From Bdellovibrio reynosensis (GTDB lineage: Bacteria > Bdellovibrionota > Bdellovibrionia > Bdellovibrionales > Bdellovibrionaceae): 64,000 nucleotides of DNA. How positions within the stretch are numbered: the stretch's first letter is position 1; the number at the start of each line of letters is the position of its first letter. Position numbers and translations under genes: made by a program. The DNA lies in assembly GCF_022814725.1 (NCBI RefSeq), contig NZ_CP093442.1, positions 1,674,001 through 1,738,000 of the forward strand. The letters are read 5' to 3'. A model generated the notes under the pieces. The model saw only the letters and a list, made by a program, of their open reading frames with translations, had not been told where the DNA came from and ran no database searches. Positions 1 to 64,000 of this stretch are shown piece after piece.

Positions 1-137
1 TTCATCGAATCGTCGTAGGCGAGATGACCTTCAAGCTCGGTCTTTCCTTCTTTATAACTGATCACTTCGGTTTTAATTGCGGCCAAACAGATGCTTACTT
101 CAAGCAGAAACATCAACGCTAAACTCAAGACTTTCAT
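1..137 (-). CDS. Secreted dienelactone hydrolase-like protein (partial, N-terminus only)
   Basis: Only the first 45 codons are in the window; the gene runs off the left edge. The start is the ATG at 137, preceded by a strong AGGGAGG ribosome site at about 142-149. The first 20 residues form a signal peptide ending in CLAA. The following mature segment (IKTEVISYKEGKTELEGHLA) resembles the opening strands of secreted dienelactone hydrolase family proteins, which are alpha/beta hydrolases. The catalytic residues lie outside the window, so the family call is tentative. It is transcribed divergently from the CNNM gene. Confidence 0.6.
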   Translation of the reverse strand, partial: MKVLSLALMFLLEVSICLAAIKTEVISYKEGKTELEGHLAYDDSM

Positions 138-337
138 CGTGCCTCCCTTTGTCTACAATTTAAGCTTAGGAACAGACGTCCCCTCGGTCAAAAGGGCTTT
201 TAATGCATATGGCGGGACACAACTCGACGTTGCAAGTTGCGTTATAGACAGGTCACTCAGATGCTATGGTACAATTAAACAACTATGGATAATTGTAGGC
301 TTTTTGCCAATTTCTCTAACTCTATCTTATTTCAACC

Positions 338-1378
338 ATGACACTGATACTTGTTCTTTTTCTTCTTACTATTGGTATTTCGTTTCTATGCTCAATGCTA
401 GAAGCCGTTTTGCTTAGCTCTACTTCCGCATACATCGGAGTTCTAGTTAAAGAAAACCGCCGAAGCGCGAAACTTCTAGAGCATCTTAAAGAAAACCTGG
501 ACCGTCCGATTTCAGCGATCCTCACATTGAATACGGTTTCACACACGATGGGTTCTGCTGCTATCGCTTACCAAATTCAAGTTCAGTATGGCGAAGAGGC
601 TGTGACTATTGCTTCGTTCGTATTAACGTTTCTAATCCTGATTTTGTCCGAGATCATTCCTAAATCCATCGGTGCTGCCCACTGGAAGGCCTTAGTGCCC
701 TTTGCTGCTTACACCATCCAACTAATGATTATCTTGCTTTACCCGCTTGTGATTATGTCAGAGTGGTTAGGCAAGCTTTTCCAAAAAACATCGGAAGACC
801 CTGAAGTCACCCGCGAAGAAATTCTGATGACTGCGGAAATGGGTGTCGAAGAAGGAACCTTAAAAGGTAAAGAATCTAACATCATTAAAAACCTTCTAAT
901 GTTAGATAAGATCTATGTTTCAGATATCATGACCCCGCGATCAGTGTTCTTTGCATTAGATAAAGAACTGACGGTGGAAGAGGTTTTTGCGAAATACAAA
1001 CCTTTGCGTTTTTCGCGAATTCCAGTTTATTCACACAACTTAGATAACATCATCGGCATGACCTATCGTTATAAGATCCATGAAGCGTTATCCAACGACC
1101 AACATGATAAAAAAGTGGGCGACATGGTTTCGCCTATTTCAAGTATTCCCGAGCGCATGACCGTTTCCCAGGTTCTAGATTTCTTTATCAAAGAAAAAGA
1201 ACATATTGCCTTAGCGGTGGATGAATACGGTGTAGTAGCAGGTCTGGTAAGTTTGGAAGATGCGGTTGAAACGCTATTGGGCGTTGAGATCGTAGACGAA
1301 CTAGATAACGTCGAAGACATGCGTAAGTTTGCTTTAGAACAATGGCAATTGCGCAAACAAAAACTTCGCCGGAGCTAA
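338..1378 (+). CDS. CNNM/CBS-domain membrane protein (TlyC/CorC-like hemolysin family)
   Basis: 346 residues. The N-terminal half (about 1-150) is a CNNM-type transmembrane domain with three to four hydrophobic segments and the family motif around SEIIPKSIG. A CBS-domain pair follows (about 170-320): MTPRSVFFALDKELTVEEV opens the first repeat and VDEYGVVAGLVSLEDAVE closes the second. Members are linked to magnesium or other divalent-cation efflux and are often misnamed hemolysins. The large C-terminal transporter-associated domain seen in long members is missing; the protein ends about 25 residues after the second CBS domain. No clear ribosome site precedes this ATG. cutA follows after 3 nt, and a cation-related pairing would make sense, but that is inference. 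Confidence 0.88.
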   Translation: MTLILVLFLLTIGISFLCSMLEAVLLSSTSAYIGVLVKENRRSAKLLEHLKENLDRPISAILTLNTVSHTMGSAAIAYQIQVQYGEEAVTIASFVLTFLILILSEIIPKSIGAAHWKALVPFAAYTIQLMIILLYPLVIMSEWLGKLFQKTSEDPEVTREEILMTAEMGVEEGTLKGKESNIIKNLLMLDKIYVSDIMTPRSVFFALDKELTVEEVFAKYKPLRFSRIPVYSHNLDNIIGMTYRYKIHEALSNDQHDKKVGDMVSPISSIPERMTVSQVLDFFIKEKEHIALAVDEYGVVAGLVSLEDAVETLLGVEIVDELDNVEDMRKFALEQWQLRKQKLRRS

Positions 1379-1381
1379 TCC

Positions 1382-1696
1382 GTGGTTTTGCTCTATATCC
1401 CCTGCCCAGATAAAAAAGTCGCACAAAACATAGCGAAAACTCTATTAGAGGAAAAGTTAATTGGTTGTGCGAATATTATTCCAGGAATGGAATCGATGTA
1501 CTGGTGGGATGGAAAAATCGAAACAAGCTCTGAGTATATACTTATCCTAAAAACTTTGGCCACCCCTGACGCACAGGAAATTCTTAGAAAAAGAGTGCTA
1601 GAGCTGCATCCCTACGAGGTTCCCTGCGTGATGACTCTAGACGTCTTAGGAATCAACGAATCATATAAGAGATGGCTTGAATCCAGTATGAAGTAA
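1382..1696 (+). CDS. cutA: CutA divalent-cation tolerance protein
   Basis: 104 residues, the normal length for CutA1, a small PII-like trimer tied to copper and other metal tolerance. Family signatures are the opening VLLYIPCPD strand, GCANIIPGMESMYWWDGKIE, and ELHPYEVPCVMTLDV. The start is a GTG three bases after the stop of the CNNM/CBS gene, with GGAG about 10 nt upstream inside that gene, so the two are translationally coupled. It is in an operon with a putative cation transporter and is followed by pyrE about 40 nt downstream. Confidence 0.93.
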   Translation: MVLLYIPCPDKKVAQNIAKTLLEEKLIGCANIIPGMESMYWWDGKIETSSEYILILKTLATPDAQEILRKRVLELHPYEVPCVMTLDVLGINESYKRWLESSMK

Positions 1697-1735
1697 CCCC
1701 TAAGATGGGCAAACCACATGCCCCAGGGGATTCCC

Positions 1736-2254
1736 ATGACAAAGCAAGAACTAGCTAAGAAAATTTATGATATCGCCCACCTGACTGGTGAGTTTAAATT
1801 GCGTTCGGGCCAAGTATCTAACGAGTACTTTGATAAGTACCGCTTCGAAGCCCAGCCTTTGTTGTTAAAAGAAATCGCCAAACAAATGGCTCCATTAATT
1901 CCCCCAGGAACAGAAGTGTTAGCAGGTTTAGAAATGGGCGGCATTCCCATCGCGACGGCTTTGTCGCTTGAAACTGGATTGCCATGCGTATTTGTTCGCA
2001 AAGAAGCAAAAGAGTACGGCACATGTAAATTTGCTGAAGGTTTAGAGATTAAAGGCAAAAAAGTGTGCGTGATTGAAGACGTAGTTACGACCGGTGGACA
2101 GGTGGTTTTATCCACTGCAGACCTAAGATCCATCGGCGCAGAAATTTCCCACGTATTGTGCGTTATTCACCGAGGTCCGCAGTTCCCAGAACCGAAGTTA
2201 GAAGAAATTAAAGTTCACCTAATTCCGCTGTTTAAAAAATCTGATTTCCAATAA
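1736..2254 (+). CDS. pyrE: Orotate phosphoribosyltransferase
   Basis: 172 residues. It catalyses orotate + PRPP to OMP, the fifth step of pyrimidine synthesis. The PRPP-binding motif is visible as VCVIEDVVTTGGQ (about 118-130), and the family signature FVRKEAKEYGT lies about 30 residues before it. The ATG at 1736 is chosen over an upstream in-frame ATG at 1718 because AGGGGA (1725-1730) lies 5 nt before it and the homologous region begins MTKQELAKKIYDIA. It ends just before a strong bidirectional hairpin terminator. Confidence 0.94.
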   Translation: MTKQELAKKIYDIAHLTGEFKLRSGQVSNEYFDKYRFEAQPLLLKEIAKQMAPLIPPGTEVLAGLEMGGIPIATALSLETGLPCVFVRKEAKEYGTCKFAEGLEIKGKKVCVIEDVVTTGGQVVLSTADLRSIGAEISHVLCVIHRGPQFPEPKLEEIKVHLIPLFKKSDFQ

Positions 2255-2257
2255 TAA

Positions 2258-2281
2258 AAAAGCCCTCGAAAGAGGGCTTTT
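2258..2281. terminator. Bidirectional Rho-independent terminator
   Basis: A 10-bp perfect stem AAAAGCCCTC / GAGGGCTTTT with a GAAA tetraloop. Runs of A and T flank both sides, so it can stop pyrE transcription rightward and the convergent App1-like gene leftward. Confidence 0.9.
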
Positions 2282-2284
2282 GAT

Positions 2285-3079
2285 TTAGTACTTGCTGCAT
2301 CTTTCTTCGATGACGTCTTTGATTTCGATCAAACGCTCAGTTGGATTTTTCACATCCCACTGCCACTTGAAATCACGGCAATCCTGCCACCAAGGAAATA
2401 ACATTTTACCCACAACCTCGATTGAATTTTCAGAATTCAATTGAGAATAAATAGTTTGTTCAATGTGCTTATAAGCTTTTGCATGAAGCAGGTTACGCTG
2501 AGATAAATCAATTGCGAGCTCTAAAGTCGTCACAAAACCAATCTGTCCAGGCATCGTCGGATATTGGGATTCTAGCTTACTTGAATATGCTTCACGAATA
2601 TATGTAATAGAGGGAACTTGCGGAAACTCTTTAACCATCTGATCATAAACAACAGCATCGTACTGCCCGTTATCACCAAAATAAATCACAAGCTCAGGCT
2701 TCTTTTCTGCAAGCAACTGACGAATAACTTTATTCTTCAAGTCTTTATCCTGACGAACCCCAGGATTCATATGCAAACCAGTGATCGGAAAACCATTCTT
2801 ATCTAAAAAATCCTGGTGACGACCACCCATCAAAAGCTTCGGCGCAAGACTGACATAATGAAACTCAATATCTTGGTGAGATAAATCCAAAATACGATAA
2901 AGATCCGGCATACCAGCAAAGTGACTGTCTGAATCCACCGCCGAACTAACCGCTCCTTTTTTACTAAGAATATGAGACACCTTAACAGTGTCATCAATAT
3001 CACTAATAACCAAAATCTTAGCCGCAGCCACTTGGGCCATGAACGATAAACCCAGCACTAATGAAGCCACCTTGAACAT
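2285..3079 (-). CDS. Secreted App1-like phosphatase (DUF2183)
   Basis: 264 residues. It starts at the ATG at 3079, preceded by GGAGG (about 3084-3088); the longer reading to 3211 lacks such a site. A signal peptide (about 1-19, ending AQVAAA) leads directly into the HAD-like motif VISDIDDTVK of the App1/DUF2183 family, whose yeast member is a phosphatidate phosphatase. Further family features are the YVSLAPK segment and the LVIYFGDNGQYDAVVY block carrying the second acidic motif. In a periplasmic setting it may act on phospholipid or another phosphomonoester; the substrate is unknown. Confidence 0.8.
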   Translation of the reverse strand: MFKVASLVLGLSFMAQVAAAKILVISDIDDTVKVSHILSKKGAVSSAVDSDSHFAGMPDLYRILDLSHQDIEFHYVSLAPKLLMGGRHQDFLDKNGFPITGLHMNPGVRQDKDLKNKVIRQLLAEKKPELVIYFGDNGQYDAVVYDQMVKEFPQVPSITYIREAYSSKLESQYPTMPGQIGFVTTLELAIDLSQRNLLHAKAYKHIEQTIYSQLNSENSIEVVGKMLFPWWQDCRDFKWQWDVKNPTERLIEIKDVIEERCSKY

Positions 3080-3317
3080 GCAAACCTCCAAAAAAGAGCG
3101 ACAAACAAATAAACACCATTGCCCAAAAAGGCCCAAAAGCACCACGCCCGAAGGGCAAAGCACTCCTAAAAACCACTTAAACAATGTCTGATTCATCTTA
3201 ATGAATCGCAAATTTTAACGAAGCAATCCCAAGGCCAAAACCAAAGATGTAACTTCTCCGTCAACAGGAAGACTGTGATTTGGTCCTTAGGTTTGATGAA
3301 ATATTCTGGTTACACAA

Positions 3318-3494
3318 GGATGGGAAAGGCTTTGGCTTAGGCCCTTAGCTTGAGGCCTAGCCCGAAAGGCGCCTTTGTCGGCGCCACGATGGCGCGAACC
3401 GCGCCAAAGGCGCGGCGACAACCGAGCCCGGATGGCGTGCGCCTGTAGAGGATAGGCACCAAGCTAAGGGCCTAAGCCAAAGCCTTTCCCATCC
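3318..3494. repeat. Long palindromic intergenic element, family A copy 1
   Basis: Perfect 34-bp inverted arms (3318-3351 and 3461-3494) enclose a GC-rich 109-bp core with smaller hairpins such as GGCGCC-ACGAT-GGCGC. The core aligns with that of the element at 6935-7088 (shared blocks GCGCGAACCGC, GAGCCCGGA and GGCGTGC), and both copies are followed within about 5 bp by CGTTCGAAGCA. The arm sequences differ between copies yet stay self-complementary. It sits between the promoter side of the App1-like gene and the end of the methyltransferase gene. No coding capacity is supported. Confidence 0.85.
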
Positions 3495-3512
3495 CCGCGT
3501 TCGAAGCAGAAA

Positions 3513-4355
3513 CTACTTCTCAGCAACTACGTAAGCGATCCAAGATTCACAAGCCTCACCGTGGTCTACACGAGTGAAGTTGCCGTCTCCTGATCCGTCT
3601 TTGGCTGTGCCTTCCCAATAGACATGGGTCTTTTTGAATCCCACCTCTTCCATGATGTCGCGAATTTCTGGAATCGTCCAAAGTCTCCAGTCATAAGTGA
3701 AAACCTGTTCGATCTTTTTTCCGCCGACTTTGAAGTGGATATGGAAAAGAGCTTCATTCGTCACCGGGTCAAAGTTCGTTTGATCCCAGTAGTAAGTGAA
3801 GCCTTCGTGCTTAATAGTGTCTTCAATAGCATCATAACACTGACTGCCGCCGAAAATATCCACTAAGAAGATTCCGTCTTTGTTCAAAGTTTTATGAACA
3901 TTGGCGAAATATTTCTTAAGCATGTCTCTTTGCTTAAAGCAGAAATAAGAAAAGTTCATCGCAGCAACGATGTCTGCCTTAGGCAGATTCGGATCAAGAA
4001 CGTTGCCTTCAATCAGCTTCATACGACGCTGTTGTTCGGCTCTCATCTTACTTAGATAGTTTTGGCGACCATAAGCCATGGGTTCTGGATCAAGATCGAT
4101 ACCAATCGCCTCGTGGCGCGGATTAAGTTTAATCCATTCAGTTGAAAGAGCGAAAGTCCCGCAGAAATCTTCACGATATGTACGGGCATTTCGGCCTTTA
4201 AGTTCCTTGAAGGTGTCTCTGATAAAAACGACATCGTTCGGCGCAGATTGCACAGCTTTAGTATAAAGCTCGTACTTATCAAAGTGAACCTTGGTGGTTT
4301 TTCTTTGAATTCGACGGCGAACTTTTTTTCTATGAGCGACAGCTTCTTTAGTCAT
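3513..4355 (-). CDS. Class I SAM-dependent methyltransferase
   Basis: 280 residues. Rossmann-type methyltransferase features: a motif I variant in REDFCGTFALSTEW (about 80-93), an acidic ribose-binding residue in AIGIDLDPEP, motif II around IEGNVLDPN, then MNFSYFCFK and LVDIFGG. The target is unknown. The basic N-terminus (KKVRRRIQRKTTK) could contact nucleic acid or ribosome, which is a guess. The ATG overlaps the stop of the upstream E1-beta gene (TAATG), so it is the third gene of a tightly coupled operon with the two dehydrogenase subunits. That gene order suggests a role near the same enzyme but gives no substrate. Confidence 0.82.
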   Translation of the reverse strand: MTKEAVAHRKKVRRRIQRKTTKVHFDKYELYTKAVQSAPNDVVFIRDTFKELKGRNARTYREDFCGTFALSTEWIKLNPRHEAIGIDLDPEPMAYGRQNYLSKMRAEQQRRMKLIEGNVLDPNLPKADIVAAMNFSYFCFKQRDMLKKYFANVHKTLNKDGIFLVDIFGGSQCYDAIEDTIKHEGFTYYWDQTNFDPVTNEALFHIHFKVGGKKIEQVFTYDWRLWTIPEIRDIMEEVGFKKTHVYWEGTAKDGSGDGNFTRVDHGEACESWIAYVVAEK

Positions 4356-5410
4356 TACGGCACTTCCGCTACTACTTCGCGAATTGCGAGTTCAATGTCA
4401 TGCAACTGAGGAACAGAGTTCTTTTCAAGGTTCGGATGAAGACCGATACCTGGAAGATTTTTACCAGCAAGCACGCGTGGACGCGCCATCAATTGATAGA
4501 ACATCTCTTGTGTCGCACGGTAAGCCAAATGTTCACCAAAGTTAGTCACTTCAGTGTCTTCGTTCACAAAAAGAACGCGACCTGTTTTTTCAATAGATGA
4601 TTTAATCATCTGCCAGTCGTAAGGATAAATCGAACGAAGATCGATGACCTCTACAGAGATACCTTCTTCACGCAATTTATCTGCAGCTTCATCACAAAGA
4701 TGAACCATGCGGCTGTAAGTAACCACAGTGATGTGTTCACCTTCGCGAGTGATCTTACCTTTACCGATCGGTACGATGTATTCTTGAAGATCTGGCCAAC
4801 GAGGCTTCCAACCTTCAGCATTTTGCACTGGTTTATCGATCATCGCTTTCAGTTCTTTTTCATCCGCAGGCTCCCCTGGGATTAACTCGTCACCTTTATG
4901 GCGCATTAAAGCTTTTGATTTAAGATAAAGAACCGGATTTGGATCTTGGATTGCAGCTAACATCAAACCGTAAGCGTCGACTGGGTTTGAAGGCATAACG
5001 ATCTTCCAACCTGGAAGACGAGAAGCCCAAGCATCAAACGAATGGGAATGGTAAACAGATCCGAAGATCCCCGCACCAACCGGAGTCATCACAACCATCG
5101 GCAGATTCATTTGACCGTTCGTGCACCACAAAGTGTTACCAGCAATTTTAAGAAGGTCGATGGTATTAAAAATATAGTCAGCGAACTGAATCTCGGCTAC
5201 GCACTTATCACCACCCATGGCGATACCCATCGCCATGCCGATAATACCACGCTCATCTAGCGGAGAGTTCCAAGCCGTCTTAAGACCTTGAGTCGCCGTG
5301 AACACGCCACCTAGTGGAGCACCCACGTCCTGACCAAAGATGTCTTTAACACCCATATTCGTTTCGCCATAGTGAAGGGCCATTCTGATGGCCTGAGCAA
5401 TACTTGCCAT
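4355..5410 (-). CDS. 2-oxoacid dehydrogenase E1 component, beta subunit
   Basis: 351 residues. Transketolase-like pyrimidine-binding domain first (about 1-190; GETNMGVKDIFGQDVG, AVG-type core at GIIGMAMGIAMGGDKCVAEIQF), then the transketolase C-terminal domain (about 215-340; ITVVTYSRMVHLCDEAADKL, VIDLRSIYPYDW). With the alpha subunit it forms a heterotetrameric thiamine-diphosphate decarboxylase of pyruvate or branched-chain 2-oxoacids. The start is the ATG at 5410 with GGAGGAA just upstream; it overlaps the alpha stop codon (TAATG). No E2 or E3 gene is adjacent, so the lipoyl partner must be encoded elsewhere. Confidence 0.9.
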   Translation of the reverse strand: MASIAQAIRMALHYGETNMGVKDIFGQDVGAPLGGVFTATQGLKTAWNSPLDERGIIGMAMGIAMGGDKCVAEIQFADYIFNTIDLLKIAGNTLWCTNGQMNLPMVVMTPVGAGIFGSVYHSHSFDAWASRLPGWKIVMPSNPVDAYGLMLAAIQDPNPVLYLKSKALMRHKGDELIPGEPADEKELKAMIDKPVQNAEGWKPRWPDLQEYIVPIGKGKITREGEHITVVTYSRMVHLCDEAADKLREEGISVEVIDLRSIYPYDWQMIKSSIEKTGRVLFVNEDTEVTNFGEHLAYRATQEMFYQLMARPRVLAGKNLPGIGLHPNLEKNSVPQLHDIELAIREVVAEVP

Positions 5411-6540
5411 TAGAAATTCCTCCAATCAGCATTTTCATTATTCACAAACACATGATCCCAAACTGATTCTGAAGTCGGCACTGGCTCTGTACGAGCTTGT
5501 TCTTGCGCGATCACGCCTTCAGATTCATAAATTTCCCAGATTTTTTTCACTGCTTTTTCAGACAAGATACCAGCATCAAGCAAACGTTGTTCAAACGCCA
5601 TCACTGGATCAACCATGTGAGTTTTTTTATTTGCACCGTCCGCTGAAGAGTGGCCATACAAACGAGTCGTATGAGCCTCGATGAAAGAAGGCTTACCCGT
5701 TTTACGGATGTATTCCATTTCTTCTTTCACAGCCAAGTAAGTCTCAACAGGATCGTTTCCATTGATCACGCGTGAACGAATGTTGAATGCGCGAGCACGG
5801 TCTGCGATATGAGTTTCCCCATGCTGACCTTCAAACGGAGTTGAAATACCCATTTTATTATTTTGCACAGTGATTAGAACCGGAAGCTCTTGGCCTTTAC
5901 GAGAAGCCAAAATCAATGCTGAAGCGAAATCGCCCTCCGCCGTACCAGCATCACCGCCCGTTACGATAGAGATCGCTTTACCACCTGCACGCTTCTGCGC
6001 ATGAGCCGTACCGCAAGCCAAAGGATACTGAACTTCGATAGGAGAAGTCACAGGAGCCACGTTCCACTTAGGGAAGCAATAGTGATTGGCAAAGTTACGG
6101 CCACCCGTAGAAGGATCAGTTGAACGATTCATGATCAAACGGATTGAATCAATCATAGTCATACCCATGGCAATCAAAGTTGGAGTACAACGATAGTGCA
6201 AGTGCCACCAGTCATGCTCTAAACCTTGACCTTTACGCCCAAGCATTCCCAATGGAACGCCCCAAGCTTCCTCACCAGGTCCACCAATCCAGAAGTAAGC
6301 CTCACCCGCTTTATAGATTTTGATCAGACGCTCTTCCAACACACGCGACTTAACCATCAAGTCATGCATGCGAAGCAAAATATCTTCCGACAGTCCGCCG
6401 AAATCATCTTTCTTAGTAACAGCCTTTTTTGCAGCCTTAACAACAGCAGAAGCTTTTTTAGCCGAAGCCTTAGAAACCGACTTAGCAGTCCCCTTGGCAG
6501 CGCCTTTTGCCGCTGTCTTCCCAGTAGTCTTTTTAGACAT
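5410..6540 (-). CDS. 2-oxoacid dehydrogenase E1 component, alpha subunit, with Lys/Ala-rich N-terminal extension
   Basis: 376 residues. The first ~45 residues are Lys/Ala/Thr-rich and low-complexity, resembling histone-H1 tails, and are not part of the catalytic fold. The dehydrogenase E1 domain follows (about 55-360): GGPGEEAWGVPLG, EHDWWHLHYR, and the thiamine-diphosphate motif running from GGDAGTAEGDF to VQNNKMGIST. The usual GDG start of that motif reads GDA here, followed by G. The start at 6540 is preferred over 6552 because GGAG is 6 nt upstream. Substrate choice between pyruvate and branched-chain 2-oxoacids cannot be settled from sequence. It heads an operon with the beta subunit and a methyltransferase. 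Confidence 0.9.
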   Translation of the reverse strand: MSKKTTGKTAAKGAAKGTAKSVSKASAKKASAVVKAAKKAVTKKDDFGGLSEDILLRMHDLMVKSRVLEERLIKIYKAGEAYFWIGGPGEEAWGVPLGMLGRKGQGLEHDWWHLHYRCTPTLIAMGMTMIDSIRLIMNRSTDPSTGGRNFANHYCFPKWNVAPVTSPIEVQYPLACGTAHAQKRAGGKAISIVTGGDAGTAEGDFASALILASRKGQELPVLITVQNNKMGISTPFEGQHGETHIADRARAFNIRSRVINGNDPVETYLAVKEEMEYIRKTGKPSFIEAHTTRLYGHSSADGANKKTHMVDPVMAFEQRLLDAGILSEKAVKKIWEIYESEGVIAQEQARTEPVPTSESVWDHVFVNNENADWRNF

Positions 6541-6934
6541 CATTTTCTCCATAAGAACAGGTGCTGATAACGGGCTCCATCTAAGCGAAAAGAGAAGGGA
6601 TTGTCACGGCCAAATCCCCCAAAGCCCCTGATTGAAAAAAACTTTATGAACATCTACGTTCCACCCAACAACACGCCGCACAATCAATACCAGCCTTCCC
6701 TACAAAAACCTAGTAAGTCAGCACCCGCTCCCGGCAGGGGCGCCAGCGACCAAAAGCTAAAAAATGCCTCTCCGACAACCACTGATTCATTCAGAATATT
6801 GCTAACTTTTTTTGAATCTTCTTCTGCCCGAGAGAGTTCAACAATGCTCCCAAACGGAAAACGCCGAAGAACCTTTTCTTCGCCATATATGATATTTAGA
6901 GATTTAAAAATGATTGTTATTTGCTTAGCACGGA
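6541..6934. other. Intergenic stretch without a supported gene
   Basis: About 390 bp upstream of the E1-alpha gene. An open frame on the plus strand begins at 6601 (or ATG at 6648), but it has no ribosome site, its composition looks random, and it runs into the palindromic element at 6935, so I do not call it. A decayed gene remnant is possible. The promoter of the minus-strand E1 operon must lie here, but no convincing -35/-10 pair was identified. Confidence 0.5.
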
Positions 6935-7088
6935 GGGCTTTGGGGCTTAAAGGCTTCTGTGGTCTGATACGGAAAGAGTCTTTGCCGGCGCAAGGATGCG
7001 CGAACCGCAGCTTTGCTGCGGCGGCAATGAGCCCGGAAGGCGTGCTCTTGCAGTAGCAGACCACAGAAGCCTTTAAGCCCCAAAGCCC
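6935..7088. repeat. Long palindromic intergenic element, family A copy 2
   Basis: Perfect 32-bp inverted arms (6935-6966 and 7057-7088) surround a 90-bp core that aligns with the core of the element at 3318-3494. Immediately outside, CGGAG and CTCCG can extend the stem after a short bulge. The core contains an inner hairpin CCGCAG-CTTTG-CTGCGG. As at copy 1, CGTTCGAAGCA follows the right arm. The whole unit could extrude as a cruciform, or fold as RNA if transcribed. Confidence 0.85.
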
Positions 7089-7103
7089 GCTCTCCGTTCG
7101 AAG

Positions 7104-7134
7104 CAAAAAAAAGCCCGGTTTTTTACACCGGGCT
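7104..7134 (-). terminator. Rho-independent terminator of the protease gene
   Basis: Stem AGCCCGG / CCGGGCT (7112-7118 with 7128-7134). On the minus strand it is followed by a T-run (complement of the A-run 7105-7112). It lies 32 bp past the stop of the tail-specific protease gene. Confidence 0.85.
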
Positions 7135-7165
7135 AACAACAACTTACATGGAACAAAAGAAAGAA

Positions 7166-9184
7166 CTACTTAGCGCTAGCTTGCTTAGGAGTTACAAGGG
7201 TTTTACCCTCTTGCAACTGAATCAGATCAAGAAGAACGCTCTCTGCTTCCTGAATATCAGGACGCTTCAAGTACTCTTCATTTTTCTTAGCCTTACTAGC
7301 AGTCTTCTTTGCTTTTTCTTTTTTATCTTTTTCGTTTTTATCTTTTAGCACTTCGCTCACGCGGATGGTTTTACCGCGGGCTTTTGCTTTATTTAACTCA
7401 TCAACAATCTTTTTAAATTCATCGTTCTTAGCCACACGGTCGTTTGAACGTTCTTTGATCGATTTAATCCACTCAGGCTTAATCTCAGTCCATTTTCCCG
7501 GGCCATCTTTAACGAAAGCGTCTGGAGAAAGGAAAGCTTCGATTGTCTTCGGTGGTAAAGAGTAATCCATAGACTTCTCACCGATGTCGTCAGAGCTAAA
7601 TGGGCCTGGAAGAATGATGTCAGCATCAACACCGCGGTGCTGAGTTGATTTACCACCAGGGATAAAGAACATCCCTACAGTAACTTTGATCGCGCCAAGG
7701 TTGTTTGGAATTGGCAAGACAGATTGAACGCTGCCTTTACCGTAAGTGTGATCTCCACCCACGACAACCGCACGTCTATAATCTTGCAAAGTACCAGAAA
7801 CGATCTCAGAAGCTGAAGCAGAGATACGGCTTGTTAAAACAACAAGGGGCCCTGCCCAGTCAACCGCTGGATCTGTATCACGCAATGCTGATTCAGCACG
7901 ACCTTCATTTTTAGAAGATTGTTTTACTACGTTTCCTGTTTGGAAGAACAGACCCGCAATTTTAACTGCGTCCTCTAACGAACCACCACCGTTGTTGGAA
8001 AGATCCAACACCAATCCATCTACTTTTTTGTCGTTTGCTTCTTTCACGATCTTTTTAAGATCCGCTGCTGAAGAACGACCACCACGGCGAGAATCCGCAT
8101 AGAATGATGGGAAGTTGATGATACCGATTTTTTTCTTCTGACCATTAACGTCTTTATCAACGTAAGTGATTGAAGCTGCTTCGTCTTCTAGATTCACTTT
8201 TTCACGAGTCAAAGTAACATCGAAACGTTTTTTGCCTTCACCCGATTTACGCAAGATTGTTAAACGAACCTTCGTGCCTTTTGCACCGCGGATCTTTTTA
8301 ACTACATCTTTTAAATCCATGTCGATCACGTTTTCCATCGGACCTTTTTCCTGGCCGACAGCTACGATCTTATCTTGAGGATCGATTTGCCCTGATTTCG
8401 CCGCAGCTCCACCCGGTACAAGTTGTTCAACAACTGTGAAACCGTCTTGGGATGAAAGAGTCGCGCCAATACCTTCCAAAGACAAACGCATTTGGATTTC
8501 AAAGTCTTCAAGCACATCGCGAGAAAAGAAACTTGAATGAGGATCAAGGGCTCTAGCAAAAGAATCTAGGTAACCAGAAAACAAATCATCTTGAGTCGTC
8601 TCTTGGGTTCTTTTCGCAGCACGCTCATAGTTCTTCGCAACATTTTTCTTAGCTTCTTCAAGCTTCATGTCTGTTGCTAGGTAGTTTCCGATTTGGAATT
8701 GAATATATTTTTTCAAATATTCATTGGCTTCGTTAGCGTCTTTCGGCCATGCCTTTTTTTCTGGATCGAAAGCGAATTCAGTTTTTTCATCAAACTTAAA
8801 TTCTTTGCCAAGATATTTCTTAGCGAAGTTCGCACGATCTTGAACTCTTTCAAGCACGATTTTCTGAGTAGTTTCCAAGAAAGAACAATCTCTGTTCTTA
8901 GTTTTCTCAAAAACATTTCCCGCGTTCTTTTTAATTAAATCAACATCTGCTTGAGTCAGATAAATTTTAGATGGATCTAAACGTTTTAAATATTGCTCAA
9001 TCACACGGTTCTGAAGTTCAGTATCGCGATTTGTATATTTCACGTGATTAGCCAAGAAACCTTGCTCAATCACAGTCAAATAACGGCATTCCAAACCGTC
9101 TTTAAGCTGAGCTGATGCTACTGACGAAACCGCTAATGAACCAGCAATGATAAAACCTTTAACACCTTTTGAGATCGAACTCAT
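7166..9184 (-). CDS. prc: Carboxy-terminal processing (tail-specific) protease, S41 family
   Basis: 672 residues with a signal peptide (about 1-25, ending SVASA), so it acts in the periplasm. Order of parts: an N-terminal Tsp/Prc helical domain (about 40-210), a PDZ domain (about 230-320; FTVVEQLVPGGAAAKSG), the S41 catalytic domain (about 340-540) with the nucleophile region SRISASASEIVSG and the general-base lysine in HTYGKGSVQS, and a C-terminal Tsp extension rich in Lys/Glu. Length matches E. coli Prc. It trims or degrades envelope proteins, often peptidoglycan hydrolases and C-terminally tagged proteins. Start ATG with AAGGA 6-7 nt upstream. A terminator follows. Confidence 0.93.
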   Translation of the reverse strand: MSSISKGVKGFIIAGSLAVSSVASAQLKDGLECRYLTVIEQGFLANHVKYTNRDTELQNRVIEQYLKRLDPSKIYLTQADVDLIKKNAGNVFEKTKNRDCSFLETTQKIVLERVQDRANFAKKYLGKEFKFDEKTEFAFDPEKKAWPKDANEANEYLKKYIQFQIGNYLATDMKLEEAKKNVAKNYERAAKRTQETTQDDLFSGYLDSFARALDPHSSFFSRDVLEDFEIQMRLSLEGIGATLSSQDGFTVVEQLVPGGAAAKSGQIDPQDKIVAVGQEKGPMENVIDMDLKDVVKKIRGAKGTKVRLTILRKSGEGKKRFDVTLTREKVNLEDEAASITYVDKDVNGQKKKIGIINFPSFYADSRRGGRSSAADLKKIVKEANDKKVDGLVLDLSNNGGGSLEDAVKIAGLFFQTGNVVKQSSKNEGRAESALRDTDPAVDWAGPLVVLTSRISASASEIVSGTLQDYRRAVVVGGDHTYGKGSVQSVLPIPNNLGAIKVTVGMFFIPGGKSTQHRGVDADIILPGPFSSDDIGEKSMDYSLPPKTIEAFLSPDAFVKDGPGKWTEIKPEWIKSIKERSNDRVAKNDEFKKIVDELNKAKARGKTIRVSEVLKDKNEKDKKEKAKKTASKAKKNEEYLKRPDIQEAESVLLDLIQLQEGKTLVTPKQASAK

Positions 9185-9309
9185 GATGATCCTTCCATGT
9201 CGCTCTCGCAGTTCCCGAGAGCTCTAACTGATTGCAATAGGATAGCAAAGATCCAGAAAGGAGCATTCAATAATTTATAGCAGCAATAAATTAGGACTCT
9301 TGAAAGGTT

Positions 9310-10209
9310 CTAAGACTTTTGTCGATCTTCCTCGAAGAAAGAAAGTTGCGAGAGGTTCTCTACTCTATCTCCATGAAGTCCATTATGTTTCACTTCATGC
9401 TTAATGAAATTGCCATGCTGAGTTTCGATCATAAAGAAGGACATCTCAGGGAATCTCGTCTTAAGTCGAGTCATTTCCTCTAGGATCAATTGTATGTTCT
9501 TAGGGTCATCATCGGACATGCCAAAACGGTGGTGAGCGTTGAAGCCATAAAGCTCAATGGCTTTTTCCACACTGGCGCGGATAGCTCGTTGTTTCAATTC
9601 CGCAGTGCCCTCTTTTAACTCAGCATCACCCAAGGCAATGCGAGTTTCTTTGTGGCTTACGGGATAGATGCTTAAGTAATTAGGCTCTAATGGAAGCACC
9701 TTTTTTTGTACAAACACACGAATGCCGTCTTTTAAAGTATTCGGGTGGTGACCACGGGCTGTGATGACGGAAAGAGGTCTTTGGTTAAAGGCAGCGTGAT
9801 AAAAGCACTCCCAAGAAGGACCCTTCCACTGGAAGTCAGCAAAACCCAAAGCACCCGCCACATCTTGAACGAAAATTTGTTGGCGACCCGAAAGCTTTTC
9901 CACTTCAGAAATATCGTGATCACGGAAGTTACGGAAAGTTCCCGTCACATCACAGAAATCCATTTCATAATCAGCGTACAAACCAGAGATACCGATGGTT
10001 TGGTGATACTGGGCAAAATCTCCGCTAGAGATTTTAACTTCGCTGCGATCTTTTTTATGAAACAGAATTAAAGGCGTGGTTAAGAAAGCGATGTTGTCAT
10101 CGAAATCAAAGAAATAGAAACTGCGCCCGCCGCGATCGAAGTTACGATCTTTTTCCGGTGCGCGGTTGATTCCCAATTCCAATTGTCCCTTCAGGGGACT
10201 ATCGCTCAT
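9310..10209 (-). CDS. HAD-like phosphatase of unknown substrate
   Basis: 299 residues. The three HAD landmarks are visible: motif I as YFFDFDDNIAFL (about 35-46), motif II as PLSVITARGHHP (about 150-161), and the acidic pair in FGMSDDDPKN (about 230-239). The second Asp of motif I is retained (DFDDN), compatible with phosphomonoesterase activity. The region between motifs I and II is long and does not match a named subfamily I recognise. The ATG at 10209 has GGAG 8 nt upstream; the GTG at 10221 is in frame but has no site. No operon partner: topA upstream ends 71 bp away. Confidence 0.65.
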   Translation of the reverse strand: MSDSPLKGQLELGINRAPEKDRNFDRGGRSFYFFDFDDNIAFLTTPLILFHKKDRSEVKISSGDFAQYHQTIGISGLYADYEMDFCDVTGTFRNFRDHDISEVEKLSGRQQIFVQDVAGALGFADFQWKGPSWECFYHAAFNQRPLSVITARGHHPNTLKDGIRVFVQKKVLPLEPNYLSIYPVSHKETRIALGDAELKEGTAELKQRAIRASVEKAIELYGFNAHHRFGMSDDDPKNIQLILEEMTRLKTRFPEMSFFMIETQHGNFIKHEVKHNGLHGDRVENLSQLSFFEEDRQKS

Positions 10210-10280
10210 AAAATACTCCACAGAAATTGATGGAGCAAATTTAGCAAAGAATCCCCCTCGCGAAAAGGGGGATGAACAAA

Positions 10281-12998
10281 TTACTTCTTAGCCTTGCGAG
10301 TGACCACTTTTTTGACACCCAGTGCTTGGGCTTTTTCCTTAGCACCTTCAGCGTTCTTTAAGGCTTTTTTAGGAGCCGCGGCTTTCGCTTTTGCCGGGGC
10401 TTTACCCGTCGCTTTTGCGGCCTTAGCTTTGCCTTTTCCTTTAGTTAAGCCACCTTTATCGTTAATCAAACCGATAGCTTGCTCTAAAGTAACAGTGTCC
10501 GGGGATGCACCCTCTGGCAAAGACACATTCACCTTCGCGCACTTAATGTACGGACCATAAGGACCATTGAAAATCTGAATCGCATCACCCGTATCAGGAT
10601 GCGCTCCGAGATCCTTTAAAGCCGCAGCTCTGCCGCGACCTTTTTTAGGTTGGCTCAACATCTCTAGGGCTTTTTCCAAAGTGATCGTAAAGATGCTGTC
10701 TGATTTAGGAATTGATCGATAATCGCCATCGTGAACCACGAAAGGACCAAAGCGACCCAAACCAGCTTTAATTTCTTTACCAGTGCCCGGGTGGTTACCC
10801 AAAGTTTTCGGTAAAGACAAAAGACTTAAAGCCATCTGTAAATCCACTTGCTCTGGCTGAGTGTTCGGAGGAAGCGACGCTCTTTTTGGCTTATCATCTT
10901 CAGGCGTTACATCACCCATTTGAACGTAAGGACCATAACGGCCGTTCAAAACGTAAATCGGTAAACCTGTTGTTGGATCTTTACCAAGGGCATCAGCACC
11001 ATTGATTTTTTGATCAATTAATTTTTCAGCAATTTCAGGAGTGATATCTGCCGGAGATTCATTATCAGGCAACGAAGCACTGACATCTTCCCCATCACGA
11101 GTCGTGGTGACATAAGCACCATAACGACCCACATGGAATTTATAACGATCCATGCCTTCTAAAGTCATGGTACGCGCGTCGTCAGGATTGATTTTTTCTT
11201 CCTGACTATCAACCAACGCTTTCAGACCTTTAGGTCCTTTATAAACGCTTGAAAGATATTTTTCCCAATCAAGGTCACCCTCAGCGATGTTATCCAGGCT
11301 TTGCTCCATTTCAGATGTAAAGCCAAGATCCACGTACTGAGATAAATAACTGCTTAATAGTTTAGAAACGATCATCGCCGTGAAGGTTGGAACAAGTGCT
11401 GTCCCCGCTTTACGAACATAACCACGATCAATGATAGTCCCGATAACAGAAGCGTATGTAGAAGGACGCCCGATACCTTCTTTTTCCATGGTTTGAACAA
11501 GACTTGCCTCTGTATAACGAGCAGGTGGTTTTGTTTCATGGGAAGTTGGATCTAGTTTAGAAACCTTCACCCCATCTTTCACTTTTAAAGCCGGCAAACG
11601 CACTTCACGTTCAGCCAAGTCTGCTTCTGGATCATCACTGCCTTCAACGTAAGCGCGCAAGAAACCTGGGAACTCGATAGTCATTCCCGAAGCTCCGAAT
11701 AAAGCATCACCTACTTGGATTTTAGCGCTGACTTGTTTTTGTCTAGCATCAACCATTTGCGAAGCAATAGTACGCTTCCAGATCATGTCGTAAAGGCGGA
11801 ACTGAGTTCCAGTAAGACCCGTTTCATCTGGATCCATAAATTGGTTACCAGCAGGACGAATTGCCTCATGGGCCTCTTGCGCACCTTTAACTTTTTTTGC
11901 AGCATAGTTGCGCGGTTGCGGAGTCAGGTACTCTTTACCGTACTTACTTTGAATCGCATCACGAGAAGCATTGATCGCTTCTGTTGATAAGAAAGTAGAG
12001 TCCGTACGCATATAGGTAATGAAACCCTGCTCGTAAAGTTTTTGCGCCACTTGCATGGCTTCACGAGAGCTTAATCCTAATTTACGGTTGGCTTCCTGTT
12101 GCAATGTCGAAGTGATGAACGGAGCTGCAGGTTTTCTGAAGGTTGGTTTTTCTTCCACATCAGAAACAACCCAAGAACCTGATTTTAAATCAGCAGCTAA
12201 TTTTGCTGACATCTTTTCATCTAGAACTAAAACATCTTTTCCCGCAGTCAATTGCCCCGTTAAACCATCAAAGTCTTTACCGGTGGCAATTCGTTGGTTT
12301 TTGTACTGCTGAAGGCGAGACTCAAAGTTCACGCCGTCTTTGTTAAGTTCAGCAAGAACACCCCAGTAAGAAGACTTTTTAAAACGAACGCGCTCTAATT
12401 CTTTTTCAACAATCAAACGCACAGCCACAGATTGCACGCGACCCGCAGAAAGACCGTAAGCTACTTTTTTCCAAAGTAACGGAGAAATAGTGTAACCCAC
12501 TAAACGATCAAGAATACGACGTGCCTCTTGCGCACGCACTAGATTGATGTCGATCTCACGCGTGTCTTTCAAGGCTTTTTGAATCGCATCTTTGGTGATC
12601 TCATGAAACACCATGCGTTTAGTTGGAACTTTTGGCTTTAACACTTCAAGCAAGTGCCAGCTGATCGACTCCCCTTCGCGGTCTTCGTCCGTCGCGAGGT
12701 AAAGCTCTGCGGCTTCTTCAAGTTTATCTTTTAAATTTTTGACGACTTTGGTTTTGTCTTTGGGAACGCAGTAGATAGGCTCAAAGTTTTTATCTACGTT
12801 AACCCCAAGCTGCGCCCATTTTTCTTTTTTTACTTTTTCAGGAATATCTTTAGCAGATTTAGGCAAATCACGGATGTGACCCATGCATGATTCAACTACA
12901 TAATCTTTGCCTAAGAACTTACGAATGGTTTTGGCTTTCGTCGGTGATTCGACCACCACGAGTTTAATACCATCAGAAGTATCCATTTTTTTTGCCAT
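10281..12998 (-). CDS. topA: DNA topoisomerase I
   Basis: 905 residues. Type IA topoisomerase that relaxes negative supercoils. It opens with the Toprim domain (KLVVVESPTKAKTIRKFLG, about 9-27; DEDREGE further on), and the active-site tyrosine is in GFITYMRTDST (about 310). The C-terminus has no cysteine zinc ribbons. It carries four repeats of the GRYGPYV type instead (about 630-830), then a Lys/Ala-rich tail of about 70 residues that probably strengthens DNA binding. The ATG at 12998 has AAGGA upstream; the longer reading to 13148 overlaps the promoter region and the divergent HAD gene. Confidence 0.96.
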   Translation of the reverse strand: MAKKMDTSDGIKLVVVESPTKAKTIRKFLGKDYVVESCMGHIRDLPKSAKDIPEKVKKEKWAQLGVNVDKNFEPIYCVPKDKTKVVKNLKDKLEEAAELYLATDEDREGESISWHLLEVLKPKVPTKRMVFHEITKDAIQKALKDTREIDINLVRAQEARRILDRLVGYTISPLLWKKVAYGLSAGRVQSVAVRLIVEKELERVRFKKSSYWGVLAELNKDGVNFESRLQQYKNQRIATGKDFDGLTGQLTAGKDVLVLDEKMSAKLAADLKSGSWVVSDVEEKPTFRKPAAPFITSTLQQEANRKLGLSSREAMQVAQKLYEQGFITYMRTDSTFLSTEAINASRDAIQSKYGKEYLTPQPRNYAAKKVKGAQEAHEAIRPAGNQFMDPDETGLTGTQFRLYDMIWKRTIASQMVDARQKQVSAKIQVGDALFGASGMTIEFPGFLRAYVEGSDDPEADLAEREVRLPALKVKDGVKVSKLDPTSHETKPPARYTEASLVQTMEKEGIGRPSTYASVIGTIIDRGYVRKAGTALVPTFTAMIVSKLLSSYLSQYVDLGFTSEMEQSLDNIAEGDLDWEKYLSSVYKGPKGLKALVDSQEEKINPDDARTMTLEGMDRYKFHVGRYGAYVTTTRDGEDVSASLPDNESPADITPEIAEKLIDQKINGADALGKDPTTGLPIYVLNGRYGPYVQMGDVTPEDDKPKRASLPPNTQPEQVDLQMALSLLSLPKTLGNHPGTGKEIKAGLGRFGPFVVHDGDYRSIPKSDSIFTITLEKALEMLSQPKKGRGRAAALKDLGAHPDTGDAIQIFNGPYGPYIKCAKVNVSLPEGASPDTVTLEQAIGLINDKGGLTKGKGKAKAAKATGKAPAKAKAAAPKKALKNAEGAKEKAQALGVKKVVTRKAKK

Positions 12999-13117
12999 TA
13001 TGACGTTCCTTACTGTTGCAGCCCGAACTATATATATAGACAAAAAATGAAGGCGAATGGCTTTCGGTGCAAGTCTAATTTTTGACAAGCCATCCCAAAT
13101 GCCGATAAATTTAAGAA

Positions 13118-13897
13118 ATGAAAAACACTTTGGAATTCTCGCATTCACTCAAATTTCTTCTAACTGACATCGACGACACCCTGACTGATGAAGGTCTTCT
13201 TGGTGCCGAAGCATATGAAGCATTATGGAGTCTTCGTCATGCGGGAATTCACGTTATCCCCGTCACAGGAAGACCCGCTGGCTGGTGCGAGATGATTGCT
13301 CGGGTTTGGCCCGTCAGTGGCATCGTTGGCGAAAACGGTGGCTTTTACTTCCGTTACCATGATCGTAAGATGCATCGCCATTTTTTCTTCGATGAAAAAA
13401 CTCAAAAAGAAAATCGCCTAAAGCTTGAGCAGCTTCAATCGCAAATTCTTAATCAAGTTCCCGGCTGTGACCTTGCCAGCGATCAGTTTTGCCGCTTGAT
13501 GGACCTGGCTATTGATTTCTGCGAAGACGTGAACCCTTTGCCAAAGGATCAAGTGCAAAAAATCGTTGAGATCTTCAACCAAGCCGGAGCTCAAGCCAAA
13601 GTCAGCTCTATCCACGTCAACGGCTGGTTTGGCAGTTACGACAAACTAACAATGTCTTTAAGGTTCCTAGAAAGAGAATTCAATGTGATAGCCTCTGAAG
13701 CTAAAAATCTTTGTGGCTTTAGCGGGGATTCCCCTAACGATGAACCGATGTTTGCTTACTTCCCCCACAGCTTTGCCGTTGCTAACATTCAAAATTTCAT
13801 CGATCAGATTTCTAACAAACCAACTTATGTGAGTCGTCAGCGTGGTGGTTTAGGTTTTACCGAAATCGCTTCTGCCATTTTAAAAAATAAAAACTAA
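13118..13897 (+). CDS. HAD-IIB family hydrolase
   Basis: 259 residues. Motif I is FLLTDIDDTLTDEG (about 13-26), motif II VIPVTGRPAGW, and the C-terminal metal site is GFSGDSPNDEPMF (about 205-217). The cap between them fits the Cof/sucrose-phosphatase/mannosyl-3-phosphoglycerate phosphatase type, and the GENGGF motif supports this. It probably dephosphorylates a sugar phosphate; the exact substrate is not readable. It is divergent from topA and ends at a strong terminator. Confidence 0.82.
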   Translation: MKNTLEFSHSLKFLLTDIDDTLTDEGLLGAEAYEALWSLRHAGIHVIPVTGRPAGWCEMIARVWPVSGIVGENGGFYFRYHDRKMHRHFFFDEKTQKENRLKLEQLQSQILNQVPGCDLASDQFCRLMDLAIDFCEDVNPLPKDQVQKIVEIFNQAGAQAKVSSIHVNGWFGSYDKLTMSLRFLEREFNVIASEAKNLCGFSGDSPNDEPMFAYFPHSFAVANIQNFIDQISNKPTYVSRQRGGLGFTEIASAILKNKN

Positions 13898-13902
13898 TCT
13901 TT

Positions 13903-13945
13903 GGGGCATTCCTCTTTTTCTTAAAAGAAAAATGCCCCTTCTTTC
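13903..13945 (+). terminator. Rho-independent terminator
   Basis: Outer stem GGGGCATT / AATGCCCC (13903-13910 with 13931-13938), with an inner TTTTTCTT/AAAAGAAAAA pairing and a pyrimidine-rich tail. It lies just after the HAD-IIB gene. Confidence 0.85.
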
Positions 13946-14022
13946 TTTCTAAATCACTTCTATCGAAGTTCATCTGGTTTTGAATTTGCATAGTCATTCT
14001 TAAATAAAAAAAGGGTGGAACT

Positions 14023-14460
14023 ATGTCTGATGGCAATAAACGAAACCAGGACAACTTTTCACAAAACCGCGGCACCCATGGTGCTGAACAATACGTCAAA
14101 GTCGACAGACGACATCGCCGCGTTCCCGGTGAAAAGGAACACCTTCATGTATCAAACTACAGCGATGGCGGCCACGGACAAGTCGAAGGCGCAGAAGACG
14201 ATAGACTTTCTGATGAAGAGGAAGAAGAGCTAGAACGCTTCCGTCCTCATGACATTGAGGATGATCGGTACAATCAATCCGATTGTTTCGCTCAAGATCG
14301 CTATAACGAAATTCCTCAAGACCGATTTGAGCGGGATCACACCATTCAATTAACAAATCGCGATCCTAATCGAAATTTTCAATACCACTATGGCACGGAT
14401 GATTTGGAAGAAAGAATCCGCCAGGACCGCCGCCGAGGCCGTCATTACCGCGAATATTAA
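14023..14460 (+). CDS. Highly charged hydrophilic protein of unknown function
   Basis: 145 residues, probably disordered: rich in Asp, Arg, Glu, Asn and His, almost no hydrophobic runs, with an acidic patch (LSDEEEEELERF) near residue 70 and an Arg-rich end. No domain recognised. A GGTGGAA ribosome site precedes the ATG. It is followed after 11 nt by the SDR gene, so the two are probably co-transcribed. Composition recalls stress-linked hydrophilin-type proteins, but that is only resemblance. Confidence 0.7.
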   Translation: MSDGNKRNQDNFSQNRGTHGAEQYVKVDRRHRRVPGEKEHLHVSNYSDGGHGQVEGAEDDRLSDEEEEELERFRPHDIEDDRYNQSDCFAQDRYNEIPQDRFERDHTIQLTNRDPNRNFQYHYGTDDLEERIRQDRRRGRHYREY

Positions 14461-14471
14461 AGGAGATCCAA

Positions 14472-15518
14472 ATGCGCCAACGCAAAACCAGAAGAACCAA
14501 CGGTCGCTTGATGAGAAACGTCGGCATGGGAATGCTGCTTTACTTTGCTTACAACCAACTGAAAAAGGGTCTGCGCTTCATGAAGATGGAAGGCAAGGTG
14601 GTTGTGATTTCTGGTGGTTCGCGAGGTTTGGGATTTGTTTTAGCTAAAGAACTTGCAAAAAAAGGTGCTTCCGTTTGTTTACTAGCAAGGGACAAAGAAG
14701 AACTGCAAAGAGCGCAGAACCAAATTCAATTCGAAGTACCAACAGCCGAAGTGATCTATCAAGTTTGTGATTCAACCAATCCGCGCCAAACATTAACGGC
14801 GATGGAAAGATGTTTTGAACACTTTAGACGTATAGACGTTGTCATTAATAACGCTGGCGTCATCACAGTGTCGCCTTATGAAAATCTCAGTGCGGCGGAT
14901 TTCGAAGAATCTTTGAAAGTTCATTTCTGGGCTTCATACAATATCACCGAAGCTGCCCGACCATTTTTGAAAGCCACTGGCGGCGGCCGTATCGTCAACA
15001 TAAGCTCCATCGGCGGAAAAGTTCCAGTGATGCATCTGTCGTCTTATTGCACGGGGAAATTCGCCTTGGTGGGCTATTCCCGCTCGATTCGCCCTGAACT
15101 ATTAAAAGATAATATTTATGTAACTACTGTGTGCCCGGGTTTAATGCGCACAGGATCTGTCGATCATGCGCAGTTTCGCGGTCAACACTCTAAAGAATAC
15201 TCGTGGTTTGCATTAGCGGACTCTATTCCACTTCTTACTATGAGCGCAGAAAGAGCCGCGCGAAAAATCATCGAGGCCATGCAAGCCGGCCAGGCAGAGA
15301 TAAATATTTCGTTACCAACAAAAGTAGCCATCGCAGTTCAAGGCATTGCTCCTGAATTAACGGCGGACTTTATGGCGGTGGCAAATCTATTAATGCCTAG
15401 CGCTCCGGTCTTTAGTGAACTTAAAAAAGGCTCAGAGTCTCATTCAGCAGTAGCACCATCAGTTCTAACCAAACTGACCAATGATGCTGCCATAAGAAAT
15501 AACGAAAAAAGAATTTAG
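14472..15518 (+). CDS. Short-chain dehydrogenase/reductase
   Basis: 348 residues. A basic, partly hydrophobic leader of about 35 residues (RQRKTRRTNGR, then GMGMLLYFAYNQL) could anchor it to the membrane. The classical SDR fold follows: NAD(P) motif SGGSRGLGF (about 46-54), NNAG (about 130), catalytic Ser in NISSIGG and Tyr/Lys in SSYCTGKFAL, and the CPGLMRTG segment. The enzyme is longer than a standard 250-residue SDR; the extra C-terminal ~70 residues are of unknown role. Start ATG has AAAGGAG 7 nt upstream. Confidence 0.88.
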   Translation: MRQRKTRRTNGRLMRNVGMGMLLYFAYNQLKKGLRFMKMEGKVVVISGGSRGLGFVLAKELAKKGASVCLLARDKEELQRAQNQIQFEVPTAEVIYQVCDSTNPRQTLTAMERCFEHFRRIDVVINNAGVITVSPYENLSAADFEESLKVHFWASYNITEAARPFLKATGGGRIVNISSIGGKVPVMHLSSYCTGKFALVGYSRSIRPELLKDNIYVTTVCPGLMRTGSVDHAQFRGQHSKEYSWFALADSIPLLTMSAERAARKIIEAMQAGQAEINISLPTKVAIAVQGIAPELTADFMAVANLLMPSAPVFSELKKGSESHSAVAPSVLTKLTNDAAIRNNEKRI

Positions 15519-15964
15519 TTTAAATCCACTTTTCCAGACTTCGAAAATGGGATGCTAAATGGGGATACCTTAGCATCCCCCTCAATTTTATAGGTGATCG
15601 ATCCCGCAGTTAATGCGGCCGCAATATTATCAAAAATTTGCGAGTATTTAATCGGCAACGGAATTGGAACTTCCGCTTCCTGTTCAGCCTTCAACAAAAT
15701 ATTTTTTTCCGTTTTTGCCTGGCTTACTTCTTTGCCATCAAGAAAAACCCGATAAGCAATTTCATCAATTTTCAAATCATGCTTATTCGGGTTTTGCACG
15801 TTAACGACAAAAACCAGAAGGGCCCCGGTCATGTCTGCTTCTTTTATAAAGACTTCTTTCAGTTTCGCTTCAGGTTTTTGCCCAACAGCCCATTCTTGCA
15901 GTGAAGAACAGGCCACGAGATTTAACAAAAGAAAACCGGCTGCGAATACTGAAAATTTGAACAT
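15515..15964 (-). CDS. LEA14/WHy-domain lipoprotein
   Basis: 149 residues. Signal sequence with lipobox LVAC (Cys about 19), so a lipoprotein. The rest matches the LEA type-2/WHy beta-sandwich pattern: VFVVNVQNPNKHDLKIDEIAYRVFLDGKEV and a PIPLPIKYSQIF strand. Such proteins are linked to desiccation or stress but their molecular action is unclear. It is tail-to-tail with the SDR gene, overlapping it by 4 nt. Confidence 0.8.
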   Translation of the reverse strand: MFKFSVFAAGFLLLNLVACSSLQEWAVGQKPEAKLKEVFIKEADMTGALLVFVVNVQNPNKHDLKIDEIAYRVFLDGKEVSQAKTEKNILLKAEQEAEVPIPLPIKYSQIFDNIAAALTAGSITYKIEGDAKVSPFSIPFSKSGKVDLN

Positions 15965-15970
15965 ATCACC

Positions 15971-16801
15971 CTACTCTACGATGTCTTGAATAATAACAAT
16001 CGCACTGTAGGCAGAGCTTCGTCCATCACTAGTTGAAATAGTTTTAGTTCTTTTAATTTGACCGTTTTCCAATAACACTGGTGATCCATCTTTTTTGAAG
16101 ACTGGAATCTCTGCCCCTTTTGTTTTCTTAACTAAAAAGAACAACTCTTCAGCAAACCCTGGGCGCAAACGCGTGCATCCGCCTGAAGCGCGGCTTCCCA
16201 ATCTTGATAGGAAAGCTTCGTTCACTTGATGCAGAGCTAAACCGAAGGAACGATCATAGAACATTGAATACGGCATATCCGCATCAAAAGATTCTGATCT
16301 GTGGTTTTCAATCAATTGTTGTATTGGATAGTACCCAGTTGCCGTTACAGAATAATAGGAATTTGGCGGCTGTTTTAAACAAGTCTCATGACGACGGCGC
16401 AGTTCTAAAGTTTCGCGGCCCGTAGAAACACGATCTTGTAAAATAGGATACCCATCTTCAAAGACCATGATTGATTGCGCCGTTCTGCCCGTCGCTGCCT
16501 TATTAATAACAATAATATATCTAAAGTCACGCAACCAGGGACGTGTCACCATCGCTGACTGAACGTCGAATCTTTCTACCGGATAAGAAACCGGAGTTCT
16601 TTCATAGGCTTTTTCTGATTCAATCGGAATGATTCTTTGTTTTTCTTCTGGAGAATATTCACAAGAAATTGGAGCTGGCGGTCTTGATGGTGGTGGAGAT
16701 CTGCGGCGTCTTCCCGGTGGCCACCACTTATCCCACCAGCCGGCTTGCACTTCAGTCGCTGTAAACAGCACAACTAACACTAACAAAAAATACTTACTCA
16801 T
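15971..16801 (-). CDS. Secreted L,D-transpeptidase (YkuD-like)
   Basis: 276 residues. Signal peptide (about 1-20, ending EVQA), then a Pro/Arg-rich linker, and a catalytic region about 75-260. The active-site signature is ALHQVN followed about 15 residues later by ASGGCTRL, the SxGCxR nucleophile motif of L,D-transpeptidases. Such enzymes cross-link or edit peptidoglycan and attach proteins to it. The ATG at 16801 has GGAGGG upstream; the longer reading to 16858 lacks a site. It lies 6 nt upstream of the LEA14-like lipoprotein gene on the same strand, so probably in an operon with it. Bdellovibrios use many L,D-transpeptidases on prey wall, which would be one possible use here. Confidence 0.8.
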   Translation of the reverse strand: MSKYFLLVLVVLFTATEVQAGWWDKWWPPGRRRRSPPPSRPPAPISCEYSPEEKQRIIPIESEKAYERTPVSYPVERFDVQSAMVTRPWLRDFRYIIVINKAATGRTAQSIMVFEDGYPILQDRVSTGRETLELRRRHETCLKQPPNSYYSVTATGYYPIQQLIENHRSESFDADMPYSMFYDRSFGLALHQVNEAFLSRLGSRASGGCTRLRPGFAEELFFLVKKTKGAEIPVFKKDGSPVLLENGQIKRTKTISTSDGRSSAYSAIVIIQDIVE

Positions 16802-16921
16802 TAATCCCTCCGTGGAAATGGTCTGAACATCAGACCATAGAACAGGGGAAGAGCTCACTCTTTGGTTAAAGGGATTTTATAAAAACATAAAACGATGTTT
16901 GAACAAACGATGTCAGAAATA

Positions 16922-16951
16922 AAAAAGCCCAAGATTTCTCTTGGGCTTTTT
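16922..16951 (-). terminator. Rho-independent terminator of the tldD-pmbA operon
   Basis: Stem AAGCCCAAG / CTTGGGCTT (16925-16933 with 16940-16948) with T-rich flanks on both strands. It lies 21 bp past the pmbA stop. Confidence 0.88.
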
Positions 16952-16972
16952 GTATCGAAGCAAAAATTACTT

Positions 16973-18313
16973 TTAAGCTCCAGCGAAACTTAAAGACTTA
17001 ATAAGAACATCAGGGCAAATCATTGAACTGCCCGGCTTGTTATAGTCATTTCCTAAGTCCTCTATGTCGCGAAGAAGCTCAAGAACGTTACCTGACATAA
17101 CAAACTGATCAATCGGCCCTACACACTTCCCGTTTTCATAAAGGAAGCCTTCTGCCGGCATTGAAAAATCACCTGTGGATTCCTTAAAGCCTGCATGCAA
17201 ACCACCAGCGAACTCTGTTAAGTGAACAACTTTAGTTTGGGAGGCTAATAGATCCTGCAAAGACTTTGTGCCTTTTGCCACCACCAAATTTGTCGGAGCA
17301 ATTTCCAACTGAGAAGCCGGGCTTCTGCGACCGTGCGATGTGTGCGGAAGGTTCATCTTATGCGCATACTCTAAGTTCGTCAGAAGATTTTTTAGCACAC
17401 CATTTTCAAACAAAACTGTTTTTTGCGATGGGGCACCTTCATCATCAAACGGACGAGTCGCCGTACCACGCGCTTCGAATGGATCATCCAACAACTGGAA
17501 TTTATCACTTGCGATCTTCTGACCAAGTTTACCTTTGAATAAAGATTTGCCTTCATCCACTTGTTTTGCCGAGAAATAAGAATAGATCATCTGCAAAACC
17601 GTAGAAAACTGATCGCGATCAATAACAACTGCATAGTTTCCAGTAGTCAGCTTTGTCGCATTCAAACGCGATACTGCTTTTTTAACACCTTTTTCAGTCA
17701 CTTCTGAAACTTTGATGTCGTCAAAAGAACGGGCAAAGAAACCTTCGCCATCCATTTTTGAAGACTCACCGTCTTTCGCTAATGGATAAGCATAACCAGA
17801 GTAATAATTCTGCTTAAACTCTTGGTCCATGCCCTCAGAGTTTAGAATTCTTTTAAAGCTGCTTACTTCACTGTATCCGGAATACGGAACCGCTGAAATG
17901 CGCGGATCCTTTTCTAAACACTGCTCTTCTAGCAAGCGAGCGATGTCCAATTTCTTATTCATCGGCACATCTTGAACGTTATACAGATTTGACATCGGCG
18001 TGATAGCTTTAGGTGCCATCAAAGAAACTGTCGCACCTTGCTTTTGCACAGTCTTCGCATTTGCCAAAGCATCGCGATACGTGCGCAGCAAAGATTCGTC
18101 ATTTAAGTTTTCAGTGTACGCATAACCTTGGCTTGCGCCCAAGATCACACGGATGCCTGCCATCTGCGATTGCGTAGATTCAAAAGAATCTAACTTCTTT
18201 TTCTGATAACCAATGCTCAACTCTTCGCCGCCGCTGACAAGCATTTCAACCTTGGCGCCATCTTGACGGGCCAAATTCGCAATTTTTTCGAAGTTCGATT
18301 TAATAGTATCCAT
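16973..18313 (-). CDS. pmbA: TldE/PmbA family metalloprotease-related subunit
   Basis: 446 residues. The TldD/PmbA family works as a TldD-TldE heterodimer that degrades or matures small peptides (microcin B17, CcdA). This is the non-metal-binding partner: the N-terminal PmbA domain (about 20-200) and C-terminal domain (about 225-440) with the signature EIAPTNLVVAKG are present, but no HExxxH motif. The ATG at 18313 overlaps the tldD stop codon (TAATG), giving coupled translation and equal subunit supply. Confidence 0.9.
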   Translation of the reverse strand: MDTIKSNFEKIANLARQDGAKVEMLVSGGEELSIGYQKKKLDSFESTQSQMAGIRVILGASQGYAYTENLNDESLLRTYRDALANAKTVQKQGATVSLMAPKAITPMSNLYNVQDVPMNKKLDIARLLEEQCLEKDPRISAVPYSGYSEVSSFKRILNSEGMDQEFKQNYYSGYAYPLAKDGESSKMDGEGFFARSFDDIKVSEVTEKGVKKAVSRLNATKLTTGNYAVVIDRDQFSTVLQMIYSYFSAKQVDEGKSLFKGKLGQKIASDKFQLLDDPFEARGTATRPFDDEGAPSQKTVLFENGVLKNLLTNLEYAHKMNLPHTSHGRRSPASQLEIAPTNLVVAKGTKSLQDLLASQTKVVHLTEFAGGLHAGFKESTGDFSMPAEGFLYENGKCVGPIDQFVMSGNVLELLRDIEDLGNDYNKPGSSMICPDVLIKSLSFAGA

Positions 18314-19701
18314 TATTTCGCTCTCCCACCGACCATTAGGCTTGATACAAGGATTTGCGGCTGGCCAACAGCTGCAGGGATAGATCCACTGACTGAACCG
18401 CACATACCGCGCGCTAGTTTAAGATCGTTAGAAACCTTAGTGATTTTACCCAAAGTGTCGATACCACGACCGATCAAACAAGCCCCTTTTACGGCTTCTT
18501 CAATACGACCGTTACGAATGATATAAGCTTCACCCACTTGGAAATTATAATCACCAGTACCTGGGTTCACAGAACCGCCACCCATTTTCTTCGCATAAAG
18601 ACCGTAGTCCACATCACGGATCATATCTTCAAAAGTATCTTTACCAGCAGCGATGAACGTATTTCTCATACGTGAAGCTGGAGCATACTTATAAGACTGC
18701 CTGCGACCGCTTCCGGTAATTTCATAACCAGTTTGGCGAGATCCCATTTCATCGACGATGTAAGACTTCAAAACACCATTTTCAATCAAAGTGGTTTTCT
18801 TAGTTTTGTTACCTTCATCATCCATGTTTAAAGAGCCCCAACCATTTTCGATAGTACCATCGTCAATCGCTGTCACACTTTCATGGGCAATTTTCTGACC
18901 AAGCTTACCGCAGAATACAGAAGCATCTTTAGCAACACTTGTCGTTTCAAGACCGTGACCGCAAGCTTCGTGGAAAATAACTCCGCCGAATGCATTATCG
19001 ATAACAACTGGCATTTCACCAGCAGGAGCATAAGCTGCAGTCGTCAACATCATCGCGCGATCCACAGTTTGTTCAGCTAGCTCTTTAAGATTGATCTGAT
19101 CATAAATTTCAGAAGTCCCCATGTGACCTTCGTCTTCAGAAGAACTTTCTTTCACACCATTGTGTTCAACAAAAGTGTTCATACGAATGCGGGAATAAGC
19201 GCGCTCATCATAGGCCATCAAACCTTTAGAGTTTGCGATTTGCACACGCTGAAATTTTTCATTAAGACCGGCCTCAACCTGAGTCACCGCCGAGTTGCGA
19301 GCACGAGAATGTTGGTCAATGGCATTCAACCATTGGAACTTTCTATCGCGATTCATTTCCCAAGGTTTTTCACCGTAGGTATGAATAGTATCAAAAGGCA
19401 CTTGCAACAAAGGCATAGACTTCTTAGCGCCACCAGTGCCACGGCTTTGAGCCGCATTCAAAGCAGCCTTCACCAAACCCGTTTCAGATAAGTCATTCGT
19501 GGTTACATAAACGATCTCATGGCCAAAGAACAAACGAATCCCCGCACCATAAAGCTGACCAACAATGGCCTGCTCAGGCTTAGAATTTAAAACAGTCAAT
19601 TGTGAGGAATAAGTGTCTTCAAGAAAAATATCCGCGAAATCAGCACCAGTACTTAAAGCCGCATCAAGGGCCTTAGTCAAAATATGAGGTTGAACCAGCA
19701 T
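18313..19701 (-). CDS. tldD: TldD metalloprotease
   Basis: 462 residues. The zinc site is visible as FHEACGHGLE (HExxxH, about 245-254) with the following conserved segment, and the C-terminal region has GGGSVNPGTGDYNFQV. Partner of the PmbA gene immediately downstream. The start at 19701 (ATG) has AAGGAGG 7 nt upstream; the longer reading to 19758 adds a hydrophobic stretch but has no ribosome site. Cytoplasmic peptide-processing protease. Confidence 0.92.
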   Translation of the reverse strand: MLVQPHILTKALDAALSTGADFADIFLEDTYSSQLTVLNSKPEQAIVGQLYGAGIRLFFGHEIVYVTTNDLSETGLVKAALNAAQSRGTGGAKKSMPLLQVPFDTIHTYGEKPWEMNRDRKFQWLNAIDQHSRARNSAVTQVEAGLNEKFQRVQIANSKGLMAYDERAYSRIRMNTFVEHNGVKESSSEDEGHMGTSEIYDQINLKELAEQTVDRAMMLTTAAYAPAGEMPVVIDNAFGGVIFHEACGHGLETTSVAKDASVFCGKLGQKIAHESVTAIDDGTIENGWGSLNMDDEGNKTKKTTLIENGVLKSYIVDEMGSRQTGYEITGSGRRQSYKYAPASRMRNTFIAAGKDTFEDMIRDVDYGLYAKKMGGGSVNPGTGDYNFQVGEAYIIRNGRIEEAVKGACLIGRGIDTLGKITKVSNDLKLARGMCGSVSGSIPAAVGQPQILVSSLMVGGRAK

Positions 19702-19834
19702 CGAAGCCTCCTTAGATTCAAAGAGAATAACAAAACCCAGAAACAATAAGACAGACAATTCCGAAAGGACCTAACCCAAAAAGGTCCAGGTATCACCAGA
19801 CAATACCCAAAACAAAAGTAGCACCAAAAAGAAA

Positions 19835-19858
19835 ACCCCAGGGCAAAGCCACTGGGGT
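19835..19858 (-). terminator. Rho-independent terminator
   Basis: Stem ACCCCAG / CTGGGGT (19835-19841 with 19852-19858) with a GGCAAAGCCA loop. On the minus strand it is followed by a T-rich run. It would end transcription of the tex/31-residue gene unit before tldD. Confidence 0.82.
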
Positions 19859-19877
19859 CCCAAATACCGAGAAACAA

Positions 19878-20002
19878 GGGTTGGCGAGAACGGTGCAGGC
19901 GCAAGGCGGAGGATCTTTCGCGTACCGCAGGCGTACTCCTAGTACGTCGGAGGGAAGCGAAAGACCGCACAACGCAGTCGAATGCGCCGTTATCGGCGAC
20001 CC
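19878..20002. repeat. Structured intergenic repeat, family B copy 1
   Basis: Outer imperfect arms 19878-19897 and 19983-20002 pair with about 16 of 20 positions. Inside are nested stems (CTTTCGC with GCGAAAG; CGTACT-CCT-AGTACG). A central block of about 70 bp is shared with the element at 25956-26147, including AAGCGAAAGACCGCACAACG. It ends 3 bp before the stop codon of the 31-residue gene. Confidence 0.8.
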
Positions 20003-20004
20003 GC

Positions 20005-20100
20005 CTATTTGCGGATTTTGGCTTTAATCATTCTCTTCTTTTGAGAGATACGTTTTTTCTTATGACGGATACCTTTTCTGCTTTTACCTTTTACTGCCAT
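20005..20100 (-). CDS. 31-residue highly basic mini-protein downstream of tex
   Basis: A small reading frame of 31 codons: MAVKGKSRKGIRHKKK followed by RISQKKRMIKAKIRK. About half the residues are Lys or Arg. A textbook AGGAG site lies 6-7 nt before the ATG at 20100, and only 30 nt separate it from the tex stop, so it is the last gene of that operon. Composition resembles tiny ribosomal proteins (Thx/bL36 size class) or an RNA-binding peptide, but it matches no named family I can recall. It is too short for most gene finders. Confidence 0.72.
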   Translation of the reverse strand: MAVKGKSRKGIRHKKKRISQKKRMIKAKIRK

Positions 20101-20130
20101 GTTAGTTCTCCTTCTAAATTAATTTACGTA

Positions 20131-22500
20131 CTACTTCTTATTAGGATTCACGTTCATCAAGGCCGCAAACGGATTGTTGAACGGATTAGCTGGCTTCGGA
20201 GGAGGTCCACTTGGACGTTGTCCGTGACCACCACCACCATGAGGAGGACGAGGTCCACCAGCAGGTCTGCCGCCAGCGCCACGTTGATCCGGACGTCTGT
20301 CACCACGAGCTTCGCGAGGTGCGGAAGCTTCAGGTGCATCATCCATTTTCATAGTTAATGAAATCTGATTTTTCACAGTATCAACTTTAAGAACCTTCAC
20401 TGTCACATGGTCCCCTGGATTTACCACTTTACGAGGGTCATCCACGAACTTGTGAGAAAGTGCAGAAATATGAACCAAACCATCTTGGTGAACGCCGATA
20501 TCAACGAAAGCACCAAAGTTAGTTACGTTCGTCACGATACCTGGGCAGATCATACCTTCTTGAAGGTCTTTTACTTCCATGATGTCGTCACGGAACTGGA
20601 ATACTTTGAACGGATCACGAGGATCGCGGCCTGGTTTTTCAAGTTCTTTTACGATGTCATCAAAAGTAAACTCACCCACCAGCTGAGCCCATTTAGTTCT
20701 TTGTGCCAAAAGTTTTTTCGCACCTTCACCAATGATTTCAGAAAGGTTTGCACCGATATCCTTCGCCATGTCGGTCACCGCTTGGTAACGCTCTGGATGG
20801 ATACCTGTAGAATCTAAGATTTGTTTTCCACCTGGGATTCTTAAGAAACCCGCAGCTTGTTCGTAAACTTTTGTAGAAAACTTAGGAATTTTTAAAAGCT
20901 CAGAACGGTCCGAGAACAACGCTTTTTTACGGTGTTCAACGATCCCTTTCGCCAACGCAGGACCAATGCCCGCAACATGGGAAAGAAGGGCCGCAGACGC
21001 CGTATTCACGTCAACACCTACGTTATTCACGCAAGACTCAACCACAGCTTCCAATGATTTTTTCAATTGAGATTGGTTCACGTCATGTTGGTACTGACCA
21101 ACACCGATAGACTTAGGATCTACCTTCACAAGTTCCGCCAAAGGATCCTGCAAACGACGCGCGATAGAGATCGCACCTTTTACAGTCACGTCTAGATCTG
21201 GGAACTCTTCACGAGCCACTTCTGAAGCCGAGTACACAGAAGCACCTGACTCAGAAACCATCACTACTGGAATGTTTTTGCCAAGATCCTTAAGAACTTT
21301 GCGCAAGAACGCTTCAGTTTCACGACCTGCGGTACCGTTACCTACAGCGATCGCTTCGATTTGGATTTGTTTTAATACTTCACCGAAAAGTGCTTTTGCT
21401 TTTTTCTCTGCATCGTCACCTAAAGTGTAAAGAACTGTGTGAGAAATGAAAGCGCCCGTCTTATCGATCAAAGCCACTTTACAACCCGTTCTTAAACCAG
21501 GGTCGACACCCAATACACATTTAGATCCGTACGGAGAACCCAATAACAACTTACGAACGTTTTCAGCAAATACCGTGATAGCATCTGTATCCGCTTTTTC
21601 TTTTAGCAAACGATGAACTTCATTCACCACAGAAGGAAGAACGTAAACGTTCAATGCCAAACGAGCACATTGTTTTAAGTATTCACCAACAGCGTTGTCT
21701 GGAGTTGAAGTCGCGAACTTTTCGTAAGACTTTAAGATGTCTTCGTCATCGCCCTTAACGTCAACAGCCAATTCCTCTTCTTGCCAGCCACGTCTCATCG
21801 CCAAGTAGCGGTGATTGTTTTTAGCATCCATCAAGTTTTTAACTGGCTCTTCAAATTCTTTGTACATGTCGTACTTAGAATTTGGTTTAAAGCCCTTAGC
21901 TGCTTTCGCAACAACACGGCCTTTTTCATTGTAGTTCTTCGCAACCATCGCACGAAGTTCAGTATCATTGGCGATTTTTTCAACCAAGATATCTTGAGCA
22001 CCTTTTAGCGCTTCTTCGTAAGTGACGATTTTAGCAGTCGGATTTAAGAAAGCTTTCGCTTTCATTTCCATAGTCGCATCGTCTTTGATCAGACCATGGC
22101 CAAGATCCCAAATCCATTGCGCCAAAGGCTCCAAGCCAGCTTCGCGGGCCACAGTCGCTTTGGTTTTTTTCTTTTTCTTGAATGGTTTGTAGATCTCTTC
22201 AAGCTCACCCAGATCCCAAGAAAGCTCGATGCGCTTTTGGATTTCCGCAGTAAGATTGTTTTGCTCGCCGATTTCTTTAATAAGGAAAGCTTTACGCTTT
22301 ACAATCTCATTATAAGTTTCGTGACCTTCGATAACTGCACGAATTTGAACTTCGTCCAAATTGCCAGTTTTCTCTTTACGGTAACGAGCGATGAAAGGAA
22401 CCGTAGCGCCCTCTGCTGCAAGTTCGATCACAGCTTGTGCTGATTTTGCAGAAACAGTAGGTGCAATACGCGCCAAATAACTCTGAAGAGCCTGATCCAT
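20131..22500 (-). CDS. tex: Tex, RNA-binding transcription accessory protein
   Basis: 789 residues. Order: N-terminal Tex helical domain (about 1-190), YqgF/RNase-H-like domain (about 320-450; VDPGLRTGCKVALID), helix-hairpin-helix region (about 490-560; NTASAALLSHVAGIGPALAK), and S1 RNA-binding domain (about 645-715; GMICPGIVTNVTNFGAFVDIG). The last ~60 residues are a Gly/Pro/Arg-rich tail. Tex binds RNA polymerase and nucleic acid and affects transcription and virulence genes in other bacteria. Followed by the 31-residue gene. Confidence 0.95.
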   Translation of the reverse strand: MDQALQSYLARIAPTVSAKSAQAVIELAAEGATVPFIARYRKEKTGNLDEVQIRAVIEGHETYNEIVKRKAFLIKEIGEQNNLTAEIQKRIELSWDLGELEEIYKPFKKKKKTKATVAREAGLEPLAQWIWDLGHGLIKDDATMEMKAKAFLNPTAKIVTYEEALKGAQDILVEKIANDTELRAMVAKNYNEKGRVVAKAAKGFKPNSKYDMYKEFEEPVKNLMDAKNNHRYLAMRRGWQEEELAVDVKGDDEDILKSYEKFATSTPDNAVGEYLKQCARLALNVYVLPSVVNEVHRLLKEKADTDAITVFAENVRKLLLGSPYGSKCVLGVDPGLRTGCKVALIDKTGAFISHTVLYTLGDDAEKKAKALFGEVLKQIQIEAIAVGNGTAGRETEAFLRKVLKDLGKNIPVVMVSESGASVYSASEVAREEFPDLDVTVKGAISIARRLQDPLAELVKVDPKSIGVGQYQHDVNQSQLKKSLEAVVESCVNNVGVDVNTASAALLSHVAGIGPALAKGIVEHRKKALFSDRSELLKIPKFSTKVYEQAAGFLRIPGGKQILDSTGIHPERYQAVTDMAKDIGANLSEIIGEGAKKLLAQRTKWAQLVGEFTFDDIVKELEKPGRDPRDPFKVFQFRDDIMEVKDLQEGMICPGIVTNVTNFGAFVDIGVHQDGLVHISALSHKFVDDPRKVVNPGDHVTVKVLKVDTVKNQISLTMKMDDAPEASAPREARGDRRPDQRGAGGRPAGGPRPPHGGGGHGQRPSGPPPKPANPFNNPFAALMNVNPNKK

Positions 22501-22571
22501 AGAACCTCTAGATTTAATTGGAAATGAGTCTAACTCCGACGGAGGCCGGAGTGTAAATGATTAAATCAAAA

Positions 22572-22790
22572 TTATTTATGACGGAACATGATGAGGCCAT
22601 GACTTGGATCGTATGGAGATACTCCCACACTCACTTTGTCGCCCACAACCACGCGAATATTAAAACGTCTCATTTTTCCGCAAAGTTTAGCGTTAATGAT
22701 CGCTTTATTTTCGAGTTCAATTTTGTAAAGGCCACCCGCTAGGGCGTCGATTACTTTCCCATCAATTTGTACTAAATCGTCTTTTGCCAT
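22572..22790 (-). CDS. infA: Translation initiation factor IF-1
   Basis: 72 residues, the standard IF-1 length. A single S1/OB fold: KDDLVQIDGKVIDALAGGLY, then GKMRRFNIRVVVGDKVSVGVSPYD. It blocks the ribosomal A site during initiation. It ends with MFRHK rather than the usual RxK/R end, still within family range. It stands alone between tex and the KAP-rich gene rather than near secY/rpmJ. Confidence 0.95.
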   Translation of the reverse strand: MAKDDLVQIDGKVIDALAGGLYKIELENKAIINAKLCGKMRRFNIRVVVGDKVSVGVSPYDPSHGLIMFRHK

Positions 22791-22856
22791 GCAGATAAAT
22801 TAGTAGGTCAGAAAGCATTGCCTTGCAATAGTTTTCTCTAATCTAGTGCGCTGTCA

Positions 22857-22878
22857 GACCAGTTTAATAAAACTGGTC
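22857..22878 (-). terminator. Perfect hairpin after the KAP-rich gene
   Basis: 9-bp stem GACCAGTTT / AAACTGGTC with an AATA loop, 10 bp past the stop of the minus-strand KAP gene. It lacks a clear T-run, so it may be a weak terminator or a 3'-end stabiliser. Confidence 0.5.
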
Positions 22879-22888
22879 CGTCGGATTA

Positions 22889-23455
22889 TTAAAGCTTTCT
22901 GTTGCTGATTAGCATGCGCTTTCCGTCTTCAAAAAGGACTTCTAAGCGGTCGTATTCATTAGAAAGAATGTATCCCCAACCGAAAATCTTGTGCTGCAAA
23001 GGTGTCTTTGCCTCAAATTGGCCGGAAATGCTATAAGCTGGAGCTTTTATCGCTTTATATTTTTCGTTCAGTTCGTGCCACTTTACCTGATCTTCAGATA
23101 AACCGGTCTTATCGAGCTTAGTTTTCTTCTCTTTCTTAGCGGCTTTAGTGGCCTCTTTCGGAGCTTCAACTTCTTCGACTTCCTCGACTTTAGCTTTTTT
23201 CTCAGCCTTTTCAGCTTTCGCCGGTGGAGCAGCTTTTTTCTCGGGAGCTTTCGCAGTCACAGCTTTAGCTTTTTCAGCTTTTGGCTCTGGCTTCGCAGCA
23301 GGTTTCGCTTTTTCAACCGCTTTCGCAGGTTTTGCAGCCGCTTTTGGTGCTGCTGCTTTAGCAGGTTTTGCCGCCTTCACTGGCGCTTTTGCAGCGGGTT
23401 TTGCCGCTTTGGCTTTTGCCGCAGGTGCTTCCTTTTTTGCAGCCTTTTTTGCCAT
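22889..23455 (-). CDS. Lys/Ala/Pro-rich (histone H1-like) protein with a conserved C-terminal domain
   Basis: 188 residues. Residues 1-115 are almost only Lys, Ala and Pro with a short acidic break (VEEVEEVEAP), as in bacterial histone H1-like DNA-binding tails. The C-terminal ~70 residues are a compact domain (WHELNEKYKAIKAPAYSISG ... GWGYILSNEYDRLEVLFEDG) that looks like a small beta-barrel of the DUF3553/Tudor style. I infer a DNA- or RNA-binding architectural protein; the function of the C-terminal domain is unknown. Confidence 0.75.
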   Translation of the reverse strand: MAKKAAKKEAPAAKAKAAKPAAKAPVKAAKPAKAAAPKAAAKPAKAVEKAKPAAKPEPKAEKAKAVTAKAPEKKAAPPAKAEKAEKKAKVEEVEEVEAPKEATKAAKKEKKTKLDKTGLSEDQVKWHELNEKYKAIKAPAYSISGQFEAKTPLQHKIFGWGYILSNEYDRLEVLFEDGKRMLISNRKL

Positions 23456-23576
23456 CCCAAGTCCTCTCTAATAAAGGTGAGAATCAATCGAAAACTTTTA
23501 ATTAGCAGATTTATACTATCACTGAGTGCCTTGACATCAAAAAAATAATAGTAAAGTGTTAGCGCGAGGCATCACT

Positions 23577-24620
23577 ATGATTACAGCAGAAGTTATCAAA
23601 GACCTGAATTCATCCGATCTCAACTTTGTATCCGGCTCCGTTCAAGCCGTTGCGACAAAGGTTCTTCCACCTGAAAGCTGCGATTCTGAAACTTTGGTTT
23701 TCGTTTCTAAGCCCGAACAGTTGGAAATGGCCCTTAAAGCCAAGGCACCTATCATCGTCGCACTAAAAAACTTAAACCTGCCGACAGATACACAAAGTAC
23801 GCTTTTCACGACGGCATCGATTCAACTGGGAATGGCAGCAATCCTTCCTTTGTTCGATGGGAAAATGGATCGCTTCAATCAAGAAACTAAGATTCATCCC
23901 ACGGCTTTCATTCATCCCACAGCCCACTTAGGCAAAAATGTTGGAGTCGGCCCGTTTGCGGTGATCGGTGAGCACGTAAAAATCGGTGACGGATCAACAA
24001 TTGGCGCCCACACCGTTATTGAATCCTATGCGGAAGTTGGAGATCACAGTTTGTTGCACCCGCAAGTTTTCTTGGGCTCTCACTGTATCGTGGGTGCACG
24101 CTGCGAAATTCATCCACACACAACAATCGGTGCTGATGGTTTTTCGTTTGCTCCTACTAAAGGGCAACCTAAAAAGATCCCGCAAATCGGTAAAGTCGTT
24201 ATCGGTGATGATGTGGAAATTGGTGCTAACTGCGCCATCGATCGCGCCGCTTTAACAGAAACTAAGATCGGTAGCGGCACAAAGATGGATAATCTTTGCC
24301 ATATCGCCCATAACGTAGAAATCGGTCAAAATTGTTTGATCGCCGGTAAATTCAGCGTGGCAGGTTCAAGCAAAATCGGGAATCACTTTATGTGTGGTGG
24401 CGAAGTTGCTATTGGGCCCCATGTAACAGTTTGCGATGGCGTTATCATGGCTGGCCGCAGCTGCACCACAGGAGACATCACAAAACCTGGACAATACGGC
24501 GGCTTCCCGTTAGAGCCTATGCGTGACTATTTAAAAACTTTATCTAGCTTCACTTCACTAACGAAGCTTAGAAAAGATATGGGCAAGGTGAAAACACATC
24601 TTGGCCTGCAAGACGAATAA
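23577..24620 (+). CDS. lpxD: UDP-3-O-acylglucosamine N-acyltransferase LpxD
   Basis: 347 residues. It adds the second acyl chain in lipid A synthesis. N-terminal uridine-binding domain (about 1-105), then a left-handed beta-helix of hexapeptide repeats (about 110-310; [40 protein letters not shown]) containing the catalytic His, and a C-terminal helix. The ATG at 23577 has GAGG about 9 nt upstream. No other lpx gene is next to it; it is followed by a small membrane protein gene 14 nt downstream. Confidence 0.92.
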
Positions 24621-24634
24621 AGGAGTTTTGATTC

Positions 24635-25000
24635 ATGTCTTACCAGTTCTATAAAGTGCTACACATGCTAGGTTTCATGCTTTTATTTTTCGGCTTCGGC
24701 GGATTGATGGTAGCAGCATTCTCTAAAGTGACTCTTACTAAATCTGCAAGATTGATGGCGTTCATCACTCATGGTTTGGGTCTATTCTTAATCTTCTTGT
24801 CTGGTTTCGGTATGGCAGCAAGATTGGGCCTAGTTCAGGGACTACCAGCTTGGGTTCAAGCTAAGATTGGTATTTGGTTAGTTCTAGGTATCGCTATTTC
24901 TTTGGTGAAAAGAAAAGGTTATATCGGCTGGCCTATCGCGATCCTTCTTTGGGGTCTTGGCACAACAGCTGCGTTCATCGCTATCAACAAACCGTTCTAG
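24635..25000 (+). CDS. Small integral membrane protein
   Basis: 121 residues with four hydrophobic helices (about 6-30, 43-62, 80-92, 98-118) joined by short loops. The first helix has a His in FYKVLHMLG, and a second His follows in AFITHGLGL, a pattern seen in small heme- or quinone-linked four-helix proteins; binding is not shown. AAAGGAG precedes the ATG. It is 14 nt downstream of lpxD and probably co-transcribed. Confidence 0.78.
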   Translation: MSYQFYKVLHMLGFMLLFFGFGGLMVAAFSKVTLTKSARLMAFITHGLGLFLIFLSGFGMAARLGLVQGLPAWVQAKIGIWLVLGIAISLVKRKGYIGWPIAILLWGLGTTAAFIAINKPF

Positions 25001-25023
25001 TTTTAGTTTAAAATTTAGAATAA

Positions 25024-25056
25024 AAAAATCCCGGCAGCACTCAGACCGGGATTTTT
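25024..25056. terminator. Bidirectional Rho-independent terminator
   Basis: Stem AAATCCCGG / CCGGGATTT with an 11-nt loop, flanked by A- and T-runs, between the convergent membrane-protein and Mut7-C genes. Confidence 0.88.
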
Positions 25057-25561
25057 ATTTTGAAAGATCTCTTCGTACCTTTTCCACTTCTTTAACCATC
25101 TTATCAAAGTGCGAACCTTCCCAATATATTCTTAGGCATGTAGGGCACTCGTAAAACTGTTCATACAAAGAATAGGTTTTTGCATCAACACGCTCTTTCA
25201 CTTGTGCCTTATCAATTGCCTGAATCGGCGTATTGCACTGAAAGCATCGAGATAAAGCTTCATCATAATCCTGCAAAGGGAACTGCTCTAAAACTTCGAG
25301 CAACTGGTCCTTAGCATCATCTGCCTTAACGAAGTACCCGCGCCCAGCAGGAATACGCTCAAAGAACTTACGATCTTTAGTTAAAATAATTCGATTTTCT
25401 TCTATGGCTACTTCAAGAACGGCATCGTCAGCAGCACCAGGCAAGGTGGAAGAATCAATTCCCATCATGCGCAGGCGCTTCACAAGGCCCAAAAGATTTT
25501 CATCAACAAAAAATTGAAGGGAAGGTTTACCTCTGGCTGCGCCAGAGTGCGCGCTAGTCAA
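25055..25561 (-). CDS. Mut7-C RNase-domain protein
   Basis: 168 residues. Matches the Mut7-C family: a PIN-like N-terminal half (FFVDENLLGLVKRLRMMGID, ending in IILTKDRKFFER) and a C-terminal zinc ribbon with two CxxC pairs (RCFQCNTPI; YECPTCLRIYW). These are presumed RNases. The start is unusual: the only in-frame candidate is TTG at 25561, which overlaps the stop region of the upstream secreted-protein gene by 8 nt, so initiation probably depends on translational coupling. Confidence 0.85.
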   Translation of the reverse strand: MTSAHSGAARGKPSLQFFVDENLLGLVKRLRMMGIDSSTLPGAADDAVLEVAIEENRIILTKDRKFFERIPAGRGYFVKADDAKDQLLEVLEQFPLQDYDEALSRCFQCNTPIQAIDKAQVKERVDAKTYSLYEQFYECPTCLRIYWEGSHFDKMVKEVEKVRRDLSK

Positions 25562-25937
25562 CTTGCTTCAGGTCGCAAGCAACACTGTGGTTGCCATGTC
25601 CAACCCGCACCCAATTCGGAGTTAAAGCAGAAAACTCAACAGAACTTTCCGCATCACCTACCATCAGGTTTTGCAGAACATTGACTGCATCCTTTTGCTT
25701 TTCAGAATTTTCGATAAGAATCTGATACTGGATTTTCTTAGTATCATCACCAAACTGAATCTGAGCAAATCGCCCAAGACTCTCTTCAATAACCAAAGTC
25801 ATCAAACTTGCCGTCGTCTCTTTCACAACTTTTTCATCAACAGATAGACGACAAGTGACTTCGCTATACTTTAAAACAGGTAGTGCGGCGAAAGAAGAAA
25901 CTGGTAAAAACAGAAACAACGAAACAAGTTTTTTCAT
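25554..25937 (-). CDS. Small secreted protein of unknown function
   Basis: 127 residues. Signal peptide about 1-19 (ends SSFA), then a beta-rich segment with two cysteines (TCRLSVDEK and SVACDLKQ) that may form a disulfide. No family recognised. The ATG at 25937 has GAGGGGAAG directly upstream; a longer open frame through the family B repeat is not real coding. It overlaps the Mut7-C gene by 8 nt. Confidence 0.75.
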   Translation of the reverse strand: MKKLVSLFLFLPVSSFAALPVLKYSEVTCRLSVDEKVVKETTASLMTLVIEESLGRFAQIQFGDDTKKIQYQILIENSEKQKDAVNVLQNLMVGDAESSVEFSALTPNWVRVGHGNHSVACDLKQVD

Positions 25938-25955
25938 CTTCCCCTCGGCAAAACA

Positions 25956-26147
25956 GGATTGACGAGAAGGGTCCATATGCAAGGCGGAAGCCTCTTCCCG
26001 CAGCGCAGGCGTAGCAGCGCTACGTCGGAGAGAAGCGAAAGACCGCACAACGCACAAAAATGCCATGATGGCATTTTTGCGCGCCAGCCCCGCAAGGGGT
26101 TGAAGGCAGGAGCCTTCAACAGTCAGATGGGCCCTTATCGGCGATCC
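25956..26147. repeat. Structured intergenic repeat, family B copy 2
   Basis: Outer arms 25956-25976 and 26127-26147 pair over about 21 bp with a few mismatches. Next to the copy at 19878-20002, the innermost arm bases differ on both sides in a compensating way (ACGGTGCA/TGCGCCGT there, AGGGTCCAT/ATGGGCCCT here). The central block GAAGCGAAAGACCGCACAAC is shared. This copy has extra hairpins: AAAAATGCCATGATGGCATT-type near 26055-26080 and GTTGAAGGC/GCCTTCAAC near 26099-26120. It lies between rlmL-like and the small secreted gene. Confidence 0.8.
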
Positions 26148-26151
26148 CCCC

Positions 26152-27276
26152 TTAGAACATCGAATACTTAAGGAATCTGCACTCAATATTACCATTGAAT
26201 ACAAAGTGCTTGCGAGTGGCTTTTAATTTCAAATCAGCCATCAACTCTTTGTTTCCTGAAAGGATCCAAGCATCCCAACCTTTGAAACGGTGTTTAAGCG
26301 TGAAGCTAAGATCACGATACACGTCACGAAGATTGTCTTCATCACCGATACGCGCTCCGTACGGAGGATTAACGATGATCAAACCTTTTTCCACAGGTGG
26401 TTCAACAGTTGCTACGGATTCTTTTTTGAACTCAATCACTTCGTCAACGCCAGCATTTCTAGCATTGTCTTTGGCATTCTTAATAACTTTGTTGTCGATA
26501 TCATATCCGTAGAATTTAAATTCCAACGTTTCTTTTTCAGCATCCAAAGCTTCTTGAACAACGTCGTCCCAAGCTTCTTTTTCAAAGCCTAAAAGATTTT
26601 GGAAACCAAAACGAGTGCGATTGATACCAGGAGCGATGTTCAAAGACATCATCGCTGCTTCAATCAAAAAAGTTCCAGAACCGCACATCAAATCCACGAT
26701 CGGAGTTTGCTGATCCCACTCAGAAAGTTTAATAAGACCCGCAGCTAAGTTTTCTTTTAACGGAGCTTCACCTACTTCTTTACGGTAGCCACGTTTAAAT
26801 AAGCTTTCGCCAGAAGTATCGATAGAAACGTTAAACATATTTTTCACGCAACGAACTTGAATGCGCAAAGCCGGGTTGTAATTATCAACGTCAGGGCGAA
26901 CACCGTACTTATCACGGAACTGGTCCACGATAGCGTCTTTGATTTTCATCGCAACGAAACGTTGGTCACGCATTTTTGAATCAGACACAGAAGCATCAAT
27001 TGAAATCGTCTGAGTCGGCTTAATGTACTTAGTGAAATCGTGCTTAAGAATGTTGTTATATAATTCGTCAGGCTCGTACGCCGTAAAGTCCAAAATCGGC
27101 TTTAAGATACGGCTTGCTAAACGAGAGTGCAGATTGGCTTTGTAACAACCTTTCCAGTTGCTATCAAAAGTAACTCCGCCGGCAGTCTTATCGACAACTT
27201 TAAGACCTAGTCCTTTAAGTTCGGCTTCAAGAGGTTCTACTAATCCGCGGGCTGTGGAGGCAAAAAAGATTGGCAT
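26152..27276 (-). CDS. THUMP-domain RNA N2-guanine methyltransferase (RlmL/YcbY N-terminal type)
   Basis: 374 residues. N-terminal ferredoxin-like/THUMP region (about 1-155) followed by the RlmL-type methyltransferase: VDLMCGSGTFLIEAA (motif I, about 195-209), GYDIDNKVI, and the catalytic IVNPPYGARIGDE (motif IV). It corresponds to the first half of E. coli RlmKL, which makes m2G2445 in 23S rRNA; the RlmK half is absent. The second ATG (27276) has AAAGG 6 nt upstream and is preferred over 27282. Confidence 0.88.
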   Translation of the reverse strand: MPIFFASTARGLVEPLEAELKGLGLKVVDKTAGGVTFDSNWKGCYKANLHSRLASRILKPILDFTAYEPDELYNNILKHDFTKYIKPTQTISIDASVSDSKMRDQRFVAMKIKDAIVDQFRDKYGVRPDVDNYNPALRIQVRCVKNMFNVSIDTSGESLFKRGYRKEVGEAPLKENLAAGLIKLSEWDQQTPIVDLMCGSGTFLIEAAMMSLNIAPGINRTRFGFQNLLGFEKEAWDDVVQEALDAEKETLEFKFYGYDIDNKVIKNAKDNARNAGVDEVIEFKKESVATVEPPVEKGLIIVNPPYGARIGDEDNLRDVYRDLSFTLKHRFKGWDAWILSGNKELMADLKLKATRKHFVFNGNIECRFLKYSMF

Positions 27277-27329
27277 GGGCATCCTTTCATTGGTTGAAAG
27301 AAGCCCAGTCCCAAAAACGCTAGGCTTCC

Positions 27330-29069
27330 CTATACTTCGCGATATTGTGGTCCACCGCCCCCTTCAGGAACGGTCCACTCGATATTTTCGAATGGGCACT
27401 TAATATCACAAGTTTTACAGTGAATACAGTTGGTATAATTGATTTGTAAGTCCTTCTTACCTGCCTCAACTTTTGACGGTACCATCTCGTACACGCTTGC
27501 TGGGCAGAAGTGGTTACATGGCGACTTATAGTTCGGCTCACACACCGTACGGCAAATATCCCCATCCTTCAAAATAAGGTGGTTCGGGGAATCTTCATCA
27601 TGCATAGTGCCCGTCATGTAAACGCTAGAAAGTTTATCAAAGAACAATTCGCCATCTGGTTTAGGCAGCTTATTGTCTTCATGCTCAAGACCGTAAGGAC
27701 CCCAAACGTCGACCACCTTCTCAGTCGTATCCGCATCGATATGCTCGATCTTCATGTTGTCTTTAAGACCACGGCCACCAGTCATTTCTTGCAAACCGAT
27801 TAAAGGCAAAGAGGCAAACATGCCTTTGCTTAATGTTTGGTGGAAGTTACGAACGCGGTAAAGCTCGTCTTTTACGTAACCAGCTTCAATGCGTTTTTCA
27901 TAACCTTGAGTCACTTCGGCAGTGAACTCACCACCTTTAAGAAGACCATCCATAATAGTTTCAGCTGCTTGCATACCTGACTTCATCGCCAAGTGAATAC
28001 CTTTAAGCTTCTGAACATCCACCATGCTTGCAGAATCACCGCAAACCATGAAGCCATCACCGTACAAGCGAGGCATTGAATACCAACCGCCCGCAGGAAG
28101 TGTCTTACCACCGTAAGCCACTACTTTACCGCCTTTAAGCATGCTTTGTAGGAACGGATGAGTTTTCAGTTTTTGCAATTCACGATGTGGATCCAACAAA
28201 GGATCGTTCGTATCCAAATAAGCCACAAGACCTAGGATGATTTTGTCACCTGGGATTGTGTAAATGAAAGTACCACCGATAGACTTAGAAAGTGGGAAAC
28301 CCAAAGTGTGAATCACTTGGCCCGCTTCCACAGTGCCCGGAGGCATTTGGATAATTTCTTTTACGCCTTCTTCAAATACTTCAGGATTTTTTCCAGCGCG
28401 AAGATTTAATTTCTTTTCAACTTGTTTGAATAAGGATCCGCGAGTTCCCTCTGCGAAGATCGTAACTTTTGATTTTAAAATCAAACCAGGTTCAAAGTTC
28501 GCTTTTGGTTTACCATTTTTATCACGGCCTTTATCGCCAGTACGAACTCCGACAATTTTATCACCTTCATACAACGCTTCTACAGCAGCAAAGCCAGGGA
28601 AGATATTGATCCCTTTTTCTTCACACTTAGAACCCAACCAGCGGTTGAATTTAGAAATTGAAGTGATGTAGTTCCCTTCGTTATGAAATGGCGGAGGAAC
28701 AATCGGAAGTTTAAAAGAAAAATCAGAACCTAGATAGTAAACCGCATCTTTTTTAACTTCAGTTTCAAGTGGTGCGCCTTCTTCCTTAAAATTAGGAATA
28801 AGTTCACGCAAAGCTTTTGGATTTAAAACCGCACCCGACAAGCTGTGGGCACCAACCTCAGAAGCTTTTTCAAGAACCACGATCATTTGCTCTGGAATTT
28901 GTTCGCCGGTTTTGCGACCCGCAGAAACATCTTCATTATGTTTTTGAATTTGGTTTTGCAAATGAAGGGCGCAAGATAAACCTGAAGATCCACCGCCGAC
29001 GATAAGAACATCAACGTCCATGGTTTCGCGGGTTACGCCTTCTGGTAGTTCAGTATACATTGTTGACAT
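27330..29069 (-). CDS. Electron transfer flavoprotein-ubiquinone oxidoreductase
   Basis: 579 residues. FAD-binding motif VDVLIVGGGSSGLSCAL near the N-terminus (about 22-38), ubiquinone/FAD domain through the middle (GAVLNPKALRELIPNF), and a C-terminal 4Fe-4S ferredoxin-like region (about 515-570; CPASVYE, CIHCKTCDIKCP). It passes electrons from ETF, reduced by acyl-CoA dehydrogenases, to the quinone pool at the inner membrane, fitting growth on fatty acids or amino acids. GGAGAG precedes the ATG by 8 nt. Confidence 0.95.
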   Translation of the reverse strand: MSTMYTELPEGVTRETMDVDVLIVGGGSSGLSCALHLQNQIQKHNEDVSAGRKTGEQIPEQMIVVLEKASEVGAHSLSGAVLNPKALRELIPNFKEEGAPLETEVKKDAVYYLGSDFSFKLPIVPPPFHNEGNYITSISKFNRWLGSKCEEKGINIFPGFAAVEALYEGDKIVGVRTGDKGRDKNGKPKANFEPGLILKSKVTIFAEGTRGSLFKQVEKKLNLRAGKNPEVFEEGVKEIIQMPPGTVEAGQVIHTLGFPLSKSIGGTFIYTIPGDKIILGLVAYLDTNDPLLDPHRELQKLKTHPFLQSMLKGGKVVAYGGKTLPAGGWYSMPRLYGDGFMVCGDSASMVDVQKLKGIHLAMKSGMQAAETIMDGLLKGGEFTAEVTQGYEKRIEAGYVKDELYRVRNFHQTLSKGMFASLPLIGLQEMTGGRGLKDNMKIEHIDADTTEKVVDVWGPYGLEHEDNKLPKPDGELFFDKLSSVYMTGTMHDEDSPNHLILKDGDICRTVCEPNYKSPCNHFCPASVYEMVPSKVEAGKKDLQINYTNCIHCKTCDIKCPFENIEWTVPEGGGGPQYREV

Positions 29070-29133
29070 AGGTATCTCTCCAAACTTAATTCTGCTTCAG
29101 TTCCGCGGGCCGCGCCCGCTGCACTCTGCGCGC

Positions 29134-29385
29134 CTATTCTTCAGCAGGTTCGTCTTCTTTAAGTTCTGCTTGCGGAGCCACTTTTCTAACAGGTGTAGAA
29201 ACTTGGGCCTGCACTTTCAGTTCTTCTTCATCTCTGCCACCGGGATAAAGACGTTTTTTTGCCTTCATCGCGATTTCAGCTTCTTTTGCTTCATCAAACG
29301 CGGGCTCAGAATTTTCTTCTTGCGACCACGCGTGCGGAACAACAGTAAAGACTAGCAGAAAAAATAATAAGAAAACTCGGATCAT
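29134..29385 (-). CDS. Small secreted acidic protein
   Basis: 83 residues. Signal peptide about 1-22 (ends HAWSQ), mature part short, charged and rich in Glu and Lys (EEELKVQAQV, ELKEDEPAEE). No family recognised. The start at 29385 is supported by GGGAG 7 nt upstream; the in-frame reading to 29430 is not. Confidence 0.62.
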   Translation of the reverse strand: MIRVFLLFFLLVFTVVPHAWSQEENSEPAFDEAKEAEIAMKAKKRLYPGGRDEEELKVQAQVSTPVRKVAPQAELKEDEPAEE

Positions 29386-29471
29386 AATCCAGCTCCCTAA
29401 CTGCGCATTTGCGCGCATAATAAAAGCCAATTGAGAAACTTGTCATTGAAATAGTGCAGGATTTCTAGACT

Positions 29472-30302
29472 TTAGGCAACTGGAAGACGGCGATGGGACT
29501 TCATCGGAATCTGCTGACGAACCTGAGCAATTCTTCCTCTAGAAAGTATCGCGATTGTCACACCTGGGCGAGACTCTTTAACTTGGGCAATAACAGCTCC
29601 CCAAGGGTCAATCACTGACGTGTGACCAAATGTATCTCTGGAACCTCCACGAACACCATGATGAGTTCCACCTTGAGCACTAGCTAAAACATAGGCCTGA
29701 CTTTCAATTGCGCGAGCACGCAAAAGCACTTCCCAATGCGCTTCTCCTGTTTTCACCAAGAACGCTGCAGGAATTAAAATCAAATCAGCATCCTGCTTAG
29801 CATAACGAGCAAAAAGCTCTGAAAAACGCAGATCATAACAAATTGATTCACCAATGCGCCAACCATCGACTTCAATCAAACTCGGTTTTTGCCCATGACT
29901 AAAAACATCGGATTCACGAATAGGCTTTTGCCCTTCAAGCTGAATATCGAACAAATGCATCTTCTGATATGTCGGGCGAACTTCACCTTCAGGAGTGATT
30001 AAGATTGAAGAGTTAAATAAAACCCCATCAACCAAAAGCGGGACCGAACCTAAATGCAAATGAGTCTTATATTGTTTTGCTAAAGAAGAAAGTTGCGCAA
30101 ATGCAGAGTGAGAAAGGTCAAAACCATTGATCGGCTCCCCTTCTTTCACTCTCATATATAGGCAATTTTCAGGAAAACAGACCAAGCGAGGTTGGTCTTT
30201 TTTAAAGGTCTCTTTTAGGAGTTCAGAAATTTGCTGCAAGTTTGCATCGACATCATCAACCGACGTCATCTGCACGGCTGCAACCACTAGTTCCGAACTC
30301 AT
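29472..30302 (-). CDS. Nitrilase-superfamily amidase (NIT1/NIT2-like)
   Basis: 276 residues. Carbon-nitrogen hydrolase with the Glu-Lys-Cys triad: Glu in VCFPENCLY (about 45), Lys in TYQKMHLFDI (about 112), Cys in GESICYDLRF (about 155). The KMHLFD and ICYDLRFSE motifs are typical of the NIT1 branch (deaminated glutathione amidase), a metabolite-repair enzyme; an omega-amidase role is the alternative. Its stop is followed by about 90 bp to the small secreted gene. Confidence 0.87.
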   Translation of the reverse strand: MSSELVVAAVQMTSVDDVDANLQQISELLKETFKKDQPRLVCFPENCLYMRVKEGEPINGFDLSHSAFAQLSSLAKQYKTHLHLGSVPLLVDGVLFNSSILITPEGEVRPTYQKMHLFDIQLEGQKPIRESDVFSHGQKPSLIEVDGWRIGESICYDLRFSELFARYAKQDADLILIPAAFLVKTGEAHWEVLLRARAIESQAYVLASAQGGTHHGVRGGSRDTFGHTSVIDPWGAVIAQVKESRPGVTIAILSRGRIAQVRQQIPMKSHRRLPVA

Positions 30303-30307
30303 AAGAT

Positions 30308-30658
30308 TTACTCCGCGGCGTCTAATTGAAGCGTTGAGGTTCTTGCCTCTTTCACTTCACGACAATTCCATTTTGCTTCTTCAAGATTTTTTCTAACGTT
30401 AGAAACAAACTCAACACAAGAATCAACATTCTGTCCAGAGCCGATTGTTTCATCAACGCCTTGCTTAGTGTAAATAGCACGACATTTTTCGTCTTTGCCC
30501 ATTTCCACACGCAGAGTTCTTACGGTTTTATTGTTCTTGCACAGAACTAGAGAGTCACCAATGTCAGCGTTCGCTAACGACGAAAAAAAAAGCACTGTTA
30601 ACGCCGTCGCGCACAGTGCTTTTATGTTTTTTTCTGCTGAGATTTGGTCCCGTTTCAA
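30308..30658 (-). CDS. Small secreted cysteine-containing protein
   Basis: 116 residues from a TTG start at 30658, chosen because AAGAGGAG lies 7 nt upstream; a TTG 21 nt further up is possible. Signal peptide to about residue 31 (LANA), then a mature domain of ~85 residues with four cysteines (LCKNNK, EKCRAIY, DSCVEF, WNCREV), enough for two disulfides. No family recognised. It ends 5 nt before the amidase start and is probably co-transcribed with it. Confidence 0.65.
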   Translation of the reverse strand: MKRDQISAEKNIKALCATALTVLFFSSLANADIGDSLVLCKNNKTVRTLRVEMGKDEKCRAIYTKQGVDETIGSGQNVDSCVEFVSNVRKNLEEAKWNCREVKEARTSTLQLDAAE

Positions 30659-30822
30659 GCTGCATCTCCTCTTTAACAAGTTGGAAGAATTTAAAAATCC
30701 TAGCTCAACTTTGATTTTACGCAGCTATGTATGAGACTAAAACGAAGAGATGGACTTAAGGACCAAAATTAGACTTAGTCATAGGCAAAGTTTGCCGGCT
30801 GACCAAGTCTAATATCTACATA

Positions 30823-31083
30823 CTAAGCAGACTTAGATTTAGTAGCTTTTTTAGAAGTCTTTTTTTCTTTAGTAGCAGCTTCAACTAGTTTCACGTTTGA
30901 ATAGTTGATGAAGCCTTCTTTTTTCAAAAGACCGTCTTTTTTATCATAGTGTGTTTGAACTTTCACACCTTGAACTTTTACTAACATATTTTTAGCGTCT
31001 ACAGCCAAAACAGAACCTTTTTTGCCCTTATCAGAGCCAGTGATAACTTGAACAGTCGCACCTTTTTTTACTTTTAATTTCAT
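30823..31083 (-). CDS. rplX: Ribosomal protein L24 (or L24-like KOW protein)
   Basis: 86 residues. KOW motif GATVQVITGSDKGKKGSVLA near the N-terminus, then KVQGVKVQTHYDKKDG and a Lys-rich tail (KEKKTSKKATKSKSA). It looks like uL24 but is shorter than usual (about 100-105), lacking most of the C-terminal part. It sits 13 nt after rpmB and away from any S10/spc operon, which is an unusual place for the main L24 gene; a second copy may exist elsewhere. Confidence 0.83.
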   Translation of the reverse strand: MKLKVKKGATVQVITGSDKGKKGSVLAVDAKNMLVKVQGVKVQTHYDKKDGLLKKEGFINYSNVKLVEAATKEKKTSKKATKSKSA

Positions 31084-31096
31084 GACGGCCTCTTAC

Positions 31097-31384
31097 TTAT
31101 TTCTTAGTGCTGATTTTCTTTTTAATTCTAGATTTTACTGCTGCAGCTCTTTTTGAAAGCTTAGAGTCATCAGAATTAAGAAGGTAGTTATCAAAACCGC
31201 CAACGTGTTCCATATCACGGATAGCGCTGGTCGCGATTTGCAATCTCACCATTTGGTTCAAAACGCGGCTAAATATGCGTTTCTTTTGAACATTTGGTTG
31301 AGCTGTTGATTTTGTTTTAATATTAGAGTGGGACACCAAGTTCTTAACAACTGGGCCTTTTCCGGTAATTTCGCATCTGCTCAT
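31097..31384 (-). CDS. rpmB: Ribosomal protein L28
   Basis: 95 residues. Family landmarks: MSRCEITGKGPVVKNLVSHSN start, and the TSAIRDMEHVGGFDNYLL region, plus a basic end. It is a little longer than E. coli bL28 (78). First gene of a two-gene unit with rplX, divergent from rpsR, so a ribosomal promoter region lies at 31385-31565. Confidence 0.92.
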   Translation of the reverse strand: MSRCEITGKGPVVKNLVSHSNIKTKSTAQPNVQKKRIFSRVLNQMVRLQIATSAIRDMEHVGGFDNYLLNSDDSKLSKRAAAVKSRIKKKISTKK

Positions 31385-31565
31385 ACTAAGCTCCTCTGGC
31401 TCTCTTAACTAGCTACAAGTCTGGGTCTACAACGCACGAAAACTTAATATGGGCGCCGCAAACAAGAAACAACCATATAAGTTAAAAAGACACTTGATGG
31501 CAACTCTTTTTTCTTGTACACACATTAACTCGCTAACCAACAGGAAATCGAAAGAGGACAGTTCC

Positions 31566-31835
31566 ATGAAAAAAACTACTCGTAGCAAATACAGACAAGA
31601 ATTCTCAGGCGACCACGTTTTTGATTACAAAGATCCGGCATCTTTGACTCGTTTCATCGGCGACGGCGGTAAAATCACTCCATCTCGCATCTCTAAATTA
31701 TCAGTAGCTCAACAAAAAAGAGTTGCAGCTGCAGTTAAAAAGTCTCGCAACCTAGCTTTATTGCCTTCTGGTTCAGACGCTTTTGACAATTTCCACAGAG
31801 CTGAAGCTATCTCTCCAGTTCCATTCGAGATCTAA
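31566..31835 (+). CDS. rpsR: Ribosomal protein S18
   Basis: 89 residues. The bS18 core is clear: FDYKDPASLTRFIGDGGKIT, SRISKLSVAQQKRVAAAVKK and SRNLALLP. About 20 extra C-terminal residues (SGSDAFDNFHRAEAISPVPF) extend beyond the usual end. The ATG at 31566 has GAGGACAG upstream; the longer reading to 31449 has no site. It is not next to rpsF or rplI, its usual partners. A terminator follows. Confidence 0.93.
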   Translation: MKKTTRSKYRQEFSGDHVFDYKDPASLTRFIGDGGKITPSRISKLSVAQQKRVAAAVKKSRNLALLPSGSDAFDNFHRAEAISPVPFEI

Positions 31836-31874
31836 TAACGATCTTAAATCGATCTAGATTTCCTGAAGGATAGA

Positions 31875-31901
31875 AAAAGCCGGTTGAAAAACCGGCTTTT
31901 T
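31875..31901. terminator. Rho-independent terminator
   Basis: 11-bp stem AAAAGCCGGTT / AACCGGCTTTT with a GAAA loop, usable on both strands, between rpsR and the convergent membrane-protein gene. Confidence 0.92.
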
Positions 31902-31913
31902 GCATTTTAAAAG

Positions 31914-32354
31914 CTATCCAATCTTATTTAAACGTTTTCGCCCGGATTGACGACGAAGTTTAAACCACACCCCTGCCGTAAAACCCATCATCACGATGTA
32001 ACTTTTACTCGACCACTGATGTAAGCTCGGACCCGAAATCCCAATAAACGAAAGTTGATCAAAGGGAACTCCCCAGTTGGCAAGTCTCAGCCCCAAAATA
32101 GGTAAGGCAAATAAAGTCCAAAACTGCAAAACGGCGACGAACCAATAAAATTGCTCTAGGCCCGCCCCTCTATATTCAAGCACCATCATTCCTAAAGGCA
32201 GCCCCACAAATAGGAAGCCGGCAGTCGTTGCCGCAATCTGACGATCGGGAATAAACCTGAAAATCACCATCACTAAAACGATGACGACAAGCTCTGCGAT
32301 TAAATAATAAAGAAATCTATTTCGTCCCATATCCAAGAAGCTAGTCCAACCCAT
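31914..32354 (-). CDS. Small membrane protein of unknown function
   Basis: 146 residues, with four hydrophobic segments (near 18-38, 43-60, 68-90 and 113-130) and a basic C-terminus (FKLRRQSGRKRLNKIG). The start is uncertain: ATG at 32354 or 32330, neither with a good ribosome site. No family recognised. Confidence 0.6.
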   Translation of the reverse strand: MGWTSFLDMGRNRFLYYLIAELVVIVLVMVIFRFIPDRQIAATTAGFLFVGLPLGMMVLEYRGAGLEQFYWFVAVLQFWTLFALPILGLRLANWGVPFDQLSFIGISGPSLHQWSSKSYIVMMGFTAGVWFKLRRQSGRKRLNKIG

Positions 32355-32466
32355 AGGACAACTCAAGCCCAAACCCTTTTATATTTGATTTGAAGGCGGC
32401 ATGGCCGAGCACCGGCCTTGCAATAGTGTCTATTCGTCTTATTTATTTTTTAAAAGGAATACTGAA

Positions 32467-32676
32467 ATGATCTCTCAAAACGAACTTAATAACTTGAAAC
32501 TGCAATCTTCACTTAGCGATTTCGGCTTAAACCCTTACGAGTGGAGCTTAGAAAGAATCCACTCGTTGGCTTATCTACTAATCAACAATGTAGATGAGAA
32601 TTTCAAACTGTACGGACACCTTGAATACAGAGAGCAAAAGCCAAAATGGAAAGAGATGGAAATTCTGTCTCTTTAA
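32467..32676 (+). CDS. Small protein of unknown function
   Basis: 69 residues, soluble and slightly acidic (SQNELNNLKLQSSLSDFGLN, ending WKEMEILSL). The ATG at 32467 has AAAAGGAA 8 nt upstream, which supports translation. No domain recognised. It overlaps the end of the convergent 220-residue gene by 4 nt. Confidence 0.65.
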   Translation: MISQNELNNLKLQSSLSDFGLNPYEWSLERIHSLAYLLINNVDENFKLYGHLEYREQKPKWKEMEILSL

Positions 32677-33335
32677 AAAGAATCACAGCGTACGGAAAAC
32701 AGGCTGCGATTCCAGATATCTTGCTCTGACAATAGATCTTTAGCTTTTTTGGGCTCTACAGCTACGGCTGTAGGGTCGGTAGAAATCTCTAACTCTTCCC
32801 CCGGAAGTTTTGCAGAGATTCGTTGACGAAGTGCCACCCAGCCGTCTTCGCCATTCGCGCGAAGATATACGCCACGGAGACGACAGAAAATTGCGATCTC
32901 CGCCTCTGACATCCATCCGAATCTTTCCAAACCCGGTTCTGGGGGCTTCGTCCCCCAGGCTAGTCTTACCATCAACTCAATGCCATCATTCATAGCTGAC
33001 TTAACTTCACCAATGTTGAAAACCTGATTGGTGCAATCGGTAGAGGATTTGCCGATATCATCTGCAACTTTTTTAAGCACCATGAAGTACTCATAACAAG
33101 AGCCTGCACTGTTTCCCAACTGACAAGCTTCTTTAGCTCGCACAATCACCGGAGGAATTTTTGCCTTCTTCACCGTGGTCGAAAAAATGTTTCCTTGCTG
33201 CAGTTCCTTAAAAGTTGCTGCCTGCGTATCACAAACTGTATGTGGCGGACTGATTAACATGAACACACCAATGCCCACTAATATGGCTAAAAATGCGAGA
33301 ACGGGCTTCGGCAGAGAGTTAATGAAGTTTTCCAT
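32673..33335 (-). CDS. Membrane-anchored secreted protein of unknown function
   Basis: 220 residues. One N-terminal transmembrane helix (about 11-29), then an outward-facing domain with cysteines at CDTQAA, EACQLG, SCYEYF, DCTNQV, FCRLRG and VRCDSF, suggesting disulfides. No family recognised. It is the last gene before tRNA-Pro and the island. Confidence 0.65.
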   Translation of the reverse strand: MENFINSLPKPVLAFLAILVGIGVFMLISPPHTVCDTQAATFKELQQGNIFSTTVKKAKIPPVIVRAKEACQLGNSAGSCYEYFMVLKKVADDIGKSSTDCTNQVFNIGEVKSAMNDGIELMVRLAWGTKPPEPGLERFGWMSEAEIAIFCRLRGVYLRANGEDGWVALRQRISAKLPGEELEISTDPTAVAVEPKKAKDLLSEQDIWNRSLFSVRCDSF

Positions 33336-33377
33336 GAAAAAAAGTATAGCTTCTGATGTGCGTTATTATCTAGAGAT

Positions 33378-33407
33378 TTGACAACAGGCCCATCTTTTAT
33401 TTATTGT
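33378..33407 (+). promoter_or_regulatory. Probable sigma-70 promoter of tRNA-Pro
   Basis: Perfect -35 TTGACA (33378-33383), an 18-nt spacer and -10 TATTGT (33402-33407), ending 11 nt before the mature tRNA 5' end. Confidence 0.65.
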
Positions 33408-33418
33408 CCTGGCCTTGT

Positions 33419-33495
<77 letters not shown>

Positions 33496-33636
33496 TTTTC
33501 TAACCTACTTTAGGTTCTCTTCTCTAAAATAAGCACAACAGACATCGATTTTAAAAATACGCAGGTTAGGTCCGAACCACGTTAAACGCAGTTAACCTCA
33601 TTCAAATTCGTAAAAATATATAAAAAAAGTGATCTT

Positions 33637-33669
33637 AATGTCCCAAACATACCCTTTGCTCGGCATAGG
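33637..33669 (+). promoter_or_regulatory. Two-block promoter motif upstream of the sigma/XRE/peptidase operon
   Basis: AATGTCCCAAA (33637-33647), 10 nt, then GCTCGGCATAGG (33658-33669), ending 21 nt before the sigma-factor start codon. The same two blocks with exactly the same spacing occur at 35782-35814. The layout fits a -35/-10 pair of an alternative sigma factor. There is no dyad symmetry, which argues against a repressor operator. Confidence 0.72.
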
Positions 33670-33690
33670 TAGTATTTAAGAGGGATATTA

Positions 33691-34266
33691 ATGAAAGAAC
33701 GTAACATCCATTTACTAGAAAAAACGGCCACGCCACAAAGTTACGCCTCTAGCGAGGAAGTGGAGTTCGCCGTTCGAGCACTAACACCAGGTGATCGCAA
33801 AAAACTTCTGCTTTCAGCGCGGTTCTGGTGGCGAAAGTTTGGCCTGCACTACTCTGAACTCCAGCCCGAGGACCTCTTACAAGAAGCAGTCTGTCGCGCA
33901 CTAAGTGGAGATAGAAAGTGGCCCAAGCACGTCTCCTTTATCAAGTTCATTAGCCAGACAATCAAAAGTATTGCTGGCCACCACCGCACAAGCAGAGAGT
34001 CTGAGCTAGATCGAATCAACCAAAAGATCACTGACGGATCAAGCGATCAAGACTCTAAGATTGACGCTGCCGCTGAAGTTGAAAAGATTCGTATCTTTTT
34101 TGGTGAAGACACTCAAGGTTTTGAAGTTCTAAAGTTGAAAGCTGAAGGACTTGATGGCGTAGAGATTATGGAAGCCCTCGAACTCGATGAAAAGGAATGG
34201 GAAACCGTTCGAAAGAGGGTTCAAAGAAAGGTCGCTAAATACATAGCAAGCAAAGAGGAGGAGTAA
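33691..34266 (+). CDS. ECF-like RNA polymerase sigma factor
   Basis: 191 residues. Region 2-like segment about 35-110: ARFWWRKFGLHYSELQPEDLLQEAVCRAL is the helical core, with KFISQTIKSIAGHHRTSRESE as the DNA-contact end. Region 4-like helix-turn-helix about 130-190 (FEVLKLKAEGLDGVEIMEAL, then WETVRKRVQRKVAKYIAS). Length and layout match small ECF-type factors. It is first in a tight operon with the XRE protein (1 nt gap) and peptidase (3 nt gap). The shared promoter motif upstream of this operon and of the ubiquitin-like operon makes it the likely activator of both. Confidence 0.8.
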   Translation: MKERNIHLLEKTATPQSYASSEEVEFAVRALTPGDRKKLLLSARFWWRKFGLHYSELQPEDLLQEAVCRALSGDRKWPKHVSFIKFISQTIKSIAGHHRTSRESELDRINQKITDGSSDQDSKIDAAAEVEKIRIFFGEDTQGFEVLKLKAEGLDGVEIMEALELDEKEWETVRKRVQRKVAKYIASKEEE

Positions 34267-34267
34267 A

Positions 34268-34852
34268 ATGAATAACAAATCAAATAACAAAAAGCCTTCG
34301 CCTCAATCAATCTTACAAGCGTTTGAGAGCTTTGCATTTGAGGCAACTGAAAAGGAACTCGATGAAGCCCTCACTGCGGCAGGTGAAGATCCAAAGAGTA
34401 TACTAAAAGCTGCTGATTCAGCGATTGCTCGCGCACTTGCCGAGGCAGGTAGGATATCTTCGAAAACCGAGCCAAAGATTCAAAACCAAAAGGCTCTTCA
34501 TGAGGGCCTTCGAACTATCATAACCCTATTGAGACGCAAGAAAGGCATTAGCCAAGAAGAATTAGCAGCTTTAGCAAGAATAAATCTCAGTGATGTACGG
34601 AATATTGAAACGGATGACTATTTCACCCCAAGTCCACGAACTGTCTATCAACTTGAACAGTTTTTTGAGCTTGAGCCTCGATCATTGGTATTGATGTCAG
34701 GCACAGTATCTAAACACTCTTCAGGATTTACTGATCAAATAGTTAAATTTGCCGCTCACTCAAAAGAGATAGGAAAGTTAAGTTCAGAAGAAAAGAAACT
34801 CCTAAATGACTTTGTTAAGTTTCTTTCAAATGAACTTAAAAAGCGCGGATAA
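34268..34852 (+). CDS. XRE-family helix-turn-helix protein
   Basis: 194 residues. The middle (about 77-140) is an XRE DNA-binding domain: LLRRKKGISQEELAALARIN is the helix-turn-helix, followed by NIETDDYFTPSPRTVYQLEQ. Before it lies a helical region of about 65 residues (SILQAFESFAFEATEKELDE) and after it another ~50-residue helical tail. By analogy with ImmR/ImmA pairs it may be a repressor or anti-sigma cleaved by the peptidase downstream; this is inference. Ribosome site GAGGAGG ends the sigma gene. Confidence 0.85.
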   Translation: MNNKSNNKKPSPQSILQAFESFAFEATEKELDEALTAAGEDPKSILKAADSAIARALAEAGRISSKTEPKIQNQKALHEGLRTIITLLRRKKGISQEELAALARINLSDVRNIETDDYFTPSPRTVYQLEQFFELEPRSLVLMSGTVSKHSSGFTDQIVKFAAHSKEIGKLSSEEKKLLNDFVKFLSNELKKRG

Positions 34853-34855
34853 CTA

Positions 34856-35770
34856 ATGAAAAATCCTACAGTCGGTAAACATGAGGCAGAGGACTTAAAG
34901 AAGATTGTTGAGAAAGTTATAAAGGGTCTTGGAAATCCAAAACCACCCCTTGACTTGCGTGACGTGCGAGAGCTACTTAAGCTCGACGTACGATATTATA
35001 GCAGTACAAATGACAGCTTTCTTCAGGAGACTATTAGTCGAATGAAAATTGCTGGAAAGCAGATCATTAAGCGTCCTTCGTTATTATTGGACGTCGTGAA
35101 AAAAGCAAAGCTCTCAGCACTTTGGATTCCTGATCATAAGCGTATTTTAATCGATGAAAGCACACCCAAACTAAAACATCGATGGTTTGAAGGTCATGAG
35201 ATTGGCCATGGGCTAGCCCCATGGCATAAACTATTCCTATTTGGCGACAACCAGGAAACACTGGGCCAAGGGTGCCACGAACAGCTGGAGGCAGAAGCAA
35301 ATTTTGCAGCGGGGCAACTTCTATTTCTTCAAGATCGTTTTGTTATTGAAGGGAATGACAATCAAGCCAACATGAAAACGGTTCTTCAACTTTCAGAAGT
35401 TTTTGGAAATACAAAAACTTCCACGCTTTGGCGTTTTGTTGAAGAATGTCATGAAGACAAGTTTCTGGTGGGGGTAATTTCCCAACACCCTCACCATCCT
35501 AAAAATGACTTCGATGCGCTAGCACCAATCAAGCATCTGGTTGAATCACCTGGATTCAAAGAACAGTTTGGTAATATCAATGTCTTTAATCTCTTTGCAT
35601 CGATCAAAAAGTATTGTTCTCGCAACAAAGGCGGCCCATTGGGAACGGCGATGATACGCCTTCTCGATGTGAACGGCGATGCTCATGACTTCCGCTTCGA
35701 AAGCTTTTCAAATTCTTACGAATGCCTGACCTTAGGAGTTTACGTTCGTAAAGTCGGAATTATTTTTTAA
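34856..35770 (+). CDS. ImmA/IrrE-family metallopeptidase
   Basis: 304 residues. Zinc site HEIGH at about 114-118 in WFEGHEIGHGLAPWHK, with the third ligand in EQLEAEANFAAGQLLF (about 142-157), the gluzincin pattern of ImmA/IrrE. The last ~140 residues (SVKT-type start at LSEVFGNTKTSTLWRFVEEC) form the C-terminal domain common in this family. Members cleave XRE repressors after DNA damage or a signal (ImmA of ICEBs1, IrrE/DdrO). Direct neighbour of an XRE gene, so that gene's product is the obvious target. Confidence 0.88.
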   Translation: MKNPTVGKHEAEDLKKIVEKVIKGLGNPKPPLDLRDVRELLKLDVRYYSSTNDSFLQETISRMKIAGKQIIKRPSLLLDVVKKAKLSALWIPDHKRILIDESTPKLKHRWFEGHEIGHGLAPWHKLFLFGDNQETLGQGCHEQLEAEANFAAGQLLFLQDRFVIEGNDNQANMKTVLQLSEVFGNTKTSTLWRFVEECHEDKFLVGVISQHPHHPKNDFDALAPIKHLVESPGFKEQFGNINVFNLFASIKKYCSRNKGGPLGTAMIRLLDVNGDAHDFRFESFSNSYECLTLGVYVRKVGIIF

Positions 35771-35781
35771 TTTTATTCATC

Positions 35782-35814
35782 AATGTCCCAAATCCTCCAA
35801 TAGCTCGGCATAGG
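35782..35814 (+). promoter_or_regulatory. Two-block promoter motif upstream of the ubiquitin-like operon
   Basis: AATGTCCCAAA (35782-35792), 10 nt, then GCTCGGCATAGG (35803-35814), ending 47 nt before the multi-ubiquitin start codon. Both blocks and the spacing match the site at 33637-33669 exactly, while the spacer bases differ. Confidence 0.72.
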
Positions 35815-35861
35815 GTTATAAATAAACGATCTTCACTAAGAGGATCTAACTTGGAGGTGTC

Positions 35862-36320
35862 ATGAAAGACATTGAAGTAACGAAACAGAAAACTCGTATC
35901 CACATCGACAGGGAAGAATTCGAGTCCAAGAATCCAACAACTGGAAAGGCGCTCTACAAGCTTGCCGACATTCCAGACAACAGAGAACTGTTCAAATCTG
36001 TGACTGGCGATTCTGAAGACTTTCTTATCTCGCGCGATGACCATGAAGTAGTCCTTCACGAGGACGACCACTTTTACACTCAAAAAGAAGTTCCGATCAT
36101 TGTGAACGGTAAAAGGAAAGAGACAGTCCAGTACGACTTATCTTTCGATGAACTCGTGAAACTAGCATTCGAAAATCCACCATACGGCCCCAATACACTC
36201 TTTACAATTACATATCGTAATGGTCCCAAAAAGAATCCCGAGGGCACACTCACGGCTGGTCACAGCGTAAGAATCAAGAAAGGAATGGTGTTCAATGTCA
36301 CAGCAACTGATAAATCGTAG
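35862..36320 (+). CDS. Multi-ubiquitin-domain protein (two tandem ubiquitin-like folds)
   Basis: 152 residues. Two beta-grasp units in tandem: about 10-70 (TRIHIDREEFESKNPTTGKA ... EVVLHEDDHFYT) and about 74-152 (VPIIVNGKRKETVQYDLSFD ... GMVFNVTATDKS). The pattern matches the bacterial multi-ubiquitin family. There is no C-terminal Gly-Gly; it ends TDKS like other family members, so conjugation through a classic diglycine is not evident. GGAGG sits 6 nt before the ATG. It overlaps the E1-like gene by 26 nt. The family occurs with E1-like and DUF6527 genes in scattered bacteria; I know of no settled function. Confidence 0.85.
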   Translation: MKDIEVTKQKTRIHIDREEFESKNPTTGKALYKLADIPDNRELFKSVTGDSEDFLISRDDHEVVLHEDDHFYTQKEVPIIVNGKRKETVQYDLSFDELVKLAFENPPYGPNTLFTITYRNGPKKNPEGTLTAGHSVRIKKGMVFNVTATDKS

Positions 36321-37491
36321 TTCGGACTTAAAGCGCCTTCAAGACGAGGGCTATGAAATTGAAATTCGCGCCAACCACCTACTCGTTAAGAACGTTCCTT
36401 ACCTGACCTCCAGAAAGGAGGTCAGACTTGGAGTTCTAGTCTCAACTTTGACTCTAGCAGGCGACAAAACAACGATTCCGGATGACCATCAAACCCACTT
36501 CCAAGGTGAGGTTCCATGTCATGAAGATGGCTCTCCCAACGGTAAGATCTTGAATCAATCGGCCCGAAGAACTCTCGGCAACGGAGTCGAAATTGACCAT
36601 TCATTTTCCGCTCGTCCAAAAGAGAACGGAGGTCGCTACCTAGATTATTACGACAAGATTACTACGTACGTAGCAATCCTCGAAGGGCCTGCTCAAACTG
36701 TTGATCCGTCGGCTACCGCCAAAACTTTCTCTGTCATTCCAGCGGAAACAACTTCCATCTTCAAGTACGTCGATACCGCGTCAAGCAGAGCTGCAATTGG
36801 CGCGGTCACGGACAAACTAAGAACAGGAAAAATTGGCATCATTGGTCTTGGTGGTACGGGCTCCTACATCTTGGATCAAATTGCAAAAACACCAGTCGAT
36901 GAAATCCATTTATTCGATGGTGACTTATTTCTTCAGCACAACGCCTTCAGATCGCCGGGCGCACCTTCGATCGACACACTGTTGAAAAAGCAAAATAAGG
37001 CCGAGTATTTTGGCGAGATCTACTCGATGATGCGAAATGGAATCGTAGTTCATCCTTACGAGGTCAATAGTACTAACTTAGATCACCTTAAAGAGATGAC
37101 TTTTGTCTTTATCGCTATCGACAATGGCCCCGCCAAGCGAACTATTATCGAGGCTTTAGAGGCATGGAATATCCCCTTCATTGATGTCGGTATGGGAGTA
37201 TATTTAGCCGAGGATAAGGTGGGCGGTATTCTAAGAGTCACAGCGAGCTCCCCGGCCATGAGAAATCATGTGCACGAAAAAGGGAGAATTTCATTCGGTG
37301 CCGCTCACGAAGAAAATGAATACAATCGAAATATTCAAATTGCTGATCTCAATGCATTGAATGGCATTTTGGCCGTCATCAAGTGGAAAAAAATGATGGG
37401 GTTCTACCTTGATTTTGAGAACGAATACTTCAGCACCTACACCATTGACGGAAATCATTTGAATAATGAGGACAGTGACAATGAAATCTAA
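36295..37491 (+). CDS. E1-like ThiF-family adenylyltransferase with N-terminal DUF6791 domain
   Basis: 398 residues. N-terminal domain (about 1-150) of the DUF6791 type, thought by others to have an E2-like relation; C-terminal ThiF/MoeB/E1 Rossmann domain (about 165-390): GIIGLGGTGS (181-190), acidic FDGD (207-210), HNAFR with N216 and R219, Lys 231-232, D276 in AIDNGPAK. The protein has one cysteine only, C75 in GEVPCHEDG, within the N-terminal domain. There is none in the usual E1 catalytic-Cys position. So it probably activates the ubiquitin-like protein by adenylation, and any thioester must form on C75 or on another protein. Confidence 0.87.
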   Translation: MSQQLINRSSDLKRLQDEGYEIEIRANHLLVKNVPYLTSRKEVRLGVLVSTLTLAGDKTTIPDDHQTHFQGEVPCHEDGSPNGKILNQSARRTLGNGVEIDHSFSARPKENGGRYLDYYDKITTYVAILEGPAQTVDPSATAKTFSVIPAETTSIFKYVDTASSRAAIGAVTDKLRTGKIGIIGLGGTGSYILDQIAKTPVDEIHLFDGDLFLQHNAFRSPGAPSIDTLLKKQNKAEYFGEIYSMMRNGIVVHPYEVNSTNLDHLKEMTFVFIAIDNGPAKRTIIEALEAWNIPFIDVGMGVYLAEDKVGGILRVTASSPAMRNHVHEKGRISFGAAHEENEYNRNIQIADLNALNGILAVIKWKKMMGFYLDFENEYFSTYTIDGNHLNNEDSDNEI

Positions 37492-37906
37492 CACTACCCT
37501 CAGGCACGAATTCGTTGAATTCGTGCCTGATCATTTGGAGCCGAATATTCTATACATCTCGATGATATACGCCACGGCTTCTCACTTGTGCTGCTGTGGC
37601 TGCGGAAGCGAGGTTGTCACACCGCTCACCCCAACAGACTGGCGCTTAACTTTCGATGGAACCACCGTGTCACTCGACCCCTCAATTGGGAATTGGAGCT
37701 TTCCTTGCCAGTCCCACTACTGGATAACTCGCAGTAGAACTAGATGGTCAAATCATTGGTCAAAAGAAAGAGTGAATTTTTCTAGGGCGATTGACTCTAA
37801 GAGAAAGCAGGACTTCTACGAAAAAGAAAGCTTAACCTCCAGCACACCATCCAAATCAAAAGCCAAAGAGAATTGGTTGTATCGAATCCTTCAATGCCTT
37901 AGGTAG
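37481..37906 (+). CDS. DUF6527 protein, ubiquitin-like operon partner
   Basis: 141 residues from the ATG at 37481, which has GAGG about 9 nt upstream; the ATG at 37466 is an alternative. Overlaps the E1-like gene by 11 nt. The DUF6527 signature is complete: HLCCCGCGSEVVTPL (about 36-50, four Cys), VSLDPSIGNWSFPCQSHYWI (about 63-82). Residues after ~105 are Lys/Ser-rich and less conserved. The Cys/His cluster could bind zinc or supply a catalytic Cys (C76 or C37-C41), so this is a candidate transferase or protease for the pathway. Followed by a strong terminator. Confidence 0.85.
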   Translation: MKSNTTLRHEFVEFVPDHLEPNILYISMIYATASHLCCCGCGSEVVTPLTPTDWRLTFDGTTVSLDPSIGNWSFPCQSHYWITRSRTRWSNHWSKERVNFSRAIDSKRKQDFYEKESLTSSTPSKSKAKENWLYRILQCLR

Positions 37907-37907
37907 A

Positions 37908-37935
37908 AAGTAGCCTGATATTGGTCAGGCTACTT
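37908..37935. terminator. Bidirectional Rho-independent terminator
   Basis: 11-bp perfect stem AAGTAGCCTGA / TCAGGCTACTT with a TATTGG loop, between the DUF6527 gene and the convergent 615-residue gene. It closes the ubiquitin-like operon at three genes. Confidence 0.85.
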
Positions 37936-37938
37936 CCA

Positions 37939-39786
37939 TTATGCGCATCCAACCACCCAGAAATCCGCAGTAACGGCGCGTGCAGAAGCTTGGGTTGAAA
38001 ACAACAGACTACGTAATTGAACCGCCCCGAGTGATTGCGGGGTGGCGCCGGGCATATTAGCTGGAAGCTGAGTCGCCCTTTGTGTGACGTGAGGCTGCAC
38101 AATTAAAACTTCGTATTTGGTGTCAGCCGGTAGACACATAAGCAAAGAGTAAAAGTCGAATCGATCGCCCTGAGGAGGACTATTTGTTTGTAAAGGGTCA
38201 TTCCAAAGTGGGCGATCCGGATCGAATATTCTATCTTGAATTCTTTCTACTAGGATCGATCTATCGATGTAACGAGCATTTTTGATGGCTTGACCACAAA
38301 CGACTTCAAACGGCCCTGCAACCATTTGTCTTCTTATTGAAGACGACTTAGCTCCCTTTATGTGGATGAGCGTGACTTTGACTTGATTCGTTGCACTCGG
38401 ATTGGCTGGGTAATAGAGGTGCACGAAATCAGCAATTTCCCCGGCATCATCATCGCAGAACAGCCACACATCTGAAGAATTCGACAGTGGCTTCAATCCT
38501 AGTGTGTTGGCGCCTTGAGCTGTACTAACAGTACTTACCAACCATGTAAACAAACTATCCTCATTGGGATTACTCCAAATCAAACTTAAATTGTTCGCAT
38601 CAGGTTTCTCTTTCTTAATGTCAACAGCGATGGATAACCGCCCATTATTTCTTGTGAAATTCGCCCAACGCCAGGAGGAAAAATTCTGGTCTTTTGTATT
38701 CGATATCGCCAATGCTCCGGCAGAAATCGTATGTCCAGATTCATAAAAGACTCTAAAGAGCTCAGGAAAGTCTGCCAGGGCATCCAAAATGGGAATATAA
38801 AGACTATTTGCCACGGGGGGGGCCGCCGTCATTTGAAAAAAGACATCGGTAGAATGCTTTTGAAACTTTGGTTCTAGATGAATTTGTATTGCCGCTCTTG
38901 TCGAGCCTCGATGCTGAATTTTCAGATGGAAACAGCAACTATTCTGATGTGAACAAGGCGCTGTCTCAAAGTTAAATAGAGAAATTAAGTTTTCTGCTTT
39001 TTCAATTCTTCTTCCAGAAAAAGCTTCCGGTGGCCCTACTTCAAAGTCAAATACCCCACTAACGCCATTAAAGTCTGAAAGCTCACTAGCTAAAACTGGC
39101 AATTGCCCATGCGATTTTGCATTTGCACGAAGGCTCTCAAATATTTTATCTAAACCATTAGCAAATTCGTCCAGATTCTCATGTGAACGAGTCCATACAA
39201 CAGAACTCCTGAGTGCCACGCCCATATCCTTCACCCTTGCAGCGGAAGCCAAATATGTTGAATCTGCCAAAGGATCTAATGCACACTCTAAATTTCTTCC
39301 ACTTAATACTTTAGAGTCCGCCTTAACATCGACCACTTTATGTGTTCCACTCATCCAAATCGCCTTTAATTGCGAAGTTGTTAAAAAGGCTTTAATAAGT
39401 TCTGCTGACGGAATTTTTCTTAATACTTGCAGCGTCTTATTCTGAACTAATGAATTTAGAATAAATGCTCGGTGAGCAGTATTAGAAGTGTAAATAGCCA
39501 CAAAATTAGCACTAACTGAGATAAGAACTAATTCATGTAATCTGTTTTTATTGACACTGCTCCAAGAACATTCTTCGTTTACAATGTATGAAAAGCCTTG
39601 AATTCGGATTTCATAAAAAAATTGCTCAGGAAAGTTTTCTATCTCGCCGATTGACTCGCCCAATTTTTCTTTAAAGATCTCTACCACTGCTTTCACGATC
39701 TCAATGTGTTTTGAATCGGAAATATCTTTAGAGTTTTGAAGCACCAGAACAGACCCATAGGGTGTAACTAAATGCGGCTCAGGCAA
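37939..39786 (-). CDS. Large orphan protein, candidate PD-(D/E)xK-like nuclease
   Basis: 615 residues, no family recognised. The start is uncertain: TTG at 39786 is used here, and a CTG a little upstream follows an AGAGG. The N-terminal ~300 residues are mixed alpha/beta with no motif I can name. The C-terminal part contains DDDAGEIADF (445-454), LIHIKGAK (473-480) and GQAIKN (498-503): an acidic strand, a [H]xK strand 22 residues later and a Gln another 22 residues on. That spacing fits a PD-(D/E)xK nuclease core with His in place of Glu/Asp. It is convergent with the ubiquitin-like operon across a terminator, so a shared role is possible but not shown. Confidence 0.6.
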   Translation of the reverse strand: MPEPHLVTPYGSVLVLQNSKDISDSKHIEIVKAVVEIFKEKLGESIGEIENFPEQFFYEIRIQGFSYIVNEECSWSSVNKNRLHELVLISVSANFVAIYTSNTAHRAFILNSLVQNKTLQVLRKIPSAELIKAFLTTSQLKAIWMSGTHKVVDVKADSKVLSGRNLECALDPLADSTYLASAARVKDMGVALRSSVVWTRSHENLDEFANGLDKIFESLRANAKSHGQLPVLASELSDFNGVSGVFDFEVGPPEAFSGRRIEKAENLISLFNFETAPCSHQNSCCFHLKIQHRGSTRAAIQIHLEPKFQKHSTDVFFQMTAAPPVANSLYIPILDALADFPELFRVFYESGHTISAGALAISNTKDQNFSSWRWANFTRNNGRLSIAVDIKKEKPDANNLSLIWSNPNEDSLFTWLVSTVSTAQGANTLGLKPLSNSSDVWLFCDDDAGEIADFVHLYYPANPSATNQVKVTLIHIKGAKSSSIRRQMVAGPFEVVCGQAIKNARYIDRSILVERIQDRIFDPDRPLWNDPLQTNSPPQGDRFDFYSLLMCLPADTKYEVLIVQPHVTQRATQLPANMPGATPQSLGAVQLRSLLFSTQASARAVTADFWVVGCA

Positions 39787-39937
39787 CTTGGCACCATTCC
39801 ACTTACTCAGACAAACCTCTCATGTAAACTATTTATTGTTAATCGTCCCATTGGTGTAATGGATGAGCAAGTTTACCAAATAAATATCGACCAAAGACCG
39901 CACTCAGAATCAAAGATGCTTGATGCTTATGCATCGC

Positions 39938-41248
39938 CTAAAATGTTACCTTTTTTACCCTGCGCTCTGGCGACGATATATTGCAATCTTGCCTGCGCTC
40001 TCTTTCGATCTCTTCATTTAGGTGAACATATCTCTCGGCGATGCGTTCACTTTGACCTAATACTTCTGCCGAAACCGTCTTATCTCCTTGGCATCTTTTT
40101 GTTAGCTCGGTGGAAAATGTGTGGCGAAGAGAATGGACATCCGCGCCGGCTTTTATTTTACCTTTCGATCTCAATTCACATAACACTTTGTACATTTGCG
40201 CATATGTAAATCCGAAAATCAGATTATCTTGCTTGGCACATTTTTGTTCTTTAAGTCTGCGGGAAACTAAGGTCGCAAGCTGTGTCGCAGTTTCTTCGTC
40301 AATTAGCGGAATATAGCGATTGTATTCAGGTGCAATCTCGTCGCGAGCCTTCAGTGGACCTCTCGGAACTTTTCGCTTGGAATCATATAGCGATTCCAAC
40401 TCTGGCTGATCAGTCAGAAGAATATAGCCATAAATTGAATACCCTGCCTCGGCAATTCTTTTAAATAAAGCTCGCTTAGCTTCTGGAACTGATCCGAAAG
40501 TAAAGGAGCCCACGTGAAGACCCAGCTGCTCATTAACCCTCATGCCACTCTGGGATAGAAGTTTGAAAAACAAACTGTATAAATCGCCATTCTCGCCAGC
40601 TGTAACAGCGTCATGGCTATTTGAAATCAATTTTTGTATTTCTCCATCTGTATATAGGTCTTCTAATCCCCGACGATCTGCCTTACCTGTTTTAAACTCC
40701 TTGCAACGGGGGAACGGACCCATGTAGTGCTCTTCCTCCATAAACTTCATAAATGAATTCAGCGCTTTTATGCAATTATTCCGGGAGTTCGTACTTAGCT
40801 TCTTGCTAATTTTAAGTGCAGGCGCTTGCTTCAAAAAATTTCTGAATTCTTTATAGTTTTTTGGCCAGGTTTCTATATTGTTCAGACCTTCGCGATTAAT
40901 AAAATAATAGAAAACGTAGTTTTTCACATTCGACAGATATGACTCTACTGTTGCTCTTTTCAGAGTTTCTTTTATCCAAATGACGTATTCATCACTTAGC
41001 TTATCAAAATCAGAATACTTCTTCTGCCAAGCAATTCGATCAGCTGCCTCCGTCATACGAGCGTCAATCTTACCTAAAATTCTACCGCGCTCTTTTTTTG
41101 CACTCTCTAGTGTTCGAATGTTTTCAGGCCAACCTTGCTTAAATCCAAATCTAGTCGTCTCTTGCGTTTTTCGGTCATGATAGATAAATCCAGTGAATCG
41201 ACCATCAGCTGATATTCTGAATCCTTCGAGCGATCTCTGCTTAGCCAT
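39938..41248 (-). CDS. Tyrosine recombinase (integrase)
   Basis: 436 residues. Core-binding domain about 85-190 (DFDKLSDEYVIWIKETLKRA ... CIKALNSFMKFMEEEHY). Catalytic domain about 205-420: Arg I in LLSQSGMRVNEQLGLHV, HxxR in DVHSLRHTFSTEL, nucleophile Tyr in ERIAERYVHL. The usual His/Trp before the tyrosine is replaced by the GQSERIAERY context. The ATG at 41248 has GAGGTG upstream. It overlaps the downstream half of the split recombinase by 8 nt, so they are one transcription unit. It is the only intact recombinase and the best candidate for island excision. Confidence 0.88.
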   Translation of the reverse strand: MAKQRSLEGFRISADGRFTGFIYHDRKTQETTRFGFKQGWPENIRTLESAKKERGRILGKIDARMTEAADRIAWQKKYSDFDKLSDEYVIWIKETLKRATVESYLSNVKNYVFYYFINREGLNNIETWPKNYKEFRNFLKQAPALKISKKLSTNSRNNCIKALNSFMKFMEEEHYMGPFPRCKEFKTGKADRRGLEDLYTDGEIQKLISNSHDAVTAGENGDLYSLFFKLLSQSGMRVNEQLGLHVGSFTFGSVPEAKRALFKRIAEAGYSIYGYILLTDQPELESLYDSKRKVPRGPLKARDEIAPEYNRYIPLIDEETATQLATLVSRRLKEQKCAKQDNLIFGFTYAQMYKVLCELRSKGKIKAGADVHSLRHTFSTELTKRCQGDKTVSAEVLGQSERIAERYVHLNEEIERERRQDCNISSPERRVKKVTF

Positions 41249-41666
41249 TCGCTTCACCTCTAAGCATATTTACAAAATTTAAAATATCTTTTTGGAGATC
41301 CTTAGAATAACCATTCAATAGTAATTTAAGCGCATCCTTTGGCAGCCCTTTTAAGATATCAATTCCCCCAATTTTTTCGATTACGCTTAATATCGTTTCA
41401 TGGGACGACTTAGAGGCCCTAAGTTCGATTTCGATATGCTCGTTTTTTCCGGTCCCAACAGAACCCTTGTTTCTTTTATCTTCCGCCAATTGTGCAGAAA
41501 TTTTTTTCTTATTTAGCTGATGAGACTCGTCGGTGTCTTTATTCGCATAGTGCTTTTCTACCATTCTAATTGAATTCAAAAGTAGATCAGCCGCCATGCG
41601 CGTACCATCATCAAAATTCCAGTCTACGTGACTTGCAACTATCGTACGGATGCATGCCATCCCCAT
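41241..41666 (-). pseudogene. C-terminal part of a split tyrosine recombinase
   Basis: 141 codons open from an ATG at 41666 that lies inside the end of the preceding 636-codon frame. Its first residues, read in continuity with that frame through a -1 shift at 41651, give HAIRTIVASHVDWNFDDGTR and then LLLNSIRMVEKHYAN, that is HxxR, a helix and the nucleophile Tyr. So it is the missing catalytic end of the larger frame. It can be a frameshifted pseudogene, a -1 programmed frameshift product, or a separately translated subunit started at the internal ATG. Confidence 0.7.
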
Positions 41667-43549
41667 CCAGTTTTGGAAGGAGAAAATAGGCGGGTTTCTT
41701 TCCAGATCGCATAGTCTTCAAATCTAGGAAACAGTAGGTGAGCACGTTCAGGGATGGAGCTAGTATATGCAGGCCGAATTTCGTCTACATATCTTCGAAG
41801 TACGTCATATGTTTTAATCTTTCCAGCCGATACCAAATCTAACAAATACAATTCGCATGATGGTTTTTTATCGTGACTAAATCGTTTATTTTCATATCTG
41901 CCATTTTTTAAAAGCTGCTTTGGAAATTCAACTCTCACAGTTTTTTTGACATGATCGAACTTCAACCATTCAATTCTAAAATCGGAAAAGGATTTCTTTC
42001 TTAGAGGGAAACTTCCTAGAAAAACATATAAAGCATATCTTAGCTCCAATGCTTTACTTTTAACTGCCAGGTCAATATGCTTTCTCAAGTTTTCGAGGAA
42101 TCCAATGTATTCCAACATCGGCATTTTTGGGGTATTGAATTCTCGAATGAACAAACCGGTATTTTCTTCCTCGATACGATCTTTTAGGCCGTTCTTAAAC
42201 TTTCGTATTTGTTTAAAAATTGTGCGACACTTCTCGATCCACTCCGCTGATGATAAATTTTCTCGGTCAAACAAAGCCTGCGACTGAGTTACAAAACCAT
42301 GGGTAGTATTAAACATATTATCCAAAATCTGAACTGGCTTCTCTACCGTCCTCGTAACAAACTCTGACGTGGCCTCCCCATCTAACAATCTTCTTATGTT
42401 CGTACGTTTCAGAACGAACTCTTCATAAGCGCGAATATTTTCGATTTTCGCCAACTCACAGAAGTCCAAAGTCTGAAGGGTGTAGCCCATTCCCCTACTC
42501 GCATCTTGAAGCATCTGATTTGTCACACCAAAAGGTTCAAAGTTTTGCTTGGATTTATTCCAAACTGCCAAATCTAAATCGGTCCCGTTTTTCGGAAGAC
42601 AAAGGAAACCAGCATAGACCTCAAGTTGAATAACTGCCGCTTTTTCTGTTGGGTATCGTCCTTGAAGATCGGGAGTCCATCGCGTCGTTCTCTCTAAATC
42701 TGTATCTTTTGCTTTTTTATAGGTGGCATAAGCCGCAAACTGTTTGAACAAGTTCGGTGCATCTTCTAGGCACATCCGATATTTCATATCTCGATTCAAC
42801 AACCAAAGTTGTTCTCCTCTGACCGTTTTCGAATGTGTGATCCTTTGTGCAACCAATTCGGTCAATGTCCCAGCAGGAATATCCAATGCCTCTTCAATCT
42901 TTTCTATAAGTGGTATGGACTCTGAAGAAGGACGCTGATGACAGATCTCCCAATGAGAAAATGTACTGTTGGGTTTTCGACCAACGGCCACGGCTAGCTT
43001 CGACGTCGTAAATCCTTTTAGTGTCCGGATTCGCTTTAGGCGTTCAGCAAATGTAGGAGCTTTTAAAGCGTCCTCAAGTGAAAACACCTTTTGATAATAC
43101 AGCGCTACAGCTGAAACGTGTGAGGCGACGGAGGCATCTTTTCCATTGTTCTTAAGCCATGTGCGAAACTTCTTTATATTTTTGTCCCATACAACTCCCG
43201 TCAATGCCGTGCCGATTTCTGAATTTTCTCCAATCTTTAGAAAATCTCGAAAGAATACCACGAAGGAGGCTTTCCTATTTGCAAACAAGTTCGTTCCTTT
43301 GAACTCTGGATTTTCGGTTTTTTTGACTTCAATTTCTTTCGCTACAACTGACTCGTATGAATTTATCAATTCGACATATTTCATTTCTTCTAACCTCAAC
43401 TTTCTAAAGGTGGGGTACGAGAGAAATGCTGAATGATTGATTCTGCTGTTTTGGTATGGAGCTAAACGCAAATTCCTAGTGGGAACTTCTGACTCAGAAG
43501 AGACAGTGCGATAACTTCTTGAAACTGTTTGTTGTTTTTCAAAAATCAT
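41639..43549 (-). CDS. Large tyrosine-recombinase-like protein with inserted XRE domain, ends before its catalytic motif
   Basis: 636 residues. A unique N-terminal region, then an XRE helix-turn-helix at about 165-230 (RLKRIRTLKGFTTSKLAVAV, PSSESIPLIEKIEEALDI). The C-terminal part (about 500-625) has a recombinase-like Arg-containing helix (ALELRYALYVFLGSFPLR), the strand pair IEWLKFDHVKKTVRVEF and a PKQLLKNGRYENKRF segment, then stops at GWGWHASVR. The stop falls within the HxxR box and the rest is in the -1 frame downstream. The size and neighbour integrase recall multi-recombinase transposons such as Tn554 (TnpA/TnpB), by analogy only. Confidence 0.65.
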   Translation of the reverse strand: MIFEKQQTVSRSYRTVSSESEVPTRNLRLAPYQNSRINHSAFLSYPTFRKLRLEEMKYVELINSYESVVAKEIEVKKTENPEFKGTNLFANRKASFVVFFRDFLKIGENSEIGTALTGVVWDKNIKKFRTWLKNNGKDASVASHVSAVALYYQKVFSLEDALKAPTFAERLKRIRTLKGFTTSKLAVAVGRKPNSTFSHWEICHQRPSSESIPLIEKIEEALDIPAGTLTELVAQRITHSKTVRGEQLWLLNRDMKYRMCLEDAPNLFKQFAAYATYKKAKDTDLERTTRWTPDLQGRYPTEKAAVIQLEVYAGFLCLPKNGTDLDLAVWNKSKQNFEPFGVTNQMLQDASRGMGYTLQTLDFCELAKIENIRAYEEFVLKRTNIRRLLDGEATSEFVTRTVEKPVQILDNMFNTTHGFVTQSQALFDRENLSSAEWIEKCRTIFKQIRKFKNGLKDRIEEENTGLFIREFNTPKMPMLEYIGFLENLRKHIDLAVKSKALELRYALYVFLGSFPLRKKSFSDFRIEWLKFDHVKKTVRVEFPKQLLKNGRYENKRFSHDKKPSCELYLLDLVSAGKIKTYDVLRRYVDEIRPAYTSSIPERAHLLFPRFEDYAIWKETRLFSPSKTGWGWHASVR

Positions 43550-43913
43550 TTATTACTCCATACCAAAAATGGTCTTTAAATCTTTCTTAGAGGGACAGTC
43601 GCAGATCGATTGAATTTTCGATGCGGATCAATGATTTCAATTACTTAGAATTTTTTTTGGTATTACCAAAAAAAAGTCATAACTAAGCTTGGTATTGGTT
43701 AAATTTTTCCTGATTTCTCTGAACATTTAGCACCCGTGTTCTCAAAATGGATCACTCGGATAAATAGCGGTTTTAATAATTTGGCAGGAGTTCTAAAACC
43801 TTAAGTGTGCGTGCTGTGCGCGCACGTAACTTATTGAATTATCTACTGTTTTAGCAGTTTAAGGTTAGATATAATCGACCCAGCACCAAAAAATACTATT
43901 AGGAATATTAAAG
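43550..43913. other. Intergenic region with several inverted repeats
   Basis: 364 bp between the divergent recombinase and metallophosphoesterase genes. It holds an almost perfect 25-bp palindrome at 43651-43675 (arms TTTTTTTTGGTA / TACCAAAAAAAA around one base), related TACC/GGTA-type half sites nearby (TACCAAAAATGGT near 43562; TTGGTATTGG near 43690), and GTGCGTGC-TGT-GCGCGCAC near 43808. The repeated TTGGTA/TACCAA halves would suit an operator for the XRE-containing recombinase. No gene seen. Confidence 0.55.
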
Positions 43914-44591
43914 ATGAAAATACACGCGATAAGCGACACACACGGTAACCATCATGCTTTCGATAAAATTCTAAGTGGTGGCGACTTAATCGTTCACTGC
44001 GGTGATTCAGACTGTAATGATACCGAATCATCCGACAAGTTCTTCAAATGGTGTCTCAATATCTCTTCCCGATACTCAAAAGGAATGATCCTTACAGGAG
44101 GAAATCACGATAGCTATTTGGCCGGCCACATCGCTGAAATAAAGAATTTTTTGTCTAACTCAAATGTTCACTTACTTCTAAATGAATTTGTCGACCTAGA
44201 AGGTTTTAAAGCTTTTGGCAGTCCATGCTCAATTTTATACAGCGATACCTGGAATTCATTTGCAGACACGGATCGCGAACTCAGTAAAAACTGCTGGCAG
44301 CAAATACCTAACCAACTCGATCTTCTCGTAACGCATTCCCCTCCATTTAATATCCTTGATGGAGGAATGGGATCACCAGGCCTTTTGGAAAAGATCAAAG
44401 AGGCGCAACCAAAATTACATATTTTCGGTCACATCCACCAATTTGGCGGTGTCTACGACACGCTCTCTTCAGTTTTCGTCAATGCCGCATCGCTGGGAAG
44501 TTTAGGCTCGAGTCCTAAGTATCCATTTGAAATTGAATATGACTTGCTTTCTAGAGAAGTAGTCTCCGTCAAAAGAAGCAGTTTCTACTAA
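43914..44591 (+). CDS. Calcineurin-like metallophosphoesterase
   Basis: 225 residues. All five metal motifs are visible: ISDTHGNHHAF (about 6-16), VHCGDSDCND, TGGNHDSY, VTHSPPFNI, and IFGHIHQFGG. This is the compact MPPED/YfcE-like class acting on nucleotides or phosphodiesters. Ribosome site is weak. Followed after 26 nt by a small helical protein gene, so a two-gene unit. Its place between recombinases and Wadjet suggests either a passenger or a nucleotide-based defence module; the latter is only inference. Confidence 0.85.
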   Translation: MKIHAISDTHGNHHAFDKILSGGDLIVHCGDSDCNDTESSDKFFKWCLNISSRYSKGMILTGGNHDSYLAGHIAEIKNFLSNSNVHLLLNEFVDLEGFKAFGSPCSILYSDTWNSFADTDRELSKNCWQQIPNQLDLLVTHSPPFNILDGGMGSPGLLEKIKEAQPKLHIFGHIHQFGGVYDTLSSVFVNAASLGSLGSSPKYPFEIEYDLLSREVVSVKRSSFY

Positions 44592-44617
44592 CAATTTACC
44601 GTGAAAGTTGGAAGGTA

Positions 44618-45166
44618 ATGGACGACATACAAATTTATATTCGAAATGAATTACAAAGACTACGTATTCACTGCCGTAATTTTGGGCCTTGGGGCTTAAA
44701 CGAGTATGAATCCCAACTTTTAGAGCTCCACTTAGCTTGGAATGTCAGTAGCATTGAAAGTATCATCCACAACTTCCTAAAAACCTTATGTGCAGAAACT
44801 GAAAACAAAGTCAGAATTCAATTTCTACCATCAGTCAAATCAATAAAATCTGAATCATCAAAGACAGATTTCATCCCATTTGAAGGGCGTCCATTCGCAC
44901 TCTTGTCAGCTCTATTAAATCAGGTCGAAGCCGAAATGCCTCAAACAAAATATCGAGAGGATCTCAAAAATATTAAAAGTTTGTTTAACAGATATAAAAC
45001 TATCTCAGTCCGCCAACTTGGGCTTTTAGCAATGCACACAAATAATTTTTATATTGGTGATCCTGCGCTTCTAAATGAATTAAAGATCGAACAGATCTTT
45101 GAAGATAGCAAAACAGGAGGACTATCTGTTCACAAAAAACTGAGGCAACTACTGAAAAAAAAATAA
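44618..45166 (+). CDS. Partner of the metallophosphoesterase, unknown function
   Basis: 182 residues, mostly helical, soluble, no domain recognised. N-terminal helices (DDIQIYIRNELQRLRIHC; YESQLLELHLAW), a central stretch ESSKTDFIPFEGRPFALLSA, and a basic end (KKLRQLLKKK). Ribosome site GGAAGG precedes the ATG by 5 nt. It ends before a hairpin terminator. Pairing with the phosphoesterase gene suggests a joint function. Confidence 0.65.
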   Translation: MDDIQIYIRNELQRLRIHCRNFGPWGLNEYESQLLELHLAWNVSSIESIIHNFLKTLCAETENKVRIQFLPSVKSIKSESSKTDFIPFEGRPFALLSALLNQVEAEMPQTKYREDLKNIKSLFNRYKTISVRQLGLLAMHTNNFYIGDPALLNELKIEQIFEDSKTGGLSVHKKLRQLLKKK

Positions 45167-45187
45167 TGAAAAAAGCTTGAGATCATT

Positions 45188-45218
45188 GCGGCGCTAAACA
45201 ATTTCTTTGCGCCGCTTT
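45188..45218. terminator. GC-rich hairpin terminator between convergent units
   Basis: Stem GCGGCGC / GCGCCGC (45188-45194 with 45209-45215) followed by TTT on the plus strand. It separates the metallophosphoesterase pair from the Wadjet/AlbA operon end. Confidence 0.65.
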
Positions 45219-45238
45219 GATGTGACCAATTTGAATGC

Positions 45239-46213
45239 CTATAATATCTCACCCTGAATGACTATTGCCGGTCCTCTGGGATTGCTTACTTTACCCTGGA
45301 TATCTACGAGTGGAATTTGAACTCTCCACTTTCTAATTGGAAAGTCATCAGCTGCTATCTGACCCTCAATAATTAAATCGCTAGTTGGGTGCAAAACGTT
45401 TCCAGCTGCATCGACCTGACAATGGTACTCCATTTTTGTAACAGGTAAGTCAGTATTAGGATGAACAACAATATCAGATCCTCCTCTATATTTAGATAGA
45501 CTAGTCGCGCTTGGAAATGGAGAAAGACCAAAATGGCCATTTCCGGTAATGCCGTAGGAATTAAACGAAAATCCGGCATATGAATCAACATTCAATAGAA
45601 GGAATCTGCCCACGGCCCTCCCATTATTCATAACTCCCAAAATTAGCTCGATTTTCCCTCTACTATTCACATTGCCAGACATCTGTACGACAGGAGCGAG
45701 TGAAGGGTGATGCCGTTTTCCAAACATATCGGCTATTTGATAATGTTCCATTGGCAAAAATGAATCACCGATTCTTTGATAATACTTTTTATCTTTCATT
45801 GAACAATGCGGTGCCTGATCACTCTTAGGAACGTATATTATTACAACTCCTAAACTTCCCCCAGAAACAGGAATACTTTTTATCAGTACTCCTTGAACGG
45901 GAAATGAAGTTGCACGAGATATGTAACTATTCACTTCCTGTTCGAATAAAACGATCGGCTGAATCGGCTTTAAAGAGGGGGATGCATTTTGAGGAGCATC
46001 TACACCGAGAATTATTACCCCACCGTCAGCGTTCGCAAAACCAGCCAAGCTTTTGGACAAAATCTTCTGAAGATCTGAATCTACATCTTTAGTGCTATGA
46101 TCTTGTTTGGTTTTAAAGTCGATATACAAATTTTCCACTTGCCCACTAATTAAATTTGCAACGTCGGTTTCTAAGTTTAACGAATCAAAAATTTCTTTTG
46201 CAGGATCTCTCAT
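45239..46213 (-). CDS. AlbA/Schlafen-type ATP-binding domain protein, last gene of the Wadjet operon
   Basis: 324 residues. N-terminal AlbA_2 domain (about 20-165): VENLYIDFKTKQD, SKSLAGFANADGGVIILGVD, and the terminal KYYQRIGDSFLPMEH, which is the RxG-type motif of the family. The C-terminal ~155 residues are a beta-rich domain without a name known to me. AlbA_2/Schlafen-like domains occur in several nucleic-acid-targeting defence genes. The gap to jetD is 35 nt on the same strand with no terminator, so it is probably co-transcribed. Confidence 0.82.
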   Translation of the reverse strand: MRDPAKEIFDSLNLETDVANLISGQVENLYIDFKTKQDHSTKDVDSDLQKILSKSLAGFANADGGVIILGVDAPQNASPSLKPIQPIVLFEQEVNSYISRATSFPVQGVLIKSIPVSGGSLGVVIIYVPKSDQAPHCSMKDKKYYQRIGDSFLPMEHYQIADMFGKRHHPSLAPVVQMSGNVNSRGKIELILGVMNNGRAVGRFLLLNVDSYAGFSFNSYGITGNGHFGLSPFPSATSLSKYRGGSDIVVHPNTDLPVTKMEYHCQVDAAGNVLHPTSDLIIEGQIAADDFPIRKWRVQIPLVDIQGKVSNPRGPAIVIQGEIL

Positions 46214-46248
46214 TTTGCCTTCTCCGACTATTTCTTTGAATTTTCGAC

Positions 46249-47346
46249 TTAAAACGGTTTCGAGCGCTCTATCTCTTGCACTACATACGATATTTCAATT
46301 TGCTCCTGTTCAATTCGAATTCCTTCTTTGCAAACCCGAACATACTCTTCTTGTAGTATGTGAATATTTTCAACCGATGGCTTATGGCTTTTTACCGTTT
46401 GGATGAGACTACCGAAGTAGGTAATCGCATTCTGGTCCATTGCAACTGGAGTCACATTCTCCATTTGGGACGAAATACCATTCAAGATTTCTATACCTTC
46501 CGAATCTATATCACCCCAATAAAATACCGTTCCAGGTAAAAGACGCGAAAAATGCTTGAGGCCAGCAACTCTCCATCCTCCACCGAATATCACTAGCGAA
46601 TCATGAATTATTTCGGCAAGTGGATGAAACGATTCTTCATTTTCAACGATGATGGTCCTTTTAACATCGAATAAGAAATCACCAGCATTTATTTCATTAA
46701 TGACGCCATAAAAGTTAGATACGGAAACTCCTCTGATCGATACCTTATTTGCAAAAAATTGGAATGAAATAGGTTTTTTCTTCAATCCCAAATAATCGAA
46801 TACATCGCCCTGGCCATCATTAAGAACTCCGGCAAAGGTAACTGAAAGGAGACCTTTTACTAAAGGATTGTCCGCTAATAGTTTAGTCGACTGCCCATGT
46901 GCAATCTGCCTGGGAAGTAAGCCTTTAATAATTTCTCTATTTTCGACTATGTACTCTGCAATTAAAACTGATGCTTGCAAGTCTTCGTGATTTTTTTTGC
47001 AAAGAGAATAATTGTCACGGACGTAGGTTTTCACATCTAATACTTTGCCCACTGAAATCGCTGATTCAAAACTACGTCTAATTTTCTTCAATTCGGGCCT
47101 AACTCTATAAATTAAAGGAGGTCCAAATTTGATCACGGATGGAAAACCCGTTTTCATCCCGGATAAACGCGCGTCACGCCATTCCACTATTTCAATCTCT
47201 TGGTATCCCCTAATTTGTTGCTCGAATTGAGTAAAATTTTTCCGAATCTCTTCGGTTAACCTCAGATCACAAGTGAACTCGTCGATCCCATCAATAAGAA
47301 AGCTCTTCTCGATTGAATCAATAACTTTATCAACGCGAAAAATCAT
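46249..47346 (-). CDS. jetD: Wadjet protein JetD (TOPRIM nuclease subunit)
   Basis: 365 residues. The DUF3322/DUF2220 pattern: an N-terminal helical part, then a TOPRIM-like C-terminal half with VIFGGGWRVAGLKHFSRLL and FYWGDIDSEGIEIL (DxDxxG, about 270-280). JetD cuts plasmid DNA once the JetABC motor has extruded it fully; the TOPRIM Asp residues are the catalytic metal site. The ATG is 3 nt after the jetC stop. Confidence 0.92.
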   Translation of the reverse strand: MIFRVDKVIDSIEKSFLIDGIDEFTCDLRLTEEIRKNFTQFEQQIRGYQEIEIVEWRDARLSGMKTGFPSVIKFGPPLIYRVRPELKKIRRSFESAISVGKVLDVKTYVRDNYSLCKKNHEDLQASVLIAEYIVENREIIKGLLPRQIAHGQSTKLLADNPLVKGLLSVTFAGVLNDGQGDVFDYLGLKKKPISFQFFANKVSIRGVSVSNFYGVINEINAGDFLFDVKRTIIVENEESFHPLAEIIHDSLVIFGGGWRVAGLKHFSRLLPGTVFYWGDIDSEGIEILNGISSQMENVTPVAMDQNAITYFGSLIQTVKSHKPSVENIHILQEEYVRVCKEGIRIEQEQIEISYVVQEIERSKPF

Positions 47347-47349
47347 AGC

Positions 47350-50300
47350 TTAAGCGTACTCCTCTTCAGACGGGTCAATCAGAGCGGCGCGCTCCTCTGC
47401 TGACAAATTGTCGATATCAATTTCAGCCGCTTTTGAATGCTGAGTATCTGTATTTTTAATTACGGACACTATCTTGTTCATCATTGGGCGAAGAAGATCA
47501 ACTTTGCTATAAGGAGTAAGCAATACCGCCTGAAAACCCATGTCGCCAAACAACTTCACAATTCCTTCTGGTTTTTCGTTATCCAATTTGTCTGCAAACT
47601 CGTCCAGTATAATGAATCTGAAGGTATTTAGTCCCCGTATAGGATCATTGAAATGAAACTTCTGGGCTAAGGCCATTGCCAGTAACACATAACAAAGCTG
47701 TACCGTTTGACCACCAGATTTGGCATCTTTGGATGAACCTCTAAATATTTCTGTAGCCTCATCAGCCCCGGAAGCAGATCTAAACGTTGATTTAATGTAA
47801 AATACAAAATGATTTCTGGGATCTGTCGCAAAATCTCTCTTAGTGCCATCTGCCATAAATTTACTAAATGGTTCCAAAACACGATCAATCTCGTCAGCCT
47901 GACTTTTTGGATCTAATGATCTAAACCGTGCACTAAAGATTCCCTCAAGCACGTCTAAGAGGCGATTAAACTCTTTAATTCTTTGATCATCCTTAGCATC
48001 GTCATATCCAAGTTCCAAGTATGCCTTCTCGAACTTCATGTCACGGATACCAGAATTCAGTGTCTCTATGTCTTCCTTGATTTTCTCGATACTTTTTTTG
48101 TGAGTATCTATGAAATCACGAATCGATTCCCAAAGCTTAGTTGAATAAACTCTATTCCACTCATCATGACATGTAGGAAGCTCCGTATCGCCAAGATACG
48201 TTAAATGCTCTTTCCATCCAGAAGCTTTCTTTTTGAACAAAGTTTCACTATTTAAATTTACGTCAAATTCCAAACTGGGATTGGGATACGATGTTTTGTA
48301 CCTGTTTAGATTTTTATATAGATTCGGCGCAACACCATTGCTATTTGAGTTTTGGACCTCAGAATTGAACTCACGCGCAAACTGCTGGAACGTGATTCCA
48401 GATTTAACGACTTCATTCTTAATGCTTGTCAGTTCTGCATCGATATCATCTTTACTAAATAAATCGTTTAAAGACTGCCCCCTGGAGACTTTTTCATCCA
48501 ACACTTTGAGAAGGATTCTTGTGGACTCTGCCACCGCCCCATCCAACGCTTCAATCTCTTTATTGTATGTTTTTATCAGCGTCGATTGCGCGGACTCTAA
48601 ACTAAGCGCCTCATCTCTACGCACTCTACAAGCTGACCAAAGTTTTTTGGCCTTATTATAGTCATCGTCGCCCTTGGAAAGATCCTCTTTTTGTTCATTG
48701 AGGGCTTTTAACGAAAGCTCCGTCTCTGGTATATCCAAAAATTCCAACCCTGATTCTAACAATTTCATTAAGAGCATTCGATTATGGGTTTCCGTTTCAA
48801 TTACCGCAGTAATCGTTTCCAAACTCTTCTGAGATTTCGCAATCTCAAGACGAAGTCTTTTCACTTCAGCTAGCAACTCACTTCGTTTCTGCTCAGGATC
48901 CCAACCTATTGGTGCATCAATCCTCTCACCATGTTTAACACGATACTTTGCATTAATCTTAACATAGCCCTCTTTGGTAACGACCATGTTGGTTCTTTTT
49001 GAAAACTCAGAAATTTCAACTATCCGCACATCAAAATCGGATTGCAGCCATTCTCGAACTGCATAGTAGAATGAGCTTTCCGATGGATCTCTAAATTTGA
49101 TTTTATCAAGAACCGAATCTTGTGCTGGCGCCGCCACTACATGTTTCGACAACGAAAAGTCCTTCAGACTCTGAATTCCGATTCGTCGCTTGTTTTTATA
49201 ACGATTCAGCCAGGCGTCAGCTTCAACCTCATATTGAGGATGAACCACGAGCCTAGATGCAATACTCGAGAATACCGCTTTAATGGCCTTTTCATAATTC
49301 CTATTTTCAGAAGGAATCATAAAAAGTTCGCCAACAAACATTATATCCTTTTCTTGAATGCCAAGATCCCGCATCATTCCAAGCTTAATTTCGTAAAGAT
49401 CCTTAGGAAAACTAGTGCTGTTGCGTTCGAGATAATTCAGCTCATCGCTGGCGGTATTCAACAGATCCTGGTCTCGGCTTATTTCAATGACGGTTTTTAC
49501 CTTAGATTCTTCTTTATCCCTTAGCACATTTGAAATGGTAGCCAACCGACTATTGGCGGCAGCAATCAGCTTTTCGCGCGCATCCTTACCCGTTGGGATT
49601 TCAATTTCAACTTTTTTGGCCACGATCTTTGCATCTCTCAAAGCATTATTCTGTCGATCTAGTTGCTGCTCCTTAAGAGAAATCTGTGAATCGACCTCTC
49701 GCATCTTCATCGCAGTGTCCGAGGAATTAACCCGGGCCGCTAGTGACATTTCCTCGTCATTTAGTGCTTTAATTTTCGGTCTAACTTGATCCAAGACCAG
49801 TTGGCATTGTTGGATTTCAATTTCTTTTACTTGCTTCTGATTGATTCTCGACTCATTTTCGAGATGTAGTGAGTAGATCTCCAAAAGCTTCGATTTTACT
49901 TTTCCAGCGTGCTGCTTTTCAAAGCCTTCTTCAATCTTATCAAAATCTTCAACTATCTGCTTAGATAGTTCATACATTGCAGTCGTATCTTGAATCTTTT
50001 TCGCAAGAAAGCTTGTTTCCTTAATGCGATCCATGAGTGACTCAATGGCCTGATCTTTCAAAGGTGAAAGAATAAAATCACGAACAAAATAGTTAACGTT
50101 GTCGATGGCTTTGGCATTTGCCGCTTTCATAAGAAGAACGATATCATCGCTCTCTATTCCACCAAAAAACTCCCCTAGTTGCCGCGTATACTCATTTCCT
50201 TTGGAGGTAACTTCTACGAGACTGTCATATTCCGACTTCATACCGCGAAGAAAGAGGCGAGCACTCTCATAAGGCGTCCCCTTTGGATTCATTAGATTGT

Positions 50301-50823
50301 ATTTTCCACCGTTGATAGAAAAGTTCTCACGACAGATAAAAAATGCATTTTCATTTTTCAAAATGTGGTTGCTATACCACCAGAATCGTCCGATAGAGAC
50401 ACTCTTACCGGTTTCTCTATGTGTCAGCGTCAGCAAAATTGCAGAAGTTCCTTCATGCCTAAGATAAGGGCTCGCTGTCTTCCTAGCAACGCTCTCGCTC
50501 TGATCTCCACTCAAATACTTCCCGAGAATATAATCAGTCGTAGATCTGACGCCTTTAACGCTTTTTTTTCCTTCGGGCGAAGCTGTCTCCACAACGCCTA
50601 ATCGCAATAATCGTTCATCCGGCAAAAGTGCAATCCAGATCAAATCCATCAAGGTAGATTTCCCCGATCCATTTTTGCCCGTAAACATCACATGCGATCG
50701 AAGGTCAGCCAGTGAACCAGGCTGAATATTAGACAGTGGAATTTTTTGATAGGAATTATACGTTCCGAAATTCCACAATTCAATTTTTGATATTTCATAA
50801 CCAGTTTGCTTCGCTTGACTCAT
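47350..50823 (-). CDS. jetC: Wadjet protein JetC (SMC/MukB-like ATPase)
   Basis: 1157 residues. Walker A at GKNGSGKST (49-57) and, close to the C-terminus, the ABC signature AKSGGQTVQL and Walker B FRFIILDEFADKLD. The middle is two long coiled-coil arms (about 270-420 and 650-760, then 900-1000) around a hinge-like region. It forms the loop-extruding motor of the Wadjet complex with JetA and JetB. The ATG overlaps the jetB stop (ATGA), so translation is coupled. Confidence 0.95.
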   Translation of the reverse strand: MSQAKQTGYEISKIELWNFGTYNSYQKIPLSNIQPGSLADLRSHVMFTGKNGSGKSTLMDLIWIALLPDERLLRLGVVETASPEGKKSVKGVRSTTDYILGKYLSGDQSESVARKTASPYLRHEGTSAILLTLTHRETGKSVSIGRFWWYSNHILKNENAFFICRENFSINGGKYNLMNPKGTPYESARLFLRGMKSEYDSLVEVTSKGNEYTRQLGEFFGGIESDDIVLLMKAANAKAIDNVNYFVRDFILSPLKDQAIESLMDRIKETSFLAKKIQDTTAMYELSKQIVEDFDKIEEGFEKQHAGKVKSKLLEIYSLHLENESRINQKQVKEIEIQQCQLVLDQVRPKIKALNDEEMSLAARVNSSDTAMKMREVDSQISLKEQQLDRQNNALRDAKIVAKKVEIEIPTGKDAREKLIAAANSRLATISNVLRDKEESKVKTVIEISRDQDLLNTASDELNYLERNSTSFPKDLYEIKLGMMRDLGIQEKDIMFVGELFMIPSENRNYEKAIKAVFSSIASRLVVHPQYEVEADAWLNRYKNKRRIGIQSLKDFSLSKHVVAAPAQDSVLDKIKFRDPSESSFYYAVREWLQSDFDVRIVEISEFSKRTNMVVTKEGYVKINAKYRVKHGERIDAPIGWDPEQKRSELLAEVKRLRLEIAKSQKSLETITAVIETETHNRMLLMKLLESGLEFLDIPETELSLKALNEQKEDLSKGDDDYNKAKKLWSACRVRRDEALSLESAQSTLIKTYNKEIEALDGAVAESTRILLKVLDEKVSRGQSLNDLFSKDDIDAELTSIKNEVVKSGITFQQFAREFNSEVQNSNSNGVAPNLYKNLNRYKTSYPNPSLEFDVNLNSETLFKKKASGWKEHLTYLGDTELPTCHDEWNRVYSTKLWESIRDFIDTHKKSIEKIKEDIETLNSGIRDMKFEKAYLELGYDDAKDDQRIKEFNRLLDVLEGIFSARFRSLDPKSQADEIDRVLEPFSKFMADGTKRDFATDPRNHFVFYIKSTFRSASGADEATEIFRGSSKDAKSGGQTVQLCYVLLAMALAQKFHFNDPIRGLNTFRFIILDEFADKLDNEKPEGIVKLFGDMGFQAVLLTPYSKVDLLRPMMNKIVSVIKNTDTQHSKAAEIDIDNLSAEERAALIDPSEEEYA

Positions 50824-51416
50824 TCAGGGAGGTCCTTAGCTGTACGTGAAGCAAAATACTTCTTTGCCTCTTCTAAATAGTTCGACACAAGATCATGTGG
50901 AATAATGATGTCACATACTGGAGTTATCGTGTAAGTACCGTCACTGTTTTGAGAGACTACTTGCTTCTCTCTCAATGAAGAAATTGCTACGTCAAATTCA
51001 TCGGTGCGAAAACGTTTCACAATTTTCTGTCGATTAAATGGCAAACAGAAATTCCAAATATCATCATCGGTGACTACTACTGACTCGGTGACAACGTCTT
51101 TGCCAGTTATGTGCTCGTGACGACGCTGTCTTAAAAACAGGCATATCACACTCTCTAACGGATTGAGCGTCTTCTTAGCGCTAAAGGATACCTGATAGTC
51201 AAAGTCTTGAACTTCAACTAACCGAGCAACACCCGTGGAAGCCTCTATAACCAGTTCCGCCCCTTGGAGCGAAAAGTACTCGTTTAATTGAATCTGTAGA
51301 TCCTCTATAGCTTCAAACGCTGCTTGATTATCAGAACGGAGAACATATCGTCCTTTTACCAAACGTCTTGCGGCTTCAACAAACCTACGAGATTTCTTTA
51401 TGTCTTCAAACGCCAT
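50820..51416 (-). CDS. jetB: Wadjet protein JetB (DUF4194, KITE subunit)
   Basis: 198 residues. Winged-helix-like protein of the DUF4194 family: FSLQGAELVIEASTGVARLV, then a region FSAKKTLNPLESVICLFLRQ that matches the SMC-accessory (MukE/KITE) pattern. It bridges JetA and JetC. It overlaps jetA by 11 nt and jetC by 4 nt. Confidence 0.9.
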   Translation of the reverse strand: MAFEDIKKSRRFVEAARRLVKGRYVLRSDNQAAFEAIEDLQIQLNEYFSLQGAELVIEASTGVARLVEVQDFDYQVSFSAKKTLNPLESVICLFLRQRRHEHITGKDVVTESVVVTDDDIWNFCLPFNRQKIVKRFRTDEFDVAISSLREKQVVSQNSDGTYTITPVCDIIIPHDLVSNYLEEAKKYFASRTAKDLPE

Positions 51417-52905
51417 CACTCACTCTTTCATTTAAAAAAAGAAGCTTGTCTTTTAAGTTTGTTACCTTAAATGGTCCCCTTTTATCAGTTACAACAAACT
51501 CAATCGAATCTTCGCCTATCACTTCTTCTAGAAACTCATCGCCAAGGTCAGGCGCGAAGTAGATGAATATGAATTCCATGAGGCCCGCGCTAAATTTTAG
51601 GTCAGAAATTCTAATACTCCCACGCTCAGCAATATGCTGCTTCAAGCTCTTCATGACAGCCTTAAAAGTTCTTTCTTCAGATTCCGCCAGTTGCCGTGCT
51701 GCCATCAGCCTATCTTCATCAGTAACTGCATCTTCTACCGGCGCTGAGGACTTTACTTTTTCATTAATTTGGAATGAGTTAATTTTGAAATCCGTTGCGG
51801 CAACTGGCTCAACCAATTCGTACGAAACAGGATTTGATCGCAAATATTCTTCTGAAAGTTCGGGAGACTTTGAGATCAGCTGTATTAATTCCCTCAAATC
51901 CTCTGTCAGCTTCTTTCCGTCAAAGCTTGTGGTCACACGAACCTGGGCAGCAAGTAAACGCAAATTCGCATTTTCTTCCTCAGCAATTTCTTTTTTTAAC
52001 ATGTCAAACTGATGATTGAACTGCCACAACGAAGACTTCATTAGTCGTTCATCTGAGATAATCCCCAGAGCTTGTATTTGCCTTAAAGCCTTTGACACTA
52101 CTCTGTATGGGTTTCTCGAGGATAGAGCATCAATGTGAGATACAAGGTCTTTTGCCCTGGTATAACTTTTGTACGCGGGTTTACTTTTTAATGTTTCATT
52201 AAACGCAGAATAAATCTTAATATTTCTACCGACGGAAACTGTCGATTGCACAATTTCATTTCGAGTGTCTTTAATTGCTTTTTTAACATCCTCACCAGCC
52301 AAGAGAGTGTATTGCTGTTGGCGTTCAGCATCGACCAGATATTCCTCTGGCGACATTTGTGTACCAAGTTCAGCTAAAGCGTCTTCATCCCCAGCTTCAG
52401 CACGAGCGATTCTTGCCGCTTGTTCTTCGAGAAGACTCTTTGCCTTCTGAATCTTTTGATCTCGACTCTCTGCTGGATTGTATTGGGCAAGTGCAGTTAT
52501 ATCATTGAAGAACTGTTCAATCGAAAGCCCCGACAAGCGCGGGCTTTCTGAAATCCTGTTTCTAACAATATTCAAAAGCTCTCTTCCCAGACTCGTGAAA
52601 GCTACGAATCGTTCGCGTCCTTCGTAGAAGTCGCGCAGCACTTGATAGTTTTCGATATACGATTTTAATACATTAGAAGTCTTATCATCGATGCCAATTA
52701 AGTCCTTCTTTGCGTAGAACTCTCGGATAATAGCCATCGTTTGATGCGCGGTTAGTTTCGTTTGCGCATCTTGTTCCATCGTGCGCTCTATTTCGAATAG
52801 AAGAAATATGTACTCATTAGCACTAGGCGCATTAAAAATACTGAGATCTGGGCTTTGTGCACAAAACACAGAAATTCGATCTAAATTCAAAGCCTGCCGC
52901 TGCAC
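51406..52905 (-). CDS. jetA: Wadjet protein JetA (DUF3375, kleisin subunit)
   Basis: 499 residues, the length of type I JetA. N-terminal segment ISVFCAQSPDLSIFNAPSAN with VLRDFYEGRERFVAFTSLGR matches DUF3375; helical middle (RAEAGDEDALAELGTQMSPE) and a C-terminal winged-helix part. The start is GTG at 52905 with AGGAGG 4-5 nt upstream, slightly tight. First gene of jetABCD. Wadjet blocks plasmid uptake by recognising small circular DNA by loop extrusion. Confidence 0.92.
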   Translation of the reverse strand: MQRQALNLDRISVFCAQSPDLSIFNAPSANEYIFLLFEIERTMEQDAQTKLTAHQTMAIIREFYAKKDLIGIDDKTSNVLKSYIENYQVLRDFYEGRERFVAFTSLGRELLNIVRNRISESPRLSGLSIEQFFNDITALAQYNPAESRDQKIQKAKSLLEEQAARIARAEAGDEDALAELGTQMSPEEYLVDAERQQQYTLLAGEDVKKAIKDTRNEIVQSTVSVGRNIKIYSAFNETLKSKPAYKSYTRAKDLVSHIDALSSRNPYRVVSKALRQIQALGIISDERLMKSSLWQFNHQFDMLKKEIAEEENANLRLLAAQVRVTTSFDGKKLTEDLRELIQLISKSPELSEEYLRSNPVSYELVEPVAATDFKINSFQINEKVKSSAPVEDAVTDEDRLMAARQLAESEERTFKAVMKSLKQHIAERGSIRISDLKFSAGLMEFIFIYFAPDLGDEFLEEVIGEDSIEFVVTDKRGPFKVTNLKDKLLFLNERVSDGV

Positions 52906-53212
52906 CCATCCTCCTGAGATATGCCCTATGAATAATCCATTATTTATTATGGCTAAATTTTCTCGAAGAGATTTAGAGGATGCTTGGGTAAAACAAGACC
53001 TTGATTACATTAATTCTATCTGTGGCTTAAAACTCACGAGGGAAAAGTCGTACGGACTAAAGACTTAGTTTCCTTACCAAATGGCGGACAATCGAAACTC
53101 ACGAACCTCCGCGTATGCCCATGTAACTTTTCTATAAAGGCCATTCAGAAAAAGCTCTATTTAGGATGTGTACAAATAAAGGCGCCACTTGTCATCAGAG
53201 GTTAGAAACCCT
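52906..53212. other. Right end of the island, no clear gene
   Basis: About 300 bp between jetA and attR. It contains the ribosome site and presumably the promoter of the jet operon. A short plus-strand frame of 39 codons (ATG near 52951) encodes a basic peptide starting AKFSRRDLED but has no ribosome site, so I do not call it. No repeats or integrase-arm sites stand out. Confidence 0.5.
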
Positions 53213-53224
53213 TCTCCCCGACCA
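53213..53224 (+). other. attR: duplicated tRNA-Pro 3' end
   Basis: TCTCCCCGACCA, identical to the tRNA-Pro end at 33484-33495. It marks the right junction of the island. Confidence 0.8.
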
Positions 53225-53237
53225 ATTTGTTCTTCAT

Positions 53238-53288
53238 AAAGCCTTTTGATAGTGATCACAAGAGTGATTAGTTTCAAAAGGCTTTTTT
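53238..53288 (+). terminator. Rho-independent terminator, probably the original tRNA-Pro terminator
   Basis: Long stem AAGCCTTTTGA / TCAAAAGGCTT (53239-53249 with 53274-53284) and a 3' T-run. It starts 15 bp after attR. In an un-integrated chromosome it would sit just after tRNA-Pro, so the insertion seems to have moved it by about 19.7 kb. Confidence 0.75.
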
Positions 53289-53293
53289 CGTTT

Positions 53294-53312
53294 CGGGGAG
53301 ATAGGATTCGAT
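53294..53312 (-). repeat. Inverted fragment of the tRNA-Pro 3' region
   Basis: Read on the minus strand, 19 nt match the T-arm and acceptor strand of tRNA-Pro (tRNA 33473-33491). Just downstream on the plus strand, GGGTCGTGGGTTCG resembles the tRNA variable/T-arm bases (13 of 14). From there to 53,440 the sequence is GC-rich with GCGCCACGACGGCGC-type hairpins that weakly recall the family A core. A decayed tRNA or attachment-site remnant is likely. The 53,313-53,543 stretch holds no supported gene. Confidence 0.6.
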
Positions 53313-53543
53313 CCTTCGGTCATACCCGGGTCGTGGGTTCGCTCACCTTAGCGGGATGCAAACGTGAGGGTGCCGGAGGCAGTCCGAACAGGACCGAGCG
53401 CCACGACGGCGCGAGCCCCATCCTCGCGCTACCAAAAAACGTTGGTTATCAACAATCTCCCGGTCCAAATTTTTATTCGACAGACGCCTTTAAAGACAAA
53501 TCACGTTACGATATTCAAGTAAGCAACTCGTAGGAGCAGCATC

Positions 53544-54347
53544 TTGAGAATTAAAACCCGTTCCGGTTTCTCCATTACCGAAATCCTCATCGGAGTAGCG
53601 ATCATTATGATCATCGCTCTAGCCTTCGCCTCTCTCACCACGACTATGATGAAAGAAATGAAAGGCCTTACTCAGAAAGCCGACGCTGCAGAACTTCGCA
53701 ATAGCATGATATTAGCTCTTTCGAATTCCAACGTGTGCAGCTGGCAGCTTCAAGGTAGAACGATTCGGACCACTGGAGTTACCTCAACTAATGCAAGCTC
53801 GACAACAATTACCCTTCAAAATCTTTATGCAGGTCTTAATACGAACTCATTCGTCATCGCGCAAACAGGCGGAAGCGTTTCAGTAAGTCAAAGCTCACTT
53901 AGAGTCGCAAGTATCATCTTAAGAGACATCTTCAGCACAGGTACTCCAAATGAATTCATTGGTACTTTCCACGTCTCTTTCGATGAAAGTACCCTAGTGC
54001 GCTCTATTAAGAACGCTACTACACAAGTTGTCTTTATTGTTAATCCTTCGGATCCACCTAACGCTCGACGTATCGTGGGTTGTACAAGCTCGGGCTCTAG
54101 ATCATTTCTTTTAGGTACACCCTATTTACGACAGTTCCACAGCCAGATTGACCTCGGCTGCGGAAATATGAACACCGGAAAAATGTTTTGGGATTCTGCC
54201 TGCCATCGGTACTGCAGTATCGGGTGCGAGGTTGGTGGCCAGGACCAGATCTGCACAACACCGATCCCGGGACAAGGTTACCCAGGAGGTGTCGCAACAG
54301 AATGCGGTGGCTCTACGCAAAGAGCCGTCTGCCTTTGTCTTAGATAA
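53544..54347 (+). CDS. Type IV pilin-like protein (prepilin N-terminus)
   Basis: 267 residues from a TTG start with AGGAG 8 nt upstream. Class III signal: RSGFSITEILIGVAIIMIIA, with Gly-Phe cleavage and Glu5, followed by the hydrophobic helix. The rest is a beta-rich globular domain; the C-terminal ~70 residues are rich in cysteine (about 10), including CGNMNTGKMFWDSACHRYCS. Type IV pili drive prey attachment and invasion in bdellovibrios; this may be a minor pilin or secretion pseudopilin. First gene after the island. Confidence 0.8.
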   Translation: MRIKTRSGFSITEILIGVAIIMIIALAFASLTTTMMKEMKGLTQKADAAELRNSMILALSNSNVCSWQLQGRTIRTTGVTSTNASSTTITLQNLYAGLNTNSFVIAQTGGSVSVSQSSLRVASIILRDIFSTGTPNEFIGTFHVSFDESTLVRSIKNATTQVVFIVNPSDPPNARRIVGCTSSGSRSFLLGTPYLRQFHSQIDLGCGNMNTGKMFWDSACHRYCSIGCEVGGQDQICTTPIPGQGYPGGVATECGGSTQRAVCLCLR

Positions 54348-54349
54348 GA

Positions 54350-55408
54350 CTAGTTAGTCCAATTCGTGTTAGCTTGCTCATGCAAGAAAAACAAAAATTG
54401 TTCGTAAAATGCAGCACGCTCAAAGCGATAAGATCCACCAGAGTAATTCGTGTAAAGGATACTTAAAGCATCTGCATAGTGACCAAAGGCTTCTTTCGCA
54501 AATCGAGTTCCGTTGGGATGGCGCTGAGCTATCTTGTTAGCGAACTGATCCAATTTTCGATACCAACATTCCATATATGCATGCTCAGAGCTATCATCAC
54601 AGTTCACAGCCAGTGTCTGATAGTGCGTGTGAGAGAAAACCATTTCCCTGCCCTTTTTTCCATTCAACAAAGCATGCAATGATCTTCCGGCGGCTTCGTA
54701 TTGATAAATTTCACAGTTCTCTAGCTCTTGCTTGTTTCTTTGACAGATAAATTGGGCATAAAGAGCGAAGTTTTCTTGAAAACGGCTGATGGCATTCCAA
54801 AAGGCTTCAGTGTCTTCTCCAGCTTCATACGCTTTTTTGAAAAAATGAGTTCTTACAGTATCAATTGCTGTAAAGAACTTTTCGTGGGCCTCGGCACGGG
54901 AACGATATGGAGGAGCAAAATCAGGAACTGTCGGCTCTTTTTCTTTCGGATCTTCCTTTGCTGGAGGAGCCGGTGGCATTGGCGGTTTAATTCCATTTTT
55001 TAAGGTGTCTGCTATTCGCGAGCATTCAGTTGAATTAAGACAAGTTGCTTCCTCGATTTGATATCCGCCCAGTTGTGCAAAACCTTGAAAACTGAGTTGT
55101 TCATCAGTGAACATTTTTGCGTAATAGTATGTATTAGCGACCTCGCCATTTTTAAGTTCTAATAATATTTCCACACGCGAAGTTTGATAGCCATCTTTGC
55201 TAAGGTCGAATTTATACCAACCATAACCGTGGGGTTTGGTTCCGGCACACGCACCAGTCCATGTGGATTTATCAGGAGCCTGCCATACCAATTCCGTCGG
55301 ATGGGTCACCTGGCAGGACACTGGAGCTTTAGGGGGAATTGGAGGACCTGCTTTTTGAGCAAGAGCAGCAGGAGAAACTATTAAAGCAAGAAGCACAAGC
55401 ATCTTCAT
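54350..55408 (-). CDS. Secreted protein with MORN-like N-terminal segment
   Basis: 352 residues. Signal peptide about 1-17 (ends ALAQ), a Pro-rich linker, then a domain with WTGACAGTKPHGYGWYKF, resembling a MORN repeat, and a central Pro-rich hinge (GIKPPMPPAPPAKEDPKE). The C-terminal ~190 residues are helical with several cysteines (FICQRNKQELENCEIY; NCDDSSEHAYMECWY). No family recognised. It overlaps nothing; it is convergent with the pilin-like gene, 2 nt apart. Confidence 0.7.
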   Translation of the reverse strand: MKMLVLLALIVSPAALAQKAGPPIPPKAPVSCQVTHPTELVWQAPDKSTWTGACAGTKPHGYGWYKFDLSKDGYQTSRVEILLELKNGEVANTYYYAKMFTDEQLSFQGFAQLGGYQIEEATCLNSTECSRIADTLKNGIKPPMPPAPPAKEDPKEKEPTVPDFAPPYRSRAEAHEKFFTAIDTVRTHFFKKAYEAGEDTEAFWNAISRFQENFALYAQFICQRNKQELENCEIYQYEAAGRSLHALLNGKKGREMVFSHTHYQTLAVNCDDSSEHAYMECWYRKLDQFANKIAQRHPNGTRFAKEAFGHYADALSILYTNYSGGSYRFERAAFYEQFLFFLHEQANTNWTN

Positions 55409-55472
55409 TTTTTCACGCCTTTCAGGTAAATGAGCGGCGGTTTATATCACACTGTGCTTAATAAGGTAGTCA

Positions 55473-55499
55473 CCTTACAAAAATTGCCTTTTTGTAAGG
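55473..55499 (-). terminator. Perfect hairpin after the BspA-like gene
   Basis: 11-bp stem CCTTACAAAAA / TTTTTGTAAGG with a TTGCC loop, 20 bp past the gene's stop. Acts plausibly as terminator although no T-run follows on the minus strand. Confidence 0.6.
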
Positions 55500-55518
55500 A
55501 TTTTCGAAAAGGCAGGGA

Positions 55519-56889
55519 TTATGGAGGAAACGTAGGTTTCGGAAGAACCCAGTTTGCTGCCCCCGAATCAAAGAGGTTGTTGCTAACCCCACCAGGTAAA
55601 ATCCACGGGCTAAGGTTTTGATTGAACGAATCAGCGTTTAAGAACATTTGATCCATATCCAGTAAGCCAGCTCCAAATGTCCAACTGCTAATATCCTGAT
55701 TAAATGCATCGGCATCTTGGAACATTCCATTCATCGCAGTTACATTTGACGTGTTCCAAGAACTTCCTGATTTTGCCAGCGGAGAATTAAACGCTGTTGC
55801 CTCTAGGAACATAAGACTCATATCAACAACGTTAGATGTGTTCCAAGAACTGATGTCTTGATTGAAGGCCGAAGCCCCGTTAAACATAGCTCTGAAAGTC
55901 GTAGCGCTTGATACATCCCAACCGTTTAGCGGTTGATTGAAGAGCTCAGCGCCAGCAAACATATCCCCGAAGTTAGTTATCGTAGAAACATTCCAGTGTT
56001 CAATATCACTATTAAAATTTTCTGCTGCTTGGAACATTCCACGCAGGCCCGACGGCTGAAGTGCACTTATATTAGGAGCATCTGGTGCAGAGATTTGGAT
56101 GTTCTTACAGTAAGCGAACATGAACTCAAGCTTCCAGAAAGCGTTCTTACCCCACTGTTTTACGTCGACGATTTTTAATTTATCGTTGCCAAAACAGAAC
56201 TGCAGCCATGGAAAATTGCTACCTTTGATTTTTACTTCGTATATTCCGGGTGTCGCATAGGTGTGGGAGATGACTCTTCCGGCAGCTCCAAGACTGTTCA
56301 CATTCTGGCTATTTCCGTCTCCCCAAAAGACGTCGATATCGTAATCAATCCAATTAACCAAGGGAAATGTGACGTCTGTGTTAGCAGAGGATCCGCCTTC
56401 TGTAAGACGCGTATCAAACACTGCGATAAAAGAATTCATAATCGAACCATTCGATGACGGCCCCGCAGCCGGTGCCTGATTTCCTAAAGCATCTTCTGCT
56501 GTATTTGCGGCAACCGAGATATTCACAGTTCCATCGCCAGTACATCCACTCACCGTTACCGTTGCAGCTGTTGTCGTACCATTTGTTACAACAGCACTAC
56601 ATCCCACAGTGTCAGTCCCACCTAAAGAGATATTGGCATTAGTTAAATTCACCGTCGTTACATCAGAATAAGTCACTGTATATACGAAGCTTGTTGCCGA
56701 TGTACCAAAAGTTGGGGCTGGACCGGTAATAATTAAGGAAGGTGTTGCTGGCGTCGCAGGAGTGGGTTCAATGGACGATGCAAGATCTTCACCTGCAAAG
56801 ATCCTCGCATCAATAAAGCAGCCTGTTAATACCAGTGCACTAGCCAAGGCTATAATGTATCGAAACAAGACACGTCCAAGAGTTAACAT
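55519..56889 (-). CDS. BspA-family (DUF285) surface lipoprotein
   Basis: 456 residues. Signal with lipobox LTGC (Cys about 24), so a lipoprotein. An Ig-like beta domain about 50-145 (TYSDVTTVNLTNANISLGGT), a PKD-like segment about 155-225, then six to seven DUF285/BspA repeats (about 240-440): repeated units of the form FNQDISSWNTSNVVDMSLMF. Such repeats form a surface fibre or adhesin and are common in gut bacteria and mycoplasmas. In a predator it may bind prey or a surface; that is inference. Confidence 0.88.
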   Translation of the reverse strand: MLTLGRVLFRYIIALASALVLTGCFIDARIFAGEDLASSIEPTPATPATPSLIITGPAPTFGTSATSFVYTVTYSDVTTVNLTNANISLGGTDTVGCSAVVTNGTTTAATVTVSGCTGDGTVNISVAANTAEDALGNQAPAAGPSSNGSIMNSFIAVFDTRLTEGGSSANTDVTFPLVNWIDYDIDVFWGDGNSQNVNSLGAAGRVISHTYATPGIYEVKIKGSNFPWLQFCFGNDKLKIVDVKQWGKNAFWKLEFMFAYCKNIQISAPDAPNISALQPSGLRGMFQAAENFNSDIEHWNVSTITNFGDMFAGAELFNQPLNGWDVSSATTFRAMFNGASAFNQDISSWNTSNVVDMSLMFLEATAFNSPLAKSGSSWNTSNVTAMNGMFQDADAFNQDISSWTFGAGLLDMDQMFLNADSFNQNLSPWILPGGVSNNLFDSGAANWVLPKPTFPP

Positions 56890-57130
56890 GATATTTAGGT
56901 CGGCTTATATCGAATAAACCTTTAAGGAAACTCATAATTTCCAGATAAATAAATTTTCATTTTTGTCCTTAAGAGTCCGCCCAAATATGACGATGGTCTA
57001 GTACCAACGAATAGGGCACCTAAATGTTATTAGCCTGCGCACGAACCAGAATCCTATCGTCAGACAAAAACTGAAGGTAAGATTTAAGACTTACTTCCCT
57101 AACGCTTCGATCAGCTTATAGTGACTACTT

Positions 57131-58363
57131 TTACTGAAGGGATTCGGCAGCCGCAAAAGTTCTTAATAATTTTTCAAGGGCTGTTACTTCTGCTTCTAAT
57201 GGCGCATATTTCTTTCGAAGCTCAGTGCGTGCCCGGTTTTTAAGAACTGTAAAGTTGCGGCGACTAGAAAACTTCCACGCCGGATTTTTTTGACAGGCCT
57301 TTAAAGCTTTCTTTAGCATGCTGTACTCTTCGTTTAGGACTAAAGAACTTTGATATATCTCATCCGTGGTGAGGTCGTTAAGCTGCCCTAGCTCTGCCAT
57401 ACAAAGCAGATCGATGCGTTTTAAAGCTTCGTAATCCAAGTTTCGATAAGCTGCCTGAACGCGCTGCCATTTTATGGAAGCCCACTCTTGGTGTTCCTGT
57501 GACATTCCGACCTGCTTATCGGGGTGAAGCAGGCGCACTAGTTTTCGATAAACAGTGCGAGCTTGATTTTCAGCTTCGGATTTTTCTTTTTCAAGTGCCA
57601 CTTCATCGGCGTTATCTGCAATAATCTGTTGCAGAAATTCTTTTAGATGCAACGGCATGTTTCTAAGGAACCGTTGTTGATAGGCGGGATTTGCCGCTTT
57701 CCAGACACGCCCTAACAGCTTCCAATCACCACACTTCATGGCTATATGAAAGGTTTCTTTAAAAAGTTGATAGCCCGCCATAGGCACTGACAAATGCCGA
57801 GCCATCATATCATCATCAACTTCGTTTAAATAATGATACACGGAACGAGCTTTTCGTTTTAAACCGCTTAACGCCGAATCATCTTTAAAAAAGATTTCAG
57901 CGAAGTTCACGGCGGGCTCTTGGATAACTTTTTTAGAAATAGCGCTGCCGTCAGCTAAACTTCGGGTCGCAGCATCGAAGCGATTTTTTCTAAGCTTATC
58001 GATCACAAATCGCCAAACATCATCGCCGGCCTGATATTGGCTTTCTTCTTCCTTAAGCATGAAATAAGCACGCTCTAAAGAGACCTTAGAGGTTTCAGCA
58101 ACATGTTTTAAGTGCACGTGAAAAGTGGTCAAAATTTTATGTCTTTTTTCGAGCAATTCGCCTGCTTGAAGTTCATCCCTGAAAGTCAGATTGTACCAAT
58201 CGTGATAAAGAATCTGATCACACAGCAAAAGATTAGCATGATCTTTTTCAAGCTTGCGGATTTTTTTTAGCAAGTTCGATGAAGCAAAGAAGAGGTCTTT
58301 GCGAATTTCATTATCGTCAACCACGGAAAGGGTTCGTGGCGAATGGTGAACATCACGATGCAT
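57131..58363 (-). CDS. J-domain protein of unknown partner
   Basis: 410 residues. Mostly helical; a partial J-domain lies at about 265-315: ARTVYRKLVRLLHPDKQVGM with the HPD tripeptide at 280-282, followed by WASIKWQRVQAAYRNLDYEA. It has no Gly/Phe or zinc region, so it is not DnaJ; it probably recruits DnaK to a specific client. The N-terminal 250 residues and the C-terminal helix are unrecognised. The start (ATG 58363) has no ribosome site, so the true start may differ. Confidence 0.78.
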   Translation of the reverse strand: MHRDVHHSPRTLSVVDDNEIRKDLFFASSNLLKKIRKLEKDHANLLLCDQILYHDWYNLTFRDELQAGELLEKRHKILTTFHVHLKHVAETSKVSLERAYFMLKEEESQYQAGDDVWRFVIDKLRKNRFDAATRSLADGSAISKKVIQEPAVNFAEIFFKDDSALSGLKRKARSVYHYLNEVDDDMMARHLSVPMAGYQLFKETFHIAMKCGDWKLLGRVWKAANPAYQQRFLRNMPLHLKEFLQQIIADNADEVALEKEKSEAENQARTVYRKLVRLLHPDKQVGMSQEHQEWASIKWQRVQAAYRNLDYEALKRIDLLCMAELGQLNDLTTDEIYQSSLVLNEEYSMLKKALKACQKNPAWKFSSRRNFTVLKNRARTELRKKYAPLEAEVTALEKLLRTFAAAESLQ

Positions 58364-58437
58364 AGGGGAAATGGATTACCATGCTCGCTATTTCATCGCC
58401 TAATAAAAACAGCAGATTGCTAAATCAATTAGCAGTT

Positions 58438-59307
58438 TTAATTTTCGATATCGACAATGACAGGCAAATGATCAGAAACCCAAGTGCCGTTTTTAGTTTT
58501 TGGAGTTTGCACCTGGTATAGGCAGGTTTTAGTACCATGATCCGTATAGATATAATCTAAGCGGCGCTCCATGATGATGTAAGTACTTAACGGCCCTACC
58601 GGAGCATGTAGCGAGCTTGTTCTGGTATCAACCAGCTCTTGATCTAAGACCGACATTGTTTCTTCTGAAGTCGTGACATTTAAATCACCCATTAAAACAA
58701 CTTGATTCTGGCCCGCAATCGCTTTGACTTTTTCTAAAGCCAACTTCGCGCTTTCAACGCGGGCCTTTTCACTTAAAAAGTCAAAATGCGCATTAAATAC
58801 GAAAAGAGTTTTACCCGTTTGTTTGTTCTGAAGCTGCACCCAAACCGTTCTGCGTGCCATAGAACTTCCCCAGTTTCTGCTATCCGGAACATCAGGAGTT
58901 TTTGACATCCAAAATTCGCCATCAGTGATCATCTCAAACTTTTCAGCGTTAAAGAACAACGTTGTGTACTCGGTATTGTGATTTGGAGAGGGTCTAGACC
59001 GGAAGATTTTTTGAAGGTGTGGAGTTTTTTTAGACAGTGTGGAAAGCATCGCCTCTGTGCCTTCCTGGGTTCCTAAGATATCGATCTGCTGATCCCTGGC
59101 CCACGCTGATATAGAATTAGACCGTGTATCCCAGGAACCAAAAAGAAATGAATAAGGCACATTTGTAGTCATAAGGTTCAAGGTTGCGACACGAACATGA
59201 GAAGAGCTGCCTGGTTCACAAGCCACATATTCCGCTGCTGCCATTAGCGGGCCTGCAAAGGTAATTAAAAAACTGATAACAAAAGGAAAAAAACGTGACG
59301 ACTTCAT
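58438..59307 (-). CDS. Secreted endonuclease/exonuclease/phosphatase-family protein
   Basis: 289 residues. Signal peptide about 1-24 (ends MAAA). EEP fold motifs: RVATLNLMTTN, DILGTQEGTEA, FVFNAHFDFLSEKARVESAK, VVLMGDLNVTTSEETM, and the final WVSDHLPVIVDIE. These cover the metal-binding Asn, Glu, Asp, Asn and His residues. It could be a secreted nuclease or sphingomyelinase-like phosphodiesterase; the substrate cannot be chosen. Confidence 0.87.
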   Translation of the reverse strand: MKSSRFFPFVISFLITFAGPLMAAAEYVACEPGSSSHVRVATLNLMTTNVPYSFLFGSWDTRSNSISAWARDQQIDILGTQEGTEAMLSTLSKKTPHLQKIFRSRPSPNHNTEYTTLFFNAEKFEMITDGEFWMSKTPDVPDSRNWGSSMARRTVWVQLQNKQTGKTLFVFNAHFDFLSEKARVESAKLALEKVKAIAGQNQVVLMGDLNVTTSEETMSVLDQELVDTRTSSLHAPVGPLSTYIIMERRLDYIYTDHGTKTCLYQVQTPKTKNGTWVSDHLPVIVDIEN

Positions 59308-59444
59308 TGCAACCTCAGTTGGAAAATGGACCCCATGAAAACTAAATAAAAATGAGGTTTTCAGCCATTTCTTTCATGTTTATTGCAGAAAAAGGAAGAT
59401 TAGTCCTTAATATTTTTCAAAGCCGCTGTTCAAACTGTTTACAG

Positions 59445-59699
59445 TTAAGGATCTTGAAACATTCGCGGAGATGATGGGGTTTGTTTAGCGTCCTTTTCAA
59501 GCTCAGTTTGTAATTTTAAAGCGAGGTTTCCCGCATCTGATTTAACTAAGTAAGCCGGGGTTTCCTTGCTTCCGCGACGCGTGATCTTTTTGCCTTTGAT
59601 GGTTTTCGTGACTGCCTCATGGAACACTTCTTCCACGCGTCCATGAATAAAGGACCCATACCATGCCCATTTTACCTTTGAACCCACCCTGAACGCCAT
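59445..59699 (-). CDS. HVA1/DUF2945 Tudor-like small protein
   Basis: 84 residues. The pattern FRVGSKVKWAWYGSFIHGRV, then KGKKITRRGSKETPAYLVKS, matches the hypervirulence-associated TUDOR family (DUF2945). Role in bacteria is unknown; the fold suggests nucleic-acid or protein binding. It stands alone. Confidence 0.85.
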   Translation of the reverse strand: MAFRVGSKVKWAWYGSFIHGRVEEVFHEAVTKTIKGKKITRRGSKETPAYLVKSDAGNLALKLQTELEKDAKQTPSSPRMFQDP

Positions 59700-59785
59700 T
59701 CGACACTCCTAACACTTAACACCATTTAACATTCTTCGTGACGCAACTTCAAGAAACTGGGAAAAAAACACCAAAAGGAGCAATC

Positions 59786-60208
59786 ATGTCTTTAGCAACG
59801 GTTCTATCTTTATTTTTATTCCAAACTCCGCCAGCTCAGGCTGCCAATGTAACTATCGAAGGCTTTAGAAATAAAGAAGGCTTTGCGGCTATCAGCGTGT
59901 TCCACGAAAGAGAACAAAGAGCATTCCCTGGCGAAGCGGCGAAAGCTTACAAGACTTTTTACCTTCCAATTCCTCAGAATAAAAAAATTGAGATTAAATT
60001 AGATAATGTTCCTGCTGGCAAATATGCCATTGCTCTTCTTCATGATGAAGATGGAAATAAAAAATTAAACACGGTGCTTGGTTATCCTCGCGAAGGCTTC
60101 GGTTTTTCAAATAATCCAAGAGTTCTTGTAGGCGCTCCTGACTTTTCAAAATGCGCGGTTGAACTGAATGATGATTCGTTGGTGAATATCAAACTTAAGT
60201 ACTTCTAG
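59786..60208 (+). CDS. Secreted DUF2141 protein
   Basis: 140 residues from the ATG at 59786 (AAAGGAG 7 nt upstream), with a short signal sequence (about 1-19, ends AQA). The family pattern is clear: IEGFRNKEGFAAISVF, IKLDNVPAGKYAIALLHDED and LNTVLGYPREGFGFSNNPR. The function of DUF2141 is unknown. A hairpin at 60220-60247 lies just after it and may terminate both this gene and the convergent one. Confidence 0.9.
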   Translation: MSLATVLSLFLFQTPPAQAANVTIEGFRNKEGFAAISVFHEREQRAFPGEAAKAYKTFYLPIPQNKKIEIKLDNVPAGKYAIALLHDEDGNKKLNTVLGYPREGFGFSNNPRVLVGAPDFSKCAVELNDDSLVNIKLKYF

Positions 60209-60228
60209 ATTTTTGCGCTACGTCCCTT

Positions 60229-61386
60229 TCATTTTGTGTAGGGACGTTCGTTCCCACGATAGTGGAATTCTCTCTTAGATTCATTTTCCTGAGGGTCCAC
60301 GTATTTTATTTTTCCGTCTTTAAATAGAACGCGACCTCGTGAAATCATCGATCTAATTGCAAAATCCTTTTTATCTACAATTAAAATATCCGCATCCTTT
60401 TTGGCAGCTAAAGATCCTTTGTCCTTCAGCTGCAAAACTTCAGCTGTATTTTTTGTTACATATCCCAACGCTTCGGTAAGATCTAGGCCATGGTTAACAA
60501 AGCAGTCGCGCACCTGAGAAAATAATGTCTCTGGAGAATTCACAGAGGCGTCCGTTGAAAAAGTCATTTTGTCTTTGTGGCCCCCATGGGAAACGAAGGT
60601 TTTTAAGCACTCAAAGGCGTCTTCCTCTGAAATATCGATATCTACAAAACAACCTTTCTTGGTGAGTTTTGCACCTTCAGCTAAAAGTCGATCATTGCGA
60701 TTTAGATGGGTAGGATAAAGGTAGCGAGCTTCGATTTCGTATTCTTCCATCAATTCAAAAATATGCTTTAAACCATTTTTACCTTCACCAATGTGAAAAT
60801 GCGTAAGCCCCGCTTTCTTTGAAAGCATTCCTGCGACCCGTGCATCGGCTACGATTTTAGCTAATTGGTTAAGGTCAGGATCGCGAGAGCGCTCATCAGA
60901 AAGAGCGACTTCCCCAACGCCAATGATCTCTTTAACAAATAAAATATCAGTGCGCACATCCGAAGTTAGACATCGAGGTGGAACTTCATAGCCGCCCGTG
61001 TAGCAAAGTGCTGAAAAACCAATTTCGACAAATGATTTTACCCTGGCTAAAAGATGCGCCATGTTTTTAGTGATCGTGTCGGATCCCAGGCAGCCGACAA
61101 CTGTGGTGATGCCACCTTTAACAAGCTCATGGCTATAGATACAAGGTGTTTGGGTCGAAAAGCCATCTTCGCCACTACCACCACTAAGATGTTCGTGGGG
61201 ATCAATCAACCCGGGGATAACGTAACAGTTACGTGCATCAAGGGTTTCTAAATCTTGATCAATAAGTTTTAACGCTGATATATCTTTGTATGCACCCACA
61301 TGGATAATTTTTTCAGTTCCAACAAGAACATTTAATTCGCCTTTTGGCTCTGGTGAAAAAACCTCTCCGCCTTCAATTAGAATCAT
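60229..61386 (-). CDS. iadA: Isoaspartyl dipeptidase (beta-aspartyl peptidase)
   Basis: 385 residues. Amidohydrolase fold: metal ligands in GLIDPHEHLSGGSGEDGF (about 60-77), catalytic TTVVGCLGSD, SDERSRD, THLNRNDR, and the late Asp in TFSTDASVNSP. It cleaves beta-aspartyl dipeptides formed by protein ageing, useful when recycling prey protein. GAAGGAC lies 7-10 nt before the ATG. Confidence 0.92.
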   Translation of the reverse strand: MILIEGGEVFSPEPKGELNVLVGTEKIIHVGAYKDISALKLIDQDLETLDARNCYVIPGLIDPHEHLSGGSGEDGFSTQTPCIYSHELVKGGITTVVGCLGSDTITKNMAHLLARVKSFVEIGFSALCYTGGYEVPPRCLTSDVRTDILFVKEIIGVGEVALSDERSRDPDLNQLAKIVADARVAGMLSKKAGLTHFHIGEGKNGLKHIFELMEEYEIEARYLYPTHLNRNDRLLAEGAKLTKKGCFVDIDISEEDAFECLKTFVSHGGHKDKMTFSTDASVNSPETLFSQVRDCFVNHGLDLTEALGYVTKNTAEVLQLKDKGSLAAKKDADILIVDKKDFAIRSMISRGRVLFKDGKIKYVDPQENESKREFHYRGNERPYTK

Positions 61387-61420
61387 TTTTTATGTCCTTC
61401 AGTTCTTGGTTTATGAAAAA

Positions 61421-62683
61421 CTACATCTCATCAAAAAATACGTGCTGTATGACCAACCTGCTTTTAGGAATAGCTGGCATACGTTTCCGATCAATGTCCA
61501 GGTTTTGCGGCGGAACTTCATATTTCATTCGTAAAGCGAAAAACTCCAACGCCACCTTCATCAAGGCGATGGTTATAAACTCCCCGGGGCATCTGTGCCC
61601 TGTAAGGTCGCCGCCACCTTGCGGAATAAAACCAAATTTATCATTTTCGCGTTGTAAGAATCTTTCGGGAATAAACTCTTCAGGTGCTTGCCATATGCGC
61701 GGATCATGGTTGGTTCCATAGATGTCCAAAATGACCTGTGTGTCTTTTTTAAAGTGAACATCCTTCCAGACAAAATTATCTTTTACTTTTGCTAAAAGCG
61801 AAGGAAAGAAAGGGTAGAATCTGCGAACCTCCTGCACGAAAGCTTCATTGTAATCTGGTCCACTGTGCTGAACGCTTTTTTTGATTGAAGGATGCATATG
61901 CAACGCCAAGGCCTCATAGACCATGAATACCGAGATGGCCACTGTCGGTCGCAAAAGATTTAATATCTCGATAGCCGCTGTTTTAACGCTTAAGAAATCG
62001 CCTTTAACATCCCTATGTAAAGCAATAGCCTGAAAAGGTGTATTGATGGCTGAGGGAGCACGCATGCGCGCGTCCTGGACAAGATTCATGATCCAACTTT
62101 CTGCTTTTTTCCTCTGCATTCGCGATTTTACATGACGAATCCCTACCGAGCCTGCCGAATCAAATAGAGCCGTCAGCTGCCGCGATCTTGTTTTCACTTC
62201 ATCTTCTTTTAACGGAACCCCGGCCCATTCACAAACAGAGCGTGTCAGTAGTTCTTGCAACTCATCGTAAAGAGTCACACGACGCCTTTTTTCCCACATT
62301 CGGCAATAATATTTAAACCAGCGGGACGTGATGTTTGAAATTTTCACTATGCTTTCTTCAGACATGATCGACATAAACATTTCTTTACGCAGGCTATGTT
62401 CAATTCCGTCTAATCCTTGCACTCCCCCCTTTCCAAACAAAGTAGCACGTAAAGGTTCAGGAGCAGCACCGACACGGGTGAATCGAGTGGGATCATAAAA
62501 CAGAACTGCTGCTTCTTTCCCGGTCATACATATTGTTTTTTTCATTAAGAGGCGGGTTTCAAACAAGTCACTATTCAACCTAAGACACTGCCTTGAAATA
62601 AAACGATAGGGATCAGCGATTAGTGAAAGTGTGCTGTCCGGAGAAAGATCTTCATTTTGATTAACTTGCCGACCCTCAAGCAT
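61421..62683 (-). CDS. Cytochrome P450, CYP152-like fatty acid peroxygenase
   Basis: 420 residues. The heme-Cys loop FIPQGGGDLTGHRCPGEF (about 350-367) closely fits the CYP152 family (P450 BS-beta, OleT), which uses hydrogen peroxide to alpha/beta-hydroxylate or decarboxylate fatty acids without redox partners. The I-helix has ILNLLRPTVAISVFMVYEAL, with the Arg-Pro pair typical of CYP152, and no acid-alcohol pair. The ATG at 62683 has GGAGG 6 nt upstream; the longer frame is not supported. It is followed after 34 nt by iadA. Confidence 0.9.
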   Translation of the reverse strand: MLEGRQVNQNEDLSPDSTLSLIADPYRFISRQCLRLNSDLFETRLLMKKTICMTGKEAAVLFYDPTRFTRVGAAPEPLRATLFGKGGVQGLDGIEHSLRKEMFMSIMSEESIVKISNITSRWFKYYCRMWEKRRRVTLYDELQELLTRSVCEWAGVPLKEDEVKTRSRQLTALFDSAGSVGIRHVKSRMQRKKAESWIMNLVQDARMRAPSAINTPFQAIALHRDVKGDFLSVKTAAIEILNLLRPTVAISVFMVYEALALHMHPSIKKSVQHSGPDYNEAFVQEVRRFYPFFPSLLAKVKDNFVWKDVHFKKDTQVILDIYGTNHDPRIWQAPEEFIPERFLQRENDKFGFIPQGGGDLTGHRCPGEFITIALMKVALEFFALRMKYEVPPQNLDIDRKRMPAIPKSRLVIQHVFFDEM

Positions 62684-62783
62684 TAGACCTCCACTCTTAA
62701 TGGAAATTCTAAATTGCGAATAGGGCAGCCGCAAATGGCGCAACCGTTTCCTTTAACAAGCTTGGAATCTGACAGTTTAAGGT

Positions 62784-63656
62784 CTACAAAGAAAACTGCT
62801 GCATCAACTTAGCAGCGATTGGGTTTTCGATTTTTCTTTGGGCTGAAATAAGCCAAAGTTCCTCGTAAACCCCCTCCAGACGTCCTAAACGGATCAGATT
62901 CTTTTCTTTCAGATTCTTCATTTCTGATAGTGGAGCTAGGCCAAGGCCATCTTCAGCAAGAAGTTTCTGAAGTGATGTATCCTGCGTTTCAGCAACAGGC
63001 TCTATATGAATACCTTTAAGCTTAAAAAAGTGATTAAGGTCGTGCCGAAGTTTACTGTGTAAAGTCGGTAAAACGAAGGGCTTGCCGTTCAAAGACTGGG
63101 GAAAAGATTTTTTTAGTGCTCCAAACTTTGCTGAACCATAAACAGCGACTGGCATTTTTGCTACGGACTTGGAATAAACTTTTTCTTCTTCCATCAACTG
63201 CGCTGGATAATTTGAAACAATAAGATCCAAGCGATGGGCCCTTAATTCCCTAAGGAGTTCGTCGCCCCGCCCCTCAAGAATAGAAACTGTGCACGGGGCA
63301 ATTTTGTAAGCTTCTTTAGCTAAAGACAAAAGCACATTTTTTGGAACGCCATCTAATGCGCCGATCTGCAAATGAGTTTGATTCTGAGATGTTTGGTCTT
63401 TTATCACTTCTAACATTTCATCGCCCAAACGAAAGATTTCGTTTGCATAGTCTAAGGCTGCTTTGCCTGCTTCAGTAAGAACCAGTTTACGATGGCGACG
63501 TTCAAAAAGAGATTTTCCTAAAATATCCTCGAGCTGGCGAAGCTGGGTGCTTAAGGTAGGTTGCCCAATGCGCAATTTTTCAGAGGCCTTGGCGATACCG
63601 CCTTCATTGGCGATCGCGCGGAAATAATAAAGGTGATGATAATTAAGCCACTGCAT
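62784..63656 (-). CDS. LysR-type transcription regulator (NhaR-like)
   Basis: 290 residues. N-terminal winged helix (about 1-60): WLNYHHLYYFRAIANEGG, ASEKLRIGQPTLSTQLRQLE, a NhaR-type opening. The effector-binding domain runs from about 90 to 290. It sits divergent from the YqhA-like gene and 100 bp upstream of the P450 gene on the same strand, so it may control one of these. The ATG at 63656 is used; TTG 3 nt earlier is possible. Confidence 0.88.
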   Translation of the reverse strand: MQWLNYHHLYYFRAIANEGGIAKASEKLRIGQPTLSTQLRQLEDILGKSLFERRHRKLVLTEAGKAALDYANEIFRLGDEMLEVIKDQTSQNQTHLQIGALDGVPKNVLLSLAKEAYKIAPCTVSILEGRGDELLRELRAHRLDLIVSNYPAQLMEEEKVYSKSVAKMPVAVYGSAKFGALKKSFPQSLNGKPFVLPTLHSKLRHDLNHFFKLKGIHIEPVAETQDTSLQKLLAEDGLGLAPLSEMKNLKEKNLIRLGRLEGVYEELWLISAQRKIENPIAAKLMQQFSL

Positions 63657-63706
63657 CAATAAATCTCACTTTGGAAAAAACAAACTATTTCTTCTGATTT
63701 ATCGTG

Positions 63707-63735
63707 TTTTCAGAAGTGTCTGTCAAAACTATAAT
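63707..63735 (+). promoter_or_regulatory. Probable sigma-70 promoter of the YqhA-like gene
   Basis: TTTTCA (63707-63712), 17-nt spacer, TATAAT (63730-63735), 21 nt before the start codon. It lies in the divergent interval with the LysR gene. Confidence 0.6.
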
Positions 63736-63756
63736 GGTTTTTTGAAAAGGAAACTT

Positions 63757-64000
63757 ATGAGTACAGTATCTAAGAAGATTGAAAATCTATTTGAAGGCAT
63801 TATCTTTTCCAGCCGTTGGATCCAAGCCCCTATTTATGGCGGACTTATCGTGGGGGCCGTTTTATATACATATAAATTTCTAGTAGAGCTTATTCATCTT
63901 TGCGCCACAGTAAGCACTATTTCAGAAGAACTCTTGATGTTAGGGATCCTGACCCTTGTTGATATCTCGATGGTATTAAATCTTTTAATCATGGTTATTG
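63757..64000 (+). CDS. YqhA/UPF0114-family membrane protein (partial, N-terminus)
   Basis: 81 codons before the window ends. Start ATG 63757 with AAAAGG 6 nt upstream. The sequence FEGIIFSSRWIQAPIYGGLI and the continuing helices (ILTLVDISMVLNLLIMVI) match the UPF0114/TIGR00645 family of small membrane proteins. Function unknown. Confidence 0.85.
   Translation, partial: MSTVSKKIENLFEGIIFSSRWIQAPIYGGLIVGAVLYTYKFLVELIHLCATVSTISEELLMLGILTLVDISMVLNLLIMVI

What the first reader, a model, noticed from the sequence alone, without database searches (positions are those of the whole stretch)
33637..35814. Identical two-block promoter motif before the sigma-factor operon and the ubiquitin-like operon
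AATGTCCCAAA-N10-GCTCGGCATAGG occurs at 33637-33669 and 35782-35814 with exact conservation of 23 positions and the 10-nt gap, while the spacers differ. I saw no third copy by eye. The first site precedes an ECF-like sigma factor gene, the second a multi-ubiquitin/E1/DUF6527 operon. The likely reading is that the sigma factor autoregulates itself and switches on the ubiquitin-like genes. Neither block is palindromic, so a repressor operator is less likely.
Basis: partly seen in the sequence, partly recalled or inferred. Interest (0 to 1): 0.88.

Follow-up and report, generated by a model that had tools for sequence, protein, structure and literature searches.

The report
Sigma-factor switch for immune operons
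The repeated DNA motif is very probably a promoter read by the small sigma factor encoded beside it, and the same sigma-plus-protease cassette with matching promoters sits next to CBASS anti-phage operons and bacterial ubiquitin-like operons in unrelated bacteria, which points to a little-described on-switch for bacterial defence.

Summary
In detail: AATGTCCCAAA-N10-GCTCGGCATAGG occurs exactly twice in the 3.58-Mb genome, with no near copy. The reading as a sigma-specific promoter is strongly supported by comparison. 35 loci carry a homologue of this sigma-like gene, usually followed by a ~140-aa protein and an ImmA/IrrE (M78) metallopeptidase. Blind dyad enumeration upstream of it returns TGTCC-(16-19)-GCATA as top motif. 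Sites usually come in pairs, one pointing at the sigma gene, the other at an adjacent operon that is often Bub (multi-ubiquitin) or CBASS. A matrix trained without the window ranks the two window sites first and second of 64 kb. Sites of one locus share locus-specific variants beyond chance. Ubiquitin-like and CBASS loci without the sigma gene, even with a related peptidase, lack the motif. Best explanation: an ECF-like sigma factor drives its own operon and the ubiquitin-like operon; the middle protein restrains it and the CapP-like peptidase removes the middle protein after a stress signal, perhaps ssDNA. Promoter recognition is well supported; anti-sigma role, cleavage and signal are inferred. 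I found no description of such a sigma-based immune controller in the held library, though key papers are not held. New variant of a known kind.

The parts
33637..33669 (+). Site 1: promoter-like two-block motif (-35-like TGTCCCAAA, -10-like GGCATAGG; TGTCC to GCATA gap 19) before the sigma operon
   Evidence: exact match; top-2 site of 64 kb with a matrix trained on other loci only
33691..34266 (+). ECF-like sigma factor, 191 aa, regions 2 and 4
   Evidence: NCBIfam TIGR02937 E 3.7e-4, below its cut-off; profile hit to SigH E 0.012; predicted model aligns to sigma2 (5uxx, Z 8.0) and sigma4 (4cxf, Z 7.5), nearly all top rows sigma factors
34268..34852 (+). Middle protein, 194 aa: N-terminal segment alignable to the ~140-aa middle proteins of other modules, then an XRE-type HTH; proposed anti-sigma and peptidase substrate (inferred)
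   Evidence: HTH_19 E 3e-8, residues 87-139; alignments A3, A8; 37% identical to the planctomycete middle protein
34856..35770 (+). ImmA/IrrE (M78, CapP/PprI-like) metallopeptidase, 304 aa, HEIGH motif
   Evidence: Pfam M78 E 0.022, below cut-off; ~50% identical to plasmid proteins annotated ImmA/IrrE; profile A2 best PDB hit CapP 7t5t E 7e-14; H114 E115 H118 E145 conserved
35782..35814 (+). Site 2: same motif before the ubiquitin-like operon, directly after the peptidase gene
   Evidence: exact match; rank 1 of 64 kb in the held-out scan
35862..36320 (+). Multiubiquitin protein
   Evidence: PF14452 E 2e-17
36295..37491 (+). E1-like enzyme: DUF6791 + ThiF
   Evidence: PF20590 E 1.7e-56, PF00899 E 1.2e-12; NCBIfam NF004805 E 2e-165
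37481..37906 (+). DUF6527 protein
   Evidence: PF20137 E 1.1e-24

Best explanation
The two sites are promoters of a dedicated ECF-like sigma factor encoded at 33691-34266. TGTCCC is the -35-like and GGCATAGG the -10-like element. One site drives the sigma / middle protein / peptidase operon (positive autoregulation), the other the multiubiquitin-E1-DUF6527 operon. The cassette is a self-contained controller: in the resting cell the middle protein holds the sigma factor inactive; on a stress signal, most likely DNA damage or single-stranded DNA by analogy with CapP and PprI, the metallopeptidase cleaves the middle protein, the sigma factor is freed, amplifies its own operon and turns the ubiquitin-like operon on. 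SHOWN by sequence comparison: the motif, its pairing and direction, its dependence on presence of the sigma gene, sigma-like fold, gene order. INFERRED: sigma-motif binding, anti-sigma role of the middle protein, its cleavage, the ssDNA signal, and defence as the purpose of the ubiquitin-like operon.
For: (1) Blind dyad enumeration in upstream regions of 25 non-redundant sigma homologues gives TGTCC-(16-19)-GCATA as top dyad, 9 of 25, shuffles at most 4. (2) Held-out matrices: the two window sites rank 1 and 2 of 64 kb on both strands (21.1, 20.8; next 14.5); in 12 of 19 loci the top two sites of the fetched stretch are the pair, in 17 of 19 the top one belongs to it. (3) In most loci one site points at the sigma gene and one at the neighbouring operon, gap 18 or 19. 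(4) Sites of one locus share variants (window TGTCCCAA, L012 TTCTGAA, L011 GCCTAG, L042 GCTTTATA): 269 matches against 220.9 +- 6.5 after permutation, 0 of 20,000. (5) Controls: 13 Multi_ubiq matches of the same phylum without a sigma homologue have no site; six Bub/CBASS or related loci with a related HTH + peptidase but no sigma have none either. (6) The middle proteins of most sigma loci have no HTH recognised by Pfam in those tested, yet the motif is there, so the sigma factor is the only predicted DNA reader common to all. (7) Planctomycete plasmids L014/L055 repeat the window layout with both sites. (8) Peptidase profile hits CapP and IrrE; PprI and CapP act with ssDNA (PMC10904395).
Against: No transcription start, binding or expression data. 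The window sigma protein matches no Pfam model and only weakly NCBIfam's sigma family; structural Z 7-8 alone is not decisive. The window peptidase is below Pfam's cut-off and finds no PDB relative on its own. The middle protein has no confident model (pLDDT 54), so an anti-sigma role is unsupported structurally. Part of the within-locus similarity of sites may reflect shared composition or promoter duplication: spacers are also slightly more alike within loci (0.367 against 0.276; blocks 0.868/0.752 and 0.740/0.582). A few loci (L010, L013, L014) have off-target sites that score as high as or higher than the expected ones.
Confidence: 0.78

Rival explanations
1. The motif is the operator of the XRE-type middle protein (CapH-like repressor) that is cleaved by the peptidase, and the sigma-like protein plays another role.
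For: The window middle protein has a clear HTH; CapH+CapP is a known HTH/peptidase repressor pair next to Bub and CBASS operons (PMC13373217).
Against: Most motif loci have a middle protein without recognised HTH (alignment A8). Sister loci with a related HTH and peptidase but no sigma gene lack the motif. The motif is directional, non-palindromic, with fixed 18/19-nt block spacing and variable distance between facing sites.
Confidence: 0.08
2. Sigma-promoter reading is right, but the circuit is not a protease-released sigma factor: the middle protein and peptidase act on another target, or the sigma factor is controlled by its own synthesis only.
For: No direct evidence links middle protein and sigma factor; the middle protein model is of low confidence; some sigma homologues (L051, L052) have only a short next gene and no annotated peptidase.
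Against: Fixed gene order sigma-middle-peptidase in most loci over several phyla, often with overlapping genes; CalpS/CalpT/CalpL shows such a sigma / anti-sigma / protease trio in an immune system (PMC12751052).
Confidence: 0.2
3. The two sites are recombination or attachment sites linked to the tRNA-Pro gene and the integrase: GTCCCAAA is the reverse complement of part of its anticodon loop.
For: tRNA-Pro at 33419-33495 contains TTTGGGAC; a tyrosine integrase lies at 39938-41257.
Against: Only 8 nt agree; the motif recurs as TGTCCGA...GCATAGG beside sigma homologues on plasmids in other phyla.
Confidence: 0.01
4. Chance repeat or recent local duplication without function.
For: Two copies only.
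Against: Spacers and flanks differ; 0 expected by shuffling; both copies predicted by a matrix that never saw the window.
Confidence: 0.01

Closest known systems
CapH + CapP (HTH repressor + ssDNA-activated peptidase; controls CBASS and Bub operons)
   Same: Peptidase profile best matches CapP; the window middle protein has an XRE-type HTH; adjacent Bub/CBASS operons (PMC13373217 on CapH+CapP; here)
   Different: Here a sigma factor is added as a positive regulator; most middle proteins have no recognised HTH; the DNA element is a directional promoter, not an operator
CalpL-CalpT-CalpS of type III CRISPR (Lon-SAVED protease, anti-sigma factor, sigma factor; PMC12751052)
   Same: Proposed logic: immune signal, protease, anti-sigma loss, sigma release
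   Different: Protease family differs (M78 metallopeptidase, not Lon); no SAVED sensor; controls a neighbouring operon through a defined promoter; homology of the middle protein to CalpT not tested
CapK + CapS and CapW/BrxR (DNA-damage-responsive controllers of Bub, CBASS, BREX; PMC13373217)
   Same: Small controller cassettes swapped between immune operons; autoregulation plus control of the neighbour
   Different: Both described as repressors; no sigma factor
PprI/IrrE-DdrO of Deinococcus (PMC10904395)
   Same: M78-type peptidase with HTH substrate; ssDNA-stimulated cleavage
   Different: DdrO is a repressor; no sigma factor
ECF sigma factors (e.g. SigH, RpoE, CnrH)
   Same: Two-domain sigma2/sigma4 architecture, autoregulation, -35/-10-like promoter pair
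   Different: Divergent sequence below curated cut-offs; cytosolic peptidase partner; TGTCC/GCATAGG promoter, which I do not recognise as that of a described ECF group (own knowledge, not tested)
Bub operons (bacterial ubiquitination-like; PMC13373217)
   Same: Multiubiquitin + E1-like + DUF6527 genes
   Different: The window operon has no separate E2 gene among its three genes

Membership tests
ECF sigma factor | sigma2 and sigma4 domains only | tested here: met
   Model residues 20-111 align to sigma2 of RpoE (Z 8.0, 2.9 A, 83 residues), 125-189 to sigma4 of CnrH (Z 7.5, 2.0 A, 61 residues); nearly all top rows sigma factors. Sequence scores stay below curated cut-offs
ECF sigma factor | recognises its own upstream promoter | tested here: inconclusive
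   Motif upstream of homologues, held-out prediction and within-locus similarity; no biochemical test possible
CapH+CapP controller | M78 peptidase of CapP type | tested here: met
   Profile A2 hits CapP at 7e-14; HEIGH and distal E conserved; the window protein alone finds no PDB relative
CapH+CapP controller | HTH repressor that binds the controlled promoter | tested here: inconclusive
   HTH present in the window but motif presence follows the sigma gene, not the HTH; binding itself not testable here
CapH+CapP controller | ssDNA-activated cleavage of the partner | not testable with these tools
   needs protein biochemistry
CalpL/T/S-like sigma release | middle protein binds and inhibits the sigma factor | not testable with these tools
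   no complex prediction available; monomer model pLDDT 54
CalpL/T/S-like sigma release | Lon-SAVED protease | tested here: not met
   the protease here is M78-type
Bub operon | ubiquitin-like protein with E1 | tested here: met
   PF14452, PF20590 and PF00899 in adjacent genes
Bub operon | separate E2 gene | tested here: inconclusive
   none among the three window genes; neighbours such as L049/L050 have one; whether an E2 is required was not checked in the literature

The most novel reading that the evidence does not exclude
[quoted passage not shown] its sensor half (HTH + peptidase) is also found joined to another output (RHH + GNAT) in sister loci.
Probability: 0.6. Interest if true: 0.85.

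Novelty: new variant of a known kind. Interest (0 to 1): 0.78.

Why it matters
The known controllers that couple DNA damage to immune-operon expression (CapW/BrxR, CapH+CapP, CapK+CapS) are described as repressors (PMC13373217). A sigma-based activator with positive feedback would behave as an amplifying switch, and its promoter is a readable tag: the matrix can be used to list targets of each such sigma factor, including uncharacterised operons. It also gives a concrete, testable trigger for Bub operons, whose role in defence is not shown. The modular exchange of sensor and output parts would show how immune controllers evolve.

Tried and rejected
Sigma alignment A1 was too diverse to scan genome contigs; a narrower alphaproteobacterial set was used, giving 10 loci, so the locus set is biased to alphaproteobacteria. 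No phage record encodes the window sigma factor. The middle-protein fold was too poor to search. Attachment-site, palindromic-operator and chance readings were considered and rejected (see rivals). A sigma-70 consensus scan of 33400-38000 found no more than shuffles give (6 against 6.6 +- 3.4) and none at the two sites on the + strand. Library searches for a described sigma factor / ImmA-IrrE / CBASS or Bub controller found none, but several papers are not held (one looked up: PMC4678834), so priority is uncertain.

Full report
OBSERVATION. The two copies are exact and at the stated coordinates. With up to three mismatches no further copy exists in the window (0 in 100 shuffles) or the 3.58-Mb genome. 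In 23 other genomes of the genus the best match has two mismatches. The -10 ends lie 21 and 47 nt before the start codons of the sigma-like and multiubiquitin genes; ribosome-binding-like sequences (GAGGG, GGAGGTG) lie between.

GENES. 33691-34266 is a 191-aa sigma-like protein (TIGR02937 E 3.7e-4, below cut-off). A profile of five homologues matches SigH at E 0.012. The predicted model (pLDDT 78.5) aligns to sigma2 of RpoE and sigma4 of CnrH in the right order, and nearly all top-ranked chains are sigma factors. Alphaproteobacterial homologues hit Sigma70_r2 (best E 2.8e-4) and some are annotated sigma-70 family. 34268-34852 carries an XRE-type HTH. 34856-35770 is an M78-type peptidase: weak in Pfam (E 0.022), but about 50% identical to annotated ImmA/IrrE proteins, with HEIGH and a distal conserved E; the family profile finds CapP first, E 7e-14. 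Then come Multi_ubiq, DUF6791-ThiF E1 and DUF6527.

THE MODULE RECURS. Homologues of the sigma protein were found in 4 other genomes of the phylum among 369 searched, in 33 plasmid records and in 10 loci from a scan with an alphaproteobacterial query. The usual order is sigma, a 115-155-aa protein, ImmA/IrrE peptidase. Adjacent operons include Bub-type genes (window; L015; L049; L050; L054; L013, L053 by reading; planctomycete plasmids L014/L055), CBASS (L011 cyclase + 2TM effector, L019, L020, L042), an E2-E1-JAB protein with patatin (L012) and genes of unknown role.

THE MOTIF TRAVELS WITH THE SIGMA GENE. Without any motif as input, all 5-mer dyads in the upstream regions of 25 non-redundant loci were counted: TGTCC-(16-19)-GCATA came first (9 of 25); shuffles reached 3 or 4. 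The refined consensus is TGTCCGA-N-cGCATAGG with TGTCC-to-GCATA gap of 18 or 19. In divergent loci one site points at the sigma gene and the other at the neighbouring operon. In 428 kb of fetched loci 51 sites reach 17 bits and roughly nine in ten lie at module promoters (the matrix was trained on many of them). The non-circular test leaves each locus and its clade out: trained on 34 sites from elsewhere, the matrix ranks the two window sites first and second of 64 kb (21.1 and 20.8 bits; third 14.5); the pair fills the top two places in 12 of 19 loci and one of the pair holds the top place in 17 of 19.

LOCUS-SPECIFIC VARIANTS. The two sites of a locus are more alike than sites of different loci: 269 matches against 220.9 +- 6.5, 0 of 20,000 permutations, and 250 against 206.5 +- 6.4 without the window. 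By parts: -35 block 0.868 against 0.752, -10 block 0.740 against 0.582, spacer 0.367 against 0.276. The spacer effect shows that composition or shared history contributes, but the blocks differ more strongly. Variants such as TTCTGAA (both sites of L012) or GCTTTATA (both of L042) are what matched sigma-promoter evolution predicts.

CONTROLS. Thirteen Multi_ubiq matches of the same phylum have no sigma homologue within their ~3-kb loci and no site. Sister modules on plasmids carry a related HTH + ImmA/IrrE pair, about 50% identical in the peptidase, joined to a ribbon-helix-helix protein and a GNAT-like protein, facing Bub, CBASS or related operons (L062-L067). They have no sigma homologue and no motif between the divergent genes (best scores -7.4 to 2.4), but AGCTA/TAGCT repeats in most. 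So the motif follows the sigma gene, not the ubiquitin-like operon, the HTH or the peptidase. Distances between facing TGTCC blocks vary (6 to 178 nt), which argues against a palindromic operator.

COLLINEAR SUBTYPE. The planctomycete plasmids resemble the window most in layout: sigma, XRE-type middle protein (37% identical), peptidase (42%), then the ubiquitin-like operon, with one site before or at the start of the sigma gene and one right after the peptidase gene.

MECHANISM. Shown: motif, direction, pairing, association with the sigma gene. Inferred: the sigma factor reads the sites; the middle protein is its inhibitor; the peptidase cleaves it on a signal. Precedents are CalpL/CalpT/CalpS (protease, anti-sigma, sigma; PMC12751052) and CapP/CapH and PprI/DdrO (M78 peptidase, HTH partner, ssDNA; PMC10904395, PMC13373217). 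The conserved L-T-x-A-A-R stretch near the end of most middle proteins is a candidate cleavage region, untested. Bub operons have not been shown to defend against phage (PMC13373217), so calling the window operon immune is an inference from association.

NOVELTY AND LIMITS. PMC13373217 lists CapW/BrxR, CapH+CapP and CapK+CapS as the DNA-damage controllers of immune operons; no sigma factor is among them, and my searches found none. The library is partial, and the authors may have counted some of these cassettes as CapH+CapP. The locus set is biased to alphaproteobacterial plasmids. I rate it a new variant of a known kind.

Noticed in passing
L062-L067 (plasmid loci): Sister controller: ribbon-helix-helix protein + GNAT-like protein + HTH + ImmA/IrrE peptidase, mostly divergent from Bub, CBASS or related operons, with AGCTA/TAGCT repeats between the divergent genes in most.
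   Followed up: partly
window 33419-33495 and 53291-53314: tRNA-Pro (TGG) lies directly upstream of the module; a 19-nt copy of its 3' end (TCGAATCCTATCTCCCCGA) lies at 53291-53314 in inverted orientation. Possible island boundary remnant.
   Followed up: no
window 39938-43549, - strand: Tyrosine recombinase gene with two further genes of unknown family downstream of the ubiquitin-like operon, suggesting a mobile island.
   Followed up: no
window 37939-39786, - strand: 615-aa protein with no confident family (only DUF790-like E 0.058), convergent with the ubiquitin-like operon and without the motif.
   Followed up: no
L016, L017, L018, L036-L039: Small ORF of about 90 aa (MIYAINYDLKxPGQ... where read) recurs as first gene driven by the outward site in several loci; SinR/Cas2-like from memory, not tested.
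   Followed up: no
L013 7405 (-), L014/L055 about 5010/4980 (+): High-scoring motif copies outside the two expected positions; could be extra promoters or chance.
   Followed up: no

What the first reader, a model, noticed from the sequence alone, without database searches (positions are those of the whole stretch)
33691..37906. Possible protease-released sigma switch controlling a ubiquitin-like system
Sigma factor, XRE protein and ImmA/IrrE-type zinc peptidase (HEIGH) form a tight operon directly before the ubiquitin-like genes. ImmA/IrrE peptidases cleave XRE partners in known systems. A plausible circuit: the XRE protein holds the sigma factor or promoter inactive, a signal activates the peptidase, and the multi-ubiquitin/E1/DUF6527 genes are expressed. 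I know of no described ubiquitin-like defence operon with this controller, but I could not search.
Basis: inference. Interest (0 to 1): 0.85.

Follow-up and report, generated by a model that had tools for sequence, protein, structure and literature searches.

The report
Sigma-factor switch for bacterial immunity operons
A three-gene controller (sigma factor, small adaptor, zinc protease) sits beside ubiquitin-like, CBASS and Pycsar immunity operons in distant bacteria, and most of these loci carry the same unusual promoter in front of the controller, the operon or both, which points to a new way of switching on immunity genes.

Summary
The genes are as described: sigma 33691-34266, XRE protein 34268-34852, CapP-like zinc peptidase 34856-35770, then multiubiquitin, E1 and DUF6527 genes. 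A directional 31-nt promoter-like element, TGTCCCAAA-N10-GCTCGGCATAGG, precedes both the sigma gene and the ubiquitin operon; it matches nowhere else in the 3.58-Mb genome, even with 3 mismatches. The module is portable. Of 23 sigma loci compared (median sigma identity 24%), 22 have the adaptor X, 19 also the peptidase, and 13 adjoin a ubiquitin-like (8), CBASS (4) or Pycsar (1) operon. In 15 loci not used to build the motif, the element is enriched before sigma (10 of 15) and on the facing strand (8 of 15); ten sigma-less control loci show none. Seven typical adaptors scanned have no DNA-binding domain by Pfam; the window's "XRE protein" is X fused to an XRE domain shared with a second controller type. 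Best model: sigma drives itself and the immunity operon, X holds it, the peptidase cleaves X. Sigma-to-promoter is a strong inference; anti-sigma X and cleavage are weaker inferences. My literature searches showed no such controller.

The parts
33639..33669 (+). Promoter-like element P1 (TGTCCCAAA-N10-GCTCGGCATAGG), 21 nt before the sigma ATG
33691..34266 (+). ECF-like sigma factor, 191 aa
34268..34852 (+). X-XRE fusion protein, 194 aa: residues 4-64 match the sigma-linked X family, residues 83-189 match XRE proteins of another controller; proposed anti-sigma / peptidase substrate
34856..35770 (+). CapP-like M78 (ImmA/IrrE) zinc peptidase, 304 aa; HEIGH at residues 114-118
35784..35814 (+). 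Promoter-like element P2, same 31-nt register as P1, 47 nt before the multiubiquitin ATG
35862..36320 (+). Multiubiquitin protein, 152 aa (Multi_ubiq over residues 79-150)
36295..37491 (+). DUF6791-ThiF E1-like protein, 398 aa
37466..37906 (+). DUF6527 protein
33419..33495 (+). tRNA-Pro, insertion site of the island
33496..53224 (.). Island of about 19.7 kb between 12-nt copies of the tRNA end (TCTCCCCGACCA at 33484-33495 and 53213-53224)

Best explanation
This is a portable sigma / adaptor / CapP-like protease switch that controls an adjacent immunity operon. The sigma factor directs RNA polymerase to an atypical promoter (consensus about TGTCCGA, then GCATAGG, with 18 nt between TGTCCG and GCATAG) in front of its own operon and in front of the immunity operon (positive feedback plus output). 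The protein translated right after it (X; here fused to an XRE domain) holds the sigma inactive. A stress signal, by analogy with CapP and PprI single-stranded DNA, activates the zinc peptidase, which cuts X and frees the sigma, so the multiubiquitin-E1-DUF6527 genes are expressed. Shown by sequence: the module, its linkage, the shared promoter element. Inferred: sigma recognises that promoter (strong), X is the anti-sigma (moderate), the peptidase cleaves X (moderate), the signal (weak).
For: Two-block element before both the sigma gene and the ubiquitin operon and nowhere else in the genome at <=3 mismatches. Leave-one-locus-out motif: sigma side p<0.05 in 17 of 23 loci, facing strand 15 of 23; in the 15 loci that gave no training site 10 and 8, Fisher 2.4e-16 and 1.8e-11. 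Ten sigma-less immune operons: 0 of 10. The element stays with an orphan sigma that has no X or peptidase (L029, rank 1 of its locus). X is encoded directly after sigma in 22 of 23 loci, start overlapping the sigma stop in 16 of 18 compared. Seven of eight non-window X proteins scanned lack an HTH by Pfam. The X part travels with sigma, the XRE part with another controller. Peptidase profile: best PDB match CapP, E=4e-19; catalytic residues invariant in 15 of 15. 13 of 23 loci adjoin a ubiquitin-like, CBASS or Pycsar operon (and annotations in 29, 32, 35).
Against: No expression, binding or cleavage data. The element is not significant on the sigma side in 6 of 23 loci (L024, L027, L028, L030, L031, L032) and on neither strand in L024, L027 and L032; L024 does show a paired variant. 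The first training sites were picked by eye. Structure models were weak: sigma pLDDT 63, X 45.6; Foldseek's best hit for the sigma model is a sigma-H chain but at E=0.038, with non-sigma folds close behind. X resembles no known anti-sigma factor in sequence. The sigma gene occurs in only 6 of 368 genomes of the window's phylum, and among them only the window's also has a Multi_ubiq gene. The window version keeps an XRE domain that could repress directly.
Confidence: 0.65

Rival explanations
1. Ordinary CapH+CapP: the XRE protein is a DNA-bound repressor cleaved by the peptidase; the conserved element is its operator and the sigma is a passenger.
For: The peptidase is CapP-like and the window protein has an XRE domain. 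The XRE-peptidase pair occurs without this sigma next to multiubiquitin and CBASS operons (L153-L156).
Against: The element is absent from those sigma-less XRE-peptidase loci (0 of 4) but present in sigma loci whose X has no HTH by Pfam and before an orphan sigma (L029). It is directional and promoter-like in spacing.
Confidence: 0.12
2. Two locks: the sigma drives both promoters, X restrains the sigma, and in this fusion the XRE domain also represses DNA at P1/P2; one peptidase cut opens both.
For: The fusion architecture of the window and L014 proteins.
Against: No XRE operator was identified; it is a refinement of the main model rather than a contradiction.
Confidence: 0.15
3. The peptidase acts on the sigma itself or on another protein, and X is a chaperone or adaptor rather than an inhibitor.
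For: X resembles no known anti-sigma. Loci with sigma and X but no peptidase exist (L015, L027, L051).
Against: M78 peptidases of this type with known targets (CapP, PprI) cut a regulator encoded beside them (PMC13373217 and the abstract start of PMC10904395).
Confidence: 0.12
4. Chance neighbourhood: an unrelated sigma operon landed beside the ubiquitin genes in a defence island.
For: The island collects defence genes and carries an integrase.
Against: Recurrent linkage in 13 of 23 diverse loci and the paired promoters.
Confidence: 0.03

Closest known systems
CapH + CapP (DNA-damage controller of CBASS, Bub and other immune operons)
   Same: CapP is the best PDB match of the peptidase profile; the module sits beside immune operons; the window protein has an XRE domain
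   Different: A sigma factor and the X family are added; typical X has no HTH by Pfam; the shared element is promoter-like and follows the sigma
CalpL / CalpT / CalpS of type III CRISPR (PMC11417357, passages read)
   Same: ECF sigma, its inhibitor and a protease in an immune setting; protease cuts the anti-sigma
   Different: Protease there is a Lon-SAVED protein activated by cA4; here an M78 zinc peptidase; no type III CRISPR genes were seen in the annotated neighbourhoods
CapK + CapS and CapW/BrxR (PMC13373217, abstract and sections 7 and 14 read)
   Same: Small portable controllers next to Bub, CBASS and other operons; shared promoter and autoregulation logic
   Different: They repress transcription and are relieved by phosphorylation or ssDNA; no sigma factor in the parts read
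RHH-GNAT-XRE-ImmA neighbour module (seen here in L153-L156)
   Same: XRE 36-40% and peptidase 48-51% identical to the window's; divergent from multiubiquitin-E1-DUF6527 or CBASS
   Different: RHH and GNAT genes instead of sigma; no X domain; no 31-nt element
Bub / multiubiquitin operons
   Same: Multi_ubiq plus ThiF E1-like protein
   Different: Window type has DUF6791-ThiF and DUF6527 and no recognisable E2 or JAB domain by Pfam; several other sigma-linked ones have Prok-E2_E fusions and/or JAB-ThiF

Membership tests
CapH + CapP | ImmA/IrrE-type zinc peptidase with HExxH and third ligand Glu | tested here: met
   Invariant in 15 of 15 aligned peptidases; CapP best PDB match
CapH + CapP | HTH repressor partner encoded beside it | tested here: inconclusive
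   Met in the window and weakly in L014; not found in 7 of 8 non-window X proteins scanned
CapH + CapP | Two-component control without a dedicated sigma factor | tested here: not met
   A sigma gene leads the operon and shares a promoter element with the immune operon
CapH + CapP | ssDNA- or DNA-damage-triggered cleavage of the partner | not testable with these tools
   Needs biochemistry
ECF sigma / anti-sigma pair | Sigma-70-family group 4 sequence | tested here: met
   9 of 13 homologues match sigma70-ECF at E<=0.01; profile hits ECF SigH at E=5.7e-4; the window protein alone is under the curated cut-off
ECF sigma / anti-sigma pair | Own promoter carries the motif of the target promoter | tested here: met
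ECF sigma / anti-sigma pair | Adjacent co-translated inhibitor that binds the sigma | tested here: inconclusive
   Adjacent and overlapping in 16 of 18; binding not testable here
CalpL/T/S | Lon-SAVED protease | tested here: not met
   The peptidase is of the M78 type
Bub / multiubiquitin operon | Ubiquitin-like protein plus E1-like enzyme in one operon | tested here: met
   the formal Bub definition (Gong 2025, Ye 2026) could not be read

The most novel reading that the evidence does not exclude
[quoted passage not shown] The window version is a chimera in which the anti-sigma domain is grafted onto a protease-cleaved XRE protein shared with an RHH-GNAT-XRE-ImmA controller, so that one family of protease sensors plugs into different output modules.
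Probability: 0.6. Interest if true: 0.85.

Novelty: new variant of a known kind. Interest (0 to 1): 0.8.

Why it matters
The neighbour controllers of immune operons described so far in the papers I could read act by repression and de-repression. A sigma switch would be an activation logic with positive feedback, portable between hosts because it brings its own promoter. The promoter code makes it directly testable, allows targets to be found by sequence, and flags unknown neighbours (the DUF3892 and 92-aa families, the 328-aa protein of L030) as candidate immune genes.

Tried and rejected
Viral-contig searches for the sigma: no relative. Phage records: no match. Scanning viral contigs for the promoter: 63 loci with the right spacing, 7 with a spacing one longer and one more fixed base; none of these loci matches the X profile and only one has a marginal sigma match (L114, E=1e-3), so I read them as chance.

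G297/L034 was dropped from the set of 23: weak sigma match (E=3.6e-4), no X or peptidase seen. Of the 27 plasmid records I fetched 15; the other 12 look like near-copies by organism and score, which I did not check.

L027 counts against the motif: its top two sites lie inside the gene. For L014 I used an in-frame start 81 nt inside the annotated one, chosen after seeing the element there; its rank-1 site lies inside the sigma gene and is unexplained. The 15 training sites (8 loci) were first picked by eye, which is why I added the pick-free test and report the untrained subset apart.

Structure models of sigma and X alone were too poor to use as evidence. I looked for X without sigma on plasmids: one query found 2 records, both module loci.
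Full report
WHAT IS THERE. Downstream of tRNA-Pro (33419-33495) lie six genes on the + strand: an ECF-like sigma factor (33691-34266), an XRE protein (34268-34852), an M78 zinc peptidase (34856-35770), then after 91 nt a multiubiquitin gene (35862-36320), a DUF6791-ThiF E1-like gene (36295-37491) and DUF6527 (37466-37906). The sigma call is weak for this protein alone (NCBIfam sigma70-ECF E=3.7e-4) but firm for its family: 9 of 13 members match that model at E<=0.01, best 2.2e-8, and the family profile's three best PDB matches are sigma factors, best E=5.7e-4.

THE PROMOTER CLUE. The sequences before the sigma gene (33639-33669) and before the multiubiquitin gene (35784-35814) share TGTCCCAAA-N10-GCTCGGCATAGG in the same orientation. 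An exact search with 6-14 nt between the blocks, and a search with 10 nt and up to 3 mismatches, find only these two sites in 3.58 Mb, and none for the reversed pattern. No sigma-70 consensus hit points into either gene start, and hits in the region equal the shuffle mean (6 versus 6.3).

THE MODULE IS PORTABLE. The sigma protein has relatives in 5 of 367 other genomes of the phylum and on 27 plasmid records. I examined 15 of those 27 records, 3 further plasmids and 4 of the 5 genomes (the fifth dropped, see below): with the window 23 loci, median pairwise sigma identity 24%, only one pair above 60% (L017/L023, 79%). X directly follows sigma in 22 of 23 (not L029), and the peptidase follows in 19 (not in L015, L027, L029, L051; in L022 X and peptidase are frameshifted). 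Next to the module, usually divergent, lie multiubiquitin or E2-E1 genes in 8 (window, L013, L014, L015, L018, L024, L049, L050), CBASS in 4 (L022, L025, L028, and L033 with Cap15) and Pycsar in 1 (L021, PycC E=7e-233) (annotations). Five have a DUF3892 gene or a 92-aa family (L016, L017, L023, L026, L032; L022 has the latter too). Five are unassigned (L027, L029, L030, L031, L051). L014, on a planctomycete plasmid, has the window's tandem layout, with a frameshifted multiubiquitin/E2-like stretch that its record does not annotate.

MOTIF TESTS. A two-block motif was trained on 15 sites from 8 loci, and each locus was scanned with its own sites left out. Within 170 nt before sigma the best hit beats other windows of equal size in the same locus at p<0.05 in 17 of 23 loci on the sigma strand and in 15 of 23 on the other strand. 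For the 15 loci that gave no training site the counts are 10 and 8, Fisher 2.4e-16 and 1.8e-11 with p floored at 0.001. In the window the second site is not in this region, but it is rank 1 of the 64 kb. Without any picked site, the best 31-nt pairing of sigma-upstream and effector-upstream sequence beats shuffles at p<=0.05 in 10 of 20 loci. Ten sigma-less multiubiquitin or CBASS loci show nothing at p<0.05 on either strand; in 19 control loci scanned whole the best scores are 4.9 to 13.7 bits, a range into which the weaker module loci also fall. The two sites of a locus vary together, for example TGTCCAA..GAGCCTAG twice in L033, a CBASS locus that gave no training site.

THE ADAPTOR. In A2 (16 proteins) the shared parts are an N-terminal helical stretch and a C-terminal motif. 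Of eight non-window X proteins scanned, Pfam finds an HTH only in L014, and weakly. The window protein is a fusion. An X profile built without it and L014 matches its residues 4-64 (E=1.5e-6 in a set of 6 proteins), while residues 83-189 are 36-40% identical to XRE proteins of a different controller, RHH-GNAT-XRE-ImmA, found divergent from multiubiquitin-ThiF-DUF6527 (L153, L155) or CBASS (L154, L156); those match the X profile only at E>=0.028. The window peptidase is 48-51% identical to theirs and 25-27% to three short-X ones compared. So the X part travels with sigma and the XRE part with this peptidase type. This supports X as the sigma-binding piece and the XRE-peptidase pair as sensor and cutter, but does not prove it.

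MECHANISM. Shown: gene order, conserved catalytic residues, promoter pair. Strong inference: sigma reads both promoters, because the element follows sigma even without X and peptidase (L029) and is absent where the XRE-peptidase pair occurs without sigma (L153-L156). Moderate inference: X inhibits sigma (its start overlaps the sigma stop in 16 of 18 loci compared; it is kept where the peptidase is absent) and is cut by the peptidase (the habit of CapP and PprI). Weak inference: DNA damage or ssDNA as signal.

COMPARISON. PMC13373217 (abstract, sections 7 and 14 and passages read) names CapW/BrxR, CapH+CapP and CapK+CapS as immune-operon controllers; 219 of 544 Bub operons have CapW or CapH+CapP and 59 CapK+CapS. 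The parts I read name no sigma controller. CalpL/T/S (PMC11417357, passages read) is the nearest logic: ECF sigma, anti-sigma and protease in type III CRISPR. Full-text searches listed no paper that I could recognise as describing a sigma-X-ImmA controller of CBASS, Pycsar or ubiquitin-like operons; I judged most by title and the start of the abstract only, the library holds only open-licence papers, and the two Bub papers could not be read. Hence 'new variant of a known kind'.

SETTING. The operon lies in an island of about 19.7 kb between 12-nt repeats of the tRNA-Pro end. In relative G151 homology resumes 64 nt after the tRNA match, at window 53300; in G153 it does not resume in the stretch compared. 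The tools name neither organism nor phylum; that it is Bdellovibrionota is my guess.

Noticed in passing
L153, L154, L155, L156 (3170-5430 of each): A second, sigma-less controller: RHH (CopG-like), GNAT, XRE and ImmA genes in one direction, divergent from multiubiquitin-ThiF-DUF6527 or CBASS; the RHH-GNAT pair looks like a toxin-antitoxin pair (recalled, not tested).
   Followed up: partly
46249-52905: Wadjet-like gene set on the same island: JetD, JetC (E=1e-99) and JetB by PADLOC; the fourth gene, in the JetA position, has no match.
   Followed up: partly
43914-44591: Phosphoesterase-like protein that matches the PADLOC candidate family PDC-S10 (E=1e-47); absent from the 23 other genomes of the genus searched.
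   Followed up: no
37939-39786: 615-aa protein of unknown family, convergent with the ubiquitin operon; only a weak PADLOC match (PDC-S71, E=1.5e-4).
   Followed up: no
53293-53311: A 19-nt inverted copy of the tRNA-Pro 3' part just outside the right end of the island.
   Followed up: no
L016, L017, L022, L023 (92-aa ORF); L026, L032 (DUF3892): Small genes facing the sigma module, two families, with the promoter element before most of them; candidate immune or accessory genes.
   Followed up: partly
L019 3107-4470: A different sigma-70-family gene, a hypothetical gene and a UvrD helicase divergent from a multiubiquitin-ThiF-DUF6527 operon; it does not match the sigma profile used here.
   Followed up: no
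L014 6674-6704: Promoter element 15 nt after the peptidase gene and before the frameshifted multiubiquitin stretch, the same tandem layout as in the window.
   Followed up: yes
L050 478-3090 and L051 3003-5300: S8 serine peptidase genes annotated within 3 kb of the sigma module in two loci.
   Followed up: no
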